In this document: one piece after another, positions 1-64,000 of the stretch | Numbering within the stretch: the stretch's first letter is position 1 | Layout of the letters: each line of letters opens with the position of its first letter | IMG/VR virus record: IMGVR_UViG_3300017917_001739 | Location: 1 to 64,000 of that record | DNA length: 64,000 nt | Source: a virus | Strand: one strand, 5' to 3' | The notes under the pieces: generated by a model | What the model was told of the DNA's origin: nothing | The model's input: the letters and a program-made list of their open reading frames with translations, nothing else | The model's database searches: none | Translations under genes and position numbers: made by a program

Positions 1-162
1 TATGATGCAGTAGTTTTGAATTTAGTTCCAAACAGCTGTGATCGTGAATGTAAGAAAAAACTATTTGAAGCAGAGATGGAAGAATCGATGCAACAAATGG
101 CTCGTAGTATTATGAGCGAAGTGTTATATCAAACAAAACAAATGACTAAGGAGAAACAATAA
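1..162 (+). CDS. Hypothetical protein, C-terminal part (gene starts before the window)
   Basis: An open frame runs from base 1 to a TAA at 160-162 and encodes the last 53 residues of a protein whose start is outside the window. The visible part is charged and helical and rich in Glu, Met and Gln, with no recognisable motif. Its stop overlaps the next ATG (TAATG), so the two genes are probably translationally coupled. Function unknown. Confidence 0.6.
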   Translation, partial: YDAVVLNLVPNSCDRECKKKLFEAEMEESMQQMARSIMSEVLYQTKQMTKEKQ

Positions 163-644
163 TGAACACCAAACGTTTTGGAAGACATTTAGAAAATCCC
201 AAAGTAAATGAAGAATCGTTTGAGAATAGAGAAAAAATGAGCACTCATAGAGAATGGGATTGGCAACCAAAAATTAAAATATCAAAATACACTAATTATA
301 AAACTGATTTAATCGGTGCGATTATATTTGCAATTATATTAGTATTACTTTTAACTTTTATGCCAAAATCTTCATATTCTTCTGAAAAACCAATTAAAGA
401 TGAAATTACAGAGTGGTACGAAAACACAACAATTTCTATTGCGAATGAAATAACTTCTTTAGGAAACTTTGTAGTTAATGTTCCTGATAAAATAGGAACT
501 GGATTATCTAATTTCTGGCAAGAAACAAAAACATATCAAATTGAAAGTTGGTCTAAAACAAGAGAAGAAAACCCACAAATATTTGACACTGTAAACAAAA
601 TTAAAGAATATTTTGTTCCAACTGTAGAAAGTAAAAAAGAATAA
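162..644 (+). CDS. Single-pass membrane protein, unknown function
   Basis: This 160-residue protein has about 48 polar residues, one strongly hydrophobic segment (about residues 49-68, ending LVLLLTFM), and a charged C-terminal domain of about 90 residues. That suggests an inner-membrane protein with one anchor. GGAG precedes the ATG. It opens a run of three coupled genes for envelope proteins. No family recognised. Confidence 0.7.
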   Translation: MNTKRFGRHLENPKVNEESFENREKMSTHREWDWQPKIKISKYTNYKTDLIGAIIFAIILVLLLTFMPKSSYSSEKPIKDEITEWYENTTISIANEITSLGNFVVNVPDKIGTGLSNFWQETKTYQIESWSKTREENPQIFDTVNKIKEYFVPTVESKKE

Positions 645-730
645 TGATATTAACTTATATATTTTTATTGTTCTTTTTTATTGCTGTAATTGGATTATGG
701 TTTATGATAATTTTTGATATGATTCAATAA
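644..730 (+). CDS. Membrane micro-protein (28 aa)
   Basis: The frame starts ATG-ATA-TTA and encodes 28 residues, almost all hydrophobic, so a single transmembrane helix is the only feature. Its ATG shares a base with the upstream stop and its TAA (728-730) overlaps the next ATG (TAATG at both ends). This exact coupling is the main reason to believe it is translated. Confidence 0.5.
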   Translation: MILTYIFLLFFFIAVIGLWFMIIFDMIQ

Positions 731-1095
731 TGAAAAAATCTTTAGTATTAGTTGCAAGTTTAACTCTATTATGTGCCACTAGCATGGCACAAATGAATTA
801 TTCTCGACAAATAACTGCCGAGAGTACTTGGATGGAGAAAATGGCTAATGCTAATGATGTAACATCAAACAAACGTATTCCAACAAATTCATGCATTTAT
901 GAAACTGAGACAAGTACTGTCGATGGCAAAATCATAAAGACGACTGAGCAAAAGAGGTGTCATGAAGAAATCCCAACAGGAGAGAAAAAAGATTCGGGAT
1001 TTAGTGAGTTCATAAGAACACCACTCGGCGAAACGTTAATCGTACTAGCTACTGTTGCTGTAATGCAACGTGTTGCTAATGCGAAAACGAGATAA
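730..1095 (+). CDS. Secreted or periplasmic protein, unknown function
   Basis: The 121-residue protein starts with a typical signal peptide (MKKSLVLVASLTLLCATSMA, probable cleavage before Q). The mature part has two Cys about 20 residues apart and a hydrophobic stretch near the C-terminus (LIVLATVAVM) that may act as a weak membrane anchor. It sits between the 28-aa membrane peptide and a lipoprotein gene, in a small cluster for the envelope. No family recognised. Confidence 0.65.
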   Translation: MKKSLVLVASLTLLCATSMAQMNYSRQITAESTWMEKMANANDVTSNKRIPTNSCIYETETSTVDGKIIKTTEQKRCHEEIPTGEKKDSGFSEFIRTPLGETLIVLATVAVMQRVANAKTR

Positions 1096-1112
1096 AGAAA
1101 GGAGGTATGAAA

Positions 1113-1565
1113 ATGAAAAAAATATTATTAATTGGTTCATTAATGTTTTTAGGAGCATGTGCTGGTAATCTTGATAAATTAAATCAGAAAACACAAATCG
1201 AAGGAAATGAAGATTTGATTAAAGCAGCATCTCTTATTTGTAATGAATATAAATCTACTGATTCAGTATTATATGGTTGCGGATCAGGTGTATCAAGTGA
1301 CTTAGAATTAAGTAAGTCGAAAGCAATACTACAAGCAAAAATATCAGTTGCTGACGTTATTTCTAACTCTTTAGTAAAAAATGAAACATTAACAACTAAA
1401 GAATCAACGAAAGACGGAGTATCAAGAGAATATAACTCGAGCGAAAAAAACCAAATATTTGAACAATCTTTGAACAGATATAAAGTTGTTTACGACAAAC
1501 AATTTACTGACCAAGGAAGATTCAGATCTTTCATAGTGATAGAGTATAAACTTAAATCGCTATAA
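1113..1565 (+). CDS. Lipoprotein resembling the LPP20 family
   Basis: The protein begins MKKILLIGSLMFLGACAGN, a signal peptide with lipobox LGAC, so Cys16 should be lipidated. I chose the ATG at 1113 over the in-frame ATG at 1107: the strong ribosome site AAAGGAGG (1098-1105) is only 1 nt from 1107 but 7 nt from 1113. The segment YGCGSGVSSDLELSKSKAI resembles the G-x-G...A-x-x-x-A core of LPP20-type lipoproteins. That assignment is from memory and moderate. A periplasmic or outer-membrane location is inferred. Confidence 0.65.
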   Translation: MKKILLIGSLMFLGACAGNLDKLNQKTQIEGNEDLIKAASLICNEYKSTDSVLYGCGSGVSSDLELSKSKAILQAKISVADVISNSLVKNETLTTKESTKDGVSREYNSSEKNQIFEQSLNRYKVVYDKQFTDQGRFRSFIVIEYKLKSL

Positions 1566-1567
1566 TC

Positions 1568-1596
1568 TTGCTTTGCAAGAAAAAAGGGAGTATAAT
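1568..1596 (+). promoter_or_regulatory. Sigma70-like promoter upstream of the 55-aa gene and uvsX
   Basis: TTGCTT (1568-1573), a 17-nt spacer that starts TGCAAG, and TATAAT (1591-1596). The same TnCAAG box right after the -35 hexamer recurs in seven other promoters of the window. Predicted start about 1603, upstream of the genes at 1628 and 1797. Confidence 0.7.
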
Positions 1597-1612
1597 ACTC
1601 TGTACTCCCTTT
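1583..1612. repeat. Perfect 10-bp inverted repeat overlapping the promoter -10 and start
   Basis: AAAGGGAGTA (1583-1592) and TACTCCCTTT (1603-1612) are perfect reverse complements with a 10-nt loop. The left arm runs into the -10 box and the right arm covers the predicted start. It could be an operator, or a hairpin at the end of the upstream lipoprotein gene. The T-tract after it is poor, so a terminator is less convincing. Confidence 0.6.
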
Positions 1613-1627
1613 AATAAAGGATATATT

Positions 1628-1795
1628 ATGAACATAGAACTATTAAAAAAACAATTAAAAGAATTAAAATACCAATTAGAATTTGAATCAAATTCAATAA
1701 AAATTAGAGAACTAGAAGAAGATATTTACGAAGTTGAAGATACAATATCAAAACTTGAAAAAGCAAATATATTACAACAACTAAGGAGTTATTAA
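1628..1795 (+). CDS. Small coiled-coil protein (55 aa)
   Basis: The start is the ATG at 1628, preceded by AAAGGA. An upstream TTG start at 1568 would put the promoter and inverted repeat inside the gene, so I rejected it. The protein is highly charged, with heptad-like Leu/Ile spacing, and should form one long helix. It lies just before uvsX on the same transcript. Function unknown. Confidence 0.6.
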   Translation: MNIELLKKQLKELKYQLEFESNSIKIRELEEDIYEVEDTISKLEKANILQQLRSY

Positions 1796-1796
1796 A

Positions 1797-2894
1797 ATGG
1801 CAGACTATTTAAAAGACGTAATTAAAAATATTAATAATGAATATGCTGGAACTGCTGATGGTGATATCGTAGGCGATAACACACAATTTATGGATACAGG
1901 ATCTTACGCATTTAATGCATTGTTAAGTGGTAGTATTTTTGGTGGTCTTCCAGGAAATAAAATAACTGCACTTGCAGGAGAAGCATCTACTGGTAAAACG
2001 TTTTTTGCATTGGGTATTTGTAAAACATTTCAAAAACTTGGTCCACAAGCTGGTGTGATTTATTTTGAAACAGAGGGTGCTATTACAAAAGAAATGCTTG
2101 CTGAAAGAGGTATAGATCCAAAAAGATTTGTACTAATTCCTGTTTCTACAGTTCAAGAATTTAGAACTCAAGCGATGAAAATATTAGATAATGTTTCTCA
2201 AGTACCAAAAGGATCAAGACATCCAGTATTATTTGTTCTAGATTCACTTGGCAATCTTTCAACTGAAAAAGAAGTAGCAGATACTTTAGAAGGAAAAGAT
2301 ACAAGAGATATGACAAGATCACAATTAATTCGTGGTGCTTTCAGAGTATTGGCTCTTAAATTATCTAAATTAGATATTCCAATGATAGTAACTAATCACA
2401 CTTATGATGTTATAGGTGCTTATGTGCCAACTAAAGAAATGGGTGGTGGTGGTGGATTAAAATATGCTGCAAGTACAATTGTGTATTTAAGCAAATCAAA
2501 AGATAAAGATGCAGATAAATCTGTCGTAGGAAATATTATAAAAGCAACATTACAAAAATCTAGATTTACAAGAGAATTTTTAAGAGTAGAATCTAAACTT
2601 TCTTTTGAAACAGGTCTAGATCGTTATCATGGATTGACTGATCTCGCAATTGAAGCTGGTATCTGGAAATCAGAGGGTGGACGTATTGATGTTGGAAGTA
2701 AAAAAGTATTCGGTAAAAATATATCTGAAAATCCTACTGAATTTTTTACTGATGATATATTAAAACAAATAGACGAATATACTCAAAAAACTTTTAAATA
2801 TGGCTCTTCCATTCCTGTATCTGAAAATGTAGCAGAAGTGCCAGAAGAAAAAGAAGAAAAAAAGAATGGAAAATCAAGACGATCTAAAGAATAA
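1797..2894 (+). CDS. uvsX: UvsX RecA-like recombinase
   Basis: UvsX is the T4-type RecA homologue. It coats single-stranded DNA and drives strand exchange for recombination-dependent replication and repair. This 365-residue protein has Walker A GEASTGKT at residues 61-68 and a Walker B-like strand VLFVLDS near residue 145. It also has the T4-type C-terminal part, and an acidic/basic low-complexity tail. AAGGAG precedes the ATG. It is followed, as in T4 relatives, by the replicative helicase gene with one small gene between. The tail overlaps the next gene by 29 nt and contains an A-AAA-AAG run that I judge not to be a frameshift site. Confidence 0.95.
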   Translation: MADYLKDVIKNINNEYAGTADGDIVGDNTQFMDTGSYAFNALLSGSIFGGLPGNKITALAGEASTGKTFFALGICKTFQKLGPQAGVIYFETEGAITKEMLAERGIDPKRFVLIPVSTVQEFRTQAMKILDNVSQVPKGSRHPVLFVLDSLGNLSTEKEVADTLEGKDTRDMTRSQLIRGAFRVLALKLSKLDIPMIVTNHTYDVIGAYVPTKEMGGGGGLKYAASTIVYLSKSKDKDADKSVVGNIIKATLQKSRFTREFLRVESKLSFETGLDRYHGLTDLAIEAGIWKSEGGRIDVGSKKVFGKNISENPTEFFTDDILKQIDEYTQKTFKYGSSIPVSENVAEVPEEKEEKKNGKSRRSKE

Positions 2895-3351
2895 TAATAT
2901 AAAACTCTTTCCTTTATTAGATCCTAATTCTTTTGAAAGCGAAGAGCATTATAATAAAGCAAGAGATGAATATCTTGCAACACTTCCTGCATCTATTCCT
3001 CCACATTTAATTCTAAAAGAAAAAGGTAAATGGGGTGGAACTAAAATACAATTTACATCTGGTGTGATGGAAAATGTAATTGTAAGTTTTGGACAAGTTA
3101 CATTTGTTCCAAAAGATGACGGCACTATTTCATTATCATATCAATACGACGTAGAAAATCTAGACCAAGAAAAATTAATTAAAATGGGAAGACCATTAAC
3201 ACAAGCTGAAATAGAAAAAATGCTTGGTGATTTTTTAATGGCAAGTATTGAAGATTCTTTGAAAAAAGGAAATATACTTTTTAGAGGTGGATTAGAAGAA
3301 ATGGAGAAATATGCGCATAGAGACAACGATTTTAAAGAATCTAATACATAA
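2866..3351 (+). CDS. Unknown protein between uvsX and gene 41
   Basis: This 161-residue protein overlaps uvsX by 29 nt and the helicase gene by 41 nt, so it is probably co-translated with replication proteins. It is soluble and acidic with no signal peptide. A central WGGTKIQFTSGVMENVIVSF segment predicts beta-structure, and the C-terminal half is helical. Position suggests a replication accessory role, but I recognise no family. Confidence 0.7.
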   Translation: MENQDDLKNNNIKLFPLLDPNSFESEEHYNKARDEYLATLPASIPPHLILKEKGKWGGTKIQFTSGVMENVIVSFGQVTFVPKDDGTISLSYQYDVENLDQEKLIKMGRPLTQAEIEKMLGDFLMASIEDSLKKGNILFRGGLEEMEKYAHRDNDFKESNT

Positions 3352-4705
3352 CGAAGATTATTGTAGAAAAGTAATACCTTTTATTAAAACTGAATATTTT
3401 TCAGATAATATAGAAAAAGCTATTGCTGGCGAATTTATAGCATTCTTTGCAAAATATAATAAACCTGCAACTATTGAAATTCTAAACGTAGAATTAAACA
3501 ATAATAAATCTCTTTTTGAAAAAGACTTTCAACAAGCACAAGCACTCCTACAAACATTAAAACCTGAAGAAACTAATCAAAAATGGTTAGTAGATGAAAC
3601 TGAAAAATTCTGTAAAAATAAAGCTGTTTATAATTCAATTATGGACAGTATTAAAATTATAGATGGTCGTGATAAAATAAGAAAACAAGATAGCATACCA
3701 TCTTTATTATCAGAAGCATTAAGTGTTTCTTTTGATAAATCAGTTGGACATGATTATATAGAAGATTATGAAGAACGATTTGATTTTTATACACGAGTTG
3801 AAGAAAAAATTCCTTTCGATTTAGATTTATTCAATACCATTACACGTGGAGGACTTAGCAATAAAACATTGACTGTTGCTCTTGCTGGTACTGGTGTTGG
3901 TAAATCTTTATTCATGTGTCATAATGCTGCAACTAATTTAATGAATGGATTAAATGTTCTTTATATAACACTTGAGATGGCTGAAGAACGTATTGCTGAA
4001 CGTATAGACGCAAATCTATTAAATATAACATTTGACGAGTTAAAGACTGTAGATAGAGAAAGTTATAAACGTAAAATTGACAAAATTAAATTTAAAACTC
4101 GTGGCAAATTAATCGTAAAAGAATATCCTACTGCAACTGCTCATGTTGGGCATTTTCGTTCATTACTTGAAGAGTTAGCAATTAAAAGAAATTTTACACC
4201 AGATATTATCTATGTTGATTATTTGAATATATGTACATCTGTAAGACTTAAATCTAATGGCAATTTTAATTCATATACAATTATTAAGAGTATTGCTGAA
4301 GAATTAAGAGGATTAGCAGTTGAGTATAATCTTCCAGTTGTAACAGCAACTCAAACAACTAGATCTGGTTTTACAAATACTGATGTTGGATTAGAAGATA
4401 CTTCTGAGTCTTTTGGTCTTCCAGCAACAGCTGATTTTATGTTTGCACTTATTTCTACTGAAGAACTACTTAGTCTTGGACAGATGATGGTGAAACAATT
4501 AAAAAATCGTTATAATGATCCAAACTATTATAAAAGATTTGTAATTGGTGTTGATAGATCTAAAATGAAATTATATAATGTTGAAATGTCTGCTCAAAAA
4601 AATATATCTGACAGTGGGCAAAAATTTAATGATGATAAACCTATATTCGACAAGAGCGCAATTGGTGAGCGAATCTTGCAAGAAAAGCCATTTAATTTTG
4701 AATAA
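3311..4705 (+). CDS. 41: Replicative DNA helicase, T4 gp41 / DnaB family
   Basis: gp41 is the hexameric 5'-3' helicase of the T4 replisome and works with primase gp61, encoded here at 25.8 kb. This protein has 464 residues, close to T4 gp41. The N-terminal domain (about 1-150) is helical. The RecA-like domain has Walker A GTGVGKS at residues 193-199, the DnaB-type TLEMAEERIAERIDANLL segment, Walker B DIIYVDYLNIC, and a TQTTRSG segment typical of DnaB motif 4. The start MRIETTILKN fits the N-terminus of T4 gp41. Confidence 0.93.
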   Translation: MRIETTILKNLIHNEDYCRKVIPFIKTEYFSDNIEKAIAGEFIAFFAKYNKPATIEILNVELNNNKSLFEKDFQQAQALLQTLKPEETNQKWLVDETEKFCKNKAVYNSIMDSIKIIDGRDKIRKQDSIPSLLSEALSVSFDKSVGHDYIEDYEERFDFYTRVEEKIPFDLDLFNTITRGGLSNKTLTVALAGTGVGKSLFMCHNAATNLMNGLNVLYITLEMAEERIAERIDANLLNITFDELKTVDRESYKRKIDKIKFKTRGKLIVKEYPTATAHVGHFRSLLEELAIKRNFTPDIIYVDYLNICTSVRLKSNGNFNSYTIIKSIAEELRGLAVEYNLPVVTATQTTRSGFTNTDVGLEDTSESFGLPATADFMFALISTEELLSLGQMMVKQLKNRYNDPNYYKRFVIGVDRSKMKLYNVEMSAQKNISDSGQKFNDDKPIFDKSAIGERILQEKPFNFE

Positions 4706-4741
4706 AAGACGAAATTGGAACACAATTTAAAGATATATAAT

Positions 4742-4770
4742 TTGCGTTGCAAGATTAAATATATTATAAT
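4742..4770 (+). promoter_or_regulatory. Sigma70-like promoter of the base-modification module
   Basis: TTGCGT (4742-4747), a 17-nt spacer starting TGCAAG, and TATAAT (4765-4770). Predicted start about 4777. The following ATG at 4788 has a good ribosome site (TTGGAG). It drives the TET-like, glycosyltransferase, phosphatase and HxD-protein genes. Confidence 0.7.
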
Positions 4771-4787
4771 ATGATTGGAGAATAAAA

Positions 4788-6083
4788 ATGGAAACTAAAA
4801 TATTAAATGCTAAAACTAAATTAGATTGCGAACACCTATTAGGAAAATTCGTAGATGAATCTAACTACGACACATTAGTAACATATGATGCAGATTTCTA
4901 TGCACCTACAATTGATGGTATCAATTCAGAAAAAAATATAATCTTTAAATTTCGTAAAAATTATTTCACTAAAGAACAACAATCAACTGCATATGCTGGA
5001 TTAAGAGAAGCAGCAATTGAAACTCAAAATCGTGGTATGGCAGCAGGTCCAAAATCTTCTAAATTAGGAAGTCGTGACTGGGTAACTGAATATCAAGAAG
5101 AAATGCTTGATAAATTGATGAACTTTAAATCAAATTTAGATGGAACACACCCAATTGATGAAGTAAACAAAAAATATAAATCTAAAAATAAAGCTGAAGT
5201 TTCTCCAAGAGGAAACGTTTGGTTGATTAATAAAGTTACTGACGAAGGATTTGTATTTGAAAACTGGCTTGATGAAGTGCGTTCTATGTCACAAGAAGAT
5301 GCTATTAAAGAAGCAACTCGTGTAAAAACTAAATTAACATCTACAACCACTTATGCTAATGCTGTATTTTCAGGTATTGCTGGTTATTTCGATAGATATC
5401 CACGTATTCCTTATGGTCGTGCAACTGCATTTACAGAAAAAAATCCTGAGAAATTTGCTATGGGATTTCCTTTTCTACAAGCATTATCGTCTGGATTTGA
5501 AAAGTTATTACCAGAAAGATTTGCAAAACAAAAGGAAGCATGTAATAAATTAGATAGTAAATTCGTAATTCCAGGAACTGTATTTACTACAATGACTGTA
5601 AATAAAACATTTAGAACTGCTGCTCATAGAGATGCTGGCGATTTAAATGAAGGATTTAGTAATTTAACAGTTGTATCGAATAATGGTAAATATACAGGTG
5701 GTTATCTAGTATTTCCAGAATATCGTGTTGCTGTTGATGTTCGTCCAGGAGATTTATTATTAGTGAATAATCACGAGGGTATTCATGGAAATACTGAAAT
5801 GAAAGCTGAAGCTGATTGTGAACGTATTTCATTCGTGTGTTATTTTAGAGAAAAAATGCTAGAACTTGGCTCATGGAACTATGAGATGACAAGAAAAAAT
5901 TATGTCGAAGATCGTAGAAAGAATAAAAACCATCCATTACAAAGAGAATTATGGAATGGTGTGAGCGAAGGAATGTGGGATCAAGAAGAGTGGTACAATT
6001 ATCTTGAGTCTAGATTGGGTGAAGAAATATTAATTAAATATCATCCTGAGTCACGTAAATCGTCGTTAGAATCATTCTTTTAA
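4788..6083 (+). CDS. TET/JBP-type 2OG-Fe(II) dioxygenase, probable DNA base hydroxylase
   Basis: Members of the TET/JBP family hydroxylate 5-methylcytosine (TET) or thymine (JBP) in DNA, using 2-oxoglutarate and Fe(II). This 431-residue protein has the full catalytic set: iron ligands H280 and D282 (AAHRDAGD), then GGYLVFPEYRVAVDVRPGD, iron ligand H333 (EGIHGN) and R346, placed to bind 2-oxoglutarate. The FPEY-V-RPGD block is a hallmark of TET/JBP proteins rather than other 2OG enzymes. A helical N-terminal part of about 200 residues and a C-terminal tail of 80 residues flank the core. The glycosyltransferase gene begins 4 nt downstream, so hydroxylation followed by glycosylation is the natural model. 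No C5-methyltransferase is visible in the window. Confidence 0.82.
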   Translation: METKILNAKTKLDCEHLLGKFVDESNYDTLVTYDADFYAPTIDGINSEKNIIFKFRKNYFTKEQQSTAYAGLREAAIETQNRGMAAGPKSSKLGSRDWVTEYQEEMLDKLMNFKSNLDGTHPIDEVNKKYKSKNKAEVSPRGNVWLINKVTDEGFVFENWLDEVRSMSQEDAIKEATRVKTKLTSTTTYANAVFSGIAGYFDRYPRIPYGRATAFTEKNPEKFAMGFPFLQALSSGFEKLLPERFAKQKEACNKLDSKFVIPGTVFTTMTVNKTFRTAAHRDAGDLNEGFSNLTVVSNNGKYTGGYLVFPEYRVAVDVRPGDLLLVNNHEGIHGNTEMKAEADCERISFVCYFREKMLELGSWNYEMTRKNYVEDRRKNKNHPLQRELWNGVSEGMWDQEEWYNYLESRLGEEILIKYHPESRKSSLESFF

Positions 6084-6087
6084 TCCT

Positions 6088-7092
6088 ATGTCTCTCCATG
6101 AATTTTTAGGAGAAGATAGACTTCTTGAATGGTATTATTCAGCCAATGCAAAAAACACAGGTCTGAAAATAGGATATCGTAGAGTATCTGGCAAAATAGG
6201 TCTTACAAATAACGAATCTGGTATTCGTGGTGCTTGGGTAGAAAAACGCATAGCACTTTTTAAAAATCTACTTTCTTCAAATTATCAAATAATTCCTTTA
6301 TCAACTCCGACAGAAGCAACCTATGCTGACGGATTTACATCTTTTGATTCATATACTCACTGTAATGTTCTTATACTAGAGTTTGGTGGAACGAATATAC
6401 AATTCTATAAAAAAGATTGGGATAAAACAATCGAAATAATCAATTCACATTCAGGTAGAATTATTTTTATTAATGACGATCCAGATCTTCCATTTCTTTG
6501 GGATCTATTACCAAATGAAAAATGGTCTAGATGGACTATTGCTGCAAATGCAACTAATCCAACTGAAGTTTCTAAAATACTTAAATGTCCACCTGATTGT
6601 AGGATTGTAGATTTACCAATGGCAAACGGAATGCAATTTGCTGAATTTTCAAATGGTTCAATTGATAAATGCGTATATATTGGTAGACCAAATGGAAGAA
6701 CAAAATATTTTAAAGAATTTTTAAAATCACCTTACTTAGAGATAGCAGGAAAACCAAAAGAATGGGATGGTTATAATGCAAATGTAATTGAAAATCCTCA
6801 ACAAAAAGATAGAAGAAATTTTTATAGAAATTATAAAGGTTGTTTAACAGTTTATGATAATAAACATAAAGAAGCAGGTTGGAGAACAGGTCGTGCCTTT
6901 CATGCTCTTTATGCAGGCATTCCTGTTTGTGCTCCTCGAGGAAATGATGGATTGTTATGGACTTTCCCAGTAGAAACTGCTGAAGATTTAAATAAATTTG
7001 TTTCTCTTTCAGCAGAAAAAAGAAAACTAATTTGGGAAAAACAAAAATCAATAGTCGACTACGAAACCAATATAGATCCAATATTATTATGA
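6088..7092 (+). CDS. GT-B-like glycosyltransferase, probably acting on hydroxylated DNA bases
   Basis: This 334-residue protein has the order of segments expected of T4 beta-glucosyltransferase and related GT-B enzymes. There is an N-terminal Rossmann half (VLILEFGGTNIQFY, IIFINDDPDLPF), a linker, then VYIGRPNGRTKYFKEFL and a C-terminal donor-binding-like half ending AFHALYAGIPVCAPRGNDG. Recognition is by architecture, not by a close match. It starts 4 nt after the TET-like gene and overlaps the HAD gene by 4 nt. I infer sugar transfer to hydroxymethyl-pyrimidine. A cell-surface or nucleotide target remains possible. Confidence 0.6.
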   Translation: MSLHEFLGEDRLLEWYYSANAKNTGLKIGYRRVSGKIGLTNNESGIRGAWVEKRIALFKNLLSSNYQIIPLSTPTEATYADGFTSFDSYTHCNVLILEFGGTNIQFYKKDWDKTIEIINSHSGRIIFINDDPDLPFLWDLLPNEKWSRWTIAANATNPTEVSKILKCPPDCRIVDLPMANGMQFAEFSNGSIDKCVYIGRPNGRTKYFKEFLKSPYLEIAGKPKEWDGYNANVIENPQQKDRRNFYRNYKGCLTVYDNKHKEAGWRTGRAFHALYAGIPVCAPRGNDGLLWTFPVETAEDLNKFVSLSAEKRKLIWEKQKSIVDYETNIDPILL

Positions 7093-7538
7093 TAGTTACT
7101 TACGATATGGATGGGGTTCTTGCTTTAAATCCACCACCAAATATAAAAAAATGGGGGCATATGAATGGTGCTGAAAGAAATGCAAGAAAGGAATTTTTAT
7201 ATGACTGGTATGAAAATGCTGAGTTGTTATTTAATCCTCCTGAAGAAAAATTCCATGTAATTTCTGCAAGAAAAAAAGACCAACGAACATGGGAAATAAC
7301 AAGTAACTGGTTGAATAAATATTTTCCGAATAGAATATTATCTATTAATCTTTTAAATACTTCAAGAACTGTGAAGAACGTTGTAGACTTTAAATCATCG
7401 ATTATTAATCATATTAATTCGATGGCTCATACAGAAGATAATGTAAGAGTATTAAAAGGACTAAAAAAATTGTGTCCAGAAACTAAATTATATTTCTGGG
7501 AAAAAGGAATGACTAATCCAATCATATTTCATGGCTAA
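7089..7538 (+). CDS. HAD-superfamily phosphatase-like protein
   Basis: The start is the ATG at 7089, which overlaps the previous stop (ATGA). An upstream in-frame start lies inside the glycosyltransferase gene. The N-terminus TYDMDGVLAL is the HAD catalytic motif DxDGV (Asp at residues 6 and 8), and VISARKKDQRTWEIT fits motif 2. At 149 residues it is a capless HAD. Its place in the TET/glycosyltransferase cluster suggests a nucleotide, polynucleotide or sugar phosphate substrate, but nothing in the sequence decides this. Confidence 0.65.
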   Translation: MIVTYDMDGVLALNPPPNIKKWGHMNGAERNARKEFLYDWYENAELLFNPPEEKFHVISARKKDQRTWEITSNWLNKYFPNRILSINLLNTSRTVKNVVDFKSSIINHINSMAHTEDNVRVLKGLKKLCPETKLYFWEKGMTNPIIFHG

Positions 7539-8127
7539 AAATTACTTTCATTTAAATATTCCTGGAATCACTTCACCATTAAATGAAGAAGGACAAATTT
7601 GGTTTAATAAACTTGGTCCTTGCTTTATTACAGTGCCGAAAGAATATTATAACCCAAAACTAATTTCGTGGGCAGAATCTCATGGATTAATGTATTGGGA
7701 TGCTGAAGTCTTTTCATTTCCTGCAAATTACTTTATGGAAATACATGTAGATGCAACTGAATTTAGTAATAAATGTAAATTAAATTGGGCATATTCAGAT
7801 AGTGAACATTATAATGTTTGGTATAAACCAAAATCTAATTGGGTTCCGAAAGCAACTGATGGAGAACAAGATGATGGTAAATATGATGATTATAGTTATT
7901 CATTTTTACCTGAAGAAGTTACTGAAGTTGAAAGATGTACTGTTCGAACACCAACATGTATTGTAAGTGGACAACCCCATAATGTAATTACTACTAATTC
8001 TCCAAGAAAAGCAATATCAGTATCTTTATACCCACTCGGATCGAATCCACCAACACTCCCAAAAGATTGGGGAATATCAATTGAAACTATGCGCGAAACT
8101 TTAAAAAATTATGTTGTCGAATATTAA
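7531..8127 (+). CDS. Family A oxygenase-like protein (HxD...H...R), member A0
   Basis: This 198-residue protein is a paralogue of the six tandem genes at 44-48 kb. It has H72-x-D74 (MEIHVDATEF), the LNWAYSDSE strand, H150 (GQPHNV) and R159, the spacing of a double-stranded beta-helix 2OG/Fe(II) enzyme. The PH-N-x-x-x-R pattern resembles aspartyl/asparaginyl beta-hydroxylases. It overlaps the HAD gene by 8 nt, so a copy of the large family belongs to the base-modification transcript. Substrate unknown. Confidence 0.6.
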   Translation: MAKNYFHLNIPGITSPLNEEGQIWFNKLGPCFITVPKEYYNPKLISWAESHGLMYWDAEVFSFPANYFMEIHVDATEFSNKCKLNWAYSDSEHYNVWYKPKSNWVPKATDGEQDDGKYDDYSYSFLPEEVTEVERCTVRTPTCIVSGQPHNVITTNSPRKAISVSLYPLGSNPPTLPKDWGISIETMRETLKNYVVEY

Positions 8128-8278
8128 ATCATTATTACTTTTATTATATACATTTTTTTGCACTATATTAATTACAATTAGTCTTACTATAATTGCAATT
8201 GTTTGTTTATTTTTAGTTATTATTGTTGATTTTATTTACAGATTTATTTCTTGGATATTTACTTCCACTAAAAAGTAG
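8111..8278 (+). CDS. Small membrane protein (55 aa)
   Basis: The ATG at 8111 overlaps the end of the previous gene by 17 nt. Nearly the whole 55-residue chain is hydrophobic, with one long or two short transmembrane helices, and it ends with the basic TSTKK. A putative promoter lies in its 3' end. Function unknown. Confidence 0.5.
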   Translation: MLSNIKSLLLLLYTFFCTILITISLTIIAIVCLFLVIIVDFIYRFISWIFTSTKK

Positions 8279-8286
8279 AGTATAAT
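8258..8286 (+). promoter_or_regulatory. Sigma70-like promoter
   Basis: TTTACT (8258-8263), 17-nt spacer, TATAAT (8281-8286), same geometry as the other promoters of the window. The predicted start (about 8293) lies just inside the 45-aa gene at 8287, so it more likely serves the genes from 8417 on. Confidence 0.6.
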
Positions 8287-8424
8287 ATGAGAAGAAGAAA
8301 TCCGATTGCAAAAGAATTAAGAACAACAAAATTTAAACAAAAAGTTGTAAAAAATAAAAAACATTATAACAGAAAAAATAAAACAATAGAAGAAATTAAT
8401 CATCACTTTGAAATATATGAATAA
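8287..8424 (+). CDS. Small basic protein (45 aa)
   Basis: A 45-residue, very basic protein (MRRRNPIAKE..., many Lys/Arg/Asn). It may bind nucleic acid. Its ATG directly follows the TATAAT box, so it is either translated from upstream transcripts or not expressed from that promoter. It overlaps the next gene by 8 nt. Confidence 0.45.
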   Translation: MRRRNPIAKELRTTKFKQKVVKNKKHYNRKNKTIEEINHHFEIYE

Positions 8425-8575
8425 ACAATATAATGAATATGACTCATTCGATTCTAATTGGTCAAATGAAATGGAATCAATAAATCCATCAGGACAAAGT
8501 CAAGGAAATGAAGAAATAGACAAATACAAAACATCATCACTATGGGAAGTGATTAAAGATATATTTAAATGGTAA
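8417..8575 (+). CDS. Small hypothetical protein (52 aa)
   Basis: A 52-residue acidic, Asn/Ser-rich protein that ends with a possible amphipathic helix (WEVIKDIFKW). It overlaps both neighbours by 7-8 nt, which supports translation in a coupled run. No family recognised. Confidence 0.45.
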   Translation: MNKQYNEYDSFDSNWSNEMESINPSGQSQGNEEIDKYKTSSLWEVIKDIFKW

Positions 8576-8778
8576 AAACTCGTCTTAATAAAGCATGGTC
8601 GTTTGAAGTAAATTTTAATAATTCTATATTAAAGTCTTGGTTCTATTCAGATTCAATAGAAGATGCAACTGATAGATTAACAAATTACATTGGAGCAAAA
8701 ATAATTAAACTAGAAGAAATTGAAGATCCACTTGGAATTATAAAATATGATAAATCTATCAAAACTAAAAAAGAGTAA
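8569..8778 (+). CDS. Small hypothetical protein (69 aa)
   Basis: A soluble protein of 69 residues with mixed alpha/beta pattern (WSFEVNFNN, DRLTNYIGAKII). It overlaps the upstream gene by 7 nt and the downstream membrane-protein gene by 32 nt. No recognised domain. Confidence 0.5.
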   Translation: MVKTRLNKAWSFEVNFNNSILKSWFYSDSIEDATDRLTNYIGAKIIKLEEIEDPLGIIKYDKSIKTKKE

Positions 8779-9013
8779 ATTCGATAGCTACGCAAGATGG
8801 GTTGCAGCAATATCTGGTTTAACAGCATGTATTATATTAAGTGAAGCGACTATTGCTACACAATGGATTGGCTGGGTAGTTTCTCTTCTTTCTTGTTCTC
8901 TATGGTTTTATGCAGCATCTGCAGATAAAGATACACCAAGAATCTTTATGAATCTTTTATATATTTTCCTTTGTATTCGAGCAATTTTTAACTGGATAAT
9001 GCATATTCAATAA
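8747..9013 (+). CDS. Small polytopic membrane protein (88 aa)
   Basis: Three hydrophobic segments are visible, about residues 17-34, 39-57 and 66-85, the last ending in an aromatic-rich helix. Similar small three-helix proteins are common in T4-like marine phages. A function such as a holin or transporter cannot be assigned. The start at 8747 overlaps the previous gene by 32 nt. Confidence 0.55.
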   Translation: MINLSKLKKSKFDSYARWVAAISGLTACIILSEATIATQWIGWVVSLLSCSLWFYAASADKDTPRIFMNLLYIFLCIRAIFNWIMHIQ

Positions 9014-9015
9014 AC

Positions 9016-9022
9016 CTAAATA
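9016..9022 (+). promoter_or_regulatory. Putative late-promoter motif CTAAATA
   Basis: CTAAATA lies 6 nt before the ATG at 9029. It resembles the TATAAATA box of T4 late promoters, for which transcription starts about 6 nt downstream. The same motif-to-ATG spacing recurs at 44814 and 50248. Confidence 0.4.
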
Positions 9023-9028
9023 ATACAT

Positions 9029-9517
9029 ATGGCAAGAATTACTTTTAGAGGTGGAACAAAAAAACAAAAAGAATATGCAAAATCTCTCGCAGAATTTTGC
9101 CTATCTAAACTCGTTTCAACAAGATTAAACAATCTTTTAGATATTCAAATTAATTTTAAATCAGATCTTTATAAAAAAACAGACTCCTATGGAGAAACTG
9201 CATATTATGAAGACTGTAGTCTTCCTCCAAGAGAATTTATTGTAGATCTATATTCTGATCTAACAATGAGAAGTCTGCTCGAAACACTTGCTCATGAAAT
9301 GGTACATATTAAACAGTGGGCGACTGGAGAAATGAGAGAAACAAAAAACAATTTCGTTACTAATTTTAGATCTAAAAAAATTAATTCTGAAAAAACAAGT
9401 TATTGGGATCAACCTTGGGAAATTGAAGCAATGGGTAGAGAAGAAGGATTGTTTATTCAATGGGTTGAAAAAATGGATCTAAGTAAAGAGCGATGGACAA
9501 AAAGAAAATTCTATTAA
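9029..9517 (+). CDS. SprT-like zinc metallopeptidase
   Basis: The 162-residue protein carries the HExxH zinc site LAHEMVHIKQW (near residue 90) inside a SprT-like layout: two N-terminal helices, a short beta-sheet, the active-site helix, and a C-terminal EIEAMGRE helix that may supply the third ligand. Such proteins are common in T4-like marine phages. Peptidase activity is inferred from the motif, and the substrate is unknown. Confidence 0.7.
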   Translation: MARITFRGGTKKQKEYAKSLAEFCLSKLVSTRLNNLLDIQINFKSDLYKKTDSYGETAYYEDCSLPPREFIVDLYSDLTMRSLLETLAHEMVHIKQWATGEMRETKNNFVTNFRSKKINSEKTSYWDQPWEIEAMGREEGLFIQWVEKMDLSKERWTKRKFY

Positions 9518-9518
9518 A

Positions 9519-10622
9519 ATGGCTACAACTCCAGAAAGCATATTATTTGATTTGCTTAAAGTAAAACTCAATGAAGTATTTACAGAAAAGCCAGCAAAAA
9601 TAGAATTTAAAAATAAAGACATAATTATCTATACTAAAGATAAATCTGCTCGAAGCGATAGTTTTAGTCAATTTAAAAATCGTTTAGATAAAGTCGTACT
9701 TAATCCAAAAGCATTTGTTAAATCTTATAAAATTACTCCTAGTTCTAAGTCTTCAATAGGTGTATTTCAATTATTTTCAGATCGAACTAAAACTAAGAAA
9801 ATATTTCTTGGGGATATATTATTTAAACCAATCATTAATAAAGGATCTGGTGGTAAGTTGTTCGAAAATGAACTAGAAGCTGATTTGAACAATTACTTTA
9901 AAGGAACATCTATTAAAGAATTAAAACACTCAGATACAATTACTGCATTATTTTCTAATAAAAAATTTATTACATATTATAAATTAAATACTCCTTCAAT
10001 TATTTCTCAATTAGAAGCAAAAGCTGTTGGAAGTCAAAATACAAAAAGGACTGCAGTTTGGTCAAATAATAAACTATTCATTGGTAATAACACAGGTCAA
10101 GCTGTAAGCGATATTAATATTCTATATAAAGGTCAAAACAAAATATTTTGTTCTCTTAAATTTACTGATTCTTATTATATCTATAACGGAAGCACTATTG
10201 CATATTTCGATAATGACTCGATTAAGCCATTAGCATATTCTTATTTTGGATTATCTGGTGCTGGTATGGCTGGATTTGGTTCAAAGTATGCTGCTAATGT
10301 TGCATCGCCAAAAAGTTTTGATAAAATAAAAGCTAATTTAGCTGATATTATTAATCAAGCACTTGGAAGAGATGTAGTTATTATTAACAAAATTACAGTT
10401 GGGAAAAATGATATTGATGTGATTCAAGGAGACAATCATAAAGTAAATATTACAACAACTCCAATTTACGTATATCCAGAATCTGGAAAAAGAAAATATG
10501 CAGCAATTAATTTTGAATGCATCATAAATAATGATAAGTACAAAGTAAGTTTTCAATTTAGAGGAACAACAGAGGGTGCACTTACACCTAGATATTTAAG
10601 AATATTGGTAAAACATCTATGA
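9519..10622 (+). CDS. Unknown protein, possible nuclease fold (weak)
   Basis: A 367-residue soluble protein with no signal peptide, starting just after the metallopeptidase gene and overlapping the ligase-like gene by 4 nt. GGKLFENELEADLNNYF followed by VSDINILYKGQNKIFCSLKF gives a D-(x)n-[S/E]-x-K arrangement that could be a PD-(D/E)XK nuclease core. This is only suggestive. The alternative is a structural protein. Rich in Lys, Asn and Ile like its neighbours. Confidence 0.55.
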   Translation: MATTPESILFDLLKVKLNEVFTEKPAKIEFKNKDIIIYTKDKSARSDSFSQFKNRLDKVVLNPKAFVKSYKITPSSKSSIGVFQLFSDRTKTKKIFLGDILFKPIINKGSGGKLFENELEADLNNYFKGTSIKELKHSDTITALFSNKKFITYYKLNTPSIISQLEAKAVGSQNTKRTAVWSNNKLFIGNNTGQAVSDINILYKGQNKIFCSLKFTDSYYIYNGSTIAYFDNDSIKPLAYSYFGLSGAGMAGFGSKYAANVASPKSFDKIKANLADIINQALGRDVVIINKITVGKNDIDVIQGDNHKVNITTTPIYVYPESGKRKYAAINFECIINNDKYKVSFQFRGTTEGALTPRYLRILVKHL

Positions 10623-11857
10623 TAAATTCGTTTGAAGATTATTTGGTAGAATCCGTGAACGCTCATATGGAGCATTTAGAAGATTTAGTATTCAACGAAG
10701 GAATTAAAGGAACTCGTCGTGCGATTGATTTTCTTTATGATCTTCGTGATATGTTAAAAGGTAAAAGCGATTCTAAAATTAAAGCTACTGTTAAGTGGGA
10801 TGGATCGCCAGCTATTTTTATTGGTGTAGATCCAAAAGATAAACGATTTTTTGTTGCAACTAAAAGTATTTTTAATGCGACTCCAAAAGTTTATAAAAGT
10901 TTAAAAGAAATACTTGCAGACGAAAAAGATTCAGATTTATCTGATAAGTTACAAACTGCCTTTACTGAATTTTCTAAATTAGGAATTAAAGCTGGAGTAT
11001 ATCAAGGTGATATAATGTTCACATCTAAAACATTAAAAACCGAACGCATCGATGGCGAATCTTATATCACATTCCATCCTAATACTATCGTTTATGCAAT
11101 CCCTGCAAAATCATTATTAGCAAGTAAAATTAGTAAAGCAAATATTGGTGTAGTATTTCATACATCATATACAGGAACATCATTAGAAAATTTAAAAGCA
11201 GAATTTGGTAAAAGTATTATAAACAAATTTAAACCTATCCCATCTATTTGGGTTGATGATGCTACATATAAGGACGTAACTGGTTCAGCTACATTTACTC
11301 GAAAAGAATTATCAGAATTAGAAGGATTAATGAATCGTATTGAAAAACTGTTTACAGACATTAAACCATCTGTAATTGAAGATATTCGTAAAAATACGGA
11401 ATTATTAGAACTAATTAAAATATATAATAATTCTCGAATTAAAGAGGGTGAGAAAATTACTAATGTTACAGCTCATGTATCAGGATTATTCCATTTTATT
11501 TCTGATCGATTCCAAAAAGATATAGATTCTAAAAAGACAGAAAAAGCCAAAGCAACTTGGATCGAAAAACGCAAGAACATTCTTTCTTACTTTACAGCCC
11601 ATAATCAAAAGGATATAATTTCTGTATTTGAACTTACCAATGCAATATCAGACGCTAAAAAGATGATTATCGATAAAATGAATGAAGCATCTGAAATAGG
11701 AACATTTTTAAAGACTGATAAAGGATTTAAACCAACAGGAGTCGAGGGTTTTGTAGCTATCGATCGTCTTGGAGGAAATGCAGTCAAAATAGTCGATCGT
11801 ATGGAGTTCTCTAAAGCTAATTTTTCAGCTGGTATTTTAAAGGGTTGGCAAAGATAG
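10619..11857 (+). CDS. Ligase-like nucleotidyltransferase with capsid-targeting-like N-terminus
   Basis: The 412-residue protein has the motifs of covalent nucleotidyltransferases (DNA/RNA ligases): motif I K59-W-D-G (TVKWDGSPAIF), a YQGDIMF segment at the motif III position, GVEGFVAI like motif IV, and AVKIVDRMEF like motif V. K59 would carry the AMP. The family is frequent in T4-like marine phages and usually left as a domain of unknown function, so activity is inferred. The N-terminus (NSFEDYLVES) resembles the T4 capsid-targeting sequence, with an LVE|S site that a gp21-type protease could cut. Confidence 0.65.
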   Translation: MINSFEDYLVESVNAHMEHLEDLVFNEGIKGTRRAIDFLYDLRDMLKGKSDSKIKATVKWDGSPAIFIGVDPKDKRFFVATKSIFNATPKVYKSLKEILADEKDSDLSDKLQTAFTEFSKLGIKAGVYQGDIMFTSKTLKTERIDGESYITFHPNTIVYAIPAKSLLASKISKANIGVVFHTSYTGTSLENLKAEFGKSIINKFKPIPSIWVDDATYKDVTGSATFTRKELSELEGLMNRIEKLFTDIKPSVIEDIRKNTELLELIKIYNNSRIKEGEKITNVTAHVSGLFHFISDRFQKDIDSKKTEKAKATWIEKRKNILSYFTAHNQKDIISVFELTNAISDAKKMIIDKMNEASEIGTFLKTDKGFKPTGVEGFVAIDRLGGNAVKIVDRMEFSKANFSAGILKGWQR

Positions 11858-11863
11858 AAATGC

Positions 11864-11870
11864 CTAAATA
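11864..11870 (+). promoter_or_regulatory. Putative late-promoter motif CTAAATA
   Basis: CTAAATA is followed after 5 nt by an ATG at 11876 that opens a 27-codon frame overlapping the next gene. It may drive the gene at 11931. Confidence 0.35.
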
Positions 11871-11930
11871 GAGGTATGAAAAAAATAGCTATAATGGCTA
11901 TGAATAATATAACGATGGAACTATTGGAAA

Positions 11931-14117
11931 ATGAAAACGTTAAGACAACTCATATCTGAATTACCAACTAAAAAATTAGTCTTTGCATTTGGTCGATTCA
12001 ACCCACCAACAAACGGACATGAAATACTTATTCATGCTGTTGATTCTGTAGCCACAAAACAGAATAGTCCCCATCGAATATACGCAACATCAACTCAAGA
12101 TAAAAAGAAAAATCCATTATCTCCAAAAGATAAAATTAAGTTTATGGAAAGATCTTTTCATACGAGTTCGATTTATCTTGCAGATTCAAACATTATAGAT
12201 TTACTTAAAGACATACAAAAAGAAGGATTTAAAGAAATTACTCTTGTTGTAGGTAGCGATCGCATAAAAGAATTTAATTTATTATTAAACAAATATAATG
12301 GTAAAGATTATAAGTTTGATAAAATTTCAGTAGTTTCTTCTGGTAAAAGAGATCCTGATAGCGATGAAGCTGATGGGATGTCAGCAAGTAAAATGAGAGA
12401 TGCTGCAATCCGTGGAGATTTTATAGCATTTGAAAAGGGTGTTACGCAAAAATTAACATCAACTGATACGAAAAGAATGTATAATGCTGTTCGTACAGGA
12501 TTAGGATTGCGTAATGAGTCATTTATTGGAATTAAATTAGGTGATAACGAAATAAGAGAAAAATATTTAAACAAAGAAATCTTTAACATCGGTTCATTTG
12601 TTAAAGATGATAAAGGAGTGTATGAAGTTATGGACAGAGGTGCAAACTATATCACAGTTGTAGATAAAAATGGTGCTTTAAGTAAAAAATGGTTAAATTC
12701 AGTTGTTGAAGTAATTACTGAGAATAATTTTAATAAAGAAGAAGTAAGCAAAGATCAAATAGAATTTAAAGGTTATGTAACTAAAAATTTTGACCAATGC
12801 CCAATGGCTACTCAAGCATTTAAACACATTATCGCTGGAGAAAGTCTTAAAGATCCAGTTGCGATATTAAATGCAATCAAATTAACTGATGAATACTTAG
12901 GAATAGAAAAGACTGCAGTTGAACGTGGTTATGCTCTTCAATCAGAAGTAAATAAATTTACAGTTATTGTTATGAAAGTAAGAGATGTAATTAAAGGAAT
13001 AGATAGTTTAGATAATCATGATCACTATATTAAAAATCACGAAAAAACTATGCAAGAATTATTAAATAAAAATGCAGATCCAGGAAAAGAAGACGTGCAT
13101 GAACAAATAATATTTACTTCTGCTGATAAAATAAAAGTGGGAAGAATTATAGCAGGTGCTCTTGGTGTTGATGAGCCAGAAAAAATGAGCAATCCTGAAC
13201 AATTAGTAAATCTAGGACTTCGTAAAATTCGTACAAAAAGAGTTACACCTGAGTTTGCTGCGATTGTAAATAAAATGTTAAAAACTGCTAAAATGGCAAA
13301 TATAGCTTATGATGAAAAATTAGTTCCATCATTAGTAGCAAAATCTGAACCTGTTGGCGATTTAGAAGAAGCAACTACATCTTTAGAAGAAAAGAGTAAA
13401 GGTTTGTGGGCAAATATTCAAGCAAGAAGAAAAGCTGGATTACGTAAATTGCGTCCAGGAGAAAAAGGATATCCTAAAACTTTAGATATTAAAGATAGTA
13501 TAGATGTAATGTCTCCGATCGCACAACAATCTAATGAGCCCGAGTCATTACCACAATATGTTAAAGAATTTGAAAAACCGCAAATACAAACACCAAATAA
13601 ATCACCAGAAGATTTAGAAAAAGAAAAAGAAATTGAAAAACCAACGAACACTCCATTTATTCCAAAAACATTACATACTCAAAGATTTAGACAAATGTAT
13701 GAAAGTGGCGAATTAACAGCTAAACAAAAAGTATTAGATGTTGATAAAGATGGTAAAATTGAAAAAGACGATCTAGAAAAGTTAAGAACTAAAAAAGAAG
13801 CATCAATTAATCTATTAAGAAGATTAAAAGAAGCTGGTAAAAAAACTATGTTAGTTGTTAATCCTAAAAAGAAAAAAACTGGAACCGATGGTGTAGTAAG
13901 AATACCAACATCTCGTTGGAATGATTATCGTGCAAAAGGTTATATTCAAGCCGAAGAAAAAGATTCAGATCCTTGTTGGACTGGTTATAAGCAAGTAGGT
14001 ATGAAAAAAAAAGATGGAAAAGAAGTTCCAAATTGTGTACCTGAAGCAAGTAGCCCTGCTCAACAAGCTGCAATTGCGATTGCAATGAAAAAAGCTGGCA
14101 AGAAACCAAAGGAATAA
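11931..14117 (+). CDS. Large virion-type protein with N-terminal cytidylyltransferase domain and EF-hand loop
   Basis: The 728-residue protein starts MKTLRQLISEL, very like the T4 capsid-targeting sequence (MKTYQEFIAEA). It then has a nucleotidyltransferase domain of the NMNAT/cytidylyltransferase type: GRFNPPTNGHE at 21-31 (HxGH-type site), VVGSDR near 106 and SASKMR at 151-156, the ISSTxxR equivalent. The remaining 500 residues are helical and charged. Around residue 603 there is an EF-hand-like loop DVDKDGKIEKDDLEKL. The tail has a CWTGYKQVGMKKKDGKEVP segment and an Ala/Lys-rich end. I infer an enzyme packaged in the capsid and delivered with the DNA; a link to NAD metabolism is possible. 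Confidence 0.65.
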   Translation: MKTLRQLISELPTKKLVFAFGRFNPPTNGHEILIHAVDSVATKQNSPHRIYATSTQDKKKNPLSPKDKIKFMERSFHTSSIYLADSNIIDLLKDIQKEGFKEITLVVGSDRIKEFNLLLNKYNGKDYKFDKISVVSSGKRDPDSDEADGMSASKMRDAAIRGDFIAFEKGVTQKLTSTDTKRMYNAVRTGLGLRNESFIGIKLGDNEIREKYLNKEIFNIGSFVKDDKGVYEVMDRGANYITVVDKNGALSKKWLNSVVEVITENNFNKEEVSKDQIEFKGYVTKNFDQCPMATQAFKHIIAGESLKDPVAILNAIKLTDEYLGIEKTAVERGYALQSEVNKFTVIVMKVRDVIKGIDSLDNHDHYIKNHEKTMQELLNKNADPGKEDVHEQIIFTSADKIKVGRIIAGALGVDEPEKMSNPEQLVNLGLRKIRTKRVTPEFAAIVNKMLKTAKMANIAYDEKLVPSLVAKSEPVGDLEEATTSLEEKSKGLWANIQARRKAGLRKLRPGEKGYPKTLDIKDSIDVMSPIAQQSNEPESLPQYVKEFEKPQIQTPNKSPEDLEKEKEIEKPTNTPFIPKTLHTQRFRQMYESGELTAKQKVLDVDKDGKIEKDDLEKLRTKKEASINLLRRLKEAGKKTMLVVNPKKKKTGTDGVVRIPTSRWNDYRAKGYIQAEEKDSDPCWTGYKQVGMKKKDGKEVPNCVPEASSPAQQAAIAIAMKKAGKKPKE

Positions 14118-14119
14118 AC

Positions 14120-14425
14120 ATGAAAACTCTTAAAGATTTTTTATCAGAACAAAAAGAAAAACCAGAATTAGCGAAACCATTTATACAACAAATAAAAAAA
14201 TATACTAATGAAAATAATCATTTTAGAGCAAGAGCATATATTGCTACATTAATGGGGAATAAAAGATTATCTAAATTATATGATGCATTAGAAGATTTGC
14301 ATGATGAATATTATAGTTATTTCGGAAATGATGTGATTGATCTTCGTTCAAAAATTGAAGTAAATTTAAAAAATGATATAAAAAACTATTACTCTAATGG
14401 GGAAGAAATAATTAGAGCATTATAA
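14120..14425 (+). CDS. Small protein with capsid-targeting-like N-terminus
   Basis: A 101-residue helical protein starting MKTLKDFLSEQ, which matches the T4 internal-protein leader MKTYQEFIAEA in length, charge pattern and the [LI]-x-E cleavage site at residues 8-10. It starts 2 nt after the 728-aa gene, which has the same kind of leader. A small internal head protein is a reasonable guess. No enzyme motif. Confidence 0.6.
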   Translation: MKTLKDFLSEQKEKPELAKPFIQQIKKYTNENNHFRARAYIATLMGNKRLSKLYDALEDLHDEYYSYFGNDVIDLRSKIEVNLKNDIKNYYSNGEEIIRAL

Positions 14426-14440
14426 AAAGAAGAAGGAAAC

Positions 14441-15073
14441 ATGAAAAGGACAATATACCTTTTATTATGTTTTGTTATAGGTTTAGCGAGTATGAGTTTG
14501 GTAGCAAATGCCCAAACACAAAATAATACGTCAGGAAGTAATACTGCCATTACTGGTGGGTACACTTCAAATTCAACATCCACATATCAATCTGGATCGA
14601 GCTCAAATACTACAACCACTAATTCGACAACAACGAATGCATATAGTGGTGATACAAGAGTAACTGCATCTGCAACTGCTCCGAGTATGTCAGCTTATTC
14701 ACAAGATTTGTGTTTGGTTGGTTATTCTGCTGGTGTGTCTACATTTGGTGTAGGTGTGACTGGTGGAAGTTATAAAGCAGATGAAAATTGCGAACGTATC
14801 AAATTATCTAAAGTGTTAAATGATCTAGGAATGAAAGTGGCAGCAGTTTCTATACTATGTCAAGATCCTAGAGTATTTTTTGCAATGGAACAATCTGGAA
14901 CTCCTTGTCCATTTGAAGGAAAAATTGGTGCAGAAGCAAGTGCTCAATGGTTAAAATATGATAAATTAAGACCAGACTATAATCAGTATGTTGATAAACT
15001 TACTGTAATTGAGAATGCACGTAAAGAAGAAGAACTTAAAAAGTTAAATGGAGGAACTACTGAAAAAAAGTAG
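14441..15073 (+). CDS. Secreted Ser/Thr-rich protein; probable programmed frameshift at its end
   Basis: The zero-frame product has 210 residues: a signal peptide (MKRTIYLLLCFVIGLASMSL, cleavage after ANA), a low-complexity Thr/Ser/Asn region (about 26-75), and a conserved-looking domain with four Cys. AAGAAGGAAAC precedes the ATG. The 3' end carries an A-AAA-AAG heptamer (15064-15070) immediately before the TAG, with GGAGG 9 nt upstream, the arrangement used by E. coli dnaX. A -1 shift adds 42 residues with a transmembrane helix. The protein would then exist as a secreted form and a tail-anchored form. Function unknown. Confidence 0.7.
   Translation: MKRTIYLLLCFVIGLASMSLVANAQTQNNTSGSNTAITGGYTSNSTSTYQSGSSSNTTTTNSTTTNAYSGDTRVTASATAPSMSAYSQDLCLVGYSAGVSTFGVGVTGGSYKADENCERIKLSKVLNDLGMKVAAVSILCQDPRVFFAMEQSGTPCPFEGKIGAEASAQWLKYDKLRPDYNQYVDKLTVIENARKEEELKKLNGGTTEKK
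15050..15070 (+). promoter_or_regulatory. Probable -1 programmed ribosomal frameshift signal
   Basis: GGAGG (15050-15054), a 9-nt spacer, the slippery heptamer A-AAA-AAG in the zero frame (15064-15070), then the TAG stop (15071-15073). An internal Shine-Dalgarno about 10 nt upstream of this same heptamer stimulates -1 shifting in dnaX. I see no strong downstream hairpin, only a weak 4-bp possibility. Confidence 0.6.
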
Positions 15074-15198
15074 TTACTAACATCGCTGATAATAATGTAA
15101 GTACGAGTGATAAGAATGAAAATTCAATCACAACCCAAGGAGAATCTTCATGGCGATACTTATTCTTATTATTATTATTATTTGGAGTGGTTATATAA
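15070..15198 (+). other. Minus-one-frame extension encoding a transmembrane tail
   Basis: In the -1 frame reading stays open for 42 codons to TAA at 15196-15198. The segment is a polar Asn/Ser linker followed by SSWRYLFLLLLLFGVVI, a convincing membrane helix. There is no ATG, GTG or TTG at the beginning of this frame, so it cannot easily be an independent gene. This is the main support for frameshifting. Confidence 0.55.
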
Positions 15199-15215
15199 TA
15201 ATTAAAGAAGATTAA
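15150..15215 (+). CDS. Possible 21-aa membrane peptide overlapping the frameshift tail
   Basis: The frame MAILILIIIIIWSG... has a good ribosome site (AAGGAG at 15137-15142) 7 nt before its ATG. It uses the third frame of the same T-rich tract that encodes the frameshift tail. Either or both may be translated. The repetitive TTA/ATT tract is hydrophobic in all frames, so composition alone proves nothing. Confidence 0.3.
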   Translation: MAILILIIIIIWSGYIIIKED

Positions 15216-15220
15216 AGTTT

Positions 15221-15463
15221 ATGAATAAAAAACGTAAACTTCCAATCTTATCAAGGTTAAAAAAGAAAGCACCACGAATACCAGAGTTCACTTGTCCAGA
15301 TATAGACCATATTATGCAATACGTGGAAGATCTTGACGTGCTTAAACGTGGACAATTAACTTATTTTAAACGACGCATGGAAAAACTAAGAAGTTCTAAT
15401 GATAGTTTAAGGGAAAGTGGTGCATATTGGTACGAAGAAATAAAAAAAATATTAGAAAAATAA
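15221..15463 (+). CDS. Small basic hypothetical protein (80 aa)
   Basis: An 80-residue protein with a very basic N-terminus (MNKKRKLPILSRLKKKAPR) and helical remainder (DIDHIMQYVEDLDVLKRG). No signal peptide or known motif. It lies between two genes for secreted proteins, with a 1-nt gap to the next. Confidence 0.55.
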   Translation: MNKKRKLPILSRLKKKAPRIPEFTCPDIDHIMQYVEDLDVLKRGQLTYFKRRMEKLRSSNDSLRESGAYWYEEIKKILEK

Positions 15464-15464
15464 T

Positions 15465-17189
15465 ATGAATAAAAAATGTTGGTTTGATAATTTACCGAAA
15501 CAATTAAGAATATTAATATTCTTAGTGATGCTAGTATCATGCTTTTTTATTGGTACTAAATTCGCAAAAGCTCAAACAACAACCACTGTGACAGTAAATG
15601 GTAATACAACCACAACTGTGACAACTACTACAACACCAATTACATCAACTACAGTACCAAATGTTCCAAATTATGGCGATCAAACAATTAATAGCACTAA
15701 CTCTGTAAATACTACAACGACAATTGTAGAATTAAACAAAAATTCAGGAAACTTATTAACTGGTAATTTTTGTACAGGTGGATGGACTGGCACACAGATT
15801 ACAAATAGTCCTTCTGGAAGCACAAGTGATTTAGGATGTAATTATATGACTGGTAAAGGTTCCACATATGCAGAAAAAACCATTACACTTACTGATAAAG
15901 GAATATCTAAAGTAGAACAAAATTTAGGATTTACACAATCAGCAAATGCGCAAACTGGGTTTTATTGGTATCATCCACAATCATTAATTATGTCTCATTC
16001 AGTAACTAATTTAGATACTGGAGAAACAATTACACAAAATCGTTATCTTTCAAAAAATTATGGATCAGATTCACAATATATGACAGTGAAGACATTAGAT
16101 AATATTACAATAGGATCTAATTCTTCAAATTTTGGTTATACAAGCAAGTTAAGATTTGATTTTGCAGATAGTGGTTCTGGTACTTGGAGAGGTGCAGATG
16201 TTATGAATCCAAATTTAAGTATTACATATACAAAATATACAGAAACAACAACTACTGCTATCACAAATACTTCAATAGTTATTTCTTGCGAATCGTTAGG
16301 AACTTGTTTTACAGCACCAACTATTCAAGAACCAAAAATCACATTATCAAGTTCTGGGTCAACGTCTTCAATTATTAATGAAGAGCAAATTAATCCAACA
16401 CCAAAATTAACAACAACTTCAACTTCAACAGCACCAGCACCAGAATTGAGTACATCAATTACAGGTATAACTTCACCAGTATCATCAATGGCACCAAAAG
16501 AAAGTTCAATTAAAACACAAGAAATGGCAATGGCAACACCTACGTCAGAACCAACTTCAACACCATCAACTTTGACAATGAATAAAACAAGTGACGATAA
16601 ACCTACAACAAAGGAATCATCAAATGTCAATTCAAGTTCAGAAACAACTACAAAAACGTCAAGCACGACAACTGAAAAAACAGAAACTACTACAGCTAAG
16701 TCTACTTCAAGCGAAAATACGAAAACAGAAGGATCGTCGTCAAAGACGTCATCATCTGAAAATGTATCGAATGAAAAGGGAAGCACTACTGCGTCAGGGA
16801 CTGTTAGTACCAGCAATGCTACTTCAAAAGATGAAAAAATCAGCGTAAGTGTAAAAGCTGCAGTTGAAAAAGTTGAAAAAGAATTAAAAAGTATAGGCGA
16901 TAAGACTAAAGCGATACAAGAAATTAAAATTGATGGAATAAAAGCAGGTGCTCCAAACTTAGCAGCATATGAGAATCGTGCTTTTTACGAACCTAAATAT
17001 TATAATGGAGTACCAAATCCAGATTTTTATTTGCAAGCTGATATAGCACAAAAGCCAGTTTATGCAAATGTGACGTTATTAGCATATACAAATAATGATC
17101 CGATCGGAAAACAACAAGCAGCAATGCAACAAATTCAAGATGAGATGAATGATATAATTATTCAACTTGAAGAACTAAAAAGGAAATAA
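15465..17189 (+). CDS. Large secreted Thr/Ser-rich protein
   Basis: The 574-residue protein has a positively charged start and a hydrophobic signal segment (LRILIFLVMLVSCFFIGTKF) followed by a likely cleavage site before QTTTT. The Thr-rich stretch (about 38-90) precedes a domain of about 170 residues with aromatic beta-strand pattern. A long Thr/Ser/Glu/Lys low-complexity linker (about 280-460) and a helical C-terminus follow. It resembles its neighbour at 14441 in its leader and Thr-rich region. Surface-exposed or virion-attached location is inferred. No enzymatic motif seen. Confidence 0.65.
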   Translation: MNKKCWFDNLPKQLRILIFLVMLVSCFFIGTKFAKAQTTTTVTVNGNTTTTVTTTTTPITSTTVPNVPNYGDQTINSTNSVNTTTTIVELNKNSGNLLTGNFCTGGWTGTQITNSPSGSTSDLGCNYMTGKGSTYAEKTITLTDKGISKVEQNLGFTQSANAQTGFYWYHPQSLIMSHSVTNLDTGETITQNRYLSKNYGSDSQYMTVKTLDNITIGSNSSNFGYTSKLRFDFADSGSGTWRGADVMNPNLSITYTKYTETTTTAITNTSIVISCESLGTCFTAPTIQEPKITLSSSGSTSSIINEEQINPTPKLTTTSTSTAPAPELSTSITGITSPVSSMAPKESSIKTQEMAMATPTSEPTSTPSTLTMNKTSDDKPTTKESSNVNSSSETTTKTSSTTTEKTETTTAKSTSSENTKTEGSSSKTSSSENVSNEKGSTTASGTVSTSNATSKDEKISVSVKAAVEKVEKELKSIGDKTKAIQEIKIDGIKAGAPNLAAYENRAFYEPKYYNGVPNPDFYLQADIAQKPVYANVTLLAYTNNDPIGKQQAAMQQIQDEMNDIIIQLEELKRK

Positions 17190-17192
17190 ACA

Positions 17193-17429
17193 ATGATAGA
17201 TAAAATAAAAAATAATCTAAAAGAAATAATCGCTACAGTAGCAATTATTGGTACAATAGGTGGTGGTTTTATCAAGTATGGTGAAATCATGAGTAAAATT
17301 GATAGCATTGATCCAGCAAAAGCAGGTGAAATGAAAAAAGATTTTGCTATTCTACAAAAAGAAGTAGATTTACTTAAAGTACAAATTAAAGAATTAAGAC
17401 AATTAAATTCAAACCCATTAGCAAGATAA
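17193..17429 (+). CDS. Small membrane-anchored coiled-coil protein (78 aa)
   Basis: Residues about 12-29 (IIATVAIIGTIGGGFIKY) form a membrane helix, and the C-terminal 45 residues are a predicted coiled coil (KKDFAILQKEVDLLKVQIKE). It starts 3 nt after the Thr-rich protein gene. Unknown role. Confidence 0.6.
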   Translation: MIDKIKNNLKEIIATVAIIGTIGGGFIKYGEIMSKIDSIDPAKAGEMKKDFAILQKEVDLLKVQIKELRQLNSNPLAR

Positions 17430-17433
17430 AAAT

Positions 17434-19191
17434 ATGAGCGAGCAAAAAAAATCAAATACCGAAGTAAATATATCGCGCAATGATAATATTGCTCGCTCCA
17501 TATTAACATATAAAGATTTTAAAAGATTATTAGATATTCAAAATGGTAAAATAAATGAGGGAATGTTTAAAAATATGGCGATCGATTTACAAGATCTATC
17601 AGCTGAAGATTTTAAACGCAAATACAAAATAACAAAAGCAGAAGCGATTCGTAAATATTCTGCAAAAGAATCTGTTATCGACGTACCACACAAAACCTAC
17701 GCAAAAGCTATTTTTGATAATGCGGATACTGAAGAGCCGAAATTAAAAGAAAGTATAAGACAGATTATATTAAAACAAATAGAAGAATTTAAAAAATATG
17801 CACCAGTAGTTAAGTTTACATTAATTGGTTCTATACTTACCAAACAATATAGAGATGATGCTGATTTAGATATTAATGTTTTATTTGACGTACCAGAAAA
17901 CGAAAGAGAAACAAAAAGAAAAGAAATAGCAAGTTCATTAAAAGATATAAATGGTAAAACTATTCCAGGAACTAATCATCCAATTAACTATTTTGTATTA
18001 ACTGATCCAGCATTAAAGGAAAGAAATGATAGATTAAGTGATGGGATATTTGATATAGTAAAAAACGAATTTGTTAAAAAGCCTGAACCATTTACGTTTA
18101 ATCCTGAAAAATATACAAAAGATTTTGATGCTAAAGTAAAACAATTAGATGTAGTTACAGGAGAATTAAAAAGAGATTTAATTGATTATGAGGATCTAAA
18201 ACGTATGGATAAAGAAGACGTAGAAGGATTAGAGAAAATATTATCGAACAAATTAAAAGAAATAGAAGATGGTATAAAGTCATTAATAGATTCTGGCGAT
18301 CAAACACTTAAAGATCGTAAAGAAGTATTTGATGCAGATTTAACTCCAGATGAAATACGTGAGTTTGGTAAAAAGAATGCGTTACCTAAAAATGTTATCT
18401 ACAAAATGTTAGAAAAATATCACTATTTAACTTTTTACAAAAAATTAAAAGAAGTAATGAAAGATGGCTCAATAACAGATGACGAATTATCTTCATTAAC
18501 AAAAGAATCTATTACAGAAGCAGACCAAGAAAGAATCGCAAAATTAAATAAAAAAATTAGTGATTTAACATCACAATTATCAGTATTAGATAAAGCAAAC
18601 CCTAAAAATAAAACAAGAGAAGCAATTCTTAAAGCAGATATCGCAAGTGCAAGAACTAGATTAGCTGATGCGAGAGTAAGTGAATCAATTGATCCAAATG
18701 ATATGTCAACTAAATTCGATTTCGGTTTAGATGATTTTGAAATGGATGCTATTATAAAAAAATATGATTCAGAAGATCCACTTGAAGACGATGATTATCT
18801 AGATATATATGACGATGACGAATTAGAAGTGCTTGATGACGAAGGAAAAAACCTTGATGAAAATGTTTCATTAAATGAAATACTTTCTCGTGCTGAACGT
18901 ATTAAATCAAGAATTAGATTTGCTCGTTCGAAAGCAAAAAGACAAAATAGAGTTCGTTTAGCTTTAAAACGAGTATCACCAATGACTACTATTAATAAAC
19001 GTGCAAAAAGATTAGCAATTAATAAAATTAAAAGAATGTTTTTTAAAAAATCACCAGCACAAATGTCAGTAGGTGAAAAAGAAAGAGCAGAAAGAAAACT
19101 TGCATCTCTACCTAAGAATTTTATTGATAGGTTTGCAATGAAATTAGTTCCAACTGTTCGTAAAATAGAAAGAACTAGATTGGCGAAATAA
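17434..19191 (+). CDS. Pol-beta-type nucleotidyltransferase-like protein with basic C-terminal domain
   Basis: The 585-residue protein contains, around residues 130-152, FTLIGSILTKQYRDDADLDI, which fits the GS...DxD active-site pattern of pol-beta nucleotidyltransferases. Then come charged helices, a DED-rich acidic segment (about 425-470) and a strongly basic C-terminal domain of about 100 residues (RAERIKSRIRFARSKAKRQN onward). Related basic tails occur in capsid-associated proteins of T4-like cyanophages as I remember them. I infer a DNA-binding internal head protein with a possible nucleotidyltransferase. Confidence 0.6.
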   Translation: MSEQKKSNTEVNISRNDNIARSILTYKDFKRLLDIQNGKINEGMFKNMAIDLQDLSAEDFKRKYKITKAEAIRKYSAKESVIDVPHKTYAKAIFDNADTEEPKLKESIRQIILKQIEEFKKYAPVVKFTLIGSILTKQYRDDADLDINVLFDVPENERETKRKEIASSLKDINGKTIPGTNHPINYFVLTDPALKERNDRLSDGIFDIVKNEFVKKPEPFTFNPEKYTKDFDAKVKQLDVVTGELKRDLIDYEDLKRMDKEDVEGLEKILSNKLKEIEDGIKSLIDSGDQTLKDRKEVFDADLTPDEIREFGKKNALPKNVIYKMLEKYHYLTFYKKLKEVMKDGSITDDELSSLTKESITEADQERIAKLNKKISDLTSQLSVLDKANPKNKTREAILKADIASARTRLADARVSESIDPNDMSTKFDFGLDDFEMDAIIKKYDSEDPLEDDDYLDIYDDDELEVLDDEGKNLDENVSLNEILSRAERIKSRIRFARSKAKRQNRVRLALKRVSPMTTINKRAKRLAINKIKRMFFKKSPAQMSVGEKERAERKLASLPKNFIDRFAMKLVPTVRKIERTRLAK

Positions 19192-19194
19192 AAT

Positions 19195-19542
19195 ATGAAA
19201 TATAAAGAATTTAAAGAAAACATTGTTGATTTAGTTTGTGAAACTCGTTCGTACAAAGATTTGATAGAAGAAGAATCAGAATATCAAGGACGAAAAGTAA
19301 CATTAAATAAACCATTTCGAACACCATCTGGACCAAAAAAATTTGCTGTCTATGTGAAGAACGATAAAGGTAATGTAATTATAGTAAGATTTGGCGATCC
19401 TAAAATGGAAATTAAAAGAGACGATCCAAATAGAAGAAAATCTTTTAGAGCAAGACATAATTGTGATACTGCAAAAGATCGAACTACAGCAAGATATTGG
19501 TCATGTTATCAATGGCGTGCTGGTTCAAAAGTACAAGGATAA
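19195..19542 (+). CDS. Conserved T4-like marine phage protein (115 aa)
   Basis: The segment PFRTPSGPKKFAVYVKN, the FGDPKMEIKRDDPNRRKSF strand-turn and the ending CDTAKD...ARYWSCYQWRAG belong to a compact family I know from many T4-like marine phages. It has two conserved Cys and a cluster of His/Asp/Arg that could bind metal. The N-terminus MKYKEFKENIVDLVCE loosely resembles the capsid-targeting leaders nearby. Function not established. Confidence 0.65.
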   Translation: MKYKEFKENIVDLVCETRSYKDLIEEESEYQGRKVTLNKPFRTPSGPKKFAVYVKNDKGNVIIVRFGDPKMEIKRDDPNRRKSFRARHNCDTAKDRTTARYWSCYQWRAGSKVQG

Positions 19543-19546
19543 TTGA

Positions 19547-20938
19547 ATGGCACAGTGGAATAAAAATACACAAACATATACAGGTGACAATAAAACACTT
19601 TTCGAAGTGAATCAAATTGCCACAAAAGATGGTAAGGTTGTACAAACTTCGAATCCATTCCCTGTATCATTTGGAGCAGGTCCAGGATTAGATGCATTTG
19701 GAAGATTAAGAATATCTGAACAATTTACTCTTGGTGATTATAAACACACTTATGGTATTGATCCTAATTTTAGAGATAAATTAATTAATGGTGGTACTAT
19801 TACACATTCAAGCAATCAAGCAGCAGCAAGATTAACTACTACAAATAATCCTAGCAGTAAAGCAATACATCAGACTAAATGTTACCATAACTACATGCCA
19901 GGAAAAAGTCAATTAATTAAATCTACAATTAATTTTTATGCAGCAACAACTAATGTAACTAAACGAACTGGTTATTTTGATGATTTAAATGGAATTTATT
20001 TTGAACAAACTGGTACAGGAGAATTAGCATTTGTAATTCGAACAAACACAAGTGGTTCACCTAGTGATGCTCGTAGAGTCACTCAATCTCAATGGAATCA
20101 AAATACTTGTAACACTTCAATCGCAGGAACTTCAACTGATGGTACGAATTTAGGAATGACTGGTTCTTGGGATTTAGATATTACAAAAACACAAATTTTC
20201 TTTGTTGATTTTCAATGGTTAGGTGTAGGACGTGTACGATGTGGATTTGTTCATAATGGAGAAACGATTGTAGCACACGAGTTTTATAACAGTAATTTTT
20301 TACCTGTAGTTTATATGAGTAATCCGAATCTTCCGATTCGTTGTGAAATACTAAACACTGGTGCAACTACAGGAGCATACTTTGATCAAATTTGTAGTAC
20401 AGTAGTATCAGAGGGTGGTTATATGGAATGTGGTACTGATTGGTTCGTTAATAGTGGCGTGACTGGTAAAACAGTTACACTTTTAAATGGCACATATCCA
20501 ATAATGGCGATTCGATTAAAAAATTCATTCCGATCATATCCAAACAGAGTAATTGTTCGAGCAGAAGATATAAGTGTTTATGCTACAGATAATCCAGTAT
20601 ATTGGAAATTAATTAAATTAGATGGTCTTGCAAATTTAACACTTTCAAGTGCTACATGGACTTCAGTTAATGACGATTCAGCAGTTGAATATAATTTAAC
20701 TGGCACAGCATTTACTGGTGGAGAAACTATAAGTGGTGGCATTGCTGGTACAACAAGTCCAGGAGGAAGTGCTAAAGGTACAGGAACTTCAGGAATAAAC
20801 AATCCAACATCTTCTAAGAAAAATTTTATTGCGCAAAATATCGATTCAAATGATAGTGAAATTTATTTACTATGCGCACAAGCAATTGGTGGAACATCTT
20901 ATGTTTGGTCTACTATGCAGTGGAGGGAGATCTATTAA
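19547..20938 (+). CDS. Virion structural protein, probable fibre or adhesin
   Basis: The 463-residue protein is Gly/Thr/Asn-rich with beta-structure pattern, no signal peptide and no transmembrane segment. GPGLDAFGRLRISEQFTLGD is a motif I associate with structural proteins of T4-like marine phages. The C-terminal Gly-rich region (about 395-430) looks like a flexible loop. A tail-fibre or capsid-fibre role is inferred from composition and neighbours. Confidence 0.6.
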   Translation: MAQWNKNTQTYTGDNKTLFEVNQIATKDGKVVQTSNPFPVSFGAGPGLDAFGRLRISEQFTLGDYKHTYGIDPNFRDKLINGGTITHSSNQAAARLTTTNNPSSKAIHQTKCYHNYMPGKSQLIKSTINFYAATTNVTKRTGYFDDLNGIYFEQTGTGELAFVIRTNTSGSPSDARRVTQSQWNQNTCNTSIAGTSTDGTNLGMTGSWDLDITKTQIFFVDFQWLGVGRVRCGFVHNGETIVAHEFYNSNFLPVVYMSNPNLPIRCEILNTGATTGAYFDQICSTVVSEGGYMECGTDWFVNSGVTGKTVTLLNGTYPIMAIRLKNSFRSYPNRVIVRAEDISVYATDNPVYWKLIKLDGLANLTLSSATWTSVNDDSAVEYNLTGTAFTGGETISGGIAGTTSPGGSAKGTGTSGINNPTSSKKNFIAQNIDSNDSEIYLLCAQAIGGTSYVWSTMQWREIY

Positions 20939-21507
20939 TGTCATTAGTTGATACAGTATTAAAAATGTTTACAAAAACTCCTAAAGATCCAAACGCACCA
21001 GCACCAGTCGTTGGATCGAGAAGCGAACGTGAAGCAAAAATTAAAGATAAAGCAGGATTAGTTATTAACATATTCGCATTACTCTTAGCAGTCAATGCTT
21101 GGTATGGTGGTAAATTAAGTTCAACCATATTAAACAATACCATTTCATCGAGCAATCAATGGGCTTGGTATCAGGCAAAAAACGTGCGTGAATCAATATA
21201 TGAAACAAGTGCATTACAAGCAACCAATGCAGAAAATAAAGAAAAAATGGTTTCAGAAGCAAAACGTATGGCGAATGATAAACGAGAAATTGCCGAAATT
21301 GCAAAGAAATTAGAAGCTGAAAGAGATGATGCAAAGAAAAGAAGTCCTTGGATTTCCTATGCATCTACAGCTTACCAATTAAGTATCGTATTACTTTCAG
21401 CGAGTATTTTAGCTGTAAGTATGCCATTATTCTATGGTAGTTACATAGTTGCAATAATTGGAGCAATCCTTTCAAGCCAAGGAGTCTGGCTTTGGTTACC
21501 ATTTTAA
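20938..21507 (+). CDS. DUF4337-like membrane protein
   Basis: I chose the ATG at 20938 (TAATG overlap with the previous stop, GGGAGA upstream). The 189-residue protein has a first membrane segment (VINIFALLLAVNAWYG), a coiled region with SSNQWAWYQAKNVRESIYET, and two closely spaced C-terminal membrane helices. This is the layout and W-x-Y-QAK motif of DUF4337 proteins. Function of the family is unknown. Confidence 0.65.
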   Translation: MSLVDTVLKMFTKTPKDPNAPAPVVGSRSEREAKIKDKAGLVINIFALLLAVNAWYGGKLSSTILNNTISSSNQWAWYQAKNVRESIYETSALQATNAENKEKMVSEAKRMANDKREIAEIAKKLEAERDDAKKRSPWISYASTAYQLSIVLLSASILAVSMPLFYGSYIVAIIGAILSSQGVWLWLPF

Positions 21508-21514
21508 AAATAAC

Positions 21515-21521
21515 CTAAATA
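21515..21521 (+). promoter_or_regulatory. Putative late-promoter motif CTAAATA
   Basis: AACCTAAATA lies 31 nt upstream of the ATG at 21553, which has its own ribosome site (AGAGG). It fits a T4-type late promoter for the following small structural genes. Confidence 0.45.
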
Positions 21522-21552
21522 GGACTATATAACAAATAAAAGAGGTATAATT

Positions 21553-21774
21553 ATGAGTGAAAATAAACAAGAGAATGTTGTGAAAAACGATGTAGTTGAG
21601 ACAACAAAAGTTGAAGCACCAAAGGCTGAAACACCTAAAGTTGAAGCAGCACCAGTGGAAGCACCTAAAGTTGAAGTGAAACCAGTGGAAGCACCTAAAG
21701 TTGAAGCACCTAAAAATAGATTAATTGATGGTGCAGTAAAAGCATTAGATAAATCTTTAGACTTTAGAAACTAA
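21553..21774 (+). CDS. KVEAPK-repeat protein (73 aa)
   Basis: Residues about 18-55 consist of imperfect Val-Glu-Ala-Pro-Lys repeats, an extended Pro/Ala/Lys/Glu-rich stalk. The C-terminus NRLIDGAVKALDKSL is helical. Good ribosome site (AGAGG). Probably a linker or stalk-like virion protein, or a packaged protein. No family recognised. Confidence 0.6.
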   Translation: MSENKQENVVKNDVVETTKVEAPKAETPKVEAAPVEAPKVEVKPVEAPKVEAPKNRLIDGAVKALDKSLDFRN

Positions 21775-21788
21775 AAAAGGGTATTTAA

Positions 21789-22142
21789 ATGAGTGTAGAA
21801 TTAAGTGAATCTTTTAAAAAAAAGATCATTAAAAAATTGAGCACGCCAGTAAAAGAATCTCCAGATGAAGTTTCTGCTGGAGAGTACGATTACGAAGGAG
21901 ATATGGCTAAAACTCAATTAACTTCGATCATAAGAAATTCAAAACAAATTATTGATATAATTTCAGATAATCAAAATTTACCAGAATGGGTGCAAAGTAA
22001 AATTACAAAAGCTGAAGACTATATTTCGACTGTAAAAGATTATATGGCTTCAGAAACTGAAAGAAATATCACACAAACAAATGAAGGAAAAAAAACTAAA
22101 AAAACCTTTAAAGAGTTTGTTACAAAAAGTTTGAAGAAATAA
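21789..22142 (+). CDS. Conserved phage virion-associated protein (117 aa)
   Basis: The segment EYDYEGDMAKTQLTSIIR, then LPEWVQSKITKAEDYISTVK, matches a small family I know from virion regions of T4-like marine phages. It is all-helical with a basic C-terminus ending in KTFKEFVTKSLKK. Function unknown. It sits among structural genes. Confidence 0.6.
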   Translation: MSVELSESFKKKIIKKLSTPVKESPDEVSAGEYDYEGDMAKTQLTSIIRNSKQIIDIISDNQNLPEWVQSKITKAEDYISTVKDYMASETERNITQTNEGKKTKKTFKEFVTKSLKK

Positions 22143-22183
22143 TACTACATTATAGATCTATAATACAAACAAGGAAAATAAAC

Positions 22184-22663
22184 ATGTCACTATTTGGAAA
22201 CAAAGATGTAAAAGCTATAACTGGAACAGTTGCCGTATCTAATGGTTCAGCAACTGTAACAGGAACAGGCACAGCTTTTTTGACAGAATTAAAACCTGGA
22301 AACACGTTGTTTATTGTAAGTTCTGGTAACACTCAAGAGTATCGTGTGCTAAAAATTACAAGCAATACAAGTTTAACACTAGAAGGAAATTTTGGTGGTA
22401 TAACACAAACTGGTATTACTATTACTGCAAATGAACAACCTGCTTACATACCACTAGCTGATTTAGAATCAGTTTATGGTGTAAGTGCTGCTGAAGCTGC
22501 GGTAACTTCAAACAAAGCAAAAGGTATTAATACTGCTGGTTGGGTTAAGTATAACACATATACTGACGCACAAGGTGCTACTCGACATAAAGCTGAAACA
22601 TTAGTTGCAATGGGAACAATCACAGGCGATGCTGGTGATGATTCTGTTGTTGCTGATGCGTAA
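22184..22663 (+). CDS. Small virion structural protein (159 aa)
   Basis: Beta-rich protein with TVTGTGTAFLTELKPGNTLF, a motif of small tail or capsid-decoration proteins, followed by an Ala-rich helical part. No signal peptide. AAGGAAAATAAAC precedes the ATG. A hairpin lies just after the gene. Confidence 0.6.
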   Translation: MSLFGNKDVKAITGTVAVSNGSATVTGTGTAFLTELKPGNTLFIVSSGNTQEYRVLKITSNTSLTLEGNFGGITQTGITITANEQPAYIPLADLESVYGVSAAEAAVTSNKAKGINTAGWVKYNTYTDAQGATRHKAETLVAMGTITGDAGDDSVVADA

Positions 22664-22682
22664 TAAATAAAAATATAATCCT

Positions 22683-22720
22683 AGAGTTGGGATAGTTAGA
22701 TAATAATAGCTATCCCCTCT
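22683..22720 (+). terminator. Intergenic hairpin, possible terminator or processing site
   Basis: GGGATAG (22689-22695) pairs with CTATCCC (22710-22716), and AGAG/CTCT extends the stem with a 2-nt bulge; the loop is 14 nt. There is no U-run after it, so it is a weak intrinsic terminator and may instead protect or process mRNA between two virion genes. Confidence 0.45.
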
Positions 22721-22743
22721 ATAACATTGAATAGGAGAAAACA

Positions 22744-23343
22744 ATGGCTGATCAAAAAATATCAGATTTAACTGCTGCAACCAGTGCTGCTGGTGCAGAT
22801 CTATTTACACTCGTACAGGGTGGTTCGAATAAAAAAATAACTGTAACTAATTTTCTTGCGAATCTTAATTCGCCTGTAGTTATTAACTCAAACAATTCAG
22901 ATCAAGATACAAGAATTGCTGGAGATAACGATAATAATTTAATTTTCGTTGATGCTTCAGCTGATAAAGTTGGATTTGGAACATCAACACCTGCAGAAAA
23001 AGCAGATGTTGCTGGCAATCTTACCATATCAAATGGTTTTTTAAGTTTTTCACAAACTCCACAAAGTGCGAGCGGAAATGCTTCAGCTTCTTTATCAACA
23101 GCAATTACTAACTTTACATTGACTACTGGATCGGACACATTAACACTTGCGAATGGTTCAAATGGACAAATTAAAATTATTACAGTAATTGCAGGTGCTG
23201 GTTCATTAACAATTACACCAGCTACAAGATTAGGATACAATTCTATTACAGCAACAAATATTGGTGATGCTGTAGTATTAATGTACATTAATAATACTTC
23301 TGGTTGGGCAGTTTTGTCTAATCAAGGTTGTTCATTGAATTAA
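22744..23343 (+). CDS. Virion structural protein, tail-fibre-like (199 aa)
   Basis: Begins MADQKISDLTAATSAAGADL, the typical start of a group of phage tail/fibre-associated proteins, then a DNNLIFVDASADKVGFGTST segment as in trimeric fibre heads, and a C-terminal beta-rich domain. GGAG precedes the ATG. It probably forms part of the tail or a capsid fibre. No catalytic motif. Confidence 0.65.
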   Translation: MADQKISDLTAATSAAGADLFTLVQGGSNKKITVTNFLANLNSPVVINSNNSDQDTRIAGDNDNNLIFVDASADKVGFGTSTPAEKADVAGNLTISNGFLSFSQTPQSASGNASASLSTAITNFTLTTGSDTLTLANGSNGQIKIITVIAGAGSLTITPATRLGYNSITATNIGDAVVLMYINNTSGWAVLSNQGCSLN

Positions 23344-23363
23344 TATATTATTAAGGATAAATT

Positions 23364-23564
23364 ATGACTTATAATGCAAAAGAAAAATTAGAAGAGTACA
23401 GAAAAATTTTAAACGAAAAAGTTACGTTTTTAAATCAGTTAAGAACTACGTTTAATCAAACGTCAAAAGAAATTGATTTATTAACTGGTGCAGTTCAAGC
23501 ACTTACTGAAGTTGTAAAATCTTCTGAAAAAATAAATGACACAACAAATCCTGTCGGAAAATAA
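23364..23564 (+). CDS. Small coiled-coil protein (66 aa)
   Basis: A single long amphipathic helix with heptads (LNEKVTFLNQLRTTFNQ, KEIDLLTGAVQALTEVV). AAGGA precedes the ATG. It overlaps the next gene by 29 nt. Probably a small virion or assembly protein. Confidence 0.6.
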   Translation: MTYNAKEKLEEYRKILNEKVTFLNQLRTTFNQTSKEIDLLTGAVQALTEVVKSSEKINDTTNPVGK

Positions 23565-23928
23565 TTTTCTACAGTATGCTTTAAAGAACTATGACAATCC
23601 ATCGTGTACGATTGTTGCAGAATTTGAAGATGATTTAAAAAGATTTTTATATTTAAAGAAATTATTTAAAAGATATAAAATTTCAAAAGATTTAAATGAG
23701 TTGAAAGTAAGACTTATTTTAAATCATATCATTATCATCTTTAATCTTTGGGGCGATGTCGCAACGAATATGTTATTCTTTAAGGTAGAGAAAGAAAATT
23801 GGGACTCATTAATTCCTTTTCTTATCTACCTTGGAAGATTACCAGAATTTATACCAAGTACAAATATTCGTACAACTGAAATACAGTTCGACGAACAAAT
23901 ATTGATTAAAATTCATAAGGAAGTGTAA
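23536..23928 (+). CDS. Conserved T4-like marine phage protein (130 aa)
   Basis: A helical protein with VAEFEDDLKRFLYLKKLFKR and RLILNHIIIIFNLWG, a combination familiar from T4-like cyanophage virion gene clusters, always next to the gene that follows here. The final A of its TAA is the first base of the next ATG. Function unknown. Confidence 0.65.
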   Translation: MTQQILSENNFLQYALKNYDNPSCTIVAEFEDDLKRFLYLKKLFKRYKISKDLNELKVRLILNHIIIIFNLWGDVATNMLFFKVEKENWDSLIPFLIYLGRLPEFIPSTNIRTTEIQFDEQILIKIHKEV

Positions 23929-24701
23929 TGGCAACATTTACGGATAATTTAATTGCAATTCGTATTTTATATCTATTGGTAACACCATTCGATAAAACGA
24001 AAGCATTTGAATATAAAATTATAGATGAAAATGGTAATGTACTGCGTAAGTACAAGGATCTGACTACACAAGATGAAAAAGATTCTTATAGTTATTTACA
24101 TCGTCTCGTATTTTCATTAAAAAGATTATTAGCAAAACTTCCTGGAGGTGATAATAAATTAAAATCTATTGCTGCAGCATATTATTTAATTAAAGAATAT
24201 TATATTTCTCAAGAATCAACAATAACAATTGAAGAAAGATTTAATAATATTCTTTCATCAAACATTACTTTAGTTGAAGAAGAAATAGAAATAGCTGATT
24301 TTTTATTACATAATTTTATAACAGAAGATAAAAAAGTAATTGAAGATGCTCCAGCAAATGTAACAGGAGCAGGAGTATCAACTGATATTCCAGTAATTAG
24401 TGTTAAAGCTGCAAGAAAATATGCAACATTTAATGTTAATGATTCAATATTTAATCGTTTTTCTAAAGGTAAAAGAAAATTTTCAAGATGGTCTGAGTAT
24501 TTAAATTTAGAAAACGAAAGCGAATCACAAATATATCATTATGCAAGAAAAAATCCAAAAGGAATTATTGTATTAAAAAATGGTGATAAAATTAAAGCAA
24601 TAAGATTTAATCGTTATGGTGGTGGTGTGTGGAATTCAATTAAAAGAGGAACACCAGAAGCAGACGTAACACAAGTGGTAGCAACAGAGGTAATTAATTA
24701 A
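23928..24701 (+). CDS. Conserved T4-like marine phage virion-region protein (257 aa)
   Basis: N-terminal TDNLIAIRILYLLVTPFDKT and KDSYSYLHRLVFSLKRLL are strongly conserved in this family as I know it from cyanophages. The middle is variable, and the C-terminal part (RFSKGKRKFSRWSEYL..., RYGGGVWNSIKRG) is basic. No signal peptide or enzyme motif. TAATG coupling on both sides. A structural or assembly role is inferred from the neighbourhood. Confidence 0.65.
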   Translation: MATFTDNLIAIRILYLLVTPFDKTKAFEYKIIDENGNVLRKYKDLTTQDEKDSYSYLHRLVFSLKRLLAKLPGGDNKLKSIAAAYYLIKEYYISQESTITIEERFNNILSSNITLVEEEIEIADFLLHNFITEDKKVIEDAPANVTGAGVSTDIPVISVKAARKYATFNVNDSIFNRFSKGKRKFSRWSEYLNLENESESQIYHYARKNPKGIIVLKNGDKIKAIRFNRYGGGVWNSIKRGTPEADVTQVVATEVIN

Positions 24702-25333
24702 TGTTCGATTTATTTTTTTCAGGATTTAGTGTTACATGGTTATTAAGTTTAATACCAAATTTTTTAATTCACGGAATATTTTTATTCGGTTTAATCGGAT
24801 TCATAGTTCTTTCACTTCCAGTTCCACTTCCATCAAAAACTTTATATAAAATAGTTGCTGGAATTACTTTACTACTTGGTACGTGGTTAGAGGGTGCAGT
24901 TTTAACTAGCAATGAAATGTTAGCAGAAATTAAAAAGCAAAGAGCAAAAATAATTGCTTTAGAAAAAGAAGCAAAACAAACAAGTGCAAATCTTGCAAAA
25001 GATTTTGAAAGTATAGCAAAACAAATCAACCAAAGAGGAGATAATGTACTATCACGAATTACTGACGTCATCACTAAAAAAGATGATAATTCTTGCAGTC
25101 TTCCTAATGACATCAGGGTGCTTCATGACGAAGCAGCCACTTCAAATGAAGTTTCCAACTCCACCAGACGTGTTGATGGAAAAACCAGATCAACTGAAGA
25201 AACTGTAAAATTATCTGATTTAACAAAAACTACTGTGGAAAATTACACTACATGTAATGAAACACGAGCGCAATTAGAAGCATTACAAAATTGGGTAAGA
25301 GCAATGGAAAGAATACACAATGTCAGAAAATAA
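24701..25333 (+). CDS. Probable i-spanin (Rz-like inner-membrane lysis protein)
   Basis: Spanins disrupt the outer membrane at the end of lysis. This 210-residue protein has two N-terminal membrane segments (about 12-43 and 48-66) followed by a long periplasmic coiled coil (LAEIKKQRAKIIALEKEAK onward) and a C-terminal helix with TCNETRAQLEALQNWVRAME, which resembles Rz. A lipoprotein frame typical of Rz1 is nested inside it in the +1 frame. The two-helix anchor is unusual for Rz, so the assignment rests mostly on the nested partner. Confidence 0.55.
   Translation: MFDLFFSGFSVTWLLSLIPNFLIHGIFLFGLIGFIVLSLPVPLPSKTLYKIVAGITLLLGTWLEGAVLTSNEMLAEIKKQRAKIIALEKEAKQTSANLAKDFESIAKQINQRGDNVLSRITDVITKKDDNSCSLPNDIRVLHDEAATSNEVSNSTRRVDGKTRSTEETVKLSDLTKTTVENYTTCNETRAQLEALQNWVRAMERIHNVRK
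25044..25208 (+). CDS. Nested o-spanin lipoprotein (Rz1-like, 54 aa)
   Basis: This frame lies wholly inside the i-spanin gene, shifted +1. It encodes a lipoprotein signal (KKMIILAVFLMTSGC, Cys26) and a short Pro-rich mature chain (MKFPTPPDVLMEKP). GAGGAG (25035-25040) stands 3 nt before its ATG, a little close. Nested order, size, lipobox and proline content are exactly those of Rz1 within Rz. The residue at -3 of the lipobox is Thr rather than Leu, a minor weakness. Confidence 0.6.
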   Translation: MYYHELLTSSLKKMIILAVFLMTSGCFMTKQPLQMKFPTPPDVLMEKPDQLKKL

Positions 25334-25769
25334 TGGCAATGGTAATAGCAACGGATCTAAATTTCGTGAGGGATTTAATAAACTCACAACGGACGTTGAA
25401 GTATTAAAATCATTAGTTCATAGACTTGACGATGGTGTAAATAAACTTGCAGATGCTTCGTTAGAAGTGAGTAAATTAATCAATAAGCATGAAGCAAGAC
25501 TTGACCATGCTGAAAAAAAAGACGAAATGGTAAATGAAGAAATTCATATTCTTCATCACCGAATATCAGAAACTGCAGAACAAATTATAAAAGAATTAAA
25601 AGAAGTTTCGAATAATCTTGATAAATCTAGTCAAACTACATTGGAAACAATAGGTAATAGATTAAGAGATCTTGAAAAATGGAAATGGTATGCTGCAGGA
25701 GCGATTATTGCAATAGCAATTGGAGCAGAATATAAGAGTATTGCAACAATTCTTTCCAAGATTTTTTAG
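25320..25769 (+). CDS. Coiled-coil protein with C-terminal membrane anchor
   Basis: The 149-residue protein has a Gly/Asn/Ser-rich N-terminus, a long coiled coil (about 15-115) and one C-terminal membrane helix (WYAAGAIIAIAIGAEY). This layout resembles XhlA-type haemolysin/holin-associated proteins. It overlaps the i-spanin gene by 14 nt, so a role in lysis is plausible. Confidence 0.55.
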   Translation: MSENNGNGNSNGSKFREGFNKLTTDVEVLKSLVHRLDDGVNKLADASLEVSKLINKHEARLDHAEKKDEMVNEEIHILHHRISETAEQIIKELKEVSNNLDKSSQTTLETIGNRLRDLEKWKWYAAGAIIAIAIGAEYKSIATILSKIF

Positions 25770-25777
25770 TATATAAT
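25749..25777 (+). promoter_or_regulatory. Promoter P1 upstream of primase
   Basis: ATTCTT (25749-25754), a 17-nt spacer starting TCCAAG, TATAAT (25772-25777). The -35 is weak but the TnCAAG box and the TTTAGTATATAAT context match the promoter at 58986. Confidence 0.5.
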
Positions 25778-25780
25778 ATA

Positions 25781-25809
25781 TATCTTTACAAGTAAATTTA
25801 GAGTATAAT
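25781..25809 (+). promoter_or_regulatory. Promoter P2, giving a leaderless primase mRNA
   Basis: TATCTT (25781-25786), a 17-nt spacer starting TACAAG, TATAAT (25804-25809). The expected start, 6-7 nt after the -10, is at the ATG of the primase gene (25816). Confidence 0.55.
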
Positions 25810-25815
25810 AAAGGT

Positions 25816-26841
25816 ATGTTATATATCGATACGAAATACGCAGAGCAACTATCACATCGATTAAGAAACTTTAAAAAGAATAAAGATTATCTTTGGAATT
25901 TTAGTTGTCCAATTTGTGGTGATTCTGCAAGAAATAAACTAAAGGCACGTGGTTATATTTATCGAAGAGAAAACGATTTATTCGTTAAATGTCATAACTG
26001 TTCTTATGGTGCAAATTTAGGAAATTTTCTAAAAGAAGTAGATAAAAGATTATATGATTTATATGTTGTAGAAAGATATTCAAGTAATGCGAGTAAACAT
26101 ATTTCGCATAAAACTCCTGATTTCTTTGACAGCTTTAAAACGACAATGAAAAAAAATATATTATTAACAGGTGCAAATAAAGTCTCTGATTTAGAAGATT
26201 CTCATCCTATCAAAAAATACGTTCTTAAAAGACAAATTCCTAGTCGATTTTATTCTGAAATATATTGGGTTAATGCTTTCAAAAAATGGATTAATGAGCA
26301 TGTTACACCTAAATTCGCATCTACTGCGGATGACCATCCTCGTTTAGTATTTCCTTTTATTGATGAGAATAACAATTTAATTGCAGTTCAAGGAAGATCT
26401 TTTGGTAAAGAAAAACCGAAGTATTATACAATTAAAACGGATGAAACTAACGAAAAAATATATGGTTTAAATCGTTTAAATACAAACGAAAGAATATATG
26501 CAGTTGAAGGACCAATAGATAGTTTGTTTATTCCTAATTGTATAGCAGTTGCAGGTGCATCGTTTGATATTCCATTTATCTTTAATTCTAAGAATAATAT
26601 TACTATTGTGCCTGATAATGAGCCAAGAAACGTAGAGATTTGTAAACAGATAAATAAATTGATATTGACTAATCATAGTGTTTGTTTATTTCCATCGAAT
26701 ATAAAGGGAAAAGATTTAAATGAGATGGTATTAAATAATCCTAAGATAAAAGATGATCTAATAGAGATCATAAATAAGAATACTTACACAGGATTAGAAG
26801 CTCAAATGGCTTTTAAATCTTGGGTAAAATGTAAAATATAA
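25816..26841 (+). CDS. 61: DNA primase, T4 gp61 family
   Basis: gp61 makes RNA primers for lagging-strand synthesis on the gp41 helicase. This 341-residue protein has the N-terminal zinc finger (CPICGDSARN at about 34-43 and VKCHNCSYG at about 61-69), then a TOPRIM-like domain with YAVEGPIDSLF (catalytic Glu), and TIVPDNEPRN as the DxD-type metal site. Length equals T4 gp61. It has its own two promoters. Confidence 0.92.
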   Translation: MLYIDTKYAEQLSHRLRNFKKNKDYLWNFSCPICGDSARNKLKARGYIYRRENDLFVKCHNCSYGANLGNFLKEVDKRLYDLYVVERYSSNASKHISHKTPDFFDSFKTTMKKNILLTGANKVSDLEDSHPIKKYVLKRQIPSRFYSEIYWVNAFKKWINEHVTPKFASTADDHPRLVFPFIDENNNLIAVQGRSFGKEKPKYYTIKTDETNEKIYGLNRLNTNERIYAVEGPIDSLFIPNCIAVAGASFDIPFIFNSKNNITIVPDNEPRNVEICKQINKLILTNHSVCLFPSNIKGKDLNEMVLNNPKIKDDLIEIINKNTYTGLEAQMAFKSWVKCKI

Positions 26842-26853
26842 TAAGGAACAAAT

Positions 26854-27252
26854 ATGAGTGACGATAACTCTAAAACACCAAGTGATAAAGAAAAAGTGAT
26901 AGACTTACAGGATATTCAAGAGAGTCATAAACGTATAGAACATGAACAAAATACGTTATTGAGTCCATTATGGAGATCTTTAACAAATATTAAAACACCT
27001 AGACAAGCAATTTCTTGTGCTTCAGCAATGATTATTGCAGGAAAAGATTTATTGCTTTTAGAATTAGGAGAACAGACTACAAGATCATATATAGAATCGC
27101 TAAGATACGATACACTAGAAATGATAACTTCTCAAAGAAAAGCAATGGAAGATGAAATGGCTAGGATTGAAAAAGAAGCAAAAGAAACTAAAGATAATGT
27201 TGTTCCATTTAAAAAAGAAGACAAAAAGGAAGAAACAAATGGCAATCAATAA
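26854..27252 (+). CDS. Hypothetical helical protein (132 aa)
   Basis: The protein has acidic N- and C-termini and a helical core (RQAISCASAMIIAGKDLLLL). AAGGAACAAAT precedes the ATG. It lies directly after primase on the same transcript and overlaps the next gene by 14 nt. No family recognised. Confidence 0.55.
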   Translation: MSDDNSKTPSDKEKVIDLQDIQESHKRIEHEQNTLLSPLWRSLTNIKTPRQAISCASAMIIAGKDLLLLELGEQTTRSYIESLRYDTLEMITSQRKAMEDEMARIEKEAKETKDNVVPFKKEDKKEETNGNQ

Positions 27253-27439
27253 AATGGAAAGAATGATGGCAATTTATCAAGCTAATCAAGACCTTGATAA
27301 AAAAAATAAAACTTTATTGAAAAGTCGCAAAGAAGTAGAAATCAATGCGAATGGTACTTCTGGATATAAAATTAAAGAAGGAAAAAATAAAGGTAAAGTA
27401 GTTGGTCACATTCAAAGAGATAAAAAAATTATAGATTAA
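27239..27439 (+). CDS. Small basic protein (66 aa)
   Basis: I chose the ATG at 27239 (AAAAAGGAAG upstream) instead of a more upstream in-frame start that would overlap the previous gene by 100 nt. The C-terminal segment YKIKEGKNKGKVVGHIQRD is a beta-hairpin-like basic motif. Function unknown. Confidence 0.55.
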   Translation: MAINKMERMMAIYQANQDLDKKNKTLLKSRKEVEINANGTSGYKIKEGKNKGKVVGHIQRDKKIID

Positions 27440-27443
27440 ACAA

Positions 27444-27653
27444 ATGCGTAATTGGTTATTTTGGTCGGTGCCAATTAATAGAAGAATTCATTATATACTA
27501 TGTATGGTTCTTCTACTTTGGATTGTGCCAGAATACATATTCCTTGTTCAATTATCAGTATTAGGACAAGTAATTAATTTTATATGTTACGATTTAATTT
27601 ATTATAGATGTTATCAATTTGAGCAAGAATTTTTAAATAAAGATGATGACTAA
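27444..27653 (+). CDS. Small membrane protein (69 aa)
   Basis: Two hydrophobic segments (about residues 17-33 and 33-50) and a charged C-terminus. Starts 4 nt after the preceding gene. No family recognised. Confidence 0.5.
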   Translation: MRNWLFWSVPINRRIHYILCMVLLLWIVPEYIFLVQLSVLGQVINFICYDLIYYRCYQFEQEFLNKDDD

Positions 27654-27671
27654 AAAATAAGGGTGAATATT

Positions 27672-28262
27672 ATGACAATACGAACAAGATCAACATGGAA
27701 AGATTATTCATATATTGAAATAGAAGGAAGACCACTTCATATTTTTGATAATTTATATTCTGCAGCTGATCGCGAAAGACTTTATCATTTTTGTTCTAAT
27801 CGAAACTTTACTACTTCTGGGAGTGATACAGATAGATTAGAATACAAAGGAGATTTTAATTTATATTCAAATATAATTGGAAAACAATTAGAAGAATCTG
27901 GTTTTCTAAATTTAGAGAATACTAAATATTTAACGGAATTACTTCGTGGCTATGAAATAATTCAAGCACGAGTAAATTTAAGTACACTGCACGATCGCAA
28001 TCGTTTTCATTGTGATGCTGCAGGTGGTAATGATGTACGAACTATATTATACTATCCTAACATGGAGTGGAATCGTGAGTGGGGTGGTTATACTTTATTT
28101 ACAAACCAACAAACTCATAAATTAGAATACTGTTCTTTTTATATTCCAGGAAGAGTTATATTATTCGATGGCACAATCCCACATTGCATCTCAAGCCCAA
28201 GTATCACAGCACCAACCTACAGATTCAGTTTCGTTATACAATACTATCGACCAACAGAATAA
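27672..28262 (+). CDS. 2OG-Fe(II) oxygenase (prolyl-hydroxylase-like)
   Basis: The ATG at 27672 has AAGGG 8 nt upstream and is preferred over the GTG at 27663. The 196-residue protein has H113-x-D115 (RFHCDAAGG), WGGYTLF, GRVILFDGTIPH with H171, and R184, in the order and spacing of the 2OG-Fe(II) superfamily. The GRVILFDG-x-x-x-H block is classical for the P4H/PKHD type. It lies directly before nrdA. The substrate is unknown. A protein or nucleotide target is equally possible. Confidence 0.75.
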   Translation: MTIRTRSTWKDYSYIEIEGRPLHIFDNLYSAADRERLYHFCSNRNFTTSGSDTDRLEYKGDFNLYSNIIGKQLEESGFLNLENTKYLTELLRGYEIIQARVNLSTLHDRNRFHCDAAGGNDVRTILYYPNMEWNREWGGYTLFTNQQTHKLEYCSFYIPGRVILFDGTIPHCISSPSITAPTYRFSFVIQYYRPTE

Positions 28263-28269
28263 AATTATT

Positions 28270-30072
28270 ATGACAGCTGAAACTATACACGACATTAGAG
28301 TAGACTACGACAGAGATAAACTTTTAGATTCTGCTGGTTTAAAACGTATGCGAGAATCATATATGAAAGAAGATGAAACTTCTCCACAACAAAGATTCGC
28401 ATTCGTATCAAAAACATTTTCATCAAATACAGAACACGCACAAAGATTATATGACTATTCAAGTCGTCATTGGTTATCATATGCTACTCCTATTCTTTCA
28501 TTTGGAAGATCTAAAAAAGGAATGCCTATTTCTTGTTTCTTAAATTATATTGAAGATACAGCAGAAGGATTAGTTAAAAATTTATCAGAAACTAATTGGC
28601 TATCAATGATTGGTGGTGGAGTTGGTATAGGTTTTGGTATTCGTTCAGCAGATGATAAATCTACAGGAGTAATGCCACATTTAAAAATTTACGATGCTTC
28701 TAGTTTAGCATATCGTCAAGGAAGAACAAGAAGAGGTTCTTATGCTGCATACTTAGATATAAGTCATCCTGATATTATATCATTCTTAGAGATGAGAAAA
28801 CCAACAGGTGATCAAAATTTAAGATGTTTAAATATGCATCACGGAATTAACATTACAGATGACTTTATGAAAATCATAGAGAAATGTATGTTAGATCCAA
28901 AAGCTGATGATAAGTGGGCATTAAAAGATCCACATAATGGAGATGTTAAAAGTTATATAAGTGCAAGAGATATATGGCAACGTATATTAGAAATGCGAAT
29001 GATGACTGGTGAGCCATACTTACATTTTATCGATACATCAAATGCAGCAATCCCTAACTTTTTAAAATCTAAAGGATTAAAAATACATCAATCAAATTTA
29101 TGTTCTGAAATTATATTACCAACTAATGTTGAAAGAACTGCTGTATGTTGTTTATCATCATTAAATATAGAATATTTTGATGAATGGAATAAGAACGATT
29201 TATTCATACAAGATGTTGCTGAAATGTTAGATAATGTACTTACTTATTTTATTTCAAATGCTCCATCTGCTATTAGTCGTGCTAAATTTTCAGCCGAAAG
29301 AGAAAGAAGTATAGGAGTTGGTGCTCTTGGTTTTCATGCATATTTGCAAAGCAAAAATATTCCATGGGAATCAGCTATGGCTACTGGACAAAACCATAAA
29401 ATATTTAAACATATAAGAACTTCATTAGATAAGGCAAATATAAAATTAGGTAAAGAAAGAGGTGAAGCTCCAGATGCAGTAGGAACTGGACTTAGATTTT
29501 CTCATGTAATGGCAATCGCACCAAATGCTTCGTCATCTATATTAATGGGAAATACTTCGCCGTCTATTGAACCATTTAGAGCAAATGTATATAGACAAGA
29601 TACATTAAGTGGTTCTTCTACAAATAAAAACAAATATCTTGATGCTATTATAAAGAAATATATAGAAAAAGATAAAAAATTAAATTATGATGAAATTTGG
29701 TCAAGTATTATTGCCAATGATGGTAGTTGCCAACATCTAGAATTTTTAAAAGATAATGAAAAAGATGTATTTAAAACAGCAATGGAAATAGATCAAAGAT
29801 GGATTATACAACATGCTGCAGATAGACAAGAATATGTAGATCAAGCACAATCAGTAAATCTATTTTTCCGTCCTGATACGGATGTTAAATACTTACATGC
29901 GACACACTATCAAGCATGGAAACAAGGTTTAAAAACATTATATTATTGTCGTAGCGAAAAGATTGGAAGAGCAGATAGAGTTGCGAAAAAAATAGAACGT
30001 AAAGTGATTGAAGAAATCGATTTAAAACAATTAGCAAGCGAAGAAGAAGTTTGTCTTGCTTGTGAAGGATAA
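28270..30072 (+). CDS. nrdA: Ribonucleotide reductase alpha subunit, class Ia (compact)
   Basis: NrdA reduces ribonucleoside diphosphates for phage DNA synthesis. The ATG at 28270 gives 600 residues and fits the family start. Active-site elements are present: the first redox Cys (ISCFLNY), N-x-C-x-E (NLCSEI), CCLSSLN, the radical-transfer YY (LYYCRSEK) and the C-terminal CLAC pair. There is no N-terminal ATP-cone, so dATP feedback inhibition is probably lost, and the enzyme is shorter than T4 NrdA (about 750). The partner nrdB follows at 32136 after four inserted genes. Confidence 0.93.
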   Translation: MTAETIHDIRVDYDRDKLLDSAGLKRMRESYMKEDETSPQQRFAFVSKTFSSNTEHAQRLYDYSSRHWLSYATPILSFGRSKKGMPISCFLNYIEDTAEGLVKNLSETNWLSMIGGGVGIGFGIRSADDKSTGVMPHLKIYDASSLAYRQGRTRRGSYAAYLDISHPDIISFLEMRKPTGDQNLRCLNMHHGINITDDFMKIIEKCMLDPKADDKWALKDPHNGDVKSYISARDIWQRILEMRMMTGEPYLHFIDTSNAAIPNFLKSKGLKIHQSNLCSEIILPTNVERTAVCCLSSLNIEYFDEWNKNDLFIQDVAEMLDNVLTYFISNAPSAISRAKFSAERERSIGVGALGFHAYLQSKNIPWESAMATGQNHKIFKHIRTSLDKANIKLGKERGEAPDAVGTGLRFSHVMAIAPNASSSILMGNTSPSIEPFRANVYRQDTLSGSSTNKNKYLDAIIKKYIEKDKKLNYDEIWSSIIANDGSCQHLEFLKDNEKDVFKTAMEIDQRWIIQHAADRQEYVDQAQSVNLFFRPDTDVKYLHATHYQAWKQGLKTLYYCRSEKIGRADRVAKKIERKVIEEIDLKQLASEEEVCLACEG

Positions 30073-30073
30073 T

Positions 30074-30484
30074 ATGAAAAAAACAATAGCAGTTTTATCA
30101 TTACTTGTATTATTAAATAGTTGTATTGCAGCTGGTATCGGTGCAGTAGTATCTAAAATACTACCATCTTCATGGGATGATAATGAGATGTTAATGATCT
30201 CAAATATAAGATACGATATTCGTAAAATAAAATGTAAAGGAACTGGCTCTGCTGAAAGTATAGAAAAAGTTTGGAGTCAAAAAGAAAAATTATGGTATTA
30301 TGCAGAATCAGCAAATCATAATGATGTTGTTGAATTGATAGTACCATTTAGTGAGAGTATGCAAGGATTATACGATCAATCTAAAGCAGGAACTCTTCGT
30401 GAACCATATTGTGTAAACAAAGTGGTAAATTTAACAACGCAAGCTGACATGATAGCAAGTGCGCTTGCATCTAGGAACAAATAA
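30074..30484 (+). CDS. Lipoprotein, unknown function (136 aa)
   Basis: The ATG at 30074 has AAGGA upstream and starts MKKTIAVLSLLVLLNSCIAA, a lipoprotein signal with lipobox LNSC (Cys17). The mature part is helical with two Cys. It lies between nrdA and nrdB. Envelope location inferred. Confidence 0.65.
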   Translation: MKKTIAVLSLLVLLNSCIAAGIGAVVSKILPSSWDDNEMLMISNIRYDIRKIKCKGTGSAESIEKVWSQKEKLWYYAESANHNDVVELIVPFSESMQGLYDQSKAGTLREPYCVNKVVNLTTQADMIASALASRNK

Positions 30485-30485
30485 A

Positions 30486-30740
30486 ATGACATTGGATACA
30501 GATTCAGCATTGGCAAATATTCGTGAGTTGCTTAATGATGAAGACGATTGGACAAGACAAAAAGCAATGCGTGCTCTTCAGTATCACGAACAATATACTA
30601 ATGGGCAATTAAATGAGTATGAATATAAAGATTTAATGGAAGATCTTGTAAGAACAGACACTATTAATGATTTATCAAATCAAATGAAATTTAAAGCAAA
30701 CGTGGAAAAATTATTAACAATAGTATCAAAATTATATTAA
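30486..30740 (+). CDS. Hypothetical protein (84 aa)
   Basis: I chose the ATG at 30486, just after the lipoprotein stop. The protein is acidic and all-helical (DSALANIRELLNDEDDW). No family recognised. It ends directly at the next ATG. Confidence 0.55.
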   Translation: MTLDTDSALANIRELLNDEDDWTRQKAMRALQYHEQYTNGQLNEYEYKDLMEDLVRTDTINDLSNQMKFKANVEKLLTIVSKLY

Positions 30741-31436
30741 ATGTTTGAAATAAAAACTATTGACAATTGGTTATCGAACGAAGAACGAGAAAGTATTTCG
30801 AATAGAATCAATGGTCAAAGACATAATTGGAAACATATAAGAGATTTTCCTTTAGCAAAATCTATTTCGTTGCTCTCAACACAAAATCCAGATTTATATA
30901 AATCTGCAGAAAATCAATATTTTCTTGGAGATGCAACATATGTGTTAGAAAATTTAGCACAAAGAAATTTAGAATTAGAAACTGTTTTAAATTATAAGTT
31001 TGAAGATTTATATAATAAAATACTTGAAACTATAAAACAAGTTACAGGACTGCCGACATCTTATGCGAGTGGGTTTCCACGTCCAGGATTTCATATATTT
31101 AAAGGAATACAAACACCACATCCATTTGAATATCATGTAGATACTACAATTTGTAGATATGATTCTAGATATTCTCCGAATAATTGTTACTCGTTTTTAA
31201 GTTTAATTGAAAGCCCTGCTGATCAAGCTGGATTAGAATATAAAGATACTACTGATTGGGAATTAAAAGATCAAGTACCAGAAAAAACTTTTATATATAA
31301 TACTAATTCGTTATATTTATGGAAAGGCGACTCTTTACATAGAATGAAAAAATTTAAAATGGACGAGGGTGAAACAAGAATTACATTACAAGGTCATTAT
31401 GTAATTCATAATTACGAAACTTTGATTTATTGGTAA
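30741..31436 (+). CDS. 2OG-Fe(II) oxygenase-like protein, first of a tandem pair
   Basis: The 231-residue protein has H132-x-D134 (EYHVDTT), the SLYLWKGDSLHRM block with H200, and R213 in ETRITLQGHY. The N-terminal half is helical. It is clearly related to the next gene: both contain PGFHIF, a YH-x-D site and an ETRITLQGH ending. The pair lies between nrdA and nrdB. Substrate unknown. Confidence 0.65.
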   Translation: MFEIKTIDNWLSNEERESISNRINGQRHNWKHIRDFPLAKSISLLSTQNPDLYKSAENQYFLGDATYVLENLAQRNLELETVLNYKFEDLYNKILETIKQVTGLPTSYASGFPRPGFHIFKGIQTPHPFEYHVDTTICRYDSRYSPNNCYSFLSLIESPADQAGLEYKDTTDWELKDQVPEKTFIYNTNSLYLWKGDSLHRMKKFKMDEGETRITLQGHYVIHNYETLIYW

Positions 31437-31437
31437 T

Positions 31438-32118
31438 ATGAGAGTTTTTGCATTTAGCGAGATAAAAGATTTCTTTACAGATGGTGAAAGAAGCCAGATA
31501 GCAAGAAAAATATACGATCTAAAACCTTTTTGGAAAAAATTACACGATTATGATGTATATAAAGACCCAACAGAAATAAAAGAAAGTTTTTCTAAAAATC
31601 AATATTTACTCGGTGATAGCATTTACCCTATAAAACCTAAAAATTATTCAGAAATTAATCAAGAAACGCAAAAAATACTTAAAGCACAATTTACAGATTT
31701 AATATATAGTAAGCTATTTTCTACATTTCCTAAATTTTTTGAAGAGTTTGGTGGTATTGAATATTATCCGAATTTACCAATTCCTGGATTTCATATATTT
31801 TCAGGAAAACAAAAAGAAGAACCATTTGGTTATCATGAAGATACATCATTAATGCTTTGGGATGAAAATATAAAACCTAAAAGATTATTTTCATTTTTAT
31901 CGCCGATATTACTTCCACAAAATGGTGCTCATTTAGAATGGTTAGATAGTAATATGAGTGAACGAAAATTACCATATAAATATAACACATTACATATATG
32001 GCATGGTTTAGTAAAACATAGAATTGGTAGACACGCACTTAATAATTTTGAAACAAGAATTACATTACAGGGACATTTATATATTACACCTGAACATAAA
32101 ATACAATTATTTTTTTAA
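31438..32118 (+). CDS. 2OG-Fe(II) oxygenase-like protein, second of a tandem pair
   Basis: A 226-residue paralogue of the gene ending 1 nt upstream. It has H133-x-D135 (GYHEDTS), LHIWHGLVKHRI with H194, and R207 in ETRITLQGHL. The two share overall layout but differ in most positions, so the duplication is old. Probably same reaction type with a different or dimeric use. Confidence 0.65.
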   Translation: MRVFAFSEIKDFFTDGERSQIARKIYDLKPFWKKLHDYDVYKDPTEIKESFSKNQYLLGDSIYPIKPKNYSEINQETQKILKAQFTDLIYSKLFSTFPKFFEEFGGIEYYPNLPIPGFHIFSGKQKEEPFGYHEDTSLMLWDENIKPKRLFSFLSPILLPQNGAHLEWLDSNMSERKLPYKYNTLHIWHGLVKHRIGRHALNNFETRITLQGHLYITPEHKIQLFF

Positions 32119-32135
32119 TTTAACCATAGAGGAAC

Positions 32136-33164
32136 ATGATAGTGCCAAATAAAGAAGATAAAACTTTAAATTTAACTAAAGAAAGAAGTTATTTCAAACC
32201 TTTCAATTACCCATGGGCATATGAGGCATGGCTTAAACATGAACAATCTCATTGGTTACATACAGAAGTGCCTATGTTGGAAGATGTTAAAGATTGGAAA
32301 ACTAAATTATCACCAGCACAAAAACACTTTCTTACAAATATCTTTAGATTTTTTACACAAGGAGATATAGATGTAGCTGGTGGATATGTAATGAACTATC
32401 TTCCTTATTTCCCACAACCAGAAGTACGTATGATGATGTGTGGTTTTGCAGCACGTGAAGCATTACACATAGCAGCATATTCTCATTTAATTGAGACATT
32501 AGGAATGCCAGAAGCTACTTATAAAGAATTTAATAACTATAAAGAAATGGCTGCAAAACATAATTACTTTGTAGATTTATCTTCAAAAGCAACAAATAAA
32601 TCTTCTATTGCTACAAGTATAGCAGCATTCTCAGCATTTACAGAGGGTATGCAATTATTTTCGTCATTTATTATGTTACTTAATTTTCCTCGTCATGGAT
32701 TAATGAAAGGAATGGGTCAAATAGTAACTTGGTCTATTGTAGATGAAACGCAACATTGCGAAAATATGATAAGAATATTCCGTACATATATCGAAGAAAA
32801 TAAAGAAATATGGAATGATACTTTAAAGAAAAAGATATATGATATTGCAGAAAAAATGGTAGAACTAGAAGATAAATTTATAGATTTAGCATTTGGTATG
32901 GGCGATATGCAAAATTTAACAGCAAATGATGTTAAAGAATATATTCGTTATATATGTGATCGAAGACTTATAAGTCTTGGATTAAGAGGAATAAATAAAC
33001 GTAAAGTGAATCCACTTCCTTGGGTTGAAGAGATGATCAATGCTCCAACTCATGGTAACTTCTTTGAAAATAGAGTAACTGACTATGCGAAAGGTGCATT
33101 AAAAGGAGACTGGGAAGATGTCTGGGGTGTACCTGTAAAAGATAAAACAGAAAAGGCAGCATAA
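32136..33164 (+). CDS. nrdB: Ribonucleotide reductase beta subunit, class Ia
   Basis: NrdB holds the di-iron tyrosyl radical for NrdA. The 342-residue protein has the first metal ligand in FTQGDIDVAGG, then REALHIAAYSH, which aligns E115, H118 and the radical Y122 of E. coli, and later TEGMQLF and DETQHCENM for the remaining Glu/Glu/His ligands. Radical Tyr is present. The ATG at 32136 is very near GAGG; a GTG at 32142 has better spacing and could be the real start. Confidence 0.92.
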   Translation: MIVPNKEDKTLNLTKERSYFKPFNYPWAYEAWLKHEQSHWLHTEVPMLEDVKDWKTKLSPAQKHFLTNIFRFFTQGDIDVAGGYVMNYLPYFPQPEVRMMMCGFAAREALHIAAYSHLIETLGMPEATYKEFNNYKEMAAKHNYFVDLSSKATNKSSIATSIAAFSAFTEGMQLFSSFIMLLNFPRHGLMKGMGQIVTWSIVDETQHCENMIRIFRTYIEENKEIWNDTLKKKIYDIAEKMVELEDKFIDLAFGMGDMQNLTANDVKEYIRYICDRRLISLGLRGINKRKVNPLPWVEEMINAPTHGNFFENRVTDYAKGALKGDWEDVWGVPVKDKTEKAA

Positions 33165-33335
33165 ATGAAAAGCAAGAAATTTACATGTAATTCGTGCAGT
33201 GTAGAAGGAATAATTAAATTCCACGATGATGAAGATACATTTACTGAAAGTGATGTGGCTTATTGTCCATTTTGCGCACATGATATACAAGATGATTTTA
33301 TAGAAGAAGAAGACTCAGATTCAGAAGAAGAATAA
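33165..33335 (+). CDS. Small zinc-ribbon protein (56 aa)
   Basis: The ATG directly follows the nrdB stop. CNSC (residues 8-11) and CPFC (34-37) form a CxxC...CxxC zinc ribbon, followed by a very acidic tail. It could be a regulator or a partner of NrdB or another enzyme. Too short for firm assignment. Confidence 0.6.
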   Translation: MKSKKFTCNSCSVEGIIKFHDDEDTFTESDVAYCPFCAHDIQDDFIEEEDSDSEEE

Positions 33336-33338
33336 ATA
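33331..33338 (+). promoter_or_regulatory. Putative late-promoter motif AATAAATA
   Basis: AATAAATA lies 5 nt before the ATG at 33344 and differs by one base from the T4 late box TATAAATA. It overlaps the stop of the zinc-ribbon gene. Confidence 0.35.
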
Positions 33339-33343
33339 GTTAT

Positions 33344-33769
33344 ATGGATTGGACATATAACGATCAACCATTTGTAGATGCAAAAGGATGGTTCGGATTT
33401 ATCTACGAAATTACTTGTATCCCTACTGGTAAAAAATACATAGGTCGAAAATATTTTACTTCAGCAAAAACAAAACAACCACTTAAAGGACGTGTAAATA
33501 AAAGACGTTCGAGAGTAGAAAATGATTGGAAAGATTATTGGGGATCTTCAAATGTATTACTTGCTGATATAGAAAAGTACGGAAAGAATTTATTTAAACG
33601 TGAAATAATTCGTTTATGCAAAACAAGAGGAGAAGTAAATTATTGGGAAGCCAAACTTCAATTTGAAGCTGACGTGTTAAATGCACGTTTAGAAAATGGC
33701 GAGTTTTCTTACTATAATGAAAACATCATGATGAAATTTACTCGCAAGAACATAGGAAAATTAAAATGA
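33344..33769 (+). CDS. GIY-YIG-type endonuclease-like protein
   Basis: The 141-residue protein has FGFIYEITC and GKKYIGRKYF, the GIY and YIG strands, and a conserved Glu further on (VNYWEAKLQFE). Such single-domain proteins are common in T4-like phages, often as free-standing endonucleases. Here it is embedded in a tightly packed gene run with no sign of an intron, so a processing or repair function is also possible. Confidence 0.65.
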   Translation: MDWTYNDQPFVDAKGWFGFIYEITCIPTGKKYIGRKYFTSAKTKQPLKGRVNKRRSRVENDWKDYWGSSNVLLADIEKYGKNLFKREIIRLCKTRGEVNYWEAKLQFEADVLNARLENGEFSYYNENIMMKFTRKNIGKLK

Positions 33770-34824
33770 CATATTTACTACTGATAAATGCATTATTTTT
33801 ATCAGGAATTGCTGCTTTTTATGCAGTGAGTGGTCTTATAGCAATATTTGCAACTGCAGTAATTCCCATCGCAATTATGGGAACAGCTTTAGAAACAGCA
33901 AAGTTAGTTGTAGCTTCATGGCTTTATAGAAGATGGAACGATATCACTCGAATAATGAGATGGTATTTTAGTGCATCATTAATCGTATTAATGCTTTTGA
34001 CAAGTATGGGTATTTTTGGATATCTTTCAAAAGCACATTTAGATCAAGCAGTACCATCAGGAGAAATATCTTCAAAAGTATATCTTTTAGATGATAAAAT
34101 TAAATATCAAAAGGGTATAGTTGATCGAAACAATAAAACGATTAAACAATTAGATGATTTAGTAGAACAATCTATTGGAAGAACTACAGATGAAAAAGGT
34201 ATTAATTCTGCTACTGAACTTAGAAGAAAACAAGAACAACAAAGAAACAAATTAGTATCTGAAATAGATCGTGCACAAGCTGAATTGAATAAATTAAACA
34301 ATGAACGTGCACCTATTGCTTCACAATTAAGAAAAGTTGAAGCAGAAGTGGGACCAATTAAATACATCGCAGCACTTATATATGGTGATAGAATAGATGA
34401 AAATTTATTAGAAAAGGCTGTAAGATTTGTAATTATTGTAATCGTATTTGTTTTTGATCCATTAGCAGTAATGATGTTGATTGCTTGGAATAGAGAAATG
34501 GCATTGCAAGGCAAAACACCAAATAATTCGCCAATCATACCATCAAATATACCAGAAGCGAAACCGATAAAGATTATAGAAAAAGTAGTTGAGAAAGTAA
34601 TGAATAATGTTGTAGATCCTGCTACACAAAAGTTAAGAAAAAAACTTCAAGTAATGGGAACTCTATATACTGAAAAGAAAAGAAAGTTGAGAGAATCATT
34701 AAAGCCAAAAGCAACTGATGAAGAAGTAAGACCAACTGCTTTTTATGAATTGGATAAAACAGATATATATGATAAGGTAAGCAGACCAACTGATGCAAGA
34801 CCTGAAAAATTTAATAGAGAATAA
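33766..34824 (+). CDS. Polytopic membrane protein with coiled coil (352 aa)
   Basis: Three N-terminal membrane helices (about 5-45 and 67-88), a cytoplasmic or periplasmic coiled coil (about 105-190, DKIKYQKGIVDRNNKTIKQ onward), and a fourth membrane helix (FVIIVIVFVFDPLAVMMLIA). This architecture is frequent in T4-like marine phages. It overlaps the GIY-YIG gene by 4 nt and is followed by a holin-like gene, so a lysis or membrane-remodelling role is possible. Confidence 0.6.
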   Translation: MTYLLLINALFLSGIAAFYAVSGLIAIFATAVIPIAIMGTALETAKLVVASWLYRRWNDITRIMRWYFSASLIVLMLLTSMGIFGYLSKAHLDQAVPSGEISSKVYLLDDKIKYQKGIVDRNNKTIKQLDDLVEQSIGRTTDEKGINSATELRRKQEQQRNKLVSEIDRAQAELNKLNNERAPIASQLRKVEAEVGPIKYIAALIYGDRIDENLLEKAVRFVIIVIVFVFDPLAVMMLIAWNREMALQGKTPNNSPIIPSNIPEAKPIKIIEKVVEKVMNNVVDPATQKLRKKLQVMGTLYTEKKRKLRESLKPKATDEEVRPTAFYELDKTDIYDKVSRPTDARPEKFNRE

Positions 34825-34826
34825 AA

Positions 34827-35225
34827 ATGACTGAGAATAATAAAATTGATATAAAAGGATTATGGCGTCCGATGATGGGATGGATGTACCTTTTAGTATG
34901 TATAACTGATTTTATAATTTTTCCAATTTTATGGAATTTGGCACAAGCAACATATTTAAAGAATTTAGTGTTTACTCAATGGAATCCTTTAACGTTACAA
35001 GGTGCTGGATTTTTTCATATAGCAATGGGTGCTGTATTAGGAATATCAGCATATGGTAGAACACAAGAAAAAATAAATGGAGTAAACCCACCAAATTTAG
35101 CATCACCAAGTTTAACGAATGGTAATAATGGAGTTGGAATGACAGCTTCAACAGTAGCATCGTCATTACCACCATTAAGAAGACCATCACCAAGTCAACC
35201 AAATCCTCCTGTAATCGGAGACTAA
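34827..35225 (+). CDS. Holin-like membrane protein
   Basis: Starts GLWRPMMGWMYLLVCITDF, the Trp-Arg-Pro entry seen in three-helix holin-like proteins, with membrane helices about 16-38 and 60-75 and a short Pro-rich C-terminus. WNPLTLQGAGFFHIAMGAVL is typical of the T4-like marine phage version. Holin function is a family inference, since the endolysin gene is 20 kb away. Confidence 0.55.
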   Translation: MTENNKIDIKGLWRPMMGWMYLLVCITDFIIFPILWNLAQATYLKNLVFTQWNPLTLQGAGFFHIAMGAVLGISAYGRTQEKINGVNPPNLASPSLTNGNNGVGMTASTVASSLPPLRRPSPSQPNPPVIGD

Positions 35226-35228
35226 ATA
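35222..35228 (+). promoter_or_regulatory. Putative late-promoter motif CTAAATA
   Basis: CTAAATA overlaps the stop of the holin-like gene, 14 nt before the ATG of the basic protein at 35243. Confidence 0.35.
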
Positions 35229-35242
35229 ATTAGGAATATATT

Positions 35243-35392
35243 ATGGCAAAACGAGCATCAAATTATGGAACAAATACTAAAAAAGATGCACGTCCTAAAA
35301 AAACAAGTATTGGACGTGGACATTTTAGTAAAAAAACATTAAATAAATCTAAAAGAAGATCTTTTAAAAAATATCGTGGTCAAGGTAGATAA
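35243..35392 (+). CDS. Conserved basic phage protein (49 aa)
   Basis: The chain MAKRASNYGTNTKKDARPKK, then IGRG and the ending KKYRGQGR, belongs to a short basic family that I know from many T4-like marine phages. TAGGAA precedes the ATG. Probably binds nucleic acid or is virion-associated. Function unknown. Confidence 0.6.
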   Translation: MAKRASNYGTNTKKDARPKKTSIGRGHFSKKTLNKSKRRSFKKYRGQGR

Positions 35393-35519
35393 AAAAAAGA
35401 AATGTTGTGGTAATTGTGGGCATAAAGCTCATAAATCCCCATTACGCAAAAAAGTAGTTGGTGGAGATAGTACACCAATAGAAATAGAAATATGTTCAAC
35501 AAAATCAAAGAACGTTTAA
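35376..35519 (+). CDS. Small Cys-rich, zinc-finger-like protein (47 aa, GTG start)
   Basis: From a GTG at 35376 the frame gives a Lys-rich start, then CCGNCGHKAHK and a final Cys, so a CxxC-H-H or CC-C-C zinc site is possible. It overlaps both neighbours. The GTG start and lack of a clear ribosome site limit confidence. Confidence 0.4.
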   Translation: MVKVDKKKKCCGNCGHKAHKSPLRKKVVGGDSTPIEIEICSTKSKNV

Positions 35520-35617
35520 TTACACATATAAATTCTCATAGAGAGTTTTATATACAATATGCAGCAGTATGTTTCCTTTTGGTATGCGTACTTATTGCAT
35601 TCAACTTAACACACTAA
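35492..35617 (+). CDS. Membrane micro-protein (41 aa)
   Basis: MFNKIKERLI then a membrane helix (YAAVCFLLVCVLIAFNL). It overlaps the gene before it by 28 nt, and the next ATG follows by 1 nt. One in a string of four tiny genes. Confidence 0.45.
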   Translation: MFNKIKERLITHINSHREFYIQYAAVCFLLVCVLIAFNLTH

Positions 35618-35618
35618 T

Positions 35619-35747
35619 ATGCATTATAATTTTGAATTTTTAAAATCGTCACCTCGTATCTGTAAAAAAGAACTAAAGACGATTAAATATTTAATATTAC
35701 CATTGATGGCAATATTTGTATTGCTATTATTCACTATTGTATTATAA
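35619..35747 (+). CDS. Membrane micro-protein (42 aa)
   Basis: A basic N-terminal half and a C-terminal membrane helix (YLILPLMAIFVLLLFTIVL). Its TAA overlaps the next ATG (TAATG). No family recognised. Confidence 0.45.
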   Translation: MHYNFEFLKSSPRICKKELKTIKYLILPLMAIFVLLLFTIVL

Positions 35748-35815
35748 TGGATCCAGTTATATTGGTTGCTGGATTGATTATATTAGCAGTAGAAATTTAT
35801 ATTCGATTATGGTGA
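35747..35815 (+). CDS. Possible membrane micro-protein (22 aa)
   Basis: A frame of 22 residues, hydrophobic with a C-terminal Arg-Leu-Trp, placed exactly between the TAATG of the previous stop and the start of the next gene (ATGGTGA). Placement is the only evidence. Confidence 0.35.
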   Translation: MDPVILVAGLIILAVEIYIRLW

Positions 35816-35997
35816 AAAAAGTCGATAAGTATAAAATGATACTTACTTATCCAAATAAAGATGGTAGCGAAAAAGAGTGGCACGAATTTATACAAGATAA
35901 ATATAGTAATATAGAAAAATTAGTAGAAAAACATTATGAAAAGGGTGCTCTTGCTGTTGAACTTATTCTTATAGAAGAAGACGTTTTATTGCAATAA
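35809..35997 (+). CDS. Small hypothetical protein (62 aa)
   Basis: The ATG at 35809 overlaps the preceding stop. A further upstream start would cover two micro-genes and was rejected. The chain alternates beta and alpha (KMILTYPNKDGSEKEWHEFI, ALAVELILIEED). Function unknown. Confidence 0.5.
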   Translation: MVKKVDKYKMILTYPNKDGSEKEWHEFIQDKYSNIEKLVEKHYEKGALAVELILIEEDVLLQ

Positions 35998-36006
35998 AAA
36001 TATTAT

Positions 36007-36576
36007 ATGGAAAAACTTGGTAATTATAAAATGGTCATTACTGGTCATTTAGGAACAATCGGAAATACAATTTATAGATATTATTCTGGACAATCTAATT
36101 GGCAAGTTATTGGTTATGATCTTAAATCTTCACAAAATCTTCACGAACAAACAATCTATTCATCATTTATTTCAAACTGTAAAGATGCAACTCATATTGT
36201 ATTAAACGCACATACAGGAGAACAACATTCTTGTTTAAAAGAATTACATGAACTTTATGGAACTTCAAAAAAACTTTGTATTGTAATTGGAAGTATGGCT
36301 ACTTCTTATTGGGATGAAGAAAGTGAAGTACAATATGGATTTAATGATTATTGGAAATATAAAAAATTATTAGATAAAGAAACAAGAAGAATACAAAAGT
36401 TACACACTCCATTTAAAGTTACAATGATTAGACCATCTTGGGTAGAAACACCATTAGCGAACGAATATACTGGAAAAAAACTTACAGTAGATAACGTTGT
36501 AGATATGATTAAATATGCAATTGAATATGAAGATTATATTCATTTTCCAACAGTTGAACTAGAAGCAAAGGAGTAA
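36007..36576 (+). CDS. Short-chain dehydrogenase/epimerase-like protein
   Basis: The 189-residue protein has a Rossmann start MVITGHLGTIGNTIYRY (G-x-x-G-x-x-G) and YWKYKKLLDKE, which supplies the Tyr-x-x-x-Lys pair of extended SDRs, followed by the VTMIRPSWVETP segment typical of NAD(P)-dependent epimerases. It is short, about two thirds of usual length. Next to an aminotransferase and an FkbM methyltransferase, it suggests sugar or small-molecule modification. Confidence 0.65.
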   Translation: MEKLGNYKMVITGHLGTIGNTIYRYYSGQSNWQVIGYDLKSSQNLHEQTIYSSFISNCKDATHIVLNAHTGEQHSCLKELHELYGTSKKLCIVIGSMATSYWDEESEVQYGFNDYWKYKKLLDKETRRIQKLHTPFKVTMIRPSWVETPLANEYTGKKLTVDNVVDMIKYAIEYEDYIHFPTVELEAKE

Positions 36577-36577
36577 T

Positions 36578-36682
36578 ATGTTTTATATTTGGCACACATT
36601 ATTAATTGCGAGTTTTATTGCTTTAGCATTTGGTATGGGTTATAGTATGGGTAAAAAATCAATTAAGAGAAAAATAAAATAA
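36578..36682 (+). CDS. Membrane micro-protein (34 aa)
   Basis: One membrane helix (LLIASFIALAFGMGYSM) and a basic tail (KKSIKRKIK). AAAGGAG precedes the ATG, and its TAA overlaps the ATG of the aminotransferase gene. Confidence 0.5.
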   Translation: MFYIWHTLLIASFIALAFGMGYSMGKKSIKRKIK

Positions 36683-37902
36683 TGTATGAATTAAGAAATA
36701 TTTCTCACGGAGAAATAGAAAAAACAGTTGTAAAAACTGACAGATATTGGATAGTAATGTCTGATGGCACAAAACTATTAGACATGCAATCAGGCAATAG
36801 TGCTTATACACTTGGTTATAATAATACTGAGATTATAGAAGCAATGAATGATAAATTAAAGAATGTAACTTTTATTCGTGGAAATACTGGAGAAACTGAA
36901 GCTGATACAAAAGCAATGGCACAATTTGCGATGAATGCTGGTAAATTTGATGTTTTGGCTTGGGCTATCTCAGGAAGTAGTGCAGTTGAAGCTGCAATTC
37001 ATATGAATGATCTTTATTGGAAAAGAGTAAATCCAGAAAAAGAATTAATTATTACTATGGCTCCAGGATATCATGGAACAACTCATTTAACAAGAGCAAT
37101 GGGCAATCCATATACAATGGAGTTTCCGCACAATCGTATTCGTTCTGTAAATGCGCCAACATGGCAATTTTATACTGAAAGAGAAAAAGCAGAAAAAACG
37201 TCATTAGAATTATTAGTAAAACGTTTTGAAAGAGATTCAAAAACTATTGGTGCCTTTGTAATGGAAACATGTCCTTGGATTCATGGAATATTACCATACA
37301 GTGAAAATTGGTGGAAAACAGTTCGAGAACTTTGTACTCGTTATAATATTAATATGATTACAGATGATGTAGCAATATGTTGGGGTAAATCATTATCTTA
37401 TTTTGGATATAGTACTGCAGGATATAATATTAAACCAGATATTACAGCAATTGGTAAAGCATTAACTGCAGGATATGCACCACATGGAGCAGCACTTGGA
37501 AACGAAAGAATTGGTTCAGTATTAAAAGTGAATGAGTGGGAATGGGGACATACTTGGCAACCAAATATGGCTGGTATAGGTGCAATGAAAAAAGTAAAAG
37601 AAATAATTGAAAGAGATAATTTATTCGAAAAAGGTAAAAATATTGTAGAAAAATTAACATTAATTGGAGAAGAATTAAAGGCAGATGGTTTTGTAACAAA
37701 CATGAGAGCATCTGGGTTATTTCTTGCTCTTGACACTAAAGTAGGTCTAGGATTTCAGAGCATTTCTAATTTTGTAAAAGCTGGTTTAACTGCAACAACA
37801 ACACAAACAGGAGCAATAAAAATTATTTGCAATTTATTGGCAGATGACGAGTATTTCTTTGAATTACGAAAAAGATTACGTGTTTTCTTTGAAAAACAAT
37901 AA
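36682..37902 (+). CDS. Class III PLP-dependent aminotransferase, copy 1
   Basis: The 406-residue protein has the fold-type I class III pattern: WAISGSSAVEAAI (phosphate-binding), APGYHGTTHLTRA, MITDDVAICWGK with the PLP-nitrogen Asp at 228, and the Schiff-base Lys at 259 in ITAIGKALTAGYAPHGAAL. The usual DE-V is D-D-V. A paralogue lies at 57241. Family members use glutamate, ornithine, beta-alanine or glutamate-1-semialdehyde. The real substrate is not evident. Confidence 0.8.
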   Translation: MYELRNISHGEIEKTVVKTDRYWIVMSDGTKLLDMQSGNSAYTLGYNNTEIIEAMNDKLKNVTFIRGNTGETEADTKAMAQFAMNAGKFDVLAWAISGSSAVEAAIHMNDLYWKRVNPEKELIITMAPGYHGTTHLTRAMGNPYTMEFPHNRIRSVNAPTWQFYTEREKAEKTSLELLVKRFERDSKTIGAFVMETCPWIHGILPYSENWWKTVRELCTRYNINMITDDVAICWGKSLSYFGYSTAGYNIKPDITAIGKALTAGYAPHGAALGNERIGSVLKVNEWEWGHTWQPNMAGIGAMKKVKEIIERDNLFEKGKNIVEKLTLIGEELKADGFVTNMRASGLFLALDTKVGLGFQSISNFVKAGLTATTTQTGAIKIICNLLADDEYFFELRKRLRVFFEKQ

Positions 37903-37931
37903 TTGCTTTGCAAGATATAATAGTATATAAT
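37903..37931 (+). promoter_or_regulatory. Sigma70-like promoter with TGCAAG box
   Basis: TTGCTT (37903-37908), a 17-nt spacer starting TGCAAG, TATAAT (37926-37931). Expected start about 37938, only about 5 nt before the ATG at 37943, which has no ribosome site. Confidence 0.7.
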
Positions 37932-37942
37932 TATTAAATATT

Positions 37943-38398
37943 ATGCCTAATTGGTGTTCAAATACAGCAAACATATCACACGAAGATCCTTCGAAAATCG
38001 ATCTTATCGAGCACGAATGCAATTCACCACAACCATCCCAACTATTTGAAAAATTATTTCCAAATAAAGAAAACGATACATGGGATTACGATTGGTGCAT
38101 TGAAAATTGGGGAACTAAGTGGGAAGGAACTATTACAGGATATAATCGTAATTCTCCAAATTCCATTACTATTGAAATGGATACAGCTTGGTCACCACCA
38201 ATAAATTTTTATGACCATATAGTAGAAAAACATGGATATAATGTTGAAGCATACTATTATGAACAGAGTGTAGGATTTGTTGGATGGTATAATAATGGTG
38301 ATGATGAATCTTTTGAAATGATAAAATCTAATTGGGAAATTCTTCCTGTAGAAATAGCCACACATTATAATTTAACTGAAGAAGATTTTAATGGTTAA
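37943..38398 (+). CDS. Api92/DUF1281-like ferredoxin-like-fold protein
   Basis: Begins MPNWCSNTANISHEDPSKID and contains CIENWGTKWEG and AWSPPINFYDHIVEKHG, the conserved pattern of the DUF1281/YubB family often found in phages and plasmids. Function unknown. First gene of a transcript running into FkbM methyltransferase and rnh, overlapping the methyltransferase by 8 nt. Confidence 0.7.
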   Translation: MPNWCSNTANISHEDPSKIDLIEHECNSPQPSQLFEKLFPNKENDTWDYDWCIENWGTKWEGTITGYNRNSPNSITIEMDTAWSPPINFYDHIVEKHGYNVEAYYYEQSVGFVGWYNNGDDESFEMIKSNWEILPVEIATHYNLTEEDFNG

Positions 38399-39230
38399 AG
38401 AATCTGTTATAATTACATCTGCGACTGGAAGAAAATACCACGTAGAAAAGGGTGATGGTTTTTATACACAAAGACTTGCTTCTGCTGGTTATCAAGTAAA
38501 CAATTTGAGATATTTTAGATCTTGTACAAAAAATGCAAGAACTATTATTGATGTAGGTGGTCACTTAGGAACAAATACAATAGAATATGCTACATGGGCA
38601 AAATCAGTTAAAACTTTTGAACCCACTTCATACTTAAGAGAATGGTTACTTAAAAATATAGAATTAAATAAAGTAAAGAATCCTTCTCCTAAAGGATGGT
38701 ATGTAATCGATAAAAAGAAAAAAATTTATGCAGATCTTACACTAACTGGAGATATAGAAGTATTTCCTTATGCTCTTAGTGATGTTGAGGGAAGAGCGAC
38801 TATTATCGATCATAATAAATCTTCTGGGCATAACCATTTAGAATTAGATTTTAATGGAAAGAAATTAACTAAAAAGGGTTGGATTAAAAAGGCAGCAAGT
38901 CGTTCTAAAAGAACTACACCAAAATTTGTTTATACTAAAACATTAGATAGTTTTGAATTTAAAGATGTAGATGGAATTAAAATAGATGTAGAAGGATTAG
39001 AGTTTCAAGTAATTAAAGGTGGTTTAGAAACTATAAAAAAATACAGACCAGTTATTCAAACTGAAATACAAGAAAATATGTGCCGAAGAGCAGGTTATGA
39101 AGCGAACGATTTATGTAAATTTATGGCAGACTTAGGATATAAACAATCTCTTTCTGATGGTACAATCGTAGAAGCATCTAAGTTTGTAGAGACAAAAGGT
39201 AAAATAGATAGATTTTGGTTACCAGCATGA
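38391..39230 (+). CDS. FkbM-type methyltransferase
   Basis: The 279-residue protein has the SAM-binding motif IIDVGGHLGTNTIEYA, the KTFEPTSYLREWLLKNIELN acidic loop, and the FkbM signature DGIKIDVEGLEFQVIKGGL. Members methylate hydroxyls of sugars or small molecules, so a secondary-metabolite or glycan substrate is expected, not DNA C5. It overlaps rnh by 4 nt. Confidence 0.8.
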   Translation: MVKESVIITSATGRKYHVEKGDGFYTQRLASAGYQVNNLRYFRSCTKNARTIIDVGGHLGTNTIEYATWAKSVKTFEPTSYLREWLLKNIELNKVKNPSPKGWYVIDKKKKIYADLTLTGDIEVFPYALSDVEGRATIIDHNKSSGHNHLELDFNGKKLTKKGWIKKAASRSKRTTPKFVYTKTLDSFEFKDVDGIKIDVEGLEFQVIKGGLETIKKYRPVIQTEIQENMCRRAGYEANDLCKFMADLGYKQSLSDGTIVEASKFVETKGKIDRFWLPA

Positions 39231-40090
39231 TTCTTATAGATTATTCACAAGTAGCAATTTCAAATATATTATCGTTTAAACCTGATTTAGTTAAAGGTGG
39301 CGATGCTAATTCTGTAAAAAATATTATAAGACATGCTGTTATTTCTACTCTTAAATTTTATAAAAAGAAATATGCTGACTATGGAGAATTAGTAGTTTGT
39401 GCAGATGGTAAAGACTATTGGAGAAAAAGAGTATTTCCTTTATATAAAGCACATCGTAAACAAGCGAGAGAAGATAGTGGTTTAGATTGGAAATTAATAT
39501 TCGATACAATGTCAGAAATAAGAAAAGATTTAGTTGAATATTTTCCATACAAAGTGATGCATTTAGATAACACAGAAGCTGATGATGTGATTGCGACATT
39601 AGTTAAATCGTATCCATTAGAAAAACATATTATAATATCTTCTGATAAAGATTTTAAACAGTTACAAAAACATGGTAACGTAGAACAATTTTCACCAATA
39701 CAAAAGAAAAAAGTTACATTAAGATATGATGAACTTGACAATTTTATTATAGAACATATAGTACGTGGTGATTCTGGAGATGGTATTCCTAATATATTAT
39801 CTCCTGACGACATATTCACTCAACCTGATGCACGTCAGCGACCAATTACTAAAAAAAGACTTACACCTTTTTTCAGTAAAGGTATTAATGCTTGTGAGAA
39901 TGATGAGCAAAGACGTAATTGGGAAAGGAATGAAGCATTAGTAAATCTTGATAAAATCCCTGAAGATATTACTAAAAATATAATGGAAGTGTACTTGAAT
40001 AACAAACCAAAGGGTGATAAGATGAGTATATACACTTATCTTATGAATAATCGTTGTAATTTATTATTACAAGAAATAGAGGAGTTTTAA
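39227..40090 (+). CDS. rnh: RNase H, T4 Rnh 5'-3' exonuclease family
   Basis: T4 RNase H removes RNA primers from Okazaki fragments. The ATG at 39227 overlaps the previous stop. The 287-residue protein has the FEN-1-type acidic residues: ILIDYSQ, VVCADGKDYWRK, NTEADDVIATL, ISSDKDFKQL, and VRGDSGDGIPNI in the helix-hairpin-helix part. Length is close to T4 Rnh (305). Confidence 0.9.
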   Translation: MILIDYSQVAISNILSFKPDLVKGGDANSVKNIIRHAVISTLKFYKKKYADYGELVVCADGKDYWRKRVFPLYKAHRKQAREDSGLDWKLIFDTMSEIRKDLVEYFPYKVMHLDNTEADDVIATLVKSYPLEKHIIISSDKDFKQLQKHGNVEQFSPIQKKKVTLRYDELDNFIIEHIVRGDSGDGIPNILSPDDIFTQPDARQRPITKKRLTPFFSKGINACENDEQRRNWERNEALVNLDKIPEDITKNIMEVYLNNKPKGDKMSIYTYLMNNRCNLLLQEIEEF

Positions 40091-40488
40091 TGACGAAGTA
40101 TATTTGGGAAATCTTAGAAGAGATAAATAACGATATAACTAAGATTAATAACTATAAATCAAACACAGCATTAAAATTAATATTACAAAATAATTTTGAT
40201 GTTAATTTAAAATGGTTATTACCAGAAACAACCCCACCATATAAATCAGCTGTTGAACCATCAGGAATGGCAGCATCTAATTTATATATGGAAGCAAAAA
40301 AGTTTTATATCTTTAGAAGAGCAGATTTACCTGCTTTAAAAAGAGAATCTTTGTTTATTCAATTATTAGAAAGTGTAGATCCAAAAGAAGCAAAAATTAT
40401 TCTTGCAATTAAAGATCAATCATTAACTAAATTGTATAATAACATAACTAAAGAAGTAGCAAAAATGTTACTTCCATCACTAACATAG
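40090..40488 (+). CDS. DUF6433-like conserved phage protein
   Basis: A 132-residue helical protein with LILQNNFDVNLKWLLPETTP and PYKSA, typical of a small family placed directly after rnh in T4-like marine phages. TAATG coupling to rnh suggests a DNA-metabolism role. Family number given from memory. Function unknown. Confidence 0.55.
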   Translation: MTKYIWEILEEINNDITKINNYKSNTALKLILQNNFDVNLKWLLPETTPPYKSAVEPSGMAASNLYMEAKKFYIFRRADLPALKRESLFIQLLESVDPKEAKIILAIKDQSLTKLYNNITKEVAKMLLPSLT

Positions 40489-40492
40489 GAAA

Positions 40493-40750
40493 ATGTTAAA
40501 AATAAGTAATATTGTAGAAAAGTCTACAAATAAATCTTATCCAGCTGAAATACGTGGTTGGGAAGAAAATAAATTAACAACAGTCCATCGTTCATCTGTT
40601 ACAAATAAATTAGAAACGAATGAATTTACTCTGTTCCATAAAGATAATGGAATATGGGAAAACGATTTATATACTGTTAAATATCCTAAGATTGATAAAA
40701 CAACTAAAATAGAAACATTAGTAAGAGTTCCAAAAAAACAATCAAAATAA
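40493..40750 (+). CDS. Hypothetical protein (85 aa)
   Basis: A beta-rich basic protein with no known motif (YPAEIRGWEENKLTTVHRSS). AGGAAA precedes the ATG. Probably on the rnh transcript. Confidence 0.55.
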   Translation: MLKISNIVEKSTNKSYPAEIRGWEENKLTTVHRSSVTNKLETNEFTLFHKDNGIWENDLYTVKYPKIDKTTKIETLVRVPKKQSK

Positions 40751-40756
40751 ATTATT

Positions 40757-41185
40757 ATGAAGTTAGTGCCGAAAATACGAACTAAGTTCGCTACTTTGCG
40801 AAACGAAGTTTGTCATATTGATATAAATGGATTTCAATTAAAAACAACTGTAGATAATATTGATGAGTTGTTTGAAGATCCAATCATAAGATATTGTGTC
40901 AATTCAGTATTTTTCGTATTAGATAAATCAAGACAAGATTTAATCAATCATAACTCACCAAACGTTTTATCAGGTTTCGATAATGTCGCAAATATTGAAA
41001 ATCAAAGAGTACATATAAAAGTTAAAGTCGATGATATAGATAACACTTATCCTCGTTATTGTGTCAAAGATTCTACTGGAACATCATGGGATATTCATAC
41101 AAATAAAGATGCTCCAAATAATTTACACAAAATCAACTATGAAACTGGACTACTTGATAAGGAAGAGTCAACTAGCATACATTAA
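40757..41185 (+). CDS. Hypothetical protein (142 aa)
   Basis: The chain has a beta-strand-rich pattern (QLKTTVDNIDELFED, VHIKVKVDDIDNTYPRY) and four dispersed Cys. No signal peptide. TAATG coupling to the next gene. No family recognised. Confidence 0.55.
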   Translation: MKLVPKIRTKFATLRNEVCHIDINGFQLKTTVDNIDELFEDPIIRYCVNSVFFVLDKSRQDLINHNSPNVLSGFDNVANIENQRVHIKVKVDDIDNTYPRYCVKDSTGTSWDIHTNKDAPNNLHKINYETGLLDKEESTSIH

Positions 41186-41394
41186 TGTCAAATAAAACAT
41201 TCTTTTTAAAACCTAAAAAATACGTTAGAAAAAATAAAATAGTAAGTTTTAAATCTATTTGTGCTGATGTTGATAGACTTCAATCTGATGCGAATAAATT
41301 GGGTGGAGTAGTTAAGTCATATATAGACGAATTAAAGAGAAAAATAGATAATATTAAGAAGTCCGAGAGACATATAAGTCAATATGACGACTAA
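41185..41394 (+). CDS. Small basic coiled-coil protein (69 aa)
   Basis: Basic N-terminus (FFLKPKKYVRKNKI) and a helical remainder (VKSYIDELKRKIDNIKKSE). Its stop is followed by the TAAGTCATTGATTT element and an early-type promoter, so it ends a transcription unit. Confidence 0.5.
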   Translation: MSNKTFFLKPKKYVRKNKIVSFKSICADVDRLQSDANKLGGVVKSYIDELKRKIDNIKKSERHISQYDD

Positions 41395-41405
41395 GTCATT
41401 GATTT
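41392..41405 (+). repeat. TAAGTCATTGATTT element, copy 1
   Basis: A 14-base element found five times in the window (four direct, one inverted), each next to an early-type promoter. Here it is 28 nt upstream of the -35 and is followed by a T-rich tract shared with the copies at 60164 and 62123. Confidence 0.6.
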
Positions 41406-41432
41406 ATATACCTTTTTTATTTTGCAGAAGTA

Positions 41433-41461
41433 TTTACTTTATAGCTAAAATATGCTAGAAT
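41433..41461 (+). promoter_or_regulatory. Early-type promoter with extended -10
   Basis: TTTACT (41433-41438), 17-nt spacer, TAGAAT (41456-41461) preceded by TATGC, like the T4 early consensus TATGCTATAAT. Near-identical to the promoter at 60215. Confidence 0.7.
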
Positions 41462-41494
41462 ATACTCATAAACAAATAAAATAGGAGTTATATT

Positions 41495-41701
41495 ATGGGA
41501 CAAGTTAAAAATTGGGTAATGGAAATGGAAGACGATGCATTCGTATTATCTAGAGAAGAATTCGCCAAAAAACATGGTGAAAGACAAGCTAAGAATATAT
41601 TTGATAAATTACAAGATCCAGAGTTTGATTTAAATGACGCACAACAAGCGATGGCTGAAGTTGCATTAGATTTACAAATAGCATCAGAGGAGGGTAGATA
41701 A
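41495..41701 (+). CDS. Small acidic protein (68 aa)
   Basis: First gene after the early-type promoter, with TAGGAG upstream. Helical and acidic (WVMEMEDDAFVLSREEFAKK, DLNDAQQAMAEVALDLQI). Small acidic early proteins of T4-like phages often bind host targets, but no function can be assigned. Confidence 0.55.
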   Translation: MGQVKNWVMEMEDDAFVLSREEFAKKHGERQAKNIFDKLQDPEFDLNDAQQAMAEVALDLQIASEEGR

Positions 41702-41702
41702 T

Positions 41703-41855
41703 ATGGATATATTTTTTTTCTTATCTGTCGCTCTTGTTATAATTTTTGTATGCACTTTCGTATATTGTGGCTTTTTACTTATAGATATTAAACACGATAT
41801 AAAAGATACGAGAAGAACTTTAAATAATCTTAAGAGAAAATTAGAGGATATTTAA
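41703..41855 (+). CDS. Membrane micro-protein (50 aa)
   Basis: An N-terminal membrane helix (FFFLSVALVIIFVCTFVYCG) and a charged C-terminal helix (KDTRRTLNNLKRKLEDI). It starts within 2 nt of the previous stop. No family recognised. Confidence 0.5.
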   Translation: MDIFFFLSVALVIIFVCTFVYCGFLLIDIKHDIKDTRRTLNNLKRKLEDI

Positions 41856-41856
41856 A

Positions 41857-42165
41857 ATGGACAAAATAGGATACGCAACATTTGGTATAGCTAATTATGC
41901 TCCAACACCACATAGAATTACTTTATTAAAAGTTGTAAATGGTGTTTGGAAAGATTATACCAATGGAATCATTTCAGATGCACTTTCTACTGAAGATGGA
42001 ATTTATGAAGTGATGGCAAAACCAACAACAGTAAGTAATGAGTTTGCAAAAAGAATTTCAGCATTTGAAGATGCTGATTCAATCTTTAATGATCCTAACT
42101 ATTTAACGATGAAAGAAGATCTAGAAATATTCGTAGATGAGAATAATATAGCATCTTATAATTAA
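41857..42165 (+). CDS. Hypothetical protein (102 aa)
   Basis: A soluble alpha/beta protein (ATFGIANYAPTPHRITLLKV, EDLEIFVDENNIASYN). TAATG coupling with the next gene. No recognised domain. Confidence 0.55.
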   Translation: MDKIGYATFGIANYAPTPHRITLLKVVNGVWKDYTNGIISDALSTEDGIYEVMAKPTTVSNEFAKRISAFEDADSIFNDPNYLTMKEDLEIFVDENNIASYN

Positions 42166-42374
42166 TGAACGACAACGTAATAAAAATAGAAGAATATAAA
42201 AAGAAAATTGACTTGCAAGAAAAACAAATCGCAAGACAATCATTTGTTATTCACGATTTAAAAGATGTGATTGATAGAATGAACGAAGATATAGAAAATT
42301 TAAAACGTATCATTCATAAACAAGCTGAGAAAACGACATCAGAAGCAATAGATAACATGCCATTTAAAGATTAA
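42165..42374 (+). CDS. Small coiled-coil protein (69 aa)
   Basis: Nearly all of the chain (about residues 5-55) is a coiled coil (YKKKIDLQEKQIARQSFVIH). Start couples to the previous stop. Function unknown. Confidence 0.55.
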   Translation: MNDNVIKIEEYKKKIDLQEKQIARQSFVIHDLKDVIDRMNEDIENLKRIIHKQAEKTTSEAIDNMPFKD

Positions 42375-42376
42375 TA

Positions 42377-42937
42377 ATGGTGAAAAAAGAGAATCTAAAT
42401 AATAATCCAATTAAGCCGATTATTACTGATTGCGGATATTATAGAAGACCAACACCAGAAGAGTTATATGGTATTGAGAAATTAATACAAAAATCTAAAT
42501 TTCATCAAAATACTAAAGACATGATGTATATGTGTATTGCTAATTTACACGATTTTACTATGTGTCATGGATTTGATGATTATGGTGCTATTGGTTTCGC
42601 TAAACTTTTAAAAGAATGTGGAATCAGTTTAGATAATTATATTACTCGTAAAAGAGAAAGCACTTCAAATTATGCATCAGTTATATTTACTGAGATAGTT
42701 AAATTATTTGAAGAAAACGATAATGATAAATCTAAAAGAGTTAAGGGTATAGGAAGACGTATATTAATTGCTAAATTAAAAGAATTACTTCCGAATGTTA
42801 AATCTAGTTTTATATCTAAGTCGATTAATTCGAATATAAAATTACAAGTATTAACATATATTACTCAAAGTAAATCAAGAAAATTGCTTATTAAGGGACA
42901 ATATTGGAATACGTATGTTAAATCTAACAAAGTTTAA
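42377..42937 (+). CDS. Hypothetical protein (186 aa)
   Basis: A basic helical protein with no recognised motif (PTPEELYGIEKLIQKSKFHQ, RVKGIGRRILIAKLKELL). It overlaps the desaturase gene by 23 nt. Might bind DNA or RNA judging by charge, but that is a guess. Confidence 0.55.
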   Translation: MVKKENLNNNPIKPIITDCGYYRRPTPEELYGIEKLIQKSKFHQNTKDMMYMCIANLHDFTMCHGFDDYGAIGFAKLLKECGISLDNYITRKRESTSNYASVIFTEIVKLFEENDNDKSKRVKGIGRRILIAKLKELLPNVKSSFISKSINSNIKLQVLTYITQSKSRKLLIKGQYWNTYVKSNKV

Positions 42938-43769
42938 ATCTTTTTTTAAAGATATATCTACTCGAAACAATCTTTATTTAAGAGTGGCTTATTATATTTT
43001 TGTACATTATTTGGCATTACTTGCTTTTAAATATGGAACGATTACTACAATTTTTGTTGCGATCAGTTTTTGGTTTATTGGCGCATTTGCAGTATCAGGA
43101 TATGCGCATCGTGCACTCGCACATGGTTCAGTAAAATTTAAAAGTAAAACATTAGAACATTTATCTAATATATTTGCAATATATTCTGGTATTGGAACAC
43201 CACTTGGTTGGGCAGCACTGCATAGAATGCATCATAGTTACTTAGATACGGATAAAGATCCACATAGTCCATGGAGAATAGGATTTTGGCGATCTTATTT
43301 TCATTTATGGGATTGGCGAAAAGAAGATGTACCACCAAAAATGACGGCAGGATTACACAGAAATACGATTGCATTACGATATCATTTTAAAGCAGTACAA
43401 ACTTTAATTATTTTTTGGGTATCTCTTTTTGTATTTGCAGAATTAGCTAAAGTTCATCTAAACATATTAGGTGGATTGCCTGTAATTACTGGTGCAGCAA
43501 TTGCTGTTGTATTTGGTATTCATGGAATGGGAATAACGAACGCAGTAAGTCATTCTGGGGAAAAGCCAAAAGATATAGTTTCATTGAATCCAATCGGTGG
43601 AGCATTTATCAATTTCGGAGAAGGACAACACGAGTATCATCATTATAAACCAATGGATTATAGTTTTGGAGGTGGAATAAGCGATCCGACTGCAAGAGCA
43701 CTAGAACTTGCAGAAAAATTAAATCTAGTACAAATTAATCGAACAATAACGAGTGAATTAAATGGATAA
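42915..43769 (+). CDS. Fatty acid desaturase (membrane, three His boxes)
   Basis: Membrane fatty-acyl desaturases use a di-iron centre held by three His boxes. All are present in this 284-residue protein: HRALAH (HxxxxH), HRMHHSYLDTDKDPHS (HxxHH) and HEYHHYKP (HxxHH), with hydrophobic membrane segments before and between. The layout is that of acyl-CoA or acyl-lipid delta-9 desaturases. It lies 4.3 kb before a ketoacyl synthase gene, so acyl-chain tailoring is plausible. Confidence 0.8.
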   Translation: MLNLTKFKSFFKDISTRNNLYLRVAYYIFVHYLALLAFKYGTITTIFVAISFWFIGAFAVSGYAHRALAHGSVKFKSKTLEHLSNIFAIYSGIGTPLGWAALHRMHHSYLDTDKDPHSPWRIGFWRSYFHLWDWRKEDVPPKMTAGLHRNTIALRYHFKAVQTLIIFWVSLFVFAELAKVHLNILGGLPVITGAAIAVVFGIHGMGITNAVSHSGEKPKDIVSLNPIGGAFINFGEGQHEYHHYKPMDYSFGGGISDPTARALELAEKLNLVQINRTITSELNG

Positions 43770-43917
43770 AACTTTATATAAAACTTTTATATTTTTTGCT
43801 ACAATAACAATTATAGCATTTTTTTTAATTTCTTGTACAAATACTCCAAAGGAAACTACTACACCGATGGACAAAGTTGTAGATGGATTAAAAAGTATAG
43901 TCATACCAACACCATAA
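43762..43917 (+). CDS. Small lipoprotein (51 aa)
   Basis: The ATG overlaps the desaturase stop by 8 nt. The N-terminus is a hydrophobic signal with lipobox LISC (FATITIIAFFLISCTN), Cys25, followed by a short Thr/Pro-rich mature part. Likely a membrane-anchored lipoprotein. Function unknown. Confidence 0.55.
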   Translation: MDKTLYKTFIFFATITIIAFFLISCTNTPKETTTPMDKVVDGLKSIVIPTP

Positions 43918-43927
43918 TCTATTTTAT

Positions 43928-44003
43928 TCACTCGTAGTTCAATGGATAGAATGCCAGACTACGAATCTGGAGGTTGCAAGTTCGAGTCTTGCCGAGTGAG
44001 CCA
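43928..44003 (+). tRNA. tRNA-Arg (anticodon ACG) with encoded CCA
   Basis: The 76-nt sequence folds as a full cloverleaf. The acceptor stem is TCACTCG/CGAGTGA, with discriminator G and CCA encoded at 44001-44003. The D stem is GTTC/GAAT, and the anticodon stem CCAGA/TCTGG holds loop CTACGAA, anticodon ACG. The T stem is GCAAG/CTTGC with loop TTCGAGT. A34 would be read as inosine after TadA editing, decoding CGT/CGC/CGA. It stands directly upstream of the oxygenase island. Confidence 0.93.
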
Positions 44004-44011
44004 AAATTAAT

Positions 44012-44800
44012 ATGATTAGTTATGAACCATATGCAGTTCGTCTGCAATTACCAAAACCATTTTTAAAACCATATTCTTTGGAATCTTGGTTTTCGTTACT
44101 TCCATATCCAAAAAGATGGGAAATTAATCCAAGAAAAGAATATAAACCATATTCTTCAATACTTCATCCTACAATTCATAATTACTCAAAACAAATAGTC
44201 TGGAATAAAACAACTATCAACGAATCAGGTTATACATCTGGTGTAAGATATACTCAATCTAAAGATGATATTGAAAAATTTTCTAGTTATTCTAAAATAA
44301 GTTATTCTGAAAATAGAATAGAAATACCATATATTGGAGCACCTGAAGAATGGGAAGATAGTATCGATATTGTAGATAATGAAGTGTGTGATGAGTTAGT
44401 GTCTCCTCGTTTTACTTCTTTTTTAAATTCTAGAAAACTTAAACTGCTTGGTTGGGATATTTTTATTTCTGGTCCGAATGGTTGGTTAAGAACGCACCAA
44501 GATACTACATATGAATGTACTAAATTAAATTTTGTATATTGTTTTGATAAAAATGGATTAAGTCAACAAAACTATTATGATGAAAACGATAAACTTATTT
44601 ACGAACACAATTTATCTAATGATTGGACACAACCATCATTAACTAATGTAGGAAGAATGCATAATGTAGTAAATAAAAGTAGTGGTGTAAGAATTTGTTT
44701 ATCTTATAAAATTGGTCTTTTTCAAGCTGAATATTATGGTGATGAATACACACATTGGAAAGCAATTTATCCTATTTTATCCGATTTAGTTTTAAATTAA
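44012..44800 (+). CDS. Family A oxygenase-like protein, member A1
   Basis: First of six tandem paralogues. The 262-residue protein has an N-terminal YAVRLQLPKPFLKPYS segment (an LxLPxPF motif shared by most family A members), H162-x-D164 (RTHQDTTYECTKLNFVYCF), H217 (GRMHNVVN) and R227 (VRICLSY). These fit the 2OG/Fe(II) double-stranded beta-helix, nearest to aspartyl/asparaginyl beta-hydroxylases. The ATG is 9 nt after the tRNA. Long members A1 and A2 carry a 70-residue N-terminal insertion relative to A3-A6. Confidence 0.6.
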   Translation: MISYEPYAVRLQLPKPFLKPYSLESWFSLLPYPKRWEINPRKEYKPYSSILHPTIHNYSKQIVWNKTTINESGYTSGVRYTQSKDDIEKFSSYSKISYSENRIEIPYIGAPEEWEDSIDIVDNEVCDELVSPRFTSFLNSRKLKLLGWDIFISGPNGWLRTHQDTTYECTKLNFVYCFDKNGLSQQNYYDENDKLIYEHNLSNDWTQPSLTNVGRMHNVVNKSSGVRICLSYKIGLFQAEYYGDEYTHWKAIYPILSDLVLN

Positions 44801-44801
44801 C

Positions 44802-44808
44802 CTAAATA
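44802..44808 (+). promoter_or_regulatory. Putative late-promoter motif CTAAATA
   Basis: AACCTAAATA with 5 nt between the motif and the ATG at 44814. A T4-type late start would be at or next to the ATG. Confidence 0.4.
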
Positions 44809-44813
44809 GTAGC

Positions 44814-45620
44814 ATGAGTATATTTACAATTTATCCAGAAACACACATAGGCAATAGTTGTCCACCTTATGCAGTAAGGTTACAAATGCCAGCAGGCTTT
44901 ACAAAACCATATACATCTCAGGAATGGTTTGATTCGCTTCCAATACCACCATATTGGTTTGATGAGAAAGTCATACCAAAAGAAATTCAAGCAATCGAAT
45001 ATTTAATCCATCCACTTAAATGGGAAAGAAATTTAAAAGAAGCATCATATACTTCTAAAGAACCAATCATTAAATGGCATGATAAATTGCCATTTTGGTA
45101 TAGTTGCATCGATATTATTGATAATGATGTAAATGAAGACTTTATACATCCAAGATTTACGCGTGTATTAAAAGATGTTGGATTAGAAATTGCTCATTGG
45201 GATATTTTTATTACACCAGCAAATATGTGGTTGGGTGCTCATAAAGATGCTTGGCAGCAATCAACTAAACTTAATTTCGTTTATTGTTTTAAACAAGATG
45301 GATTAAGTCAACAAAATTATTTTAATATAGACGAATCAACAAAAGATAATGTTCCAGGAGATCATGATGTAAAATACTATATCGTAAAAGAAGTAGCACT
45401 ATCAGATGGTCCTAACAGTCCTCGTATGGTTCATCAACACAATTTATCATTCGATTTAACACAACCATCATTAACAAATATTGGTATATATCATAATGTT
45501 GTAAATACTACATCTGGTCCGAGAGTTTGTTTAAGTTATTCGCTTAAATTAATTGGAAAAGATTCTATTGGTAGATGGGATGAAGTATATCCTCGTTTAC
45601 AGCATTTACAAATTAATTAA
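44814..45620 (+). CDS. Family A oxygenase-like protein, member A2
   Basis: The 268-residue protein is the closest relative of A1: both have TKLNFVYCF, NGLSQQNY or DGLSQQNY, and TQPSLTN. Predicted iron ligands are H143 and D145 (GAHKDAWQQ) and H227 (GIYHNVVN), with R237 for 2-oxoglutarate. It probably arose by duplication from A1. Confidence 0.6.
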   Translation: MSIFTIYPETHIGNSCPPYAVRLQMPAGFTKPYTSQEWFDSLPIPPYWFDEKVIPKEIQAIEYLIHPLKWERNLKEASYTSKEPIIKWHDKLPFWYSCIDIIDNDVNEDFIHPRFTRVLKDVGLEIAHWDIFITPANMWLGAHKDAWQQSTKLNFVYCFKQDGLSQQNYFNIDESTKDNVPGDHDVKYYIVKEVALSDGPNSPRMVHQHNLSFDLTQPSLTNIGIYHNVVNTTSGPRVCLSYSLKLIGKDSIGRWDEVYPRLQHLQIN

Positions 45621-45623
45621 ATT

Positions 45624-46226
45624 ATGAAATACATCGTCGATTTGTCATTACCCTTTAAATCACCAACACCATTTGGTTTAGAATCATATAGAGAAATAGC
45701 ATTAAAAGAAATAGAGAAAGATCCATTAGTTCAAAATTATGGATTAGATCTACCACCATCAGCTGCAAGTTCAGTAGCACATTCTTTTTTTAAATCATAC
45801 GGATATCTTATAGTTGGTTGTGAATACTTTTATTTTCAACCGAAGTTTGCTATGGGTATTCATATTGATGGCTCTCGATATTGCCATAAAGCAAAATTTA
45901 ACTGGGCATTTGGTGGAAAACATTCATTCAGATTTTTTGAACCATTAACTTCAGGAGTTAGTGATGGTGTATCAAATAATGCGAATAGTCCATACAGTCT
46001 TCAATTTAAAGAAAATGAGGTTGAAGAAAAGGCAAATCAAACTACAGGAAGTCCATCTTTAGTTTGTGTAGGAGTACCACATCAAGTTATTAATGGATCT
46101 GAACCACTTGAATTATTTAATATTAGTATTTGGAAAGAAGGATTAAAACGAGAACAAGAATTTATAGATCTTGGTGGAATGAATATGGAAGAAGGATTAG
46201 AAGTTTTTAAAAAATATGTTATTTAA
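45624..46226 (+). CDS. Family A oxygenase-like protein, member A3 (2OG-binding Arg absent)
   Basis: The 200-residue protein has H80-x-D82 (GIHIDGSRYCHKAKFNWAF) and H153 (GVPHQVIN), but the conserved Arg ten residues later is missing (GSEPLELFNISIW). That could mean a changed co-substrate, use of another basic residue, or a dead enzyme. It overlaps A4 by 11 nt. Confidence 0.55.
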   Translation: MKYIVDLSLPFKSPTPFGLESYREIALKEIEKDPLVQNYGLDLPPSAASSVAHSFFKSYGYLIVGCEYFYFQPKFAMGIHIDGSRYCHKAKFNWAFGGKHSFRFFEPLTSGVSDGVSNNANSPYSLQFKENEVEEKANQTTGSPSLVCVGVPHQVINGSEPLELFNISIWKEGLKREQEFIDLGGMNMEEGLEVFKKYVI

Positions 46227-46899
46227 TTTTAAACATTTAAATAAAGAAAATATTCCAGAACCATTAACAAAAGAAGGAATGGATTGGATGCAGTCATATT
46301 CATTTACAAAACAAACTAAAATTTGGGTTGAAACAAAATATCATAATCCAGAATATTTGTTATGGTTAGAAACAATAGGATTAAGCATTACTGATATAGA
46401 ATTATTTTTAAATCCTGCAAATCATTCTATGCCTATTCATATAGATGGAAATGAATTACATGACGAGTTTAAATTAAATTTTGCATATAATCCTAGAGGA
46501 AATAGTTTAATGAATTGGTTTTCTCCACATAAAGAAGCGAAGGCAAAAAGAGAAGGAGTGTTATATGCTAATCAAGATGCAAGACCAATTAATACAAAAG
46601 ATTTATATTGGTATCCTGAAGAAGTTGATTTAATTGATTCTGCAGATATAGATGTAGCAATAGTACAAGTTGGGCAACCACATAATGTAAAAACTACATT
46701 TAGTCCAAGAAGATGTTTATCTTGTGTATTTGATAAAATTTTAATTAAAGATGTATTTACTACAAATGAAGCAATATTAAAAGGTATGCCACTTGAGACA
46801 ATCGCAATCGAAAGAGATAAAGCTGTAGACGCAAAGATATTACAAAATATTGTTACAATGCCTGAAGCAATAGAATTATTTAAGGATTATATAATATGA
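46216..46899 (+). CDS. Family A oxygenase-like protein, member A4
   Basis: The 227-residue protein has H75-x-D77 (MPIHIDGNELHDEFKLNFAY), H156 (GQPHNVKT) and R165 (SPRRCLSC). It is similar to A0 at 7531 in size and motif spacing (GQPHNV...SPR). It overlaps both neighbours (11 and 4 nt), which supports translation in one operon. Confidence 0.6.
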   Translation: MLFNFKHLNKENIPEPLTKEGMDWMQSYSFTKQTKIWVETKYHNPEYLLWLETIGLSITDIELFLNPANHSMPIHIDGNELHDEFKLNFAYNPRGNSLMNWFSPHKEAKAKREGVLYANQDARPINTKDLYWYPEEVDLIDSADIDVAIVQVGQPHNVKTTFSPRRCLSCVFDKILIKDVFTTNEAILKGMPLETIAIERDKAVDAKILQNIVTMPEAIELFKDYII

Positions 46900-47474
46900 A
46901 CAAATATTGCGTTCATTTAAATTTGCCATTTAAAAAATTATTTAACGTAGAAGATTGGAAAAAACTACTTCCAAAAAAAGGACATTTTCCAGTACCAAAA
47001 AATTTAATTGATAAAGAATTAATAGATTGGTTTGAATTAAAGGGATTTATATTAAAGAATGCAGATGTTTTTATTTCACCTCCTGCGTTTCGATTACCTA
47101 TCCATGTTGATGGTGAACAAATGAGCGATTCAGTTGCGATTAATTGGCAATTTTGTGAAGAATCAGGTTCTTATATGGAATGGTGGCAACCAAAAGATCC
47201 TAAAAAACATTCAATGGTTGCTCCAGGAACAGAAAAAGAAGCATATGCTATTTCGACAACACCATATGCACTCAACTGGAAAGATGATGAATGTAATTTA
47301 TTACATAGATCTGAAATAAAATTTCCATCATTAGTGAACATTGGAGTACCACATTCAATGACTAATGCTACTAGCAGTACAAGATGGGCAGTAAGTTTAA
47401 CTTGGTTTAATTATAAAGATATTAACATAGAATGGGATTATGCAATTACAAAACTTAAATCGTTCATTTCGTAA
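46896..47474 (+). CDS. Family A oxygenase-like protein, member A5
   Basis: The 192-residue protein has H70-x-D72 (LPIHVDGEQMSDSVAINWQF), H153 (GVPHSMTN) and R163 (STRWAVSLTW). The YCVHLNLPFKKLF start shows the family LxLPF motif. The ATG overlaps the previous stop by 4 nt. Confidence 0.6.
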   Translation: MNKYCVHLNLPFKKLFNVEDWKKLLPKKGHFPVPKNLIDKELIDWFELKGFILKNADVFISPPAFRLPIHVDGEQMSDSVAINWQFCEESGSYMEWWQPKDPKKHSMVAPGTEKEAYAISTTPYALNWKDDECNLLHRSEIKFPSLVNIGVPHSMTNATSSTRWAVSLTWFNYKDINIEWDYAITKLKSFIS

Positions 47475-48108
47475 ATTAAAATTACCATTTGAACATCCAT
47501 TTACAAACGATTATGTTTTTCCAAAAGAAAAAGATCAATCGATTGATGCGAAATACGCAGATCATTATGGAGAAAGACATTTAATTAATCCAAGTTTAAT
47601 TGATTGGGCAAAAAATATAGGATTGGGTGTATTAAGAATAGAAAGATTTTCAAGTAAACCAAATTATCGTATGTATGTACATACTGATAATGACGATTGG
47701 ATAGACAATATTGTTAAAATTATATGGTGTTATTGTCCAACTAACGATCATTCAATGGTTTGGTATGACGTAAAAGATCCGTCATGGTATGATACTATTA
47801 CAACTAATGACAGTGGTCCGACGATGAAATTTCCTGATTTTAATTTAAAAAAAGAAATAGCAAGACATACTATATTGCCGAATGAACCCATATTAGCAAA
47901 TACTGGACAGCCACATAACATAGAAAATGGCTCTAATTATCGTCATGTAGTTTGTGCTTGGTTTTATAAATTAAACTCAAACGAGTCTATAAACGTCGAT
48001 GGATTAACTTATCCGAAACCTCTTGAGTGGGACGATGCACTAAATAGTATGAAGAATTTTATAATTAATGATGAATTAAACGTTGATGATGCGAATCAAA
48101 TAATATGA
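47440..48108 (+). CDS. Family A oxygenase-like protein, member A6
   Basis: The 222-residue protein begins with LKLPFEHPF, has H81-x-D83 (YVHTDNDDWIDNIVKIIW), H159 (GQPHNIEN) and R168 (YRHVVCAWF). It overlaps A5 by 35 nt and the ketoacyl synthase gene by 4 nt, so the last oxygenase and the synthase are tightly coupled. Confidence 0.6.
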   Translation: MQLQNLNRSFRKLKLPFEHPFTNDYVFPKEKDQSIDAKYADHYGERHLINPSLIDWAKNIGLGVLRIERFSSKPNYRMYVHTDNDDWIDNIVKIIWCYCPTNDHSMVWYDVKDPSWYDTITTNDSGPTMKFPDFNLKKEIARHTILPNEPILANTGQPHNIENGSNYRHVVCAWFYKLNSNESINVDGLTYPKPLEWDDALNSMKNFIINDELNVDDANQII

Positions 48109-49283
48109 TGAATAAAATTTATGTTGTAGGTTATGGTATGATTGATAGTCTTGGGAATAATCCTAAAGATTGTTTTGATCGAATGTTAGATAATAATGAT
48201 TATTCTAAAGATATACCAGAACTGATTGCGGATAATAGTAAAGTATATAGAGGAGCAATATTTGATCCTAATACTTGTATTATACCAAAAGAATTTGACA
48301 ATAAGATGTTACGTTCATTAACAAATGCACAGAAAATGATGTTGCATGCTGTGAATGATGCACTGATTATGTCAAAATTACCACATCACTACGATGTGGC
48401 AACTCTTCTATCAACTGTGTCAAATGATACAGAATTTTTAGATGAGTTGTATTTACCGACGAAAAGTAATAAAAGAGTAAACCCACGTAAGAGTGCTAAT
48501 CGTATTCCAGATATGGGATGTTCTCATATTACTTCTCATTACAAATTTATGGGTCTAAGTGCTGCAACTTTCGCGAGTTGTTCAACTGGACTTGTAACTA
48601 TTGATTATGGAATGCGTCTCTGCGATGAATATGAATATGTCATTGTAGGAGGTGCAGATGCAGGTTGTTTTCCTATGGCGATTAAATATTTTAACACCTT
48701 AGGTGCAGTTGCGAATACAAGTATGCCTTTCGATGATTCTCGTGCAGGATTTCTGATGGGAGATGGATGTGGTGTACTTATATTACAAAGTGAAAAAATG
48801 GTCAAGAAATATGGCAGTACAGTGCATGCAACTTTATATCCTTGTGGTATGGCGAGTGATGCACTTGATATGACAAGTCCTGCAAATGATGGACGAGGTG
48901 CTCGTATTTCTATGTCTAAAGCAATGGGTCATGTGAATGATATAGATTTTGTGTGTGCGCACGCAACTTCTACACCAATTGGTGATCCAATCGAGTATGA
49001 AACAGTAGTCAGTTTCGTAGGTGAAAAACCTATTTGGGCTCCAAAATCCAAAATAGGACACACTCTTGCTGCAGCTGGTATATTAGAATGTATTTACTCA
49101 ATCCTTTCAATGAAAGAGGGAATCGTTCCACATATACAAAATTTAAAACAGGCATCTTGCGATACAAAAGGAATTTTGGTTCGTGAGAATTTAAAAACAA
49201 ACAAAAAAGTCTTGCGTACATTAAATAATTCTTTCGGTTTCGGAGGAAAATGTATGTCGCAAGTAATAGAGGTAAATAAGTAA
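48105..49283 (+). CDS. Beta-ketoacyl synthase (KAS II/FabF-like)
   Basis: KAS enzymes condense an acyl thioester with malonyl-ACP. This 392-residue thiolase-fold protein has the Cys-His-His triad: C159 in FASCSTGL, H286 in VCAHATSTPIGD and H319 in KSKIGHTLAAAG, so it should be active. The GFGG ending (NNSFGFGGKCMS) is also typical. No ACP, ketoreductase or other fatty-acid gene is visible in the window, so it would use host ACP. Placement inside an oxygenase operon is unusual for phage. Confidence 0.85.
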   Translation: MMNKIYVVGYGMIDSLGNNPKDCFDRMLDNNDYSKDIPELIADNSKVYRGAIFDPNTCIIPKEFDNKMLRSLTNAQKMMLHAVNDALIMSKLPHHYDVATLLSTVSNDTEFLDELYLPTKSNKRVNPRKSANRIPDMGCSHITSHYKFMGLSAATFASCSTGLVTIDYGMRLCDEYEYVIVGGADAGCFPMAIKYFNTLGAVANTSMPFDDSRAGFLMGDGCGVLILQSEKMVKKYGSTVHATLYPCGMASDALDMTSPANDGRGARISMSKAMGHVNDIDFVCAHATSTPIGDPIEYETVVSFVGEKPIWAPKSKIGHTLAAAGILECIYSILSMKEGIVPHIQNLKQASCDTKGILVRENLKTNKKVLRTLNNSFGFGGKCMSQVIEVNK

Positions 49284-49286
49284 AAG

Positions 49287-49778
49287 ATGACTCAAGCAAA
49301 GTTAAATCTACAGGAGTTTCCCCAACGCGAAACTTCAAAAATAAAATCTGTTCCTTCTTCACTTGAGAACAGTGGAAATAATAATGTGGGAAGAGTATTC
49401 CATGAAAAATATGCAGATACTGCTATTCAATCATGGGGTTATCACTTAATATTAGATGCGAAAGGATGTAAAAAGAATTTTAACGAACCTAAAATTCTAG
49501 AAACTTTCGTAGTGGATTTATTAAAAAGAATAAAGATGAATGCATGGGGAACCCCATGGATTACACACTTTGCTGAAAAGCCAGAAATTGCTGGTTGGAC
49601 AGTAATACAACCATTGACAACAAGTTCATTAACTATACACTTTTTAGATATAAATGGTGATATGTATTTTGATTTGTTTTCATGTAAAACTTTTGATATT
49701 GAAATGGTGAAAAGTATGATTATAGAATATTTTGATCCTATTTCAATGAAGGATCAATATCTTGTACGACAAGCATAA
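49287..49778 (+). CDS. SpeD-like pyruvoyl-dependent decarboxylase
   Basis: SpeD decarboxylates S-adenosylmethionine for spermidine synthesis. Phage homologues may also have become ornithine or arginine decarboxylases. The 163-residue protein has a GYHLILDAKGC start, TTSSLTIHF and YFDLFSCKTFD. Aligned with bacterial SpeD, S113 is the Ser that becomes pyruvoyl, H118 and C133 keep the exact 15-residue spacing of H68 and C83. The Glu before the cleavage site is Thr112 and the following His is Ser114. A 45-residue N-terminal extension precedes the core. Confidence 0.75.
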   Translation: MTQAKLNLQEFPQRETSKIKSVPSSLENSGNNNVGRVFHEKYADTAIQSWGYHLILDAKGCKKNFNEPKILETFVVDLLKRIKMNAWGTPWITHFAEKPEIAGWTVIQPLTTSSLTIHFLDINGDMYFDLFSCKTFDIEMVKSMIIEYFDPISMKDQYLVRQA

Positions 49779-50241
49779 TATAACACCAAAAGAAGCATTA
49801 CAAGAGTGGCTGGCGAGGATTAAAATTCCTCGTCAAGCACTCGATGGTCATTCTATTTGTCCTTTCAGTAAAGGTATTAGTGTGCCAACTCCAGAATATT
49901 TACATATGGACGAAAATTTTATAGCTCCATCTGTTGAGAATATTCGAAGAATTAAAGTATATACAGTTACAAATTTAAACATTACACCTGAATCTATGGA
50001 TTCTTGGTGTTCTTTCTATGCGAACAAATTTCCAGATTTAATATTTTTAGCTGACCATAAAGATCGTAAAACATTTATAAATGGCGTACAAACAAATAAT
50101 GGTTATTATAATTTTATGTTATGCCAACCTAAAAAAGAATTAAATGAAGCAAGAGATTCACTAATTAAAACAAATTATTATAGTTTTTGGGATGAGAATT
50201 ATCTCAAAGATGTATGGGGTAAAGATTATCAACCTAAATAA
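49762..50241 (+). CDS. Unknown protein with CPFSKG motif (159 aa, TTG start)
   Basis: The frame starts at TTG 49762, with AAGGA 8 nt before it and overlapping SpeD by 17 nt. No better start exists without losing the first conserved part. The motif GHSICPFSKG at about residues 29-38 could be a metal or catalytic Cys site. The rest is alpha/beta. I recognise no family. It always stands between SpeD and the amidinotransferase here, so it may be part of the pathway. Confidence 0.55.
   Translation: MYDKHNITPKEALQEWLARIKIPRQALDGHSICPFSKGISVPTPEYLHMDENFIAPSVENIRRIKVYTVTNLNITPESMDSWCSFYANKFPDLIFLADHKDRKTFINGVQTNNGYYNFMLCQPKKELNEARDSLIKTNYYSFWDENYLKDVWGKDYQPK
50234..50240 (+). promoter_or_regulatory. 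Putative late-promoter motif CTAAATA at the amidinotransferase start
   Basis: AACCTAAATA overlaps the upstream stop codon with 7 nt to the ATG at 50248. The overlap with coding sequence makes chance more likely, but spacing matches 9029 and 44814. Confidence 0.35.
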
Positions 50242-50247
50242 ATTATT

Positions 50248-51336
50248 ATGAGTGTTTGGACAGATTATGATCCTTTAGAGGAAATTATAGTAGGAAATAT
50301 TCCTACACCTGATTATTATAAATCGTTTGTAAGTGCAGAAGTAATGCGTGTGTTAGAACCCATTATTCTTGAAACTAAAGAAGATTTAGATAATATGCAA
50401 AAAGTATTTGAATCTTTAAATGTAAAGGTTTATCGTCCAGAAATACTTCCGTTTGAAAGTAATTTAAAACTTCCTAAATTTAAAATTAAAAATCCTATCG
50501 CACCAATTGTTCCAAGAGATTCCTATATTGTTTATGGAAATACAATCTATTCAGCATATACTTCAATGGCTGATCGATGGTTAGAGTCATTAGCATTTTA
50601 TAATATATTTTTAGAAAAGTACACAAAAAATTCTTATAACTGGATAAGTACACCAGTTCCACTACTTAAAGATTTTCCACCTGACACTCAATGGTTTACA
50701 CATGGTGGCGACAGATATGGAAGAGATTTGGTGAATAGAATATTATGGCATACTGCAACAATGTATAAAGTTGGCGATTCAATAATTGTAAATTCAGCTG
50801 GTCCTGGAACAGCATTAGGATTAGATTGGATGAAAAGAAATATTCCTTCTACAAAATTTATTGATAATGTAAATAAGCCACATCGTGGTTGGGGACATAT
50901 CGATCAGTTCTTTTTTATGACTAATGACACTACTTGTTTTTGTACAGATATAAATTATGTACCAGAAGCTATATTGAAAAATAAAAATATAAATGTACAT
51001 TCTTTTGGTCATTTAATTACAAATATAGATATGATACAATACGATCATCGAATGACAGCTTCAGAAGGAAAATATAGTATTGAATGGATTAAAGAATGGA
51101 TATCTGAGTGGCGTGGATTCGCACAAGAAGTTGCTTTTGATAGTAATGTCGTAGTGGTAGATGAATCGAACATAGTTGTAAGCAATCATCAACCAAAATT
51201 AGAAGAATTTTTTAAATCGCATGGAATTAAATTACATGTGGCAAATCAAAGACAAGGTGGTTTTTGGGATGGTGGTGTTCATTGTTTAACACTTGATATA
51301 AAAAGAAAAGGGGAACGAAGAAATGTCTTGGATTAA
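50248..51336 (+). CDS. Amidinotransferase (AGAT-like, pentein fold)
   Basis: Arginine amidinotransferases move the amidino group of arginine to an amine such as glycine, or are the related arginine deiminases. The 362-residue protein has PRDSYIVYGNTIY, WFTHGGDRYGRD, RGWGHIDQFFF (catalytic His with the HxD pattern) and C346 in GGVHCLTLDI as nucleophile. The start VWTDYDPLEEIIVGN is typical of the family. In this operon it may act on a product of the neighbouring SpeD/KAS/oxygenase enzymes. Confidence 0.82.
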   Translation: MSVWTDYDPLEEIIVGNIPTPDYYKSFVSAEVMRVLEPIILETKEDLDNMQKVFESLNVKVYRPEILPFESNLKLPKFKIKNPIAPIVPRDSYIVYGNTIYSAYTSMADRWLESLAFYNIFLEKYTKNSYNWISTPVPLLKDFPPDTQWFTHGGDRYGRDLVNRILWHTATMYKVGDSIIVNSAGPGTALGLDWMKRNIPSTKFIDNVNKPHRGWGHIDQFFFMTNDTTCFCTDINYVPEAILKNKNINVHSFGHLITNIDMIQYDHRMTASEGKYSIEWIKEWISEWRGFAQEVAFDSNVVVVDESNIVVSNHQPKLEEFFKSHGIKLHVANQRQGGFWDGGVHCLTLDIKRKGERRNVLD

Positions 51337-52366
51337 TATAAAAAATTATAATCATTATTCTGATTTAGAAAAAATAGTTCCATACTTACAACAAGATATA
51401 TTAGCTTGGGTACAAAAACATAATATAGAAACAGATGCATTAAGTGCTTATGGTACTGGAGATAAAGCAAAAACTAAAATTAGCCGTTTAACGACTGTAC
51501 CAAAACAATATGTTGGCGAATTGACTGAAGTTCCTTCAAATAATTTAGAATTTAAACATGCAGATGATTGGAAAACTATTCCATGTTATTATAATAGAGT
51601 TTGGGATAAAATAGTTTTTCCTAAGTCTTGGGAAGCATTGAGTAAATTAAATGGAGTGTATCAAATACTTATAAATTTTATCAAACCACATGGTAAAATA
51701 ACTCCACATAAAGATACAAGTAATTGGGATCGTATTGAAGAACAATTAAAAAGAAAAGTAGATGGTTATAGTGCGGTTGTTACATTATTTTCTGGAATGA
51801 AAAACAAAAATGAAAAAACAGTAGGAATGGATGTCGAAGGAATTCAAAAATATCCACTAGCAGGAGAAATAGTTTGTTTTGATGGTAAAGAAGCTGGCCA
51901 TAGTATGTGGAATGACACGAATGAGTGGAGAATTACAGCAGTTATAGATATTGATAAAAAACATTTTATTAATGAGAGATTAAAAGAAATTATTATTAAT
52001 GGTAATAAAGAAACAATTATATTACCTAAAAAACCACATCCGATAATTAAATTAGAAAACGATCATTATGTAACTTTAAAAGAACCAACTATAAGAGAGA
52101 TAAATATAGTTGTAGATTCAGAAAATGAAAGCATTATCTATAAACATATTCTTTCGAATGTTAAATATTTAACAGATAATGGTGGAATAAAACATTATGT
52201 TGATTCAGTACCAGACGATGAATTGCTTTTTTATTGGAACAATTTAGGATCTAAAACGATTAATTTATTAAAACAGTATTTTATAGAATATAAAGAATAT
52301 CATAATATAATGAATTATATAGAATTACATGCAGAAGAAATGATAGAGGATTCAAAGGGAGAATAG
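51323..52366 (+). CDS. Family B Asp/Asn-hydroxylase-like protein, member B1
   Basis: First of four tandem paralogues, overlapping the amidinotransferase gene by 14 nt. The 347-residue protein has H129-x-D131 (ITPHKDTSNWDRIEE), GEIVCFDGKEAGHSMWN with H193, and R203 (EWRITAVID). The FDG...H...N...WR-x-x-x-x-D block is close to aspartyl/asparaginyl beta-hydroxylases. It alone carries a C-terminal extension of about 130 residues without known motif. Confidence 0.68.
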   Translation: MSWINIKNYNHYSDLEKIVPYLQQDILAWVQKHNIETDALSAYGTGDKAKTKISRLTTVPKQYVGELTEVPSNNLEFKHADDWKTIPCYYNRVWDKIVFPKSWEALSKLNGVYQILINFIKPHGKITPHKDTSNWDRIEEQLKRKVDGYSAVVTLFSGMKNKNEKTVGMDVEGIQKYPLAGEIVCFDGKEAGHSMWNDTNEWRITAVIDIDKKHFINERLKEIIINGNKETIILPKKPHPIIKLENDHYVTLKEPTIREINIVVDSENESIIYKHILSNVKYLTDNGGIKHYVDSVPDDELLFYWNNLGSKTINLLKQYFIEYKEYHNIMNYIELHAEEMIEDSKGE

Positions 52367-52370
52367 AATT

Positions 52371-53090
52371 ATGTGGATTGATACTAAATTATATAAAAAT
52401 TATGACGATTTAATGTTTTTAGGCAAAGTAATACAATCAGACTTTGAAAAATGGAAACTTAAATATGGTACAAATGAAGCATATGCAAAACGTATTCAAG
52501 TTCAAAAATTTGAACATCATGACGTCTATCCAGATTATGCTCATGTAAAAGGTGGTGACGATCTATACCATAGACCAGAATCTATTGAAGATCGACATAA
52601 TCCAAACGAATATTGGTTTTGCGATGCAGTATTTACTGATTGTGGAAATAAGAAAATGAAAAATTTTGAAGACTGGAAAGAGTCAGCAGAATTGGCTTTA
52701 AAACTTCCAGGAATAGTACAATTTATTGTTAATTTTGTAAAACCAAAATCAGAATTGCCATCTCATGATGATACAGGTGGATGGAAAAGAATTGAAAAAG
52801 ATATAGGAAGACCACTAAATGGATTCAGTAATGTATTAGGATTAGCAACTAATGCTACTAATATGGGATTTGTTTTTAAAAATAGATACACTGGAGTACC
52901 AGAAAAAAAAGGTTGGAATAGTGGTGAGTGGGTTTCTTTCGAAGGAAAAACACATTATCATGATGTATATAATCATAGCAACGACTGGCGTGTTACAGCA
53001 ATTATAGATTTAGAATATACGCAATATAATTTAAAAAATTCAGACCTCTATTATTTACAAAATAGATGGGCTACTTATACAGGAGAATAA
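52371..53090 (+). CDS. Family B Asp/Asn-hydroxylase-like protein, member B2
   Basis: The 239-residue protein starts MWIDTKLYKNYDDL, like B3 and B4. Predicted ligands H132 and D134 (LPSHDDTGGWKRIE), H197 (HYHDVYNHSNDWR) and R207. GGGAG precedes the ATG. An insertion around residues 45-75 distinguishes it from B3. Confidence 0.68.
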   Translation: MWIDTKLYKNYDDLMFLGKVIQSDFEKWKLKYGTNEAYAKRIQVQKFEHHDVYPDYAHVKGGDDLYHRPESIEDRHNPNEYWFCDAVFTDCGNKKMKNFEDWKESAELALKLPGIVQFIVNFVKPKSELPSHDDTGGWKRIEKDIGRPLNGFSNVLGLATNATNMGFVFKNRYTGVPEKKGWNSGEWVSFEGKTHYHDVYNHSNDWRVTAIIDLEYTQYNLKNSDLYYLQNRWATYTGE

Positions 53091-53091
53091 T

Positions 53092-53667
53092 ATGTGGATA
53101 GATCCAAAAAAATTCAAACATTATGAAATGTTAAAATCGTTATCAGTTGCTTTACAAGCAGACTATTCTACATTTTCAAGGAATCATAATATTAAAGAAA
53201 AAGGAATTAATGTTTTTCGTTACGAATATCCAAATGCAGAACATGAACATGCAGATTCTTGGTGGGCTATTCCACTTATACAAGGAACAAAAGCTGTACC
53301 TAATGACTGGCATCGTTCTACTGCAGTTTTAAAAGAAATTCCTGGAGTATTCCAATCAATAGTAAATTTCATTACACCATTTGGTGGATTACCATTACAT
53401 AAAGATTTTGGTAGTTGGCAAAGAATTGAAGAATCAGTTGGTCATGCTGTAAAAGGCTGGACTATTGCAATCGGTATTGATATGCCAAGCAATGATCCGA
53501 AAATACTTGGAATAGAATTTGAAAACGATTCAGCTCCAAGAGCATATGCAAATAACGAAATAGTTGCTTTTGATGGAAGAAATTATATGCATAAAGTTTG
53601 GAATAAAACTGGAAATTGGAGAGTGTCTGCAATTGTAGATACAAATGAAACAGAGTGGGCTTTATAG
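53092..53667 (+). CDS. Family B Asp/Asn-hydroxylase-like protein, member B3
   Basis: The 191-residue protein is the shortest member and shows the core: MWIDPKKFKHYEML start, PGVFQSIVNFITPFGGLPLH with H103-x-D105, then EIVAFDGRNYMHKVWN with H167, and R177 (NWRVSAIVD). ACAGGAGAA precedes the ATG. Confidence 0.68.
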   Translation: MWIDPKKFKHYEMLKSLSVALQADYSTFSRNHNIKEKGINVFRYEYPNAEHEHADSWWAIPLIQGTKAVPNDWHRSTAVLKEIPGVFQSIVNFITPFGGLPLHKDFGSWQRIEESVGHAVKGWTIAIGIDMPSNDPKILGIEFENDSAPRAYANNEIVAFDGRNYMHKVWNKTGNWRVSAIVDTNETEWAL

Positions 53668-53677
53668 AGGAGGAATT

Positions 53678-54259
53678 ATGTGGTTAGGTGATCCAATACA
53701 ATATAAAGATTATGGTGCATTGCAAAAGCTCATGCAAGCCCTTTTAAACGATTATGCAGCATGGAGAAAGAATTTTAGTATAGAAACTGATACTGTGAAC
53801 GCAGACGAAAGATACGCAATGCCTGAAGCGAATAAAGGGGGTTTTAAGGCTCTTCCTGTAATAGATGGTCGAAAAGTACAAGAAAGGTGGAGTTTAGGTT
53901 GGAATCGAAGCATGAAAGCAGCATTTGAAATTGAAGGAATGATTGATATGTGTATTAATTTTATTCGTCCAGGAAAAATGCTTCCAGTCCATCATGATGG
54001 TTATGTTTGGGATTGGATACGTCAAAGTGTTGGAGATCCATCAATTAGTGGATATACAGTAAGTTTTGGAATTGATATACCAGATCCAGAAAATCAAGCA
54101 TTGATATTTGATGGAATTAAAAGAGTTTGGAAAACTGGAGAATTTAGAGCATTTAATGGACATGATATTCAACATCAATTAGTAAATAATGCAACTAATC
54201 CAGAACATTGGAGAGTAACTGCAGTAATGGAAATAGAGGGTAAATATTTTAACATATAA
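53678..54259 (+). CDS. Family B Asp/Asn-hydroxylase-like protein, member B4
   Basis: The ATG at 53678 follows a very strong ribosome site (GAGGAGG), preferred over an upstream ATG at 53645 inside B3. The 193-residue protein has H105-x-D107 (LPVHHDGYVWDWIRQS), H166 (IQHQLVNN) and R179 (HWRVTAVME). An Asn-Pro insertion lies between the last His and Arg. It ends the island, and a promoter follows within 6 nt. Confidence 0.66.
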   Translation: MWLGDPIQYKDYGALQKLMQALLNDYAAWRKNFSIETDTVNADERYAMPEANKGGFKALPVIDGRKVQERWSLGWNRSMKAAFEIEGMIDMCINFIRPGKMLPVHHDGYVWDWIRQSVGDPSISGYTVSFGIDIPDPENQALIFDGIKRVWKTGEFRAFNGHDIQHQLVNNATNPEHWRVTAVMEIEGKYFNI

Positions 54260-54264
54260 AGAAC

Positions 54265-54293
54265 TTTACTTGCAAGGTTTTTTATTATAAAAT
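54265..54293 (+). promoter_or_regulatory. Promoter with TGCAAG box, start at or near the ATG
   Basis: TTTACT (54265-54270), a 17-nt spacer starting TGCAAG, TAAAAT (54288-54293). The expected start (about 54300) coincides with the second ATG of the next gene. Confidence 0.55.
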
Positions 54294-54557
54294 ATGTCTA
54301 TGGAAGAAGATATATTACAGCAAAAAATATTTGATGAATTGTTTATGTCTGCAATGAATATATTAATTGAACATAAAGATAATGAATCAGCAAGTCAATT
54401 AGTTTCGAGCACAATGCTTGCAATCGCAATTCGTTTGTATAAATCAGCTTTAACACCAGAAGATTATGAAAAATTTTTAGATTCAGTAGTTGAAGTTGGT
54501 AGATCAGCAAAACCTTTTGGAATGACTGATATTATGCATAAAAAACATTTACATTAA
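54294..54557 (+). CDS. Hypothetical helical protein (87 aa)
   Basis: All-helical protein (ILQQKIFDELFMSAMNILIE). Two ATGs are possible, 54294 and 54300; the second coincides with the predicted transcription start and would give a leaderless mRNA with 85 residues. No ribosome site is visible for either. Confidence 0.6.
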   Translation: MSMEEDILQQKIFDELFMSAMNILIEHKDNESASQLVSSTMLAIAIRLYKSALTPEDYEKFLDSVVEVGRSAKPFGMTDIMHKKHLH

Positions 54558-54566
54558 AACATATTT

Positions 54567-54595
54567 TTGACTAAATAATACGTTCTTTATATGAT
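54567..54595 (+). promoter_or_regulatory. Consensus-like sigma70 promoter
   Basis: TTGACT (54567-54572), 17-nt spacer, TATGAT (54590-54595). The CTAAATA motif (54571-54577) overlaps it. The next ATG at 54618 has AAAAAGGAG upstream. Confidence 0.65.
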
Positions 54596-54617
54596 GATAT
54601 AAAAAAAGGAGTTACTT

Positions 54618-54737
54618 ATGGCAATCGTGCAAAGTAATTTGTTATTTCCTTCGTCATCTAATTTTAATGAATTAATTATACTATATATTTCTGCTATACT
54701 ATGTTTATATTTTATATACAATATATTTAAACACTAA
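54618..54737 (+). CDS. Membrane micro-protein (39 aa)
   Basis: Polar N-terminus and a C-terminal membrane helix (LIILYISAILCLYFIYNIF). A good promoter and ribosome site precede it, making this one of the better supported micro-genes. Confidence 0.6.
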   Translation: MAIVQSNLLFPSSSNFNELIILYISAILCLYFIYNIFKH

Positions 54738-54754
54738 TGAAATAAATTTATATT

Positions 54755-55327
54755 ATGAATATATTTTTTCTAGATAAAAATCCACAAATTTGTGCGACAA
54801 TGCACTGCGATAAGCATGTAGTTAAAATGATTATAGAATATGCGCAGTTATTGTCGACTGCGCATCGCGTTCTAGACGGCAATCCTGTAAATTCAAAATC
54901 TATCAATAATCGCAAATACACTTCCTATAATCACCCAACAATGAATGATGTATTGTATAAAGCAACAATGAAAAATCATCCGAGTGCTATATGGGTTCGT
55001 GAGAGTAAAACTCATTATGAATATCTTTATACATTGTGGGTTTCTTTATGTAATGAATATACTCATCGATATGGTAAAATACACAGTACCTATTCTAAAT
55101 TGAAAGATGCTTTATCTATTACTCCAAAAAATATTCCAGTTTTATCTTTTTCAGAACCACCACCAGCAATGAAGCATTTTCCACAATGTATAGTTCCAAA
55201 TAACTCTATTCAATCTTATCATAATTATTATAGAGTTGCAAAAGCATACTTCGCTAAATGGACTAATAGATCTATTCCAGAGTGGTATCTAAATAAAAAT
55301 AAAGGATTAGAACATGCCAATATATAG
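54755..55327 (+). CDS. Conserved phage protein (190 aa)
   Basis: Begins MNIFFLDKNPQICATMHCDK and continues HVVKMIIEYAQLLSTAHR, a start I know from a conserved phage family sometimes likened to pyrimidine-dimer glycosylases. Later NHPSAIWVRES and a PPPAMKHFP segment are typical. The likeness to DenV is weak, so I leave function open. It overlaps the next gene by 14 nt. Confidence 0.65.
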   Translation: MNIFFLDKNPQICATMHCDKHVVKMIIEYAQLLSTAHRVLDGNPVNSKSINNRKYTSYNHPTMNDVLYKATMKNHPSAIWVRESKTHYEYLYTLWVSLCNEYTHRYGKIHSTYSKLKDALSITPKNIPVLSFSEPPPAMKHFPQCIVPNNSIQSYHNYYRVAKAYFAKWTNRSIPEWYLNKNKGLEHANI

Positions 55328-55574
55328 TTTTGAAAATACAAAAACTGGTGAAACGTTTGAACAAGAAATGAAGTATGAAGAATTAGAAAAATATTTAAAA
55401 AAGAATAAAAACATTATTCAAATTTTTACTAAATTTCCTGGAACCATAGCACCATGGAATGCAACTGGAAATACTGGTGCAGCAAAAGGAAGAAAGAAAG
55501 ATTTTAAAGAAGTGCTGAACAAAATACATAAGAAAACTCCAGGATCAGTATTAAATAAAACAACGGATTTATAA
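55314..55574 (+). CDS. FmdB-like small protein without zinc Cys (86 aa)
   Basis: The start MPIYSFENTKTGETFEQEM is FmdB-like, but the zinc-binding Cys are lacking. The end KDFKEVLNKIHKKTPGSVLN is typical of the phage version. Role unknown. The same family is common in T4-like marine phages. Confidence 0.6.
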   Translation: MPIYSFENTKTGETFEQEMKYEELEKYLKKNKNIIQIFTKFPGTIAPWNATGNTGAAKGRKKDFKEVLNKIHKKTPGSVLNKTTDL

Positions 55575-55575
55575 T

Positions 55576-55704
55576 ATGGATTTATATGACGCAATCATTT
55601 TTACGATTGAACTGACATCTACTATAATATTATTGACGATTGTAGTTGCTTTATTCGGAATTCATTTAATTCGAGCAATTAAAAGGAAATTAAAATGGAA
55701 ATAA
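55576..55704 (+). CDS. Membrane micro-protein overlapping the endolysin start, possible holin
   Basis: A 42-residue protein with one membrane helix (STIILLTIVVALFGIHLI) and a strongly basic tail (RAIKRKLKWK). It overlaps the endolysin ATG by 10 nt. A tiny membrane protein coupled to an endolysin gene is a typical place for a holin or pinholin, but this is by position only. Confidence 0.45.
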   Translation: MDLYDAIIFTIELTSTIILLTIVVALFGIHLIRAIKRKLKWK

Positions 55705-56315
55705 ATTTTACAGAATCTAAATTAAATTTAATCATCGGTCCTAACGAGTACATTTCAGATTGGTTTCTTTCATTAAATACGATTTTACCAAAATATGGAA
55801 TTAATAATTTAAATAGAGTGGCAGCATTCCTTGCTCAAACTGCCCATGAATCAGGCAAATATAAATTTTTACAAGAAAATCTTAATTATAGCGATAAAGG
55901 TTTATTGAAAACGTTTCCAAAATACTTTAATGAAAGTAATGTGATGGATTATGCTCGTAAACCAGAAGCGATTGCGAATAGAGTTTATGCGAATAGAATG
56001 GGTAATGGTCCAGAAGAATCTGGAGATGGCTGGTTATATTGTGGAAGAGGATTAATCCAATTAACTGGCAAGAATAATTATACTGCATTCGCTAAAAGTA
56101 TAGAGTTTCCTGTTGAAGAATTAGCTGACTATCTTATGACATTTGATGGTGCTGTTACTTCAGCATGTTGGTTTTGGCATAAGAACAATTTAAATGACTT
56201 TGCTGATACTGGCGATCTAGTAATGATGACCAAAAAAATTAATGGTGGAACTATTGGATTGGAAGATCGAGTAAAACATTATAACCATGCAATAGAGGTA
56301 TTATCACATGACTAA
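55695..56315 (+). CDS. GH19-type endolysin
   Basis: GH19 (chitinase-fold) endolysins cleave the glycan of peptidoglycan. The 206-residue protein has AAFLAQTAHESGKYKFLQEN with the general-acid Glu, YANRMGNGPEESGDGWLYCG with the second Glu, and GRGLIQLTGKNNY, the family signature. No signal peptide is visible, so it needs a holin. AAAAGGAAA precedes the ATG. Confidence 0.88.
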   Translation: MEINFTESKLNLIIGPNEYISDWFLSLNTILPKYGINNLNRVAAFLAQTAHESGKYKFLQENLNYSDKGLLKTFPKYFNESNVMDYARKPEAIANRVYANRMGNGPEESGDGWLYCGRGLIQLTGKNNYTAFAKSIEFPVEELADYLMTFDGAVTSACWFWHKNNLNDFADTGDLVMMTKKINGGTIGLEDRVKHYNHAIEVLSHD

Positions 56316-56475
56316 ATTATATTTAAACGGCGAAGATTTACAATGGGAAGAGGGTACTATTGAAGAGTCTCCGAAAGACAAAGAACTAAAAGAAAAGGGT
56401 TTAAAAGGAATTAAACTTACTTACGACACTAATGAAGAAGAAAACGAATATTCAGTATTTGGAACTAAATTGTAA
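56308..56475 (+). CDS. Small acidic protein (55 aa)
   Basis: Acidic protein with beta-strand ends (TKLYLNGEDLQWEEG, EYSVFGTKL). It overlaps the endolysin gene by 8 nt and the exonuclease gene by 1 nt (TAATG). Function unknown. Confidence 0.5.
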   Translation: MTKLYLNGEDLQWEEGTIEESPKDKELKEKGLKGIKLTYDTNEEENEYSVFGTKL

Positions 56476-57152
56476 TGACCACTACACTTACCACTAAAAA
56501 GTGGTACACTCATATATCAACATCATTTCCTAAATTAGAAAAAATAGAAGGATCTACTCGAACCTATTTAACACCAACAGGAAAGAAATATCCATCAGTT
56601 ACGAGTGTGACATCTTTAGAATCTGCAGCAGGAATCGCAGCATGGCGAGCGTCAATTGGGAATGAAAAAGCAAACGCAATATCTGGTAAAGCGATGAGAA
56701 GAGGAACTTCTATTCATAATCTTTGCGAATCGTATCTATTAAATGATGGTATTGATGAGTCTATATTTGAATCGCATGAATTTAAACTATTAATTCCTTA
56801 TTTGAATAAAATAGATAATATCTATGCATTAGAAACACCAATGTATAGTGACCATTTAACTTCTGCTGGTACTGTAGATTGTGTAGCTGAATATGATAAA
56901 TCATTATGTGTGATTGATTTTAAAACAAGTAATAAAAGCAAAACTCCAGATAAAATTAAAGGTTATTTTATGCAGACTGCTGCATATGCTGTTATGTTTG
57001 AAGAACACACTAAAATTCCTGTACCAAATATTAAAATTATAATGCTTGTACAAAATCCACTATCAGTATTAATCTTTGATGCTAAAAGAAACGATTATAT
57101 AAAAGATTATATACAGTTAAGAGAAACATATAGAAAATTAAAAAATTTATAA
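56475..57152 (+). CDS. PD-(D/E)XK exonuclease (RecB/Cas4-like)
   Basis: The 225-residue protein has the nuclease core: helical part with GTSIHNLCESYL, the active-site strands TVDCVAEYDKSLCVIDFKTS (D...D-x-K), then GYFMQTAAYAVMFEE, the QxxxY motif of RecB nucleases. It is the T4-like marine phage exonuclease type, probably for DNA degradation or recombination. Followed by TAATG coupling. Confidence 0.8.
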   Translation: MTTTLTTKKWYTHISTSFPKLEKIEGSTRTYLTPTGKKYPSVTSVTSLESAAGIAAWRASIGNEKANAISGKAMRRGTSIHNLCESYLLNDGIDESIFESHEFKLLIPYLNKIDNIYALETPMYSDHLTSAGTVDCVAEYDKSLCVIDFKTSNKSKTPDKIKGYFMQTAAYAVMFEEHTKIPVPNIKIIMLVQNPLSVLIFDAKRNDYIKDYIQLRETYRKLKNL

Positions 57153-57244
57153 TGAATATAAAACAACATAAACCTAGTATTTGGGTAGTGCTAATTATTA
57201 TTGGTTGGTTATTAGCTATCGTATCCATTGTTTGTTACTTATGA
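57152..57244 (+). CDS. Membrane micro-protein (30 aa)
   Basis: A basic start (MNIKQHKPS) and one membrane helix (IWVVLIIIGWLLAIVSIV). It overlaps the stop of the exonuclease and the ATG of the aminotransferase gene. Confidence 0.45.
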   Translation: MNIKQHKPSIWVVLIIIGWLLAIVSIVCYL

Positions 57245-58470
57245 TTGAATTAAAACCAAATAGCACTCAAGAACATATTAAAGAAATTGCCTTTACAGAA
57301 AAATATTGGGTACATTATTTAAATGCACCTCCACATTTAGAAATACAATCTGGTAATGCTGCTTTCGGTTTAGGTTATCAAGCTGAAGATTTAAGAGATA
57401 TACTTTCAAAAAATAAAATAGATTTTATTCGTGGAAATAGTGGTGAAACAAGTGAAGTTGTTGAAAAATTAAATGAGACACTTTGTTCTACTGCAAATAT
57501 GGAAAGTATCGCTTATGCAGTTTCAGGCTCAGATGCAAACGAAGCTGCCATTTATATGCATGATACTTATTGGGTAAATATTGGAAAACCAAAAACACAT
57601 TTAGTAAGTTTTTATCCTTGCTATCATGGAACTACATATTTAAATCGACAATTTAAAAATGATATGCTTCCGAGCAAAGAACTAAGTCGTGTTAAAATGA
57701 TTCGTGGTAAAGAATGGTACACGGACGCTGAACGTATAGAACATGAAACAATGCTTACTGATTCTTTCATTACCACTTTACAAGCAAATCCAACTATTGG
57801 TGGATGTATAATGGAAAGTATGCCTTGGAATGAAACGATTGCGCCATATAGTCAAGAATTTTGGAAAACTATTCGACAAATTTGTGATGAATTTAATATA
57901 TTAATGATTGTTGATGATGTAGCAGGATATGGTGGTAAAGTAGGAACACTTTTTACACATACATATTATGGAGTAACTCCAGATATTGTAACAATCGGAA
58001 AAGCATTAACAAATGGAATGGTTCCTTTAAGTGCAGCATTAGCGAATGAAAAAGTTACAAAAGGAGTTCGTAAAAAGAATTGGGATTGGGGGCACACTTG
58101 GCAACCAAACATGTACGGAGTAGAACTTGCGAATAGAGTAATTGAGATATTAAATTCTAAAGGTTATTTAACGACGGATCATCAAAATTATATTGGTAAA
58201 AAGATAAAAGAATTAGAAACATTCCTTGTGAATGAAAAACTTGCGACATCTATAATTGGTAAAGGTTGCTGGAGATCAATTCAAACTAATCCAATTGCAA
58301 CTCCTATTGGTTTATATCATTTAAGTAATGCTGGAATGGCAGCAACTACTTCTCATAAAATGATTAAATTAATTTTGCCACTGATTGTAGATGACGAATA
58401 TTTTGACGAATTAAAGGCGAGAACGACTTTATGTTTAACAACTAGAAAAGAGGAGATAGAAAACTTATGA
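57241..58470 (+). CDS. Class III PLP-dependent aminotransferase, copy 2
   Basis: The ATG at 57241 matches the family start, and a longer frame would cover the micro-protein. The 409-residue protein is a paralogue of the enzyme at 36682: both have IQSGNAAFGLGYQ or MQSGNSAYTLGYN, FIRGN-G-T, a GY-HGTT loop, MIVDDVAGYGGK and the Schiff-base Lys in IVTIGKALTNG. As in copy 1, the usual D-E-V is D-D-V. The pair may act on different steps of one pathway or form a hetero-oligomer. It overlaps the next gene by 4 nt. Confidence 0.8.
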   Translation: MIELKPNSTQEHIKEIAFTEKYWVHYLNAPPHLEIQSGNAAFGLGYQAEDLRDILSKNKIDFIRGNSGETSEVVEKLNETLCSTANMESIAYAVSGSDANEAAIYMHDTYWVNIGKPKTHLVSFYPCYHGTTYLNRQFKNDMLPSKELSRVKMIRGKEWYTDAERIEHETMLTDSFITTLQANPTIGGCIMESMPWNETIAPYSQEFWKTIRQICDEFNILMIVDDVAGYGGKVGTLFTHTYYGVTPDIVTIGKALTNGMVPLSAALANEKVTKGVRKKNWDWGHTWQPNMYGVELANRVIEILNSKGYLTTDHQNYIGKKIKELETFLVNEKLATSIIGKGCWRSIQTNPIATPIGLYHLSNAGMAATTSHKMIKLILPLIVDDEYFDELKARTTLCLTTRKEEIENL

Positions 58471-58946
58471 ATCAAGTAATACATGAACAAATGGAACCGA
58501 TTGCTCCTTGGTGGATAAATTATTCAGAGGGCATCCCATCATTTGTTGACGAATACAAATCAAGATTATTAGAATTATCGAACAAAGATCGAACATTTGT
58601 AAATACCATTGCACTAGCAACTGCATTTACTCTTAAATCACCAGATCTATTACATGATATATCTCAAACAATGTTTGATGATAGACAAGTCGATTTAAGA
58701 GATGATATAATTCGAATGTCAGCAGAAGCAACTGAAGATTTTATTACTCGAACAGATTTACTTTGTTCTCAAGATAATGAGTCTTCTGATTTAGAAGCAC
58801 AAGTAAGATACGCAATCGCAGTTGCAGGAAGATTCGATAAATCAGTAAAAAATGCTCATTCAAAAGCAAATATATCATTACCAAAAGACGAAGAATCTAT
58901 AAGAGAATTAGTTGCTCTTGTTACAGTAATTGCAAAATTACTCTAA
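58467..58946 (+). CDS. Hypothetical helical protein (159 aa)
   Basis: All-helical (FVNTIALATAFTLKSPDLL, VRYAIAVAGRFDKSVKNAH) with no motif I recognise. ATGA overlap with the aminotransferase gene. Last gene before a promoter and the bS21 gene. Confidence 0.55.
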   Translation: MNQVIHEQMEPIAPWWINYSEGIPSFVDEYKSRLLELSNKDRTFVNTIALATAFTLKSPDLLHDISQTMFDDRQVDLRDDIIRMSAEATEDFITRTDLLCSQDNESSDLEAQVRYAIAVAGRFDKSVKNAHSKANISLPKDEESIRELVALVTVIAKLL

Positions 58947-58985
58947 AATCATTAATTTAGGCTCTTTTTATTAACGTAAAAGTAG

Positions 58986-59014
58986 TATATTTCCAAGATA
59001 TTTTAGTATATAAT
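58986..59014 (+). promoter_or_regulatory. Promoter of the bS21 gene
   Basis: TATATT (58986-58991), a 17-nt spacer starting TCCAAG, TATAAT (59009-59014). The expected start about 59021 leaves a leader of about 67 nt, long for this phage. The leader has an imperfect inverted repeat (GTGGAATT and AATTCAC) that could regulate translation. Confidence 0.55.
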
Positions 59015-59087
59015 AGACTAAATATACACTGTGGAATTGCTATATCTCAATTATTATAGAATTCACGTGAACTTAACAATGGAATAA

Positions 59088-59384
59088 ATGAAGCCATATA
59101 ATAAAAACTTTCGGTCTAGAGATCGTCAAAATTTTGATCCTACACGAGATAAACGTTCGAACTATGTTCGACCAAAAGAAACAGGAATTACTGTTTTCGT
59201 GGAGGAAGGAAAATTAGAACAAGCCATCCGACGATTCAAAAAGAAAGTAGATCGTGCTGGGATCATTAAAGAAATACGTGATCGTCAAGCATATTCGAAA
59301 CCAAGCGAGAAGAGAAAATTAGCTAAAGAAGCAGCAAGAGTTCGCTGGCATAAACAAAAAAAGCTAATGGACAGATACATGTAG
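59088..59384 (+). CDS. rpsU: Ribosomal protein bS21 homologue
   Basis: bS21 helps initiation on the 30S subunit. The 98-residue phage protein has an N-terminal arm of about 30 residues (MKPYNKNFRSRDRQNFDPTR) and then the S21 core: VEEGKLEQAIRRFKKKVDRA and GIIKEIRDRQAYSKPSEKRK, with the basic C-terminal helix. Phage-encoded S21 has been reported for several marine viruses. It may replace host S21 in the ribosome and favour phage mRNAs. Confidence 0.9.
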   Translation: MKPYNKNFRSRDRQNFDPTRDKRSNYVRPKETGITVFVEEGKLEQAIRRFKKKVDRAGIIKEIRDRQAYSKPSEKRKLAKEAARVRWHKQKKLMDRYM

Positions 59385-59457
59385 TGTAAATACTGTATTA
59401 TTAATACAATGAGTTATTAATTTAAACTACATCATTTCCTAAAAAATAAAAGCATTT

Positions 59458-59471
59458 AAAATCAATGACTT
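59458..59471 (-). repeat. TAAGTCATTGATTT element, inverted copy
   Basis: The reverse complement AAATCAATGACTTA stands 23 nt upstream of the -35 of the SleB-like gene promoter. It is the only inverted copy, and it faces the direct copy at 60122 across that gene. Confidence 0.55.
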
Positions 59472-59494
59472 AGCTTGTCATTGTAATTTTTACC

Positions 59495-59523
59495 TTGCTT
59501 TTTGAGTTTTTTTATAGTAGAAT
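59495..59523 (+). promoter_or_regulatory. Early-type promoter of the SleB-like gene
   Basis: TTGCTT (59495-59500), 17-nt spacer, TAGAAT (59518-59523) in the context TATAGTAGAAT, the same as at 62164. The ribosome site AAAAAAGGAG precedes the ATG. Confidence 0.65.
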
Positions 59524-59547
59524 GGTGCAAGAAAAAAGGAGTAATGA

Positions 59548-60102
59548 ATGTTTAATAAGACATTGTTACAACACAGGATCTTACCAATAGTGGTAATTCT
59601 GTTATTAACAATTTTTTTTATTAAGTTTGCTTCAAGTGAAGAAAACAGACCATCAAACATTTCAGCAGAAGAGTTTGAGTGTCTTGTTGAAAATATATAT
59701 CACGAAGCAGGTGGCGAATCCATGCGTGGTAAAATAGCAGTTGGTGTAGTCACAATGAATCGTACTAAGGATGAAAGATATCCAAAGACGATTTGCGGAG
59801 TAGTAAAACAAGGACCCATCAATAAATGGCATTGGGAACAAAGACAAGCGATCGTTCCAATTAAACATCGATGCCAATTTTCATGGTGGTGTGATGGTAA
59901 GAAAGAACGTATTGATTATGGTTCTTTAAAATATTATGATTCAATAGTTGCGGCACGCAAAGTGCTAACAGGTAACTATGATGATTTAGTAGGTGGTGCA
60001 ACGCACTATCATGCTGAATATGTGAATCCAGAATGGGCATCTCGATTAATTCGAATCGTTCAAATAGATTCTCATATATTCTACAAATATAAGAATATCT
60101 AA
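59548..60102 (+). CDS. SleB/CwlJ-type cell wall hydrolase with membrane anchor
   Basis: The 184-residue protein has an N-terminal signal-anchor (LPIVVILLLTIFFIKFASSE) and the hydrolase domain: ENIYHEAGGESMRGKIAVG with the catalytic Glu, VVTMNRTKDERYPKTICGVV, FSWWCDGK, and THYHAEYVNPEWA. Such domains cleave peptidoglycan. With its own early-type promoter it is probably not the main lysis enzyme. A role in early infection, superinfection exclusion or cell-wall access is possible. Confidence 0.75.
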   Translation: MFNKTLLQHRILPIVVILLLTIFFIKFASSEENRPSNISAEEFECLVENIYHEAGGESMRGKIAVGVVTMNRTKDERYPKTICGVVKQGPINKWHWEQRQAIVPIKHRCQFSWWCDGKKERIDYGSLKYYDSIVAARKVLTGNYDDLVGGATHYHAEYVNPEWASRLIRIVQIDSHIFYKYKNI

Positions 60103-60107
60103 TGAAT

Positions 60108-60162
60108 AAAATGGGGTTGAATAAGTCATTGATTTTAAATGATTTTATTTTAACCCCATTTT
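60108..60162 (+). terminator. Long-loop hairpin terminator after the SleB-like gene
   Basis: AAAATGGGGTT (60108-60118) is perfectly complementary to AACCCCATTTT (60152-60162). The loop of 33 nt has its own small stem (TCATT/AATGA), and the right arm ends in a T4 run. An 11-bp stem with GC core followed by U4 fits an intrinsic terminator, just upstream of a new promoter. Confidence 0.6.
60122..60135 (+). repeat. TAAGTCATTGATTT element, copy 2 (inside the hairpin loop)
   Basis: A direct copy within the loop of the hairpin at 60108-60162. Confidence 0.5.
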
Positions 60163-60163
60163 C

Positions 60164-60177
60164 TAAGTCATTGATTT
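60164..60177 (+). repeat. TAAGTCATTGATTT element, copy 3
   Basis: A direct copy 38 nt upstream of the -35 at 60215. As at 41392, it is followed by ATAT(A/C) and a T-rich tract. Confidence 0.55.
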
Positions 60178-60214
60178 ATATATCTTTTTTTTTCAATAAA
60201 TTCCCCCATAACCA

Positions 60215-60243
60215 TTTACTTTATTCGGCAAATATGCTAGAAT
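60215..60243 (+). promoter_or_regulatory. Early-type promoter with extended -10
   Basis: TTTACT (60215-60220), 17-nt spacer, TAGAAT (60238-60243) preceded by TATGC. Expected start about 60250, only 5 nt before the next ATG. Confidence 0.7.
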
Positions 60244-60254
60244 AGTCGGTATAT

Positions 60255-60377
60255 ATGATGAAAAACTTTTTTAATGAAATTAAAATACCTTTATTGGCGT
60301 TCGCGATCATGGTATTATTTTCTTATTCTTCAATGGTTGCTATTATTAAAATAGCTGAATGGATGGGTAGAATATAA
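60255..60377 (+). CDS. Membrane micro-protein (40 aa)
   Basis: Starts with two Met, has one membrane helix (IPLLAFAIMVLFSYSSMVAII). TAATG coupling to the next gene. No ribosome site. Near-leaderless from the promoter at 60215. Confidence 0.5.
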   Translation: MMKNFFNEIKIPLLAFAIMVLFSYSSMVAIIKIAEWMGRI

Positions 60378-60754
60378 TGTGTGATAGAATGATTAAAAAA
60401 ATTTCACCTGAGTTAATGAATTATATCAAAAATTCTAATTCTAAAATTCGTGCTGATAAAAGCATTATTGGTGGTATAATGTCTGAAGATCCTAAAGATT
60501 GGGCTGATATGGGCATTTTTACTCTTGATGATTTACAAAAGTATGATTTACAAATGTATATTTGGGATCGTTTTCGTGATGTAAATGGTCATCGTCCTCG
60601 TCATTTAAATTTTAAAAGAATGACTTTAAGTGAACTTGAAACGATGGCTAATTCTTTAAGAAATGAAAAAACACTTGCTCAAAAAGAAGAAGAGTGGGAA
60701 AATGAACATAAACATCTTCTGAATCCAGAAGAATATATGAAAGGTATATTATGA
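60377..60754 (+). CDS. Conserved phage hypothetical protein (125 aa)
   Basis: Contains MYIWDRFRDVNGHRPRHLNF and MTLSELETM, a motif shared by small early proteins of many T4-like marine phages. Function unknown. Overlaps the next gene by 4 nt (ATGA). Confidence 0.6.
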   Translation: MCDRMIKKISPELMNYIKNSNSKIRADKSIIGGIMSEDPKDWADMGIFTLDDLQKYDLQMYIWDRFRDVNGHRPRHLNFKRMTLSELETMANSLRNEKTLAQKEEEWENEHKHLLNPEEYMKGIL

Positions 60755-61065
60755 TCTATTTAAATAAAAACGATTTAGGCAAAAATGTGTATAGAATTAC
60801 ACTACAACATATTCTTACTACATCTTACTATGTAAAGGCAAACAGTAGAGATGAAGCAGGAGATATAGTGAGCGATTTTGGTGGAATTAACAATGATGAA
60901 ATAAGATCAATTGTTGATGAAAATTCTGAACAACTATCATTAGATTTTGTAAATGCTGACTATGACAGCCAATCAATTGAATTCGTTGGTAAAGTAGTTA
61001 GTGACGAAAATGACAATGACGAAGTAGAATTAGATAAACTTGCAACTGAATTAAAAACAGCATGA
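60751..61065 (+). CDS. Hypothetical acidic protein (104 aa)
   Basis: Acidic alpha/beta protein (NVYRITLQHILTTSYYVKAN, SDENDNDEVELDKLATELK). ATGA overlaps at both ends. No family recognised. Confidence 0.55.
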   Translation: MIYLNKNDLGKNVYRITLQHILTTSYYVKANSRDEAGDIVSDFGGINNDEIRSIVDENSEQLSLDFVNADYDSQSIEFVGKVVSDENDNDEVELDKLATELKTA

Positions 61066-61328
61066 GAGCAGTATCAGTAGATCCAAGAATCGATCATTTC
61101 TATGCAGATGCATACGCACATGCTTCGAAAACAGGAGAAATTTCTTTTGTAACTAATTATATGAATGTAAACTATATTCTTATTGCTGAGATATTTTATA
61201 GTTTAAAACACAACCTTACTTTTGTAGATATATATGATAGCAACGAAGGCAGTTTTATAGATTGCAAAAAATTTAAAGGCAAAGTTTCAAAACTTCAACT
61301 TAAAGAATATTTCGAAAAAAAATGGTAA
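61062..61328 (+). CDS. Hypothetical protein (88 aa)
   Basis: Alpha/beta protein with aromatic residues (PRIDHFYADAYAHASKTGEI, YILIAEIFYSLKHNLTFVD). Overlaps the next gene by 7 nt. No family recognised. Confidence 0.55.
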   Translation: MRAVSVDPRIDHFYADAYAHASKTGEISFVTNYMNVNYILIAEIFYSLKHNLTFVDIYDSNEGSFIDCKKFKGKVSKLQLKEYFEKKW

Positions 61329-61495
61329 AAAAGAAACATTTAATTAACTTTGGCAAAAATGTTTGGGATGAAGATATCTTTATAGTAGAATATAAAGGTG
61401 CAAAAAACGTTTTACCAGAATCTGAAATAAAAAGATGGATATCTGAGATTGACGATTCTGAAACTTTCTTTGCAAGAAAAAACAATATACAATAG
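61322..61495 (+). CDS. Small hypothetical protein (57 aa)
   Basis: Basic start, acidic C-terminal helix (ESEIKRWISEIDDSETFF). The next promoter lies inside its 3' end. No family recognised. Confidence 0.5.
   Translation: MVKKKHLINFGKNVWDEDIFIVEYKGAKNVLPESEIKRWISEIDDSETFFARKNNIQ
61465..61493 (+). promoter_or_regulatory. Promoter with TGCAAG box
   Basis: TTTCTT (61465-61470), a 17-nt spacer starting TGCAAG, TACAAT (61488-61493). Expected start about 61500, 4 nt before the ATG at 61504. Confidence 0.6.
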
Positions 61496-61503
61496 GATAC
61501 ATT

Positions 61504-61785
61504 ATGATAGACTTAAATAAAGTAGTTGATGATTTAAATGATGTGTTAGATTATATACAAGATGGAATGTACAAGGCAGCAACACATCGAATATCTTTAA
61601 TCAAAAAAGATATAATTAAAAGTAAAAAATTTAGAGCAAAAAAAGTAAAATCTAATTTAACTGTTGATGGATATTATTTTGATAAAACAGGCTCATATAC
61701 TTTATATAAAGATGAAACAGGAAAATCAACAATAATCAAAGAAAAAAATAATCATGGGAAAACGAAGAAAAAAACAAGCAAGTAA
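61504..61785 (+). CDS. Hypothetical basic protein (93 aa)
   Basis: Helical N-terminal half (VVDDLNDVLDYIQDGMYKAA) and a basic beta-rich second half with a Lys-rich tail. Overlaps the next gene by 32 nt. No family recognised. Confidence 0.55.
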   Translation: MIDLNKVVDDLNDVLDYIQDGMYKAATHRISLIKKDIIKSKKFRAKKVKSNLTVDGYYFDKTGSYTLYKDETGKSTIIKEKNNHGKTKKKTSK

Positions 61786-61930
61786 TAAAGAACGAGTTTC
61801 TTCATTTGGTGCTGAATACGATATAAGCCCACCAAGAATGACAAACGAAGAACGAGAAAAAATGATGCAAGAATTTTTGTCAAAGGGCGGACAAATTCAA
61901 CGTATAGGAAAGTTCGGAGAAAATGTCTAA
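61754..61930 (+). CDS. Small basic protein (58 aa)
   Basis: Basic N-terminus (MGKRRKKQASNKERV) and helical middle (MTNEEREKMMQEFLSKGG). Overlaps both neighbours. No family recognised. Confidence 0.5.
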   Translation: MGKRRKKQASNKERVSSFGAEYDISPPRMTNEEREKMMQEFLSKGGQIQRIGKFGENV

Positions 61931-62120
61931 TTATTCTCAAAAAATTATAGTGCATTTTAATACCAGCGATGGTAAACAAATATCTCAAGTCTTTGAAAAT
62001 AAAGATTTTGAAGTAATGCAAGTTGAAGCAGTGAGATATATGGATTCTTTAAAAGCATCAAATAAAACAGCAAAATTGACTAAAAAAACTCTTTTAATAG
62101 AGTTTCATTATAATCAATAA
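61923..62120 (+). CDS. Small hypothetical protein (65 aa)
   Basis: Alpha/beta protein (KIIVHFNTSDGKQISQVFEN). Last gene before the TAAGTCATTGATTT element and a promoter. No family recognised. Confidence 0.5.
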   Translation: MSNYSQKIIVHFNTSDGKQISQVFENKDFEVMQVEAVRYMDSLKASNKTAKLTKKTLLIEFHYNQ

Positions 62121-62122
62121 TA

Positions 62123-62136
62123 TAAGTCATTGATTT
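62123..62136 (+). repeat. TAAGTCATTGATTT element, copy 4
   Basis: A direct copy 28 nt upstream of the -35 at 62164, followed by ATATACCTTTTTTATTTT exactly as in copy 1. Confidence 0.6.
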
Positions 62137-62163
62137 ATATACCTTTTTTATTTTATGGAAGCA

Positions 62164-62192
62164 TTTACTTTTAGAGGGTTTTATAGTAGAAT
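62164..62192 (+). promoter_or_regulatory. Early-type promoter
   Basis: TTTACT (62164-62169), 17-nt spacer, TAGAAT (62187-62192) in the context TATAGTAGAAT. The downstream ATG at 62228 has AAAAGGAAA. Confidence 0.7.
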
Positions 62193-62227
62193 AGAGGGTG
62201 AATTTAACAAATAAAAGGAAATATAAT

Positions 62228-62461
62228 ATGAATATGTTTGAATTAGTAAATGAATATAAAGATAAGGGTCTTTCGAATAATGATATTGCTGATGAACTTG
62301 GCATTTCTACTAAACAAGTGAAAAATATTTTATCTAAAAATGCCTATGAAATTGATAGTATTGAAAACGACTATAATCATGGTGCATATTATGATGATGA
62401 TGCTTCTGACGTAAAAGATGAAATACTTTCTGAAGCTGGATATTATAATAACAATTATTAA
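62228..62461 (+). CDS. Small helix-turn-helix DNA-binding protein (77 aa)
   Basis: I start at 62228, after the ribosome site. Residues about 13-36 (YKDKGLSNNDIADELGISTK then QVKNILSK) form a clear helix-turn-helix of the sigma-region-4/LuxR type. The C-terminal half is acidic. First gene behind an early-type promoter that carries the TAAGTCATTGATTT element, so it is a good candidate for a regulator of that element. Confidence 0.65.
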   Translation: MNMFELVNEYKDKGLSNNDIADELGISTKQVKNILSKNAYEIDSIENDYNHGAYYDDDASDVKDEILSEAGYYNNNY

Positions 62462-62466
62462 TACAC

Positions 62467-62473
62467 CTAAATA
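62467..62473 (+). promoter_or_regulatory. Putative late-promoter motif CTAAATA
   Basis: CACCTAAATA, 48 nt before the ATG at 62522, which has its own ribosome site (AAGGAG). Confidence 0.4.
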
Positions 62474-62521
62474 GGAGTATATTAATTGCAATTAATATTA
62501 ATTAAATAAGGAGTTAAAATT

Positions 62522-62794
62522 ATGGCAGAAAAAAAAAGATACGTATTCATTCTTAAAGGCAAAAGAACGCATACAATCATATCTGACAGTGAAGCAAATG
62601 CAAGAGCATTCTTTGCTGAAAATCCATCAATAAATCAATATGAAATTATTGATGTGTTAGAAGAAAATTTAGTGGTTGCGGAACCATATAAAATCGCAGA
62701 AAATCCAGACGTAAACGTGCATACGTATGCTGAAATTAAACCACATACTTTCGATGCAACACCACCTGCTGGATCAATTAAAGTAGGATATTAA
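62522..62794 (+). CDS. Hypothetical protein (90 aa)
   Basis: The N-terminal YVFILKGKRTHTIISDSEAN suggests a small alpha/beta fold, with an extended Pro-containing tail. Good ribosome site. No family recognised. Confidence 0.6.
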   Translation: MAEKKRYVFILKGKRTHTIISDSEANARAFFAENPSINQYEIIDVLEENLVVAEPYKIAENPDVNVHTYAEIKPHTFDATPPAGSIKVGY

Positions 62795-62815
62795 TACTTA
62801 CTAAATTTTTATATT

Positions 62816-63178
62816 ATGCCTTTGATGCCAATATATTATACGAGTTTAAATTTAAACCCTCGTGCATCTATGAAAAGTTCTAAAAAAAATAGACAAGCAA
62901 ATTTGAACCATGAAGAATGGCTTAAATCACGAGGGTTACACTCGAGTCAATTATCGGCTAAAAAAACTGAAGATAAAACCCCAGCAAAATTTGATATACC
63001 ACTTCGAAACGTTCCATATAATACTAATCATAATATCACAGGTTCTACACCTAAAGCTGAGAGTAAAGTCTATACAGGTACATTAATTAAAGGGATTGCA
63101 ACGATGCATAAATCAAATGCAGTTCCAATTATAAGCGACGAACAAGCACAAGAAATATCTAAAATGAGAAGAGGATAA
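62816..63178 (+). CDS. Conserved marine-phage hypothetical protein (120 aa)
   Basis: Starts MPLMPIYYTSLNLNPR and ends KGIATMHKSNAVPIISDEQA, a pattern I associate with short proteins of marine phages. Basic, mostly disordered middle. Function unknown. Confidence 0.6.
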   Translation: MPLMPIYYTSLNLNPRASMKSSKKNRQANLNHEEWLKSRGLHSSQLSAKKTEDKTPAKFDIPLRNVPYNTNHNITGSTPKAESKVYTGTLIKGIATMHKSNAVPIISDEQAQEISKMRRG

Positions 63179-63179
63179 T

Positions 63180-63428
63180 ATGTTAGAAGAAATAGCTATT
63201 CCATTGTTAATGATAGGTACTGGATTGTTTGGTCTTGGTTATTGGTTCGGTAGAGGAAATAGAGATAAAGAAGTTCCAAAAATAATTGATTGGACAATTA
63301 ATCAATTAGTTGTCAATGGTTATATAAAAATGAAAAAAGAAACACTTTTTGGTATGCAAATGGAACGAATGGTGAGATGGAATGAAATGCCTGAAAAGAA
63401 ACAAAAACTTAACAATCTTGACAAATAA
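63180..63428 (+). CDS. Small membrane-anchored protein (82 aa)
   Basis: N-terminal membrane helix (IPLLMIGTGLFGLGYWFG) followed by a basic soluble part (IDWTINQLVVNGYIKMKKE). TAATATG spacing to the previous stop. No family recognised. Confidence 0.55.
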   Translation: MLEEIAIPLLMIGTGLFGLGYWFGRGNRDKEVPKIIDWTINQLVVNGYIKMKKETLFGMQMERMVRWNEMPEKKQKLNNLDK

Positions 63429-63431
63429 TTC

Positions 63432-63460
63432 TTTACTTACACGATAAAATATTATACAAT
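63432..63460 (+). promoter_or_regulatory. Sigma70-like promoter
   Basis: TTTACT (63432-63437), 17-nt spacer beginning TACACG, TACAAT (63455-63460). Expected start about 63467, 4 nt before the ATG at 63471. Confidence 0.6.
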
Positions 63461-63470
63461 AGACGTTGCT

Positions 63471-63824
63471 ATGACTATATTAACTGAAGATAAGATTAAA
63501 GCTAAAATTTCAAATTACTGTCTGCATAAAGATATTACTAAACTAGAGTATCTTTATGTAGACTTGACTATCCAAGTTCGAAGACTCAATAAATGGTTCT
63601 CAAAATATCTAGACATATTCTCAACACAAATGGATCTAGATCCGAATAGAAGTTCACCTATTTGGCAATTATATCACAAAAAATATAACGAATTAGAAGT
63701 TTATAAAGAAGCAATCAACACAATTCAACATAAGATTAAACTTTTTAAAAACCCAAACTATATTCCATCAGTAAAGGAAGATACGAAATTAGAAATAGAT
63801 CATGTTAAAGTTCTCAGATCATAA
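63471..63824 (+). CDS. Hypothetical helical protein (117 aa)
   Basis: Mostly helical (YVDLTIQVRRLNKWFSKYLD, YNELEVYKEAINTIQHKIK). No ribosome site before the ATG, in line with a near-leaderless mRNA. Overlaps the gp33-like gene by 23 nt. Confidence 0.55.
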   Translation: MTILTEDKIKAKISNYCLHKDITKLEYLYVDLTIQVRRLNKWFSKYLDIFSTQMDLDPNRSSPIWQLYHKKYNELEVYKEAINTIQHKIKLFKNPNYIPSVKEDTKLEIDHVKVLRS

Positions 63825-64000
63825 ATCTTTCTCTCAATTTATTGAGTTAAAAGTTCAAGATAAAAACAACTATGAATTCTATAATCATTTAGATGCTGTA
63901 TTAGAATATGCTGCTGAAAATGATATTGAAGTAGATTCTCTTAAAAATTTAATACAGGGTTCTCTTAAGCAAAAGATTGAAGCAAATGCTATGGATAAGA
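63802..64000 (+). CDS. 33: Probable late-transcription coactivator, T4 gp33-like (cut by window end)
   Basis: gp33 links RNA polymerase and the sliding clamp to activate late promoters. The visible 66 residues (FSQFIELKV, then NHLDAVLEYAAENDIEVDSL and LIQGSLKQKIEANAM) match the pattern of phage late-transcription coactivators: one helix that ends in Glu/Ile-x-Val and a second with LKxKIExxA. The C-terminus is outside the window. Its presence agrees with the CTAAATA late-type motifs. Confidence 0.55.
   Translation, partial: MLKFSDHKSFSQFIELKVQDKNNYEFYNHLDAVLEYAAENDIEVDSLKNLIQGSLKQKIEANAMDK

Follow-up and report, generated by a model that had tools for sequence, protein, structure and literature searches.

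Two tandem arrays of predicted oxygenases frame an HsvA-like amidinotransferase gene in an aquatic phage: a candidate small-molecule pathway

Introduction

Human AspH shares its fold, its distal H...R site and its sequence family with four tandem genes, B1-B4 (family B), located in a stretch of viral DNA of 64,000 nucleotides (IMG/VR record IMGVR_UViG_3300017917_001739, positions 1 to 64,000; hereafter the window). AspH differs from family B in having a TPR domain, which family B lacks, in presumably carrying H-x-G (without the Asp) where family B has H-x-D, and in context, with the B genes standing in a biosynthetic neighbourhood. That neighbourhood includes an amidinotransferase (AT) whose nearest solved relative, HsvA (E 3.3e-19), provides a link to polyamines: it belongs to the hsvABC cluster of phevamine A and is named a polyamine amidinotransferase in the title of its reference. 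In comparison with hsvABC, the genes here are phage genes, their main partners are oxygenases, and nothing resembling HsvB or HsvC was noticed among them. A further likeness is to a nonheme hydroxylase of the caprazamycin pathway (7v4f/7v4m), which, judging from title and topic, we infer to be the Cpz10 of PMC9814697. It is the best structural match of A5, a member of a second oxygenase array (family A; Z 10.2), and for B1 it ranks next after AspH (Z 12.5). This enzyme is small and tailors an amino-acid/nucleoside metabolite, yet it belongs to a bacterial antibiotic cluster and is 12-14% identical to the phage proteins.

AspH, fabF, desaturase and speH genes have already been recorded for phages of this kind, and the available passages of that paper, on freshwater pelagimyophages of group PMP-D, contain no tandem arrays, no amidinotransferase and no view of the genes as one pathway (PMC7029224). 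In the portions of the literature available, we found nothing that treats the cluster as a pathway, nor a paper on a phage gene cluster with aminotransferase, amidinotransferase and 2-oxoglutarate (2OG). The phage's hosts are probably freshwater SAR11 bacteria. Here we characterize the cluster and propose, at close to an even chance, that B1-B4 are four functionally separate AspH-fold 2OG/Fe(II) hydroxylases that tailor a phage-encoded small-molecule pathway built around the HsvA-like amidinotransferase.

Results

The sequence-only reading had described four related tandem genes between 51323 and 54259, and this array proved real: B1-B4 are intact, head-to-tail ORFs (Table 1) that match one another by BLAST at E 1e-14 to 1e-27, with 25-34% identity. 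The start of B4 is probably the one tabulated (MWLGDP...), in agreement with the start of its orthologues. As for the motifs that were put forward, the segment H-x-D-x3-W-x-[RW]-I is found in all four proteins (HKDTSNWDRI, HDDTGGWKRI, HKDFGSWQRI and HHDGYVWDWI), and FDG/FNG...H...N...WR[VI] holds in all four once it is widened to F[DEN]G, B2 reading FEG. The N-terminal M-W-I/L...Y-K-x-Y applies less well, with B1 beginning MSWI and carrying YNHY, and B3 reading FKHY.

Table 1. Features of the cluster and of related genes in the window
Feature	Coordinates	Strand	Basis or remark
A0, seventh family-A gene, away from array A	7531..8127	+	BLAST to A4 3e-23, A3 2e-15
SDR-like gene and class III aminotransferase AmT1	36007..37902	+	PF00202 6.8e-51
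Fatty-acid-desaturase-like gene, upstream of array A	42915..43769	+	NCBIfam DesA-family 5.2e-9, below cut-off
tRNA-Arg (ACG), just upstream of array A	43928..44003	+	ARAGORN
Array A, six tandem genes of predicted cupin/DSBH fold	44012..48108	+	Mutual BLAST; starts: A1 44012, A2 44814, A3 45624, A4 46216, A5 46896, A6 47440
KS, beta-ketoacyl synthase, divergent FabF-like	48105..49283	+	PF00109 2.9e-23, PF02801 9.6e-22
SpeD-like pyruvoyl decarboxylase	49287..49778	+	PF02675 E 1.1e-12
orf159, AT partner, TTG start	49762..50241	+	Weakly like DUF6875/DUF1415
AT, amidinotransferase	50248..51336	+	phmmer; best PDB match HsvA
B1, AspH-type 2OG/Fe(II) oxygenase (residues ~1-216) with ~130-aa C-terminal region	51323..52366	+	347 aa
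B2, AspH-type oxygenase	52371..53090	+	239 aa; paralogue of B1/B3/B4
B3, AspH-type oxygenase	53092..53667	+	191 aa
B4, AspH-type oxygenase	53678..54259	+	Longest ORF 53645-54259 (204 aa), overlapping B3
AmT2, second class III aminotransferase	57181..58470	+	PF00202 2.2e-42

The assignment of family B to the AspH-type 2OG/Fe(II) oxygenases was borne out by domain matches, site residues and fold. PF05118 matches 28 of 32 family members (E<=0.01); among the window's four genes, B1 alone exceeds the curated cut-off of 22.6 bits (E 7.2e-6, 26.4 bits), while B3 falls slightly under it (E 1.9e-4, 21.8 bits) and B2 (E 0.0031, 17.8 bits) and B4 (E 0.0093, 16.3 bits) lie below. In an alignment of the 32 relatives H129, D131, H193, N197 and R203 are invariant, and the H-x-D...H...R iron/2-oxoglutarate site is complete in every one. 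The B1 model (pLDDT >90 across most of residues 1-215) superimposes on human AspH with Z 17.2 and an rmsd of 2.2 Å over 163 aligned residues (range 2.2-2.5 Å), and a family B profile gave weak matches in the PDB, to a Naegleria Tet-like dioxygenase (E 0.005, distal part) and to AspH (E 0.02). With AspH as the nearest solved structure (Z 17 versus 12.5 for the next) and several paralogues of conserved identity, which would suit several targets, the B paralogues might each have a phage or host protein of their own whose side chains they hydroxylate, as human AspH does. However, protein hydroxylation would leave the link to AT, the aminotransferases, SpeD, orf159 and, in another phage, halogenases and radical-SAM proteins unaccounted for, and we consider it unlikely. 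We use 'Asp/Asn hydroxylase' as the name of a fold, implying no protein Asp/Asn substrate; the surrounding genes point instead to a small molecule.

Phylogeny with homologues from related phages placed each B paralogue in its own clade together with its orthologues (support 99/99 for B2, 100/100 for B4 and 94/89 for B3; the B1, B2 and B4 clades are starred), confirming a true tandem expansion and excluding recent duplication within one phage. B3 orthologues share 51-73% identity. Family B is under purifying selection, dN/dS being ~0.13-0.19 in five close pairs; these values, all below 0.2, together with the intact ORFs and the orthologues, exclude chance ORFs or a misread frame. A proposal made for cyanophages, that oxygenases merely consume 2OG and thereby shift host nitrogen signalling (PMC3037559), would be in keeping with the many 2OG-type oxygenases of this single genome, but four separately conserved paralogues of low dN/dS are more readily explained by distinct substrates than by bulk consumption of 2OG, making a drain or sensing role highly improbable. 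Regarding distribution, B1 and B3, two of the four B proteins, had no tblastn match at E<=1e-3 among 50,697 INPHARED phage records, and a scan of viral sequences with B1 as a single protein returned nothing; a viral scan using the four-paralogue B alignment retrieved 22 loci. Pattern scanning with the B and AT alignments, which registers pattern-bearing relatives only and does not prove a virus-only origin, found no relative in 84,980 bacterial and archaeal genomes.

The C-terminal region of B1 had been called unique. It is indeed absent from B2-B4, but a divergent version of it occurs in B1 orthologues from freshwater (profile E 2.7e-4 to the window), and one orthologue (in G022, 209 aa) lacks the C-terminal ~130 aa. 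Beyond B1 orthologues the region had no match among the 3,972 ORFs of the compared records. Within the whole-B1 model its confidence is middling and structural matches barely reach into it, leaving its fold uncertain.

Array A comprises six genes rather than four, with A0 as a seventh family member elsewhere. Modelling suggests a DSBH/cupin fold with an H-x-D...H motif, making family A putative oxygenases: H153 is invariant and H70 and D72 occur in at least 90% of 27 members, and the A5 model (pLDDT 91.6) best matches the nonheme hydroxylase introduced above. The notion that the same enzyme type expanded twice holds at the level of the fold, at which A and B are alike. Beyond that it fares poorly: PF05118 is found in none of the 27 family A members (E<=1), structural comparison of A ranks other small hydroxylases first, BLAST finds no significant A-B pair, and profile-profile comparison gives 5% probability (E 0.007). 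A sequence search of the PDB with family A returned nothing.

Arrays A and B frame KS, SpeD, orf159 and the amidinotransferase, much as the earlier reading had it. AT, which after HsvA matches StrB1 and AGAT (1.1e-15 each), is a putative arginine amidinotransferase in which the catalytic Cys and His appear to be kept. H217, which we take to be the catalytic His, is invariant along with D219 and C346 in 9/9 aligned sequences, and the Cys segment aligns with that of HsvA. Creatine synthesis was considered via a viral GAMT (PMC11360552), and no GAMT was identified in our analysis. The orf159 family matches DUF6875 in 5 and DUF1415 in 2 of 21 members (E<=1), its best PDB match reaches only E 0.24, and it adjoins or stands near AT in several distant phages; CP220 gp085, beside a Campylobacter phage amidinotransferase, was ruled out by profile as a homologue. 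The SpeD-like gene fails the TIGR03330 AdoMetDC (class 1b) equivalog cut-off (25.3 vs 75.65 bits). All seven members of its family have Q, T, F and Y in the sequence order of the four residues (Gln, Thr, Phe, Tyr) that PMC10407285 gives as diagnostic of the SpeDC ornithine decarboxylase, an agreement in order only. Its closest phage relatives are from Sinorhizobium phages (34%), and phiN3 SpeD is reported as a true AdoMetDC. Spermidine synthase (PF01564) is over cut-off in none of 12 records, the 144.8-kb one included, G010 having a single match under the threshold; such an enzyme could come from the host. Relatives of the SDR-like gene and AmT1 adjoin AT in distant phages, and the PDB matches of AmT1 are omega-transaminases, putrescine and polyamine transaminases among them. 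A promoter/terminator scan gave fewer promoter-like sites than shuffles and did not locate the operon borders.

The neighbourhood is conserved. In all 14 records with KS and AT, including that of 144.8 kb, the order is KS-SpeD-orf159-AT-B1...B3-B4, and oxygenases of A or B type again adjoin an amidinotransferase and a class III aminotransferase in marine phages unrelated to these. Outside the window's phage group, five contigs selected solely for AT carry eight PF05118 genes, of which 7 are within 6 kb of AT, versus 1.5 expected (P 4e-5); the three PF05118 genes of a giant-phage record (G026) are remote from AT. AT was present in 11/11 loci retrieved with marine B genes, 3 of them new contigs. 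Marine A genes retrieved 61 loci, 46 with AT, AmT, orf159 or SpeD, an association that is partly circular because the A6 query drew on genes from AT-selected loci; several of the 15 loci lacking all of these are short contigs. The G010 cassette contains two Trp_halogenase genes (E 1e-88; flavin halogenases), two radical-SAM genes (one also SPASM), three further Pfam 2OG-family oxygenases and one methyltransferase, a content that, judged by these domains, is natural-product-like.

LpxO and OlsC are AspH-fold hydroxylases of lipid A and ornithine-lipid acyl chains, respectively. The B hydroxylases could act likewise, with the FabF-like KS and the desaturase altering the host envelope during infection. 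The desaturase-like gene lies directly upstream of array A, although Pfam gives it no match at E<=0.01, KS lies within the cluster, desaturases occur near A, AmT and AT in L153, and fabF and stearoyl-CoA desaturase are given as lipid genes of freshwater pelagimyophages (PMC7029224). OlsC was also the sole NCBIfam match of B3, the only B protein scanned (E 0.086), but at 12 bits against a cut-off of 450. KS itself fails the FabF (KAS II) TIGR03150 equivalog cut-off (205 vs 493.75 bits) and is confined to phages of the window's group. The recurrent partners are instead the amidinotransferase and aminotransferase, in distant cassettes that have no KS, and membrane remodelling appears improbable.

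A polyamine- or guanidine-like group made by the cluster could alternatively be joined to phage DNA or tRNA, with a TET/JBP-type oxygenase and a glycosyltransferase-like (GT-like) gene from elsewhere in the genome in the same system. A Tet_JBP gene (E 1.2e-22) adjoins A0 together with one GT-like and one HAD-like gene, the B profile aligns distally to the Tet-like dioxygenase mentioned above, and tRNA-Arg heads array A in 9/9 relatives tested. Yet C5-cytosine methyltransferase is absent from 12/12 records, Tet_JBP occurs in 4/30 records, all from the window's phage group, and none of seven distant loci tested has a tRNA near the cassette, rendering such hypermodification distinctly improbable.

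Discussion

We infer that the substrate of B1-B4 is a small molecule, with lipid, protein and nucleic-acid targets as less probable alternatives. That this molecule is a polyamine- or guanidine-type amine, as well as the order of steps and the use to the phage, is our guess. In the small-molecule pathway that we favour, whose product would by the look of the genes be unusual and rich in oxidations, the cassette would run from the desaturase-like gene, array A, the ketosynthase, the SpeD-like gene, orf159 and the amidinotransferase to array B and the class III aminotransferases. The SpeD-like enzyme and/or host enzymes would provide an arginine- or ornithine-derived amine, and the amidinotransferase, with arginine as donor, would amidinate an amine; oxidation of intermediates at differing positions, by hydroxylation or otherwise, would fall to the A and B oxygenases, and the aminotransferases and ketosynthase would assemble the skeleton or swap pieces of it. 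Against this pathway, acyl carrier protein (PF00550) was found in 0/10 records and neither a peptide synthetase nor a ligase was noticed, so that the ketosynthase is hard to place in it.

A wider proposition, which we put forward as doubtful, is that aquatic T4-like phages possess a modular, virus-specific secondary metabolism, in which an amidinotransferase-orf159-aminotransferase core recruits tandem, home-grown A/B hydroxylases, joined in one phage by halogenases and radical-SAM enzymes. The oxidised metabolites made during infection would be guanidino- or polyamine-like and might serve to compact DNA, to decorate nucleic acids or to attack the host or competing phages.

2OG oxygenases are common but unexplained metabolic genes of marine phages. 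The conserved neighbourhood of AspH- and cupin-fold oxygenases, amidinotransferase, aminotransferase and SpeD homologue, with halogenases in one phage, offers a testable hypothesis, namely that many of them make a small molecule. If so, aquatic phages would run a real biosynthetic pathway, going beyond the patching of host metabolism, with the tandem arrays as a record of how enzymes were duplicated and specialised within phage genomes.

A conserved array of four predicted AspH-type oxygenases

The sequence-only reading had proposed a second tandem array of four related hydroxylase-like genes, B1-B4, and the array was borne out by the open reading frames, by mutual BLAST matches and by the AspH fold. 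By BLAST among the window proteins, B1-B4 form one family (E 1e-14 to 1e-27). When compared with PF05118, the AspH-family Pfam model, B1 scored above the cut-off and B2-B4 below it, with 28 of 32 family-B members matching at E<=0.01, and G111, P122, H129, D131, H193, N197 and R203 (B1 numbering) were invariant in all 32. The B1 model (mean pLDDT 83, >90 over most of residues 1-215) best matched human AspH structures in Foldseek (1.5e-8), proline cis-4- and 3-hydroxylases coming next; VIA-align likewise favored AspH (Z 17.2, 2.2 A, 163 residues), with a caprazamycin-pathway hydroxylase second (Z 12.5). Taken together, the PF05118 matches, invariant residues and AspH-like model make it very probable that B1-B4 work as 2OG/Fe(II) oxygenases, their enzyme type being close to certain. 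Of note, family B has the Asp of the H-x-D motif, which AspH itself is not known to carry.

Features of the window discussed here
Feature	Position	Strand	Remarks
Tet_JBP block	4788-8127		Tet_JBP-family oxygenase, GT-like gene, HAD-like gene, A0
A0	7531-8127		single family-A gene
Third tandem paralogue pair	30741-32118		H-x-D...H-like motifs
tRNA-Arg (ACG)	43928-44003		directly upstream of array A
Array A (A1-A6)	44012-48108		six family-A genes
KS, SpeD homologue, orf159, AT			between arrays A and B
orf159	49762-50241		small gene before AT
Array B (B1-B4)	51323-54259	+	four ORFs, tightly packed head to tail

Arrays A and B share a predicted fold

BLAST among the window proteins also delineated family A, comprising array A and A0, and gave no significant match for any A-B pair. 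None of 27 family-A members matched PF05118, and sequence searches of the PDB with this family found nothing. The A5 model is nonetheless a double-stranded beta-helix (pLDDT 91.6), and in the family H153 is invariant, with H70 and D72 present in at least 90% of the 27 members. Foldseek returned only weak matches to this model (best 8e-5, NO66), while the top VIA-align match was the same caprazamycin-pathway hydroxylase that ranked second for B1 (Z 10.2, 2.7 A, 125 residues); further amino-acid hydroxylases, and also a lysine halogenase, scored near Z 9. The earlier view that A and B are the same enzyme type thus holds at the level of the fold, but not beyond it, since A has no PF05118 match and profile comparison of the two families gave 5% probability, E 0.007. 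That the arrays frame the ketosynthase (KS), SpeD-like decarboxylase and amidinotransferase (AT) genes was confirmed, with orf159 also lying between them.

Array B predates its phage's split from relatives and is maintained

The window covers positions 1 to 64,000 of an IMG/VR phage record of 68,128 bases, and over most of its length it is syntenic with close relatives. The largest of these, IMGVR_UViG_3300032267_000607 (144,834 bp, 123-bp end repeat), follows the window's gene order, beginning with genes around window position 162 and continuing close to the window end. PMC7029224 infers freshwater SAR11 as the host of such phages.

In a maximum-likelihood tree of the 32 family-B proteins, each gene grouped with its own orthologues (B1 100/99, B2 99/99, B3 94/89, B4 100/100), indicating that the duplications predate the split of the window phage, its freshwater relatives and the viral record G022. 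The B1 type has expanded further, to three genes, in freshwater relatives. Conservation of array order in related phages, a check proposed at the outset, was found throughout: 28 rows with both KS and AT represent 14 distinct records by contig name, and all 14 have the order KS-SpeD-orf159-AT-B1...B3-B4, B2 being present in eight; in three of them (L002, L003, L007) the B array is interrupted by an A-type gene. For five B genes, close pairs gave dN/dS of about 0.13-0.19, showing that each copy is under purifying selection.

Related loci likewise have a tRNA-Arg (ACG) gene directly upstream of array A, in 9/9 cases (L008, L009, L011, L013, L014, L026, L028, L033, L131), and no tRNA was found near seven distant cassettes. 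Arginine is the expected amidino donor as well, a correspondence that is possibly a coincidence.

Elsewhere in the window, the Tet_JBP-family gene (E 1.2e-22) and its block lie directly downstream of UvsX- and DnaB-like genes (GT, HAD, UvsX and DnaB names assigned by eye). A search of 12 records turned up no C5 methyltransferase; thymine or host-made 5mC may be the oxygenase's substrate. The third paralogue pair (E 5e-33), which has no Pfam match, is flanked by NrdA- and NrdB-like genes (named by eye).

Oxygenases accompany the amidinotransferase in other phages

A viral scan with AT gave 119 loci, of which the best 80 were considered. Among marine loci outside the group, AT occurred with two B genes and a class III aminotransferase (AmT; L037, L048), with A and AmT (L040-L043, L045, L046, L053), or with orf159 and B (L051, L052, L056-L058, L061, L062); others among the 80 had AT alone or with orf159 only. 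On five contigs picked by AT alone (G010, G011, G013, G015, G017), seven of eight PF05118 genes lay <=6 kb from AT (expected 1.5, exact P 4e-5). The PF05118 genes of giant phage record G026 lie away from AT. All 11 loci found with marine B genes contained AT, only 3/11 being new contigs by name. Among 61 loci found with marine A genes, 35 had AT, 45 AmT and 46 any of AT, AmT, orf159 or SpeD, a partly circular association because the A query was built from AT-selected loci; several of the remaining 15 are contigs shorter than 7 kb. At 17/61 loci there were at least two A genes, and runs of four consecutive A genes (L152, L153, L159) indicate that tandem growth of such oxygenases recurs.

The small orf159 protein, which weakly resembles DUF6875/DUF1415 and has an invariant C-P close to its N-terminus, accompanies AT even in giant phages. 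In Campylobacter phage CP220 (L133), an annotated amidinotransferase sits amid several radical-SAM and two nucleotide-sugar-transferase-like genes; the oxidation toolkit that surrounds this enzyme type is a different one there. One family-A gene (L182, 7464-8123) lies away from any amidinotransferase, amid T4 tail-tube/portal and head protease/scaffold/capsid-like genes (by eye).

A possible small-molecule pathway

AT is nearest HsvA (3.3e-19), described in a reference title as a polyamine amidinotransferase, then StrB1 and AGAT. KS is FabF-like, far under the FabF cut-off, and no carrier protein was found in 10 records. SpeD keeps the residues aligned to the pyruvoyl-forming Ser, His and Cys. 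It also carries Q, T, F and Y in the order that PMC10407285 describes for ornithine decarboxylases, and a pelagiphage homologue is a proven arginine decarboxylase according to PMC9992855. Against an ornithine or arginine decarboxylase, however, counts the kinship of SpeD with Sinorhizobium phages, its nearest phage homologues, of which the phiN3 one is reported to be a proven AdoMet decarboxylase. No spermidine synthase exceeded the cut-off in 12 records. One locus (L190, 5945-6689) has two different tandem SpeD-like genes beside A-A-AmT, the first recognised by eye; one has the canonical motif and the other is of the window's kind.

In marine contig G010 (near 52-68 kb; L114, L115), the cassette region is natural-product-like, encoding two flavin-dependent Trp_halogenase (E 1e-88), two radical-SAM and two PF05118 proteins, one 2OG-FeII_Oxy_5 protein, a methyltransferase, an amidinotransferase and an aminotransferase. 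Together, the AT, SpeD, KS and G010 evidence makes a small-molecule pathway the simplest account.

The array is thus real, but its interest grows when it is seen within a larger unit: B1-B4 are four conserved AspH-fold hydroxylases, likely making up one half of a phage cassette that is rich in oxygenases and centred on AT. The chances that this cassette yields a small-molecule product are about even, and a polyamine or guanidine type is a guess.
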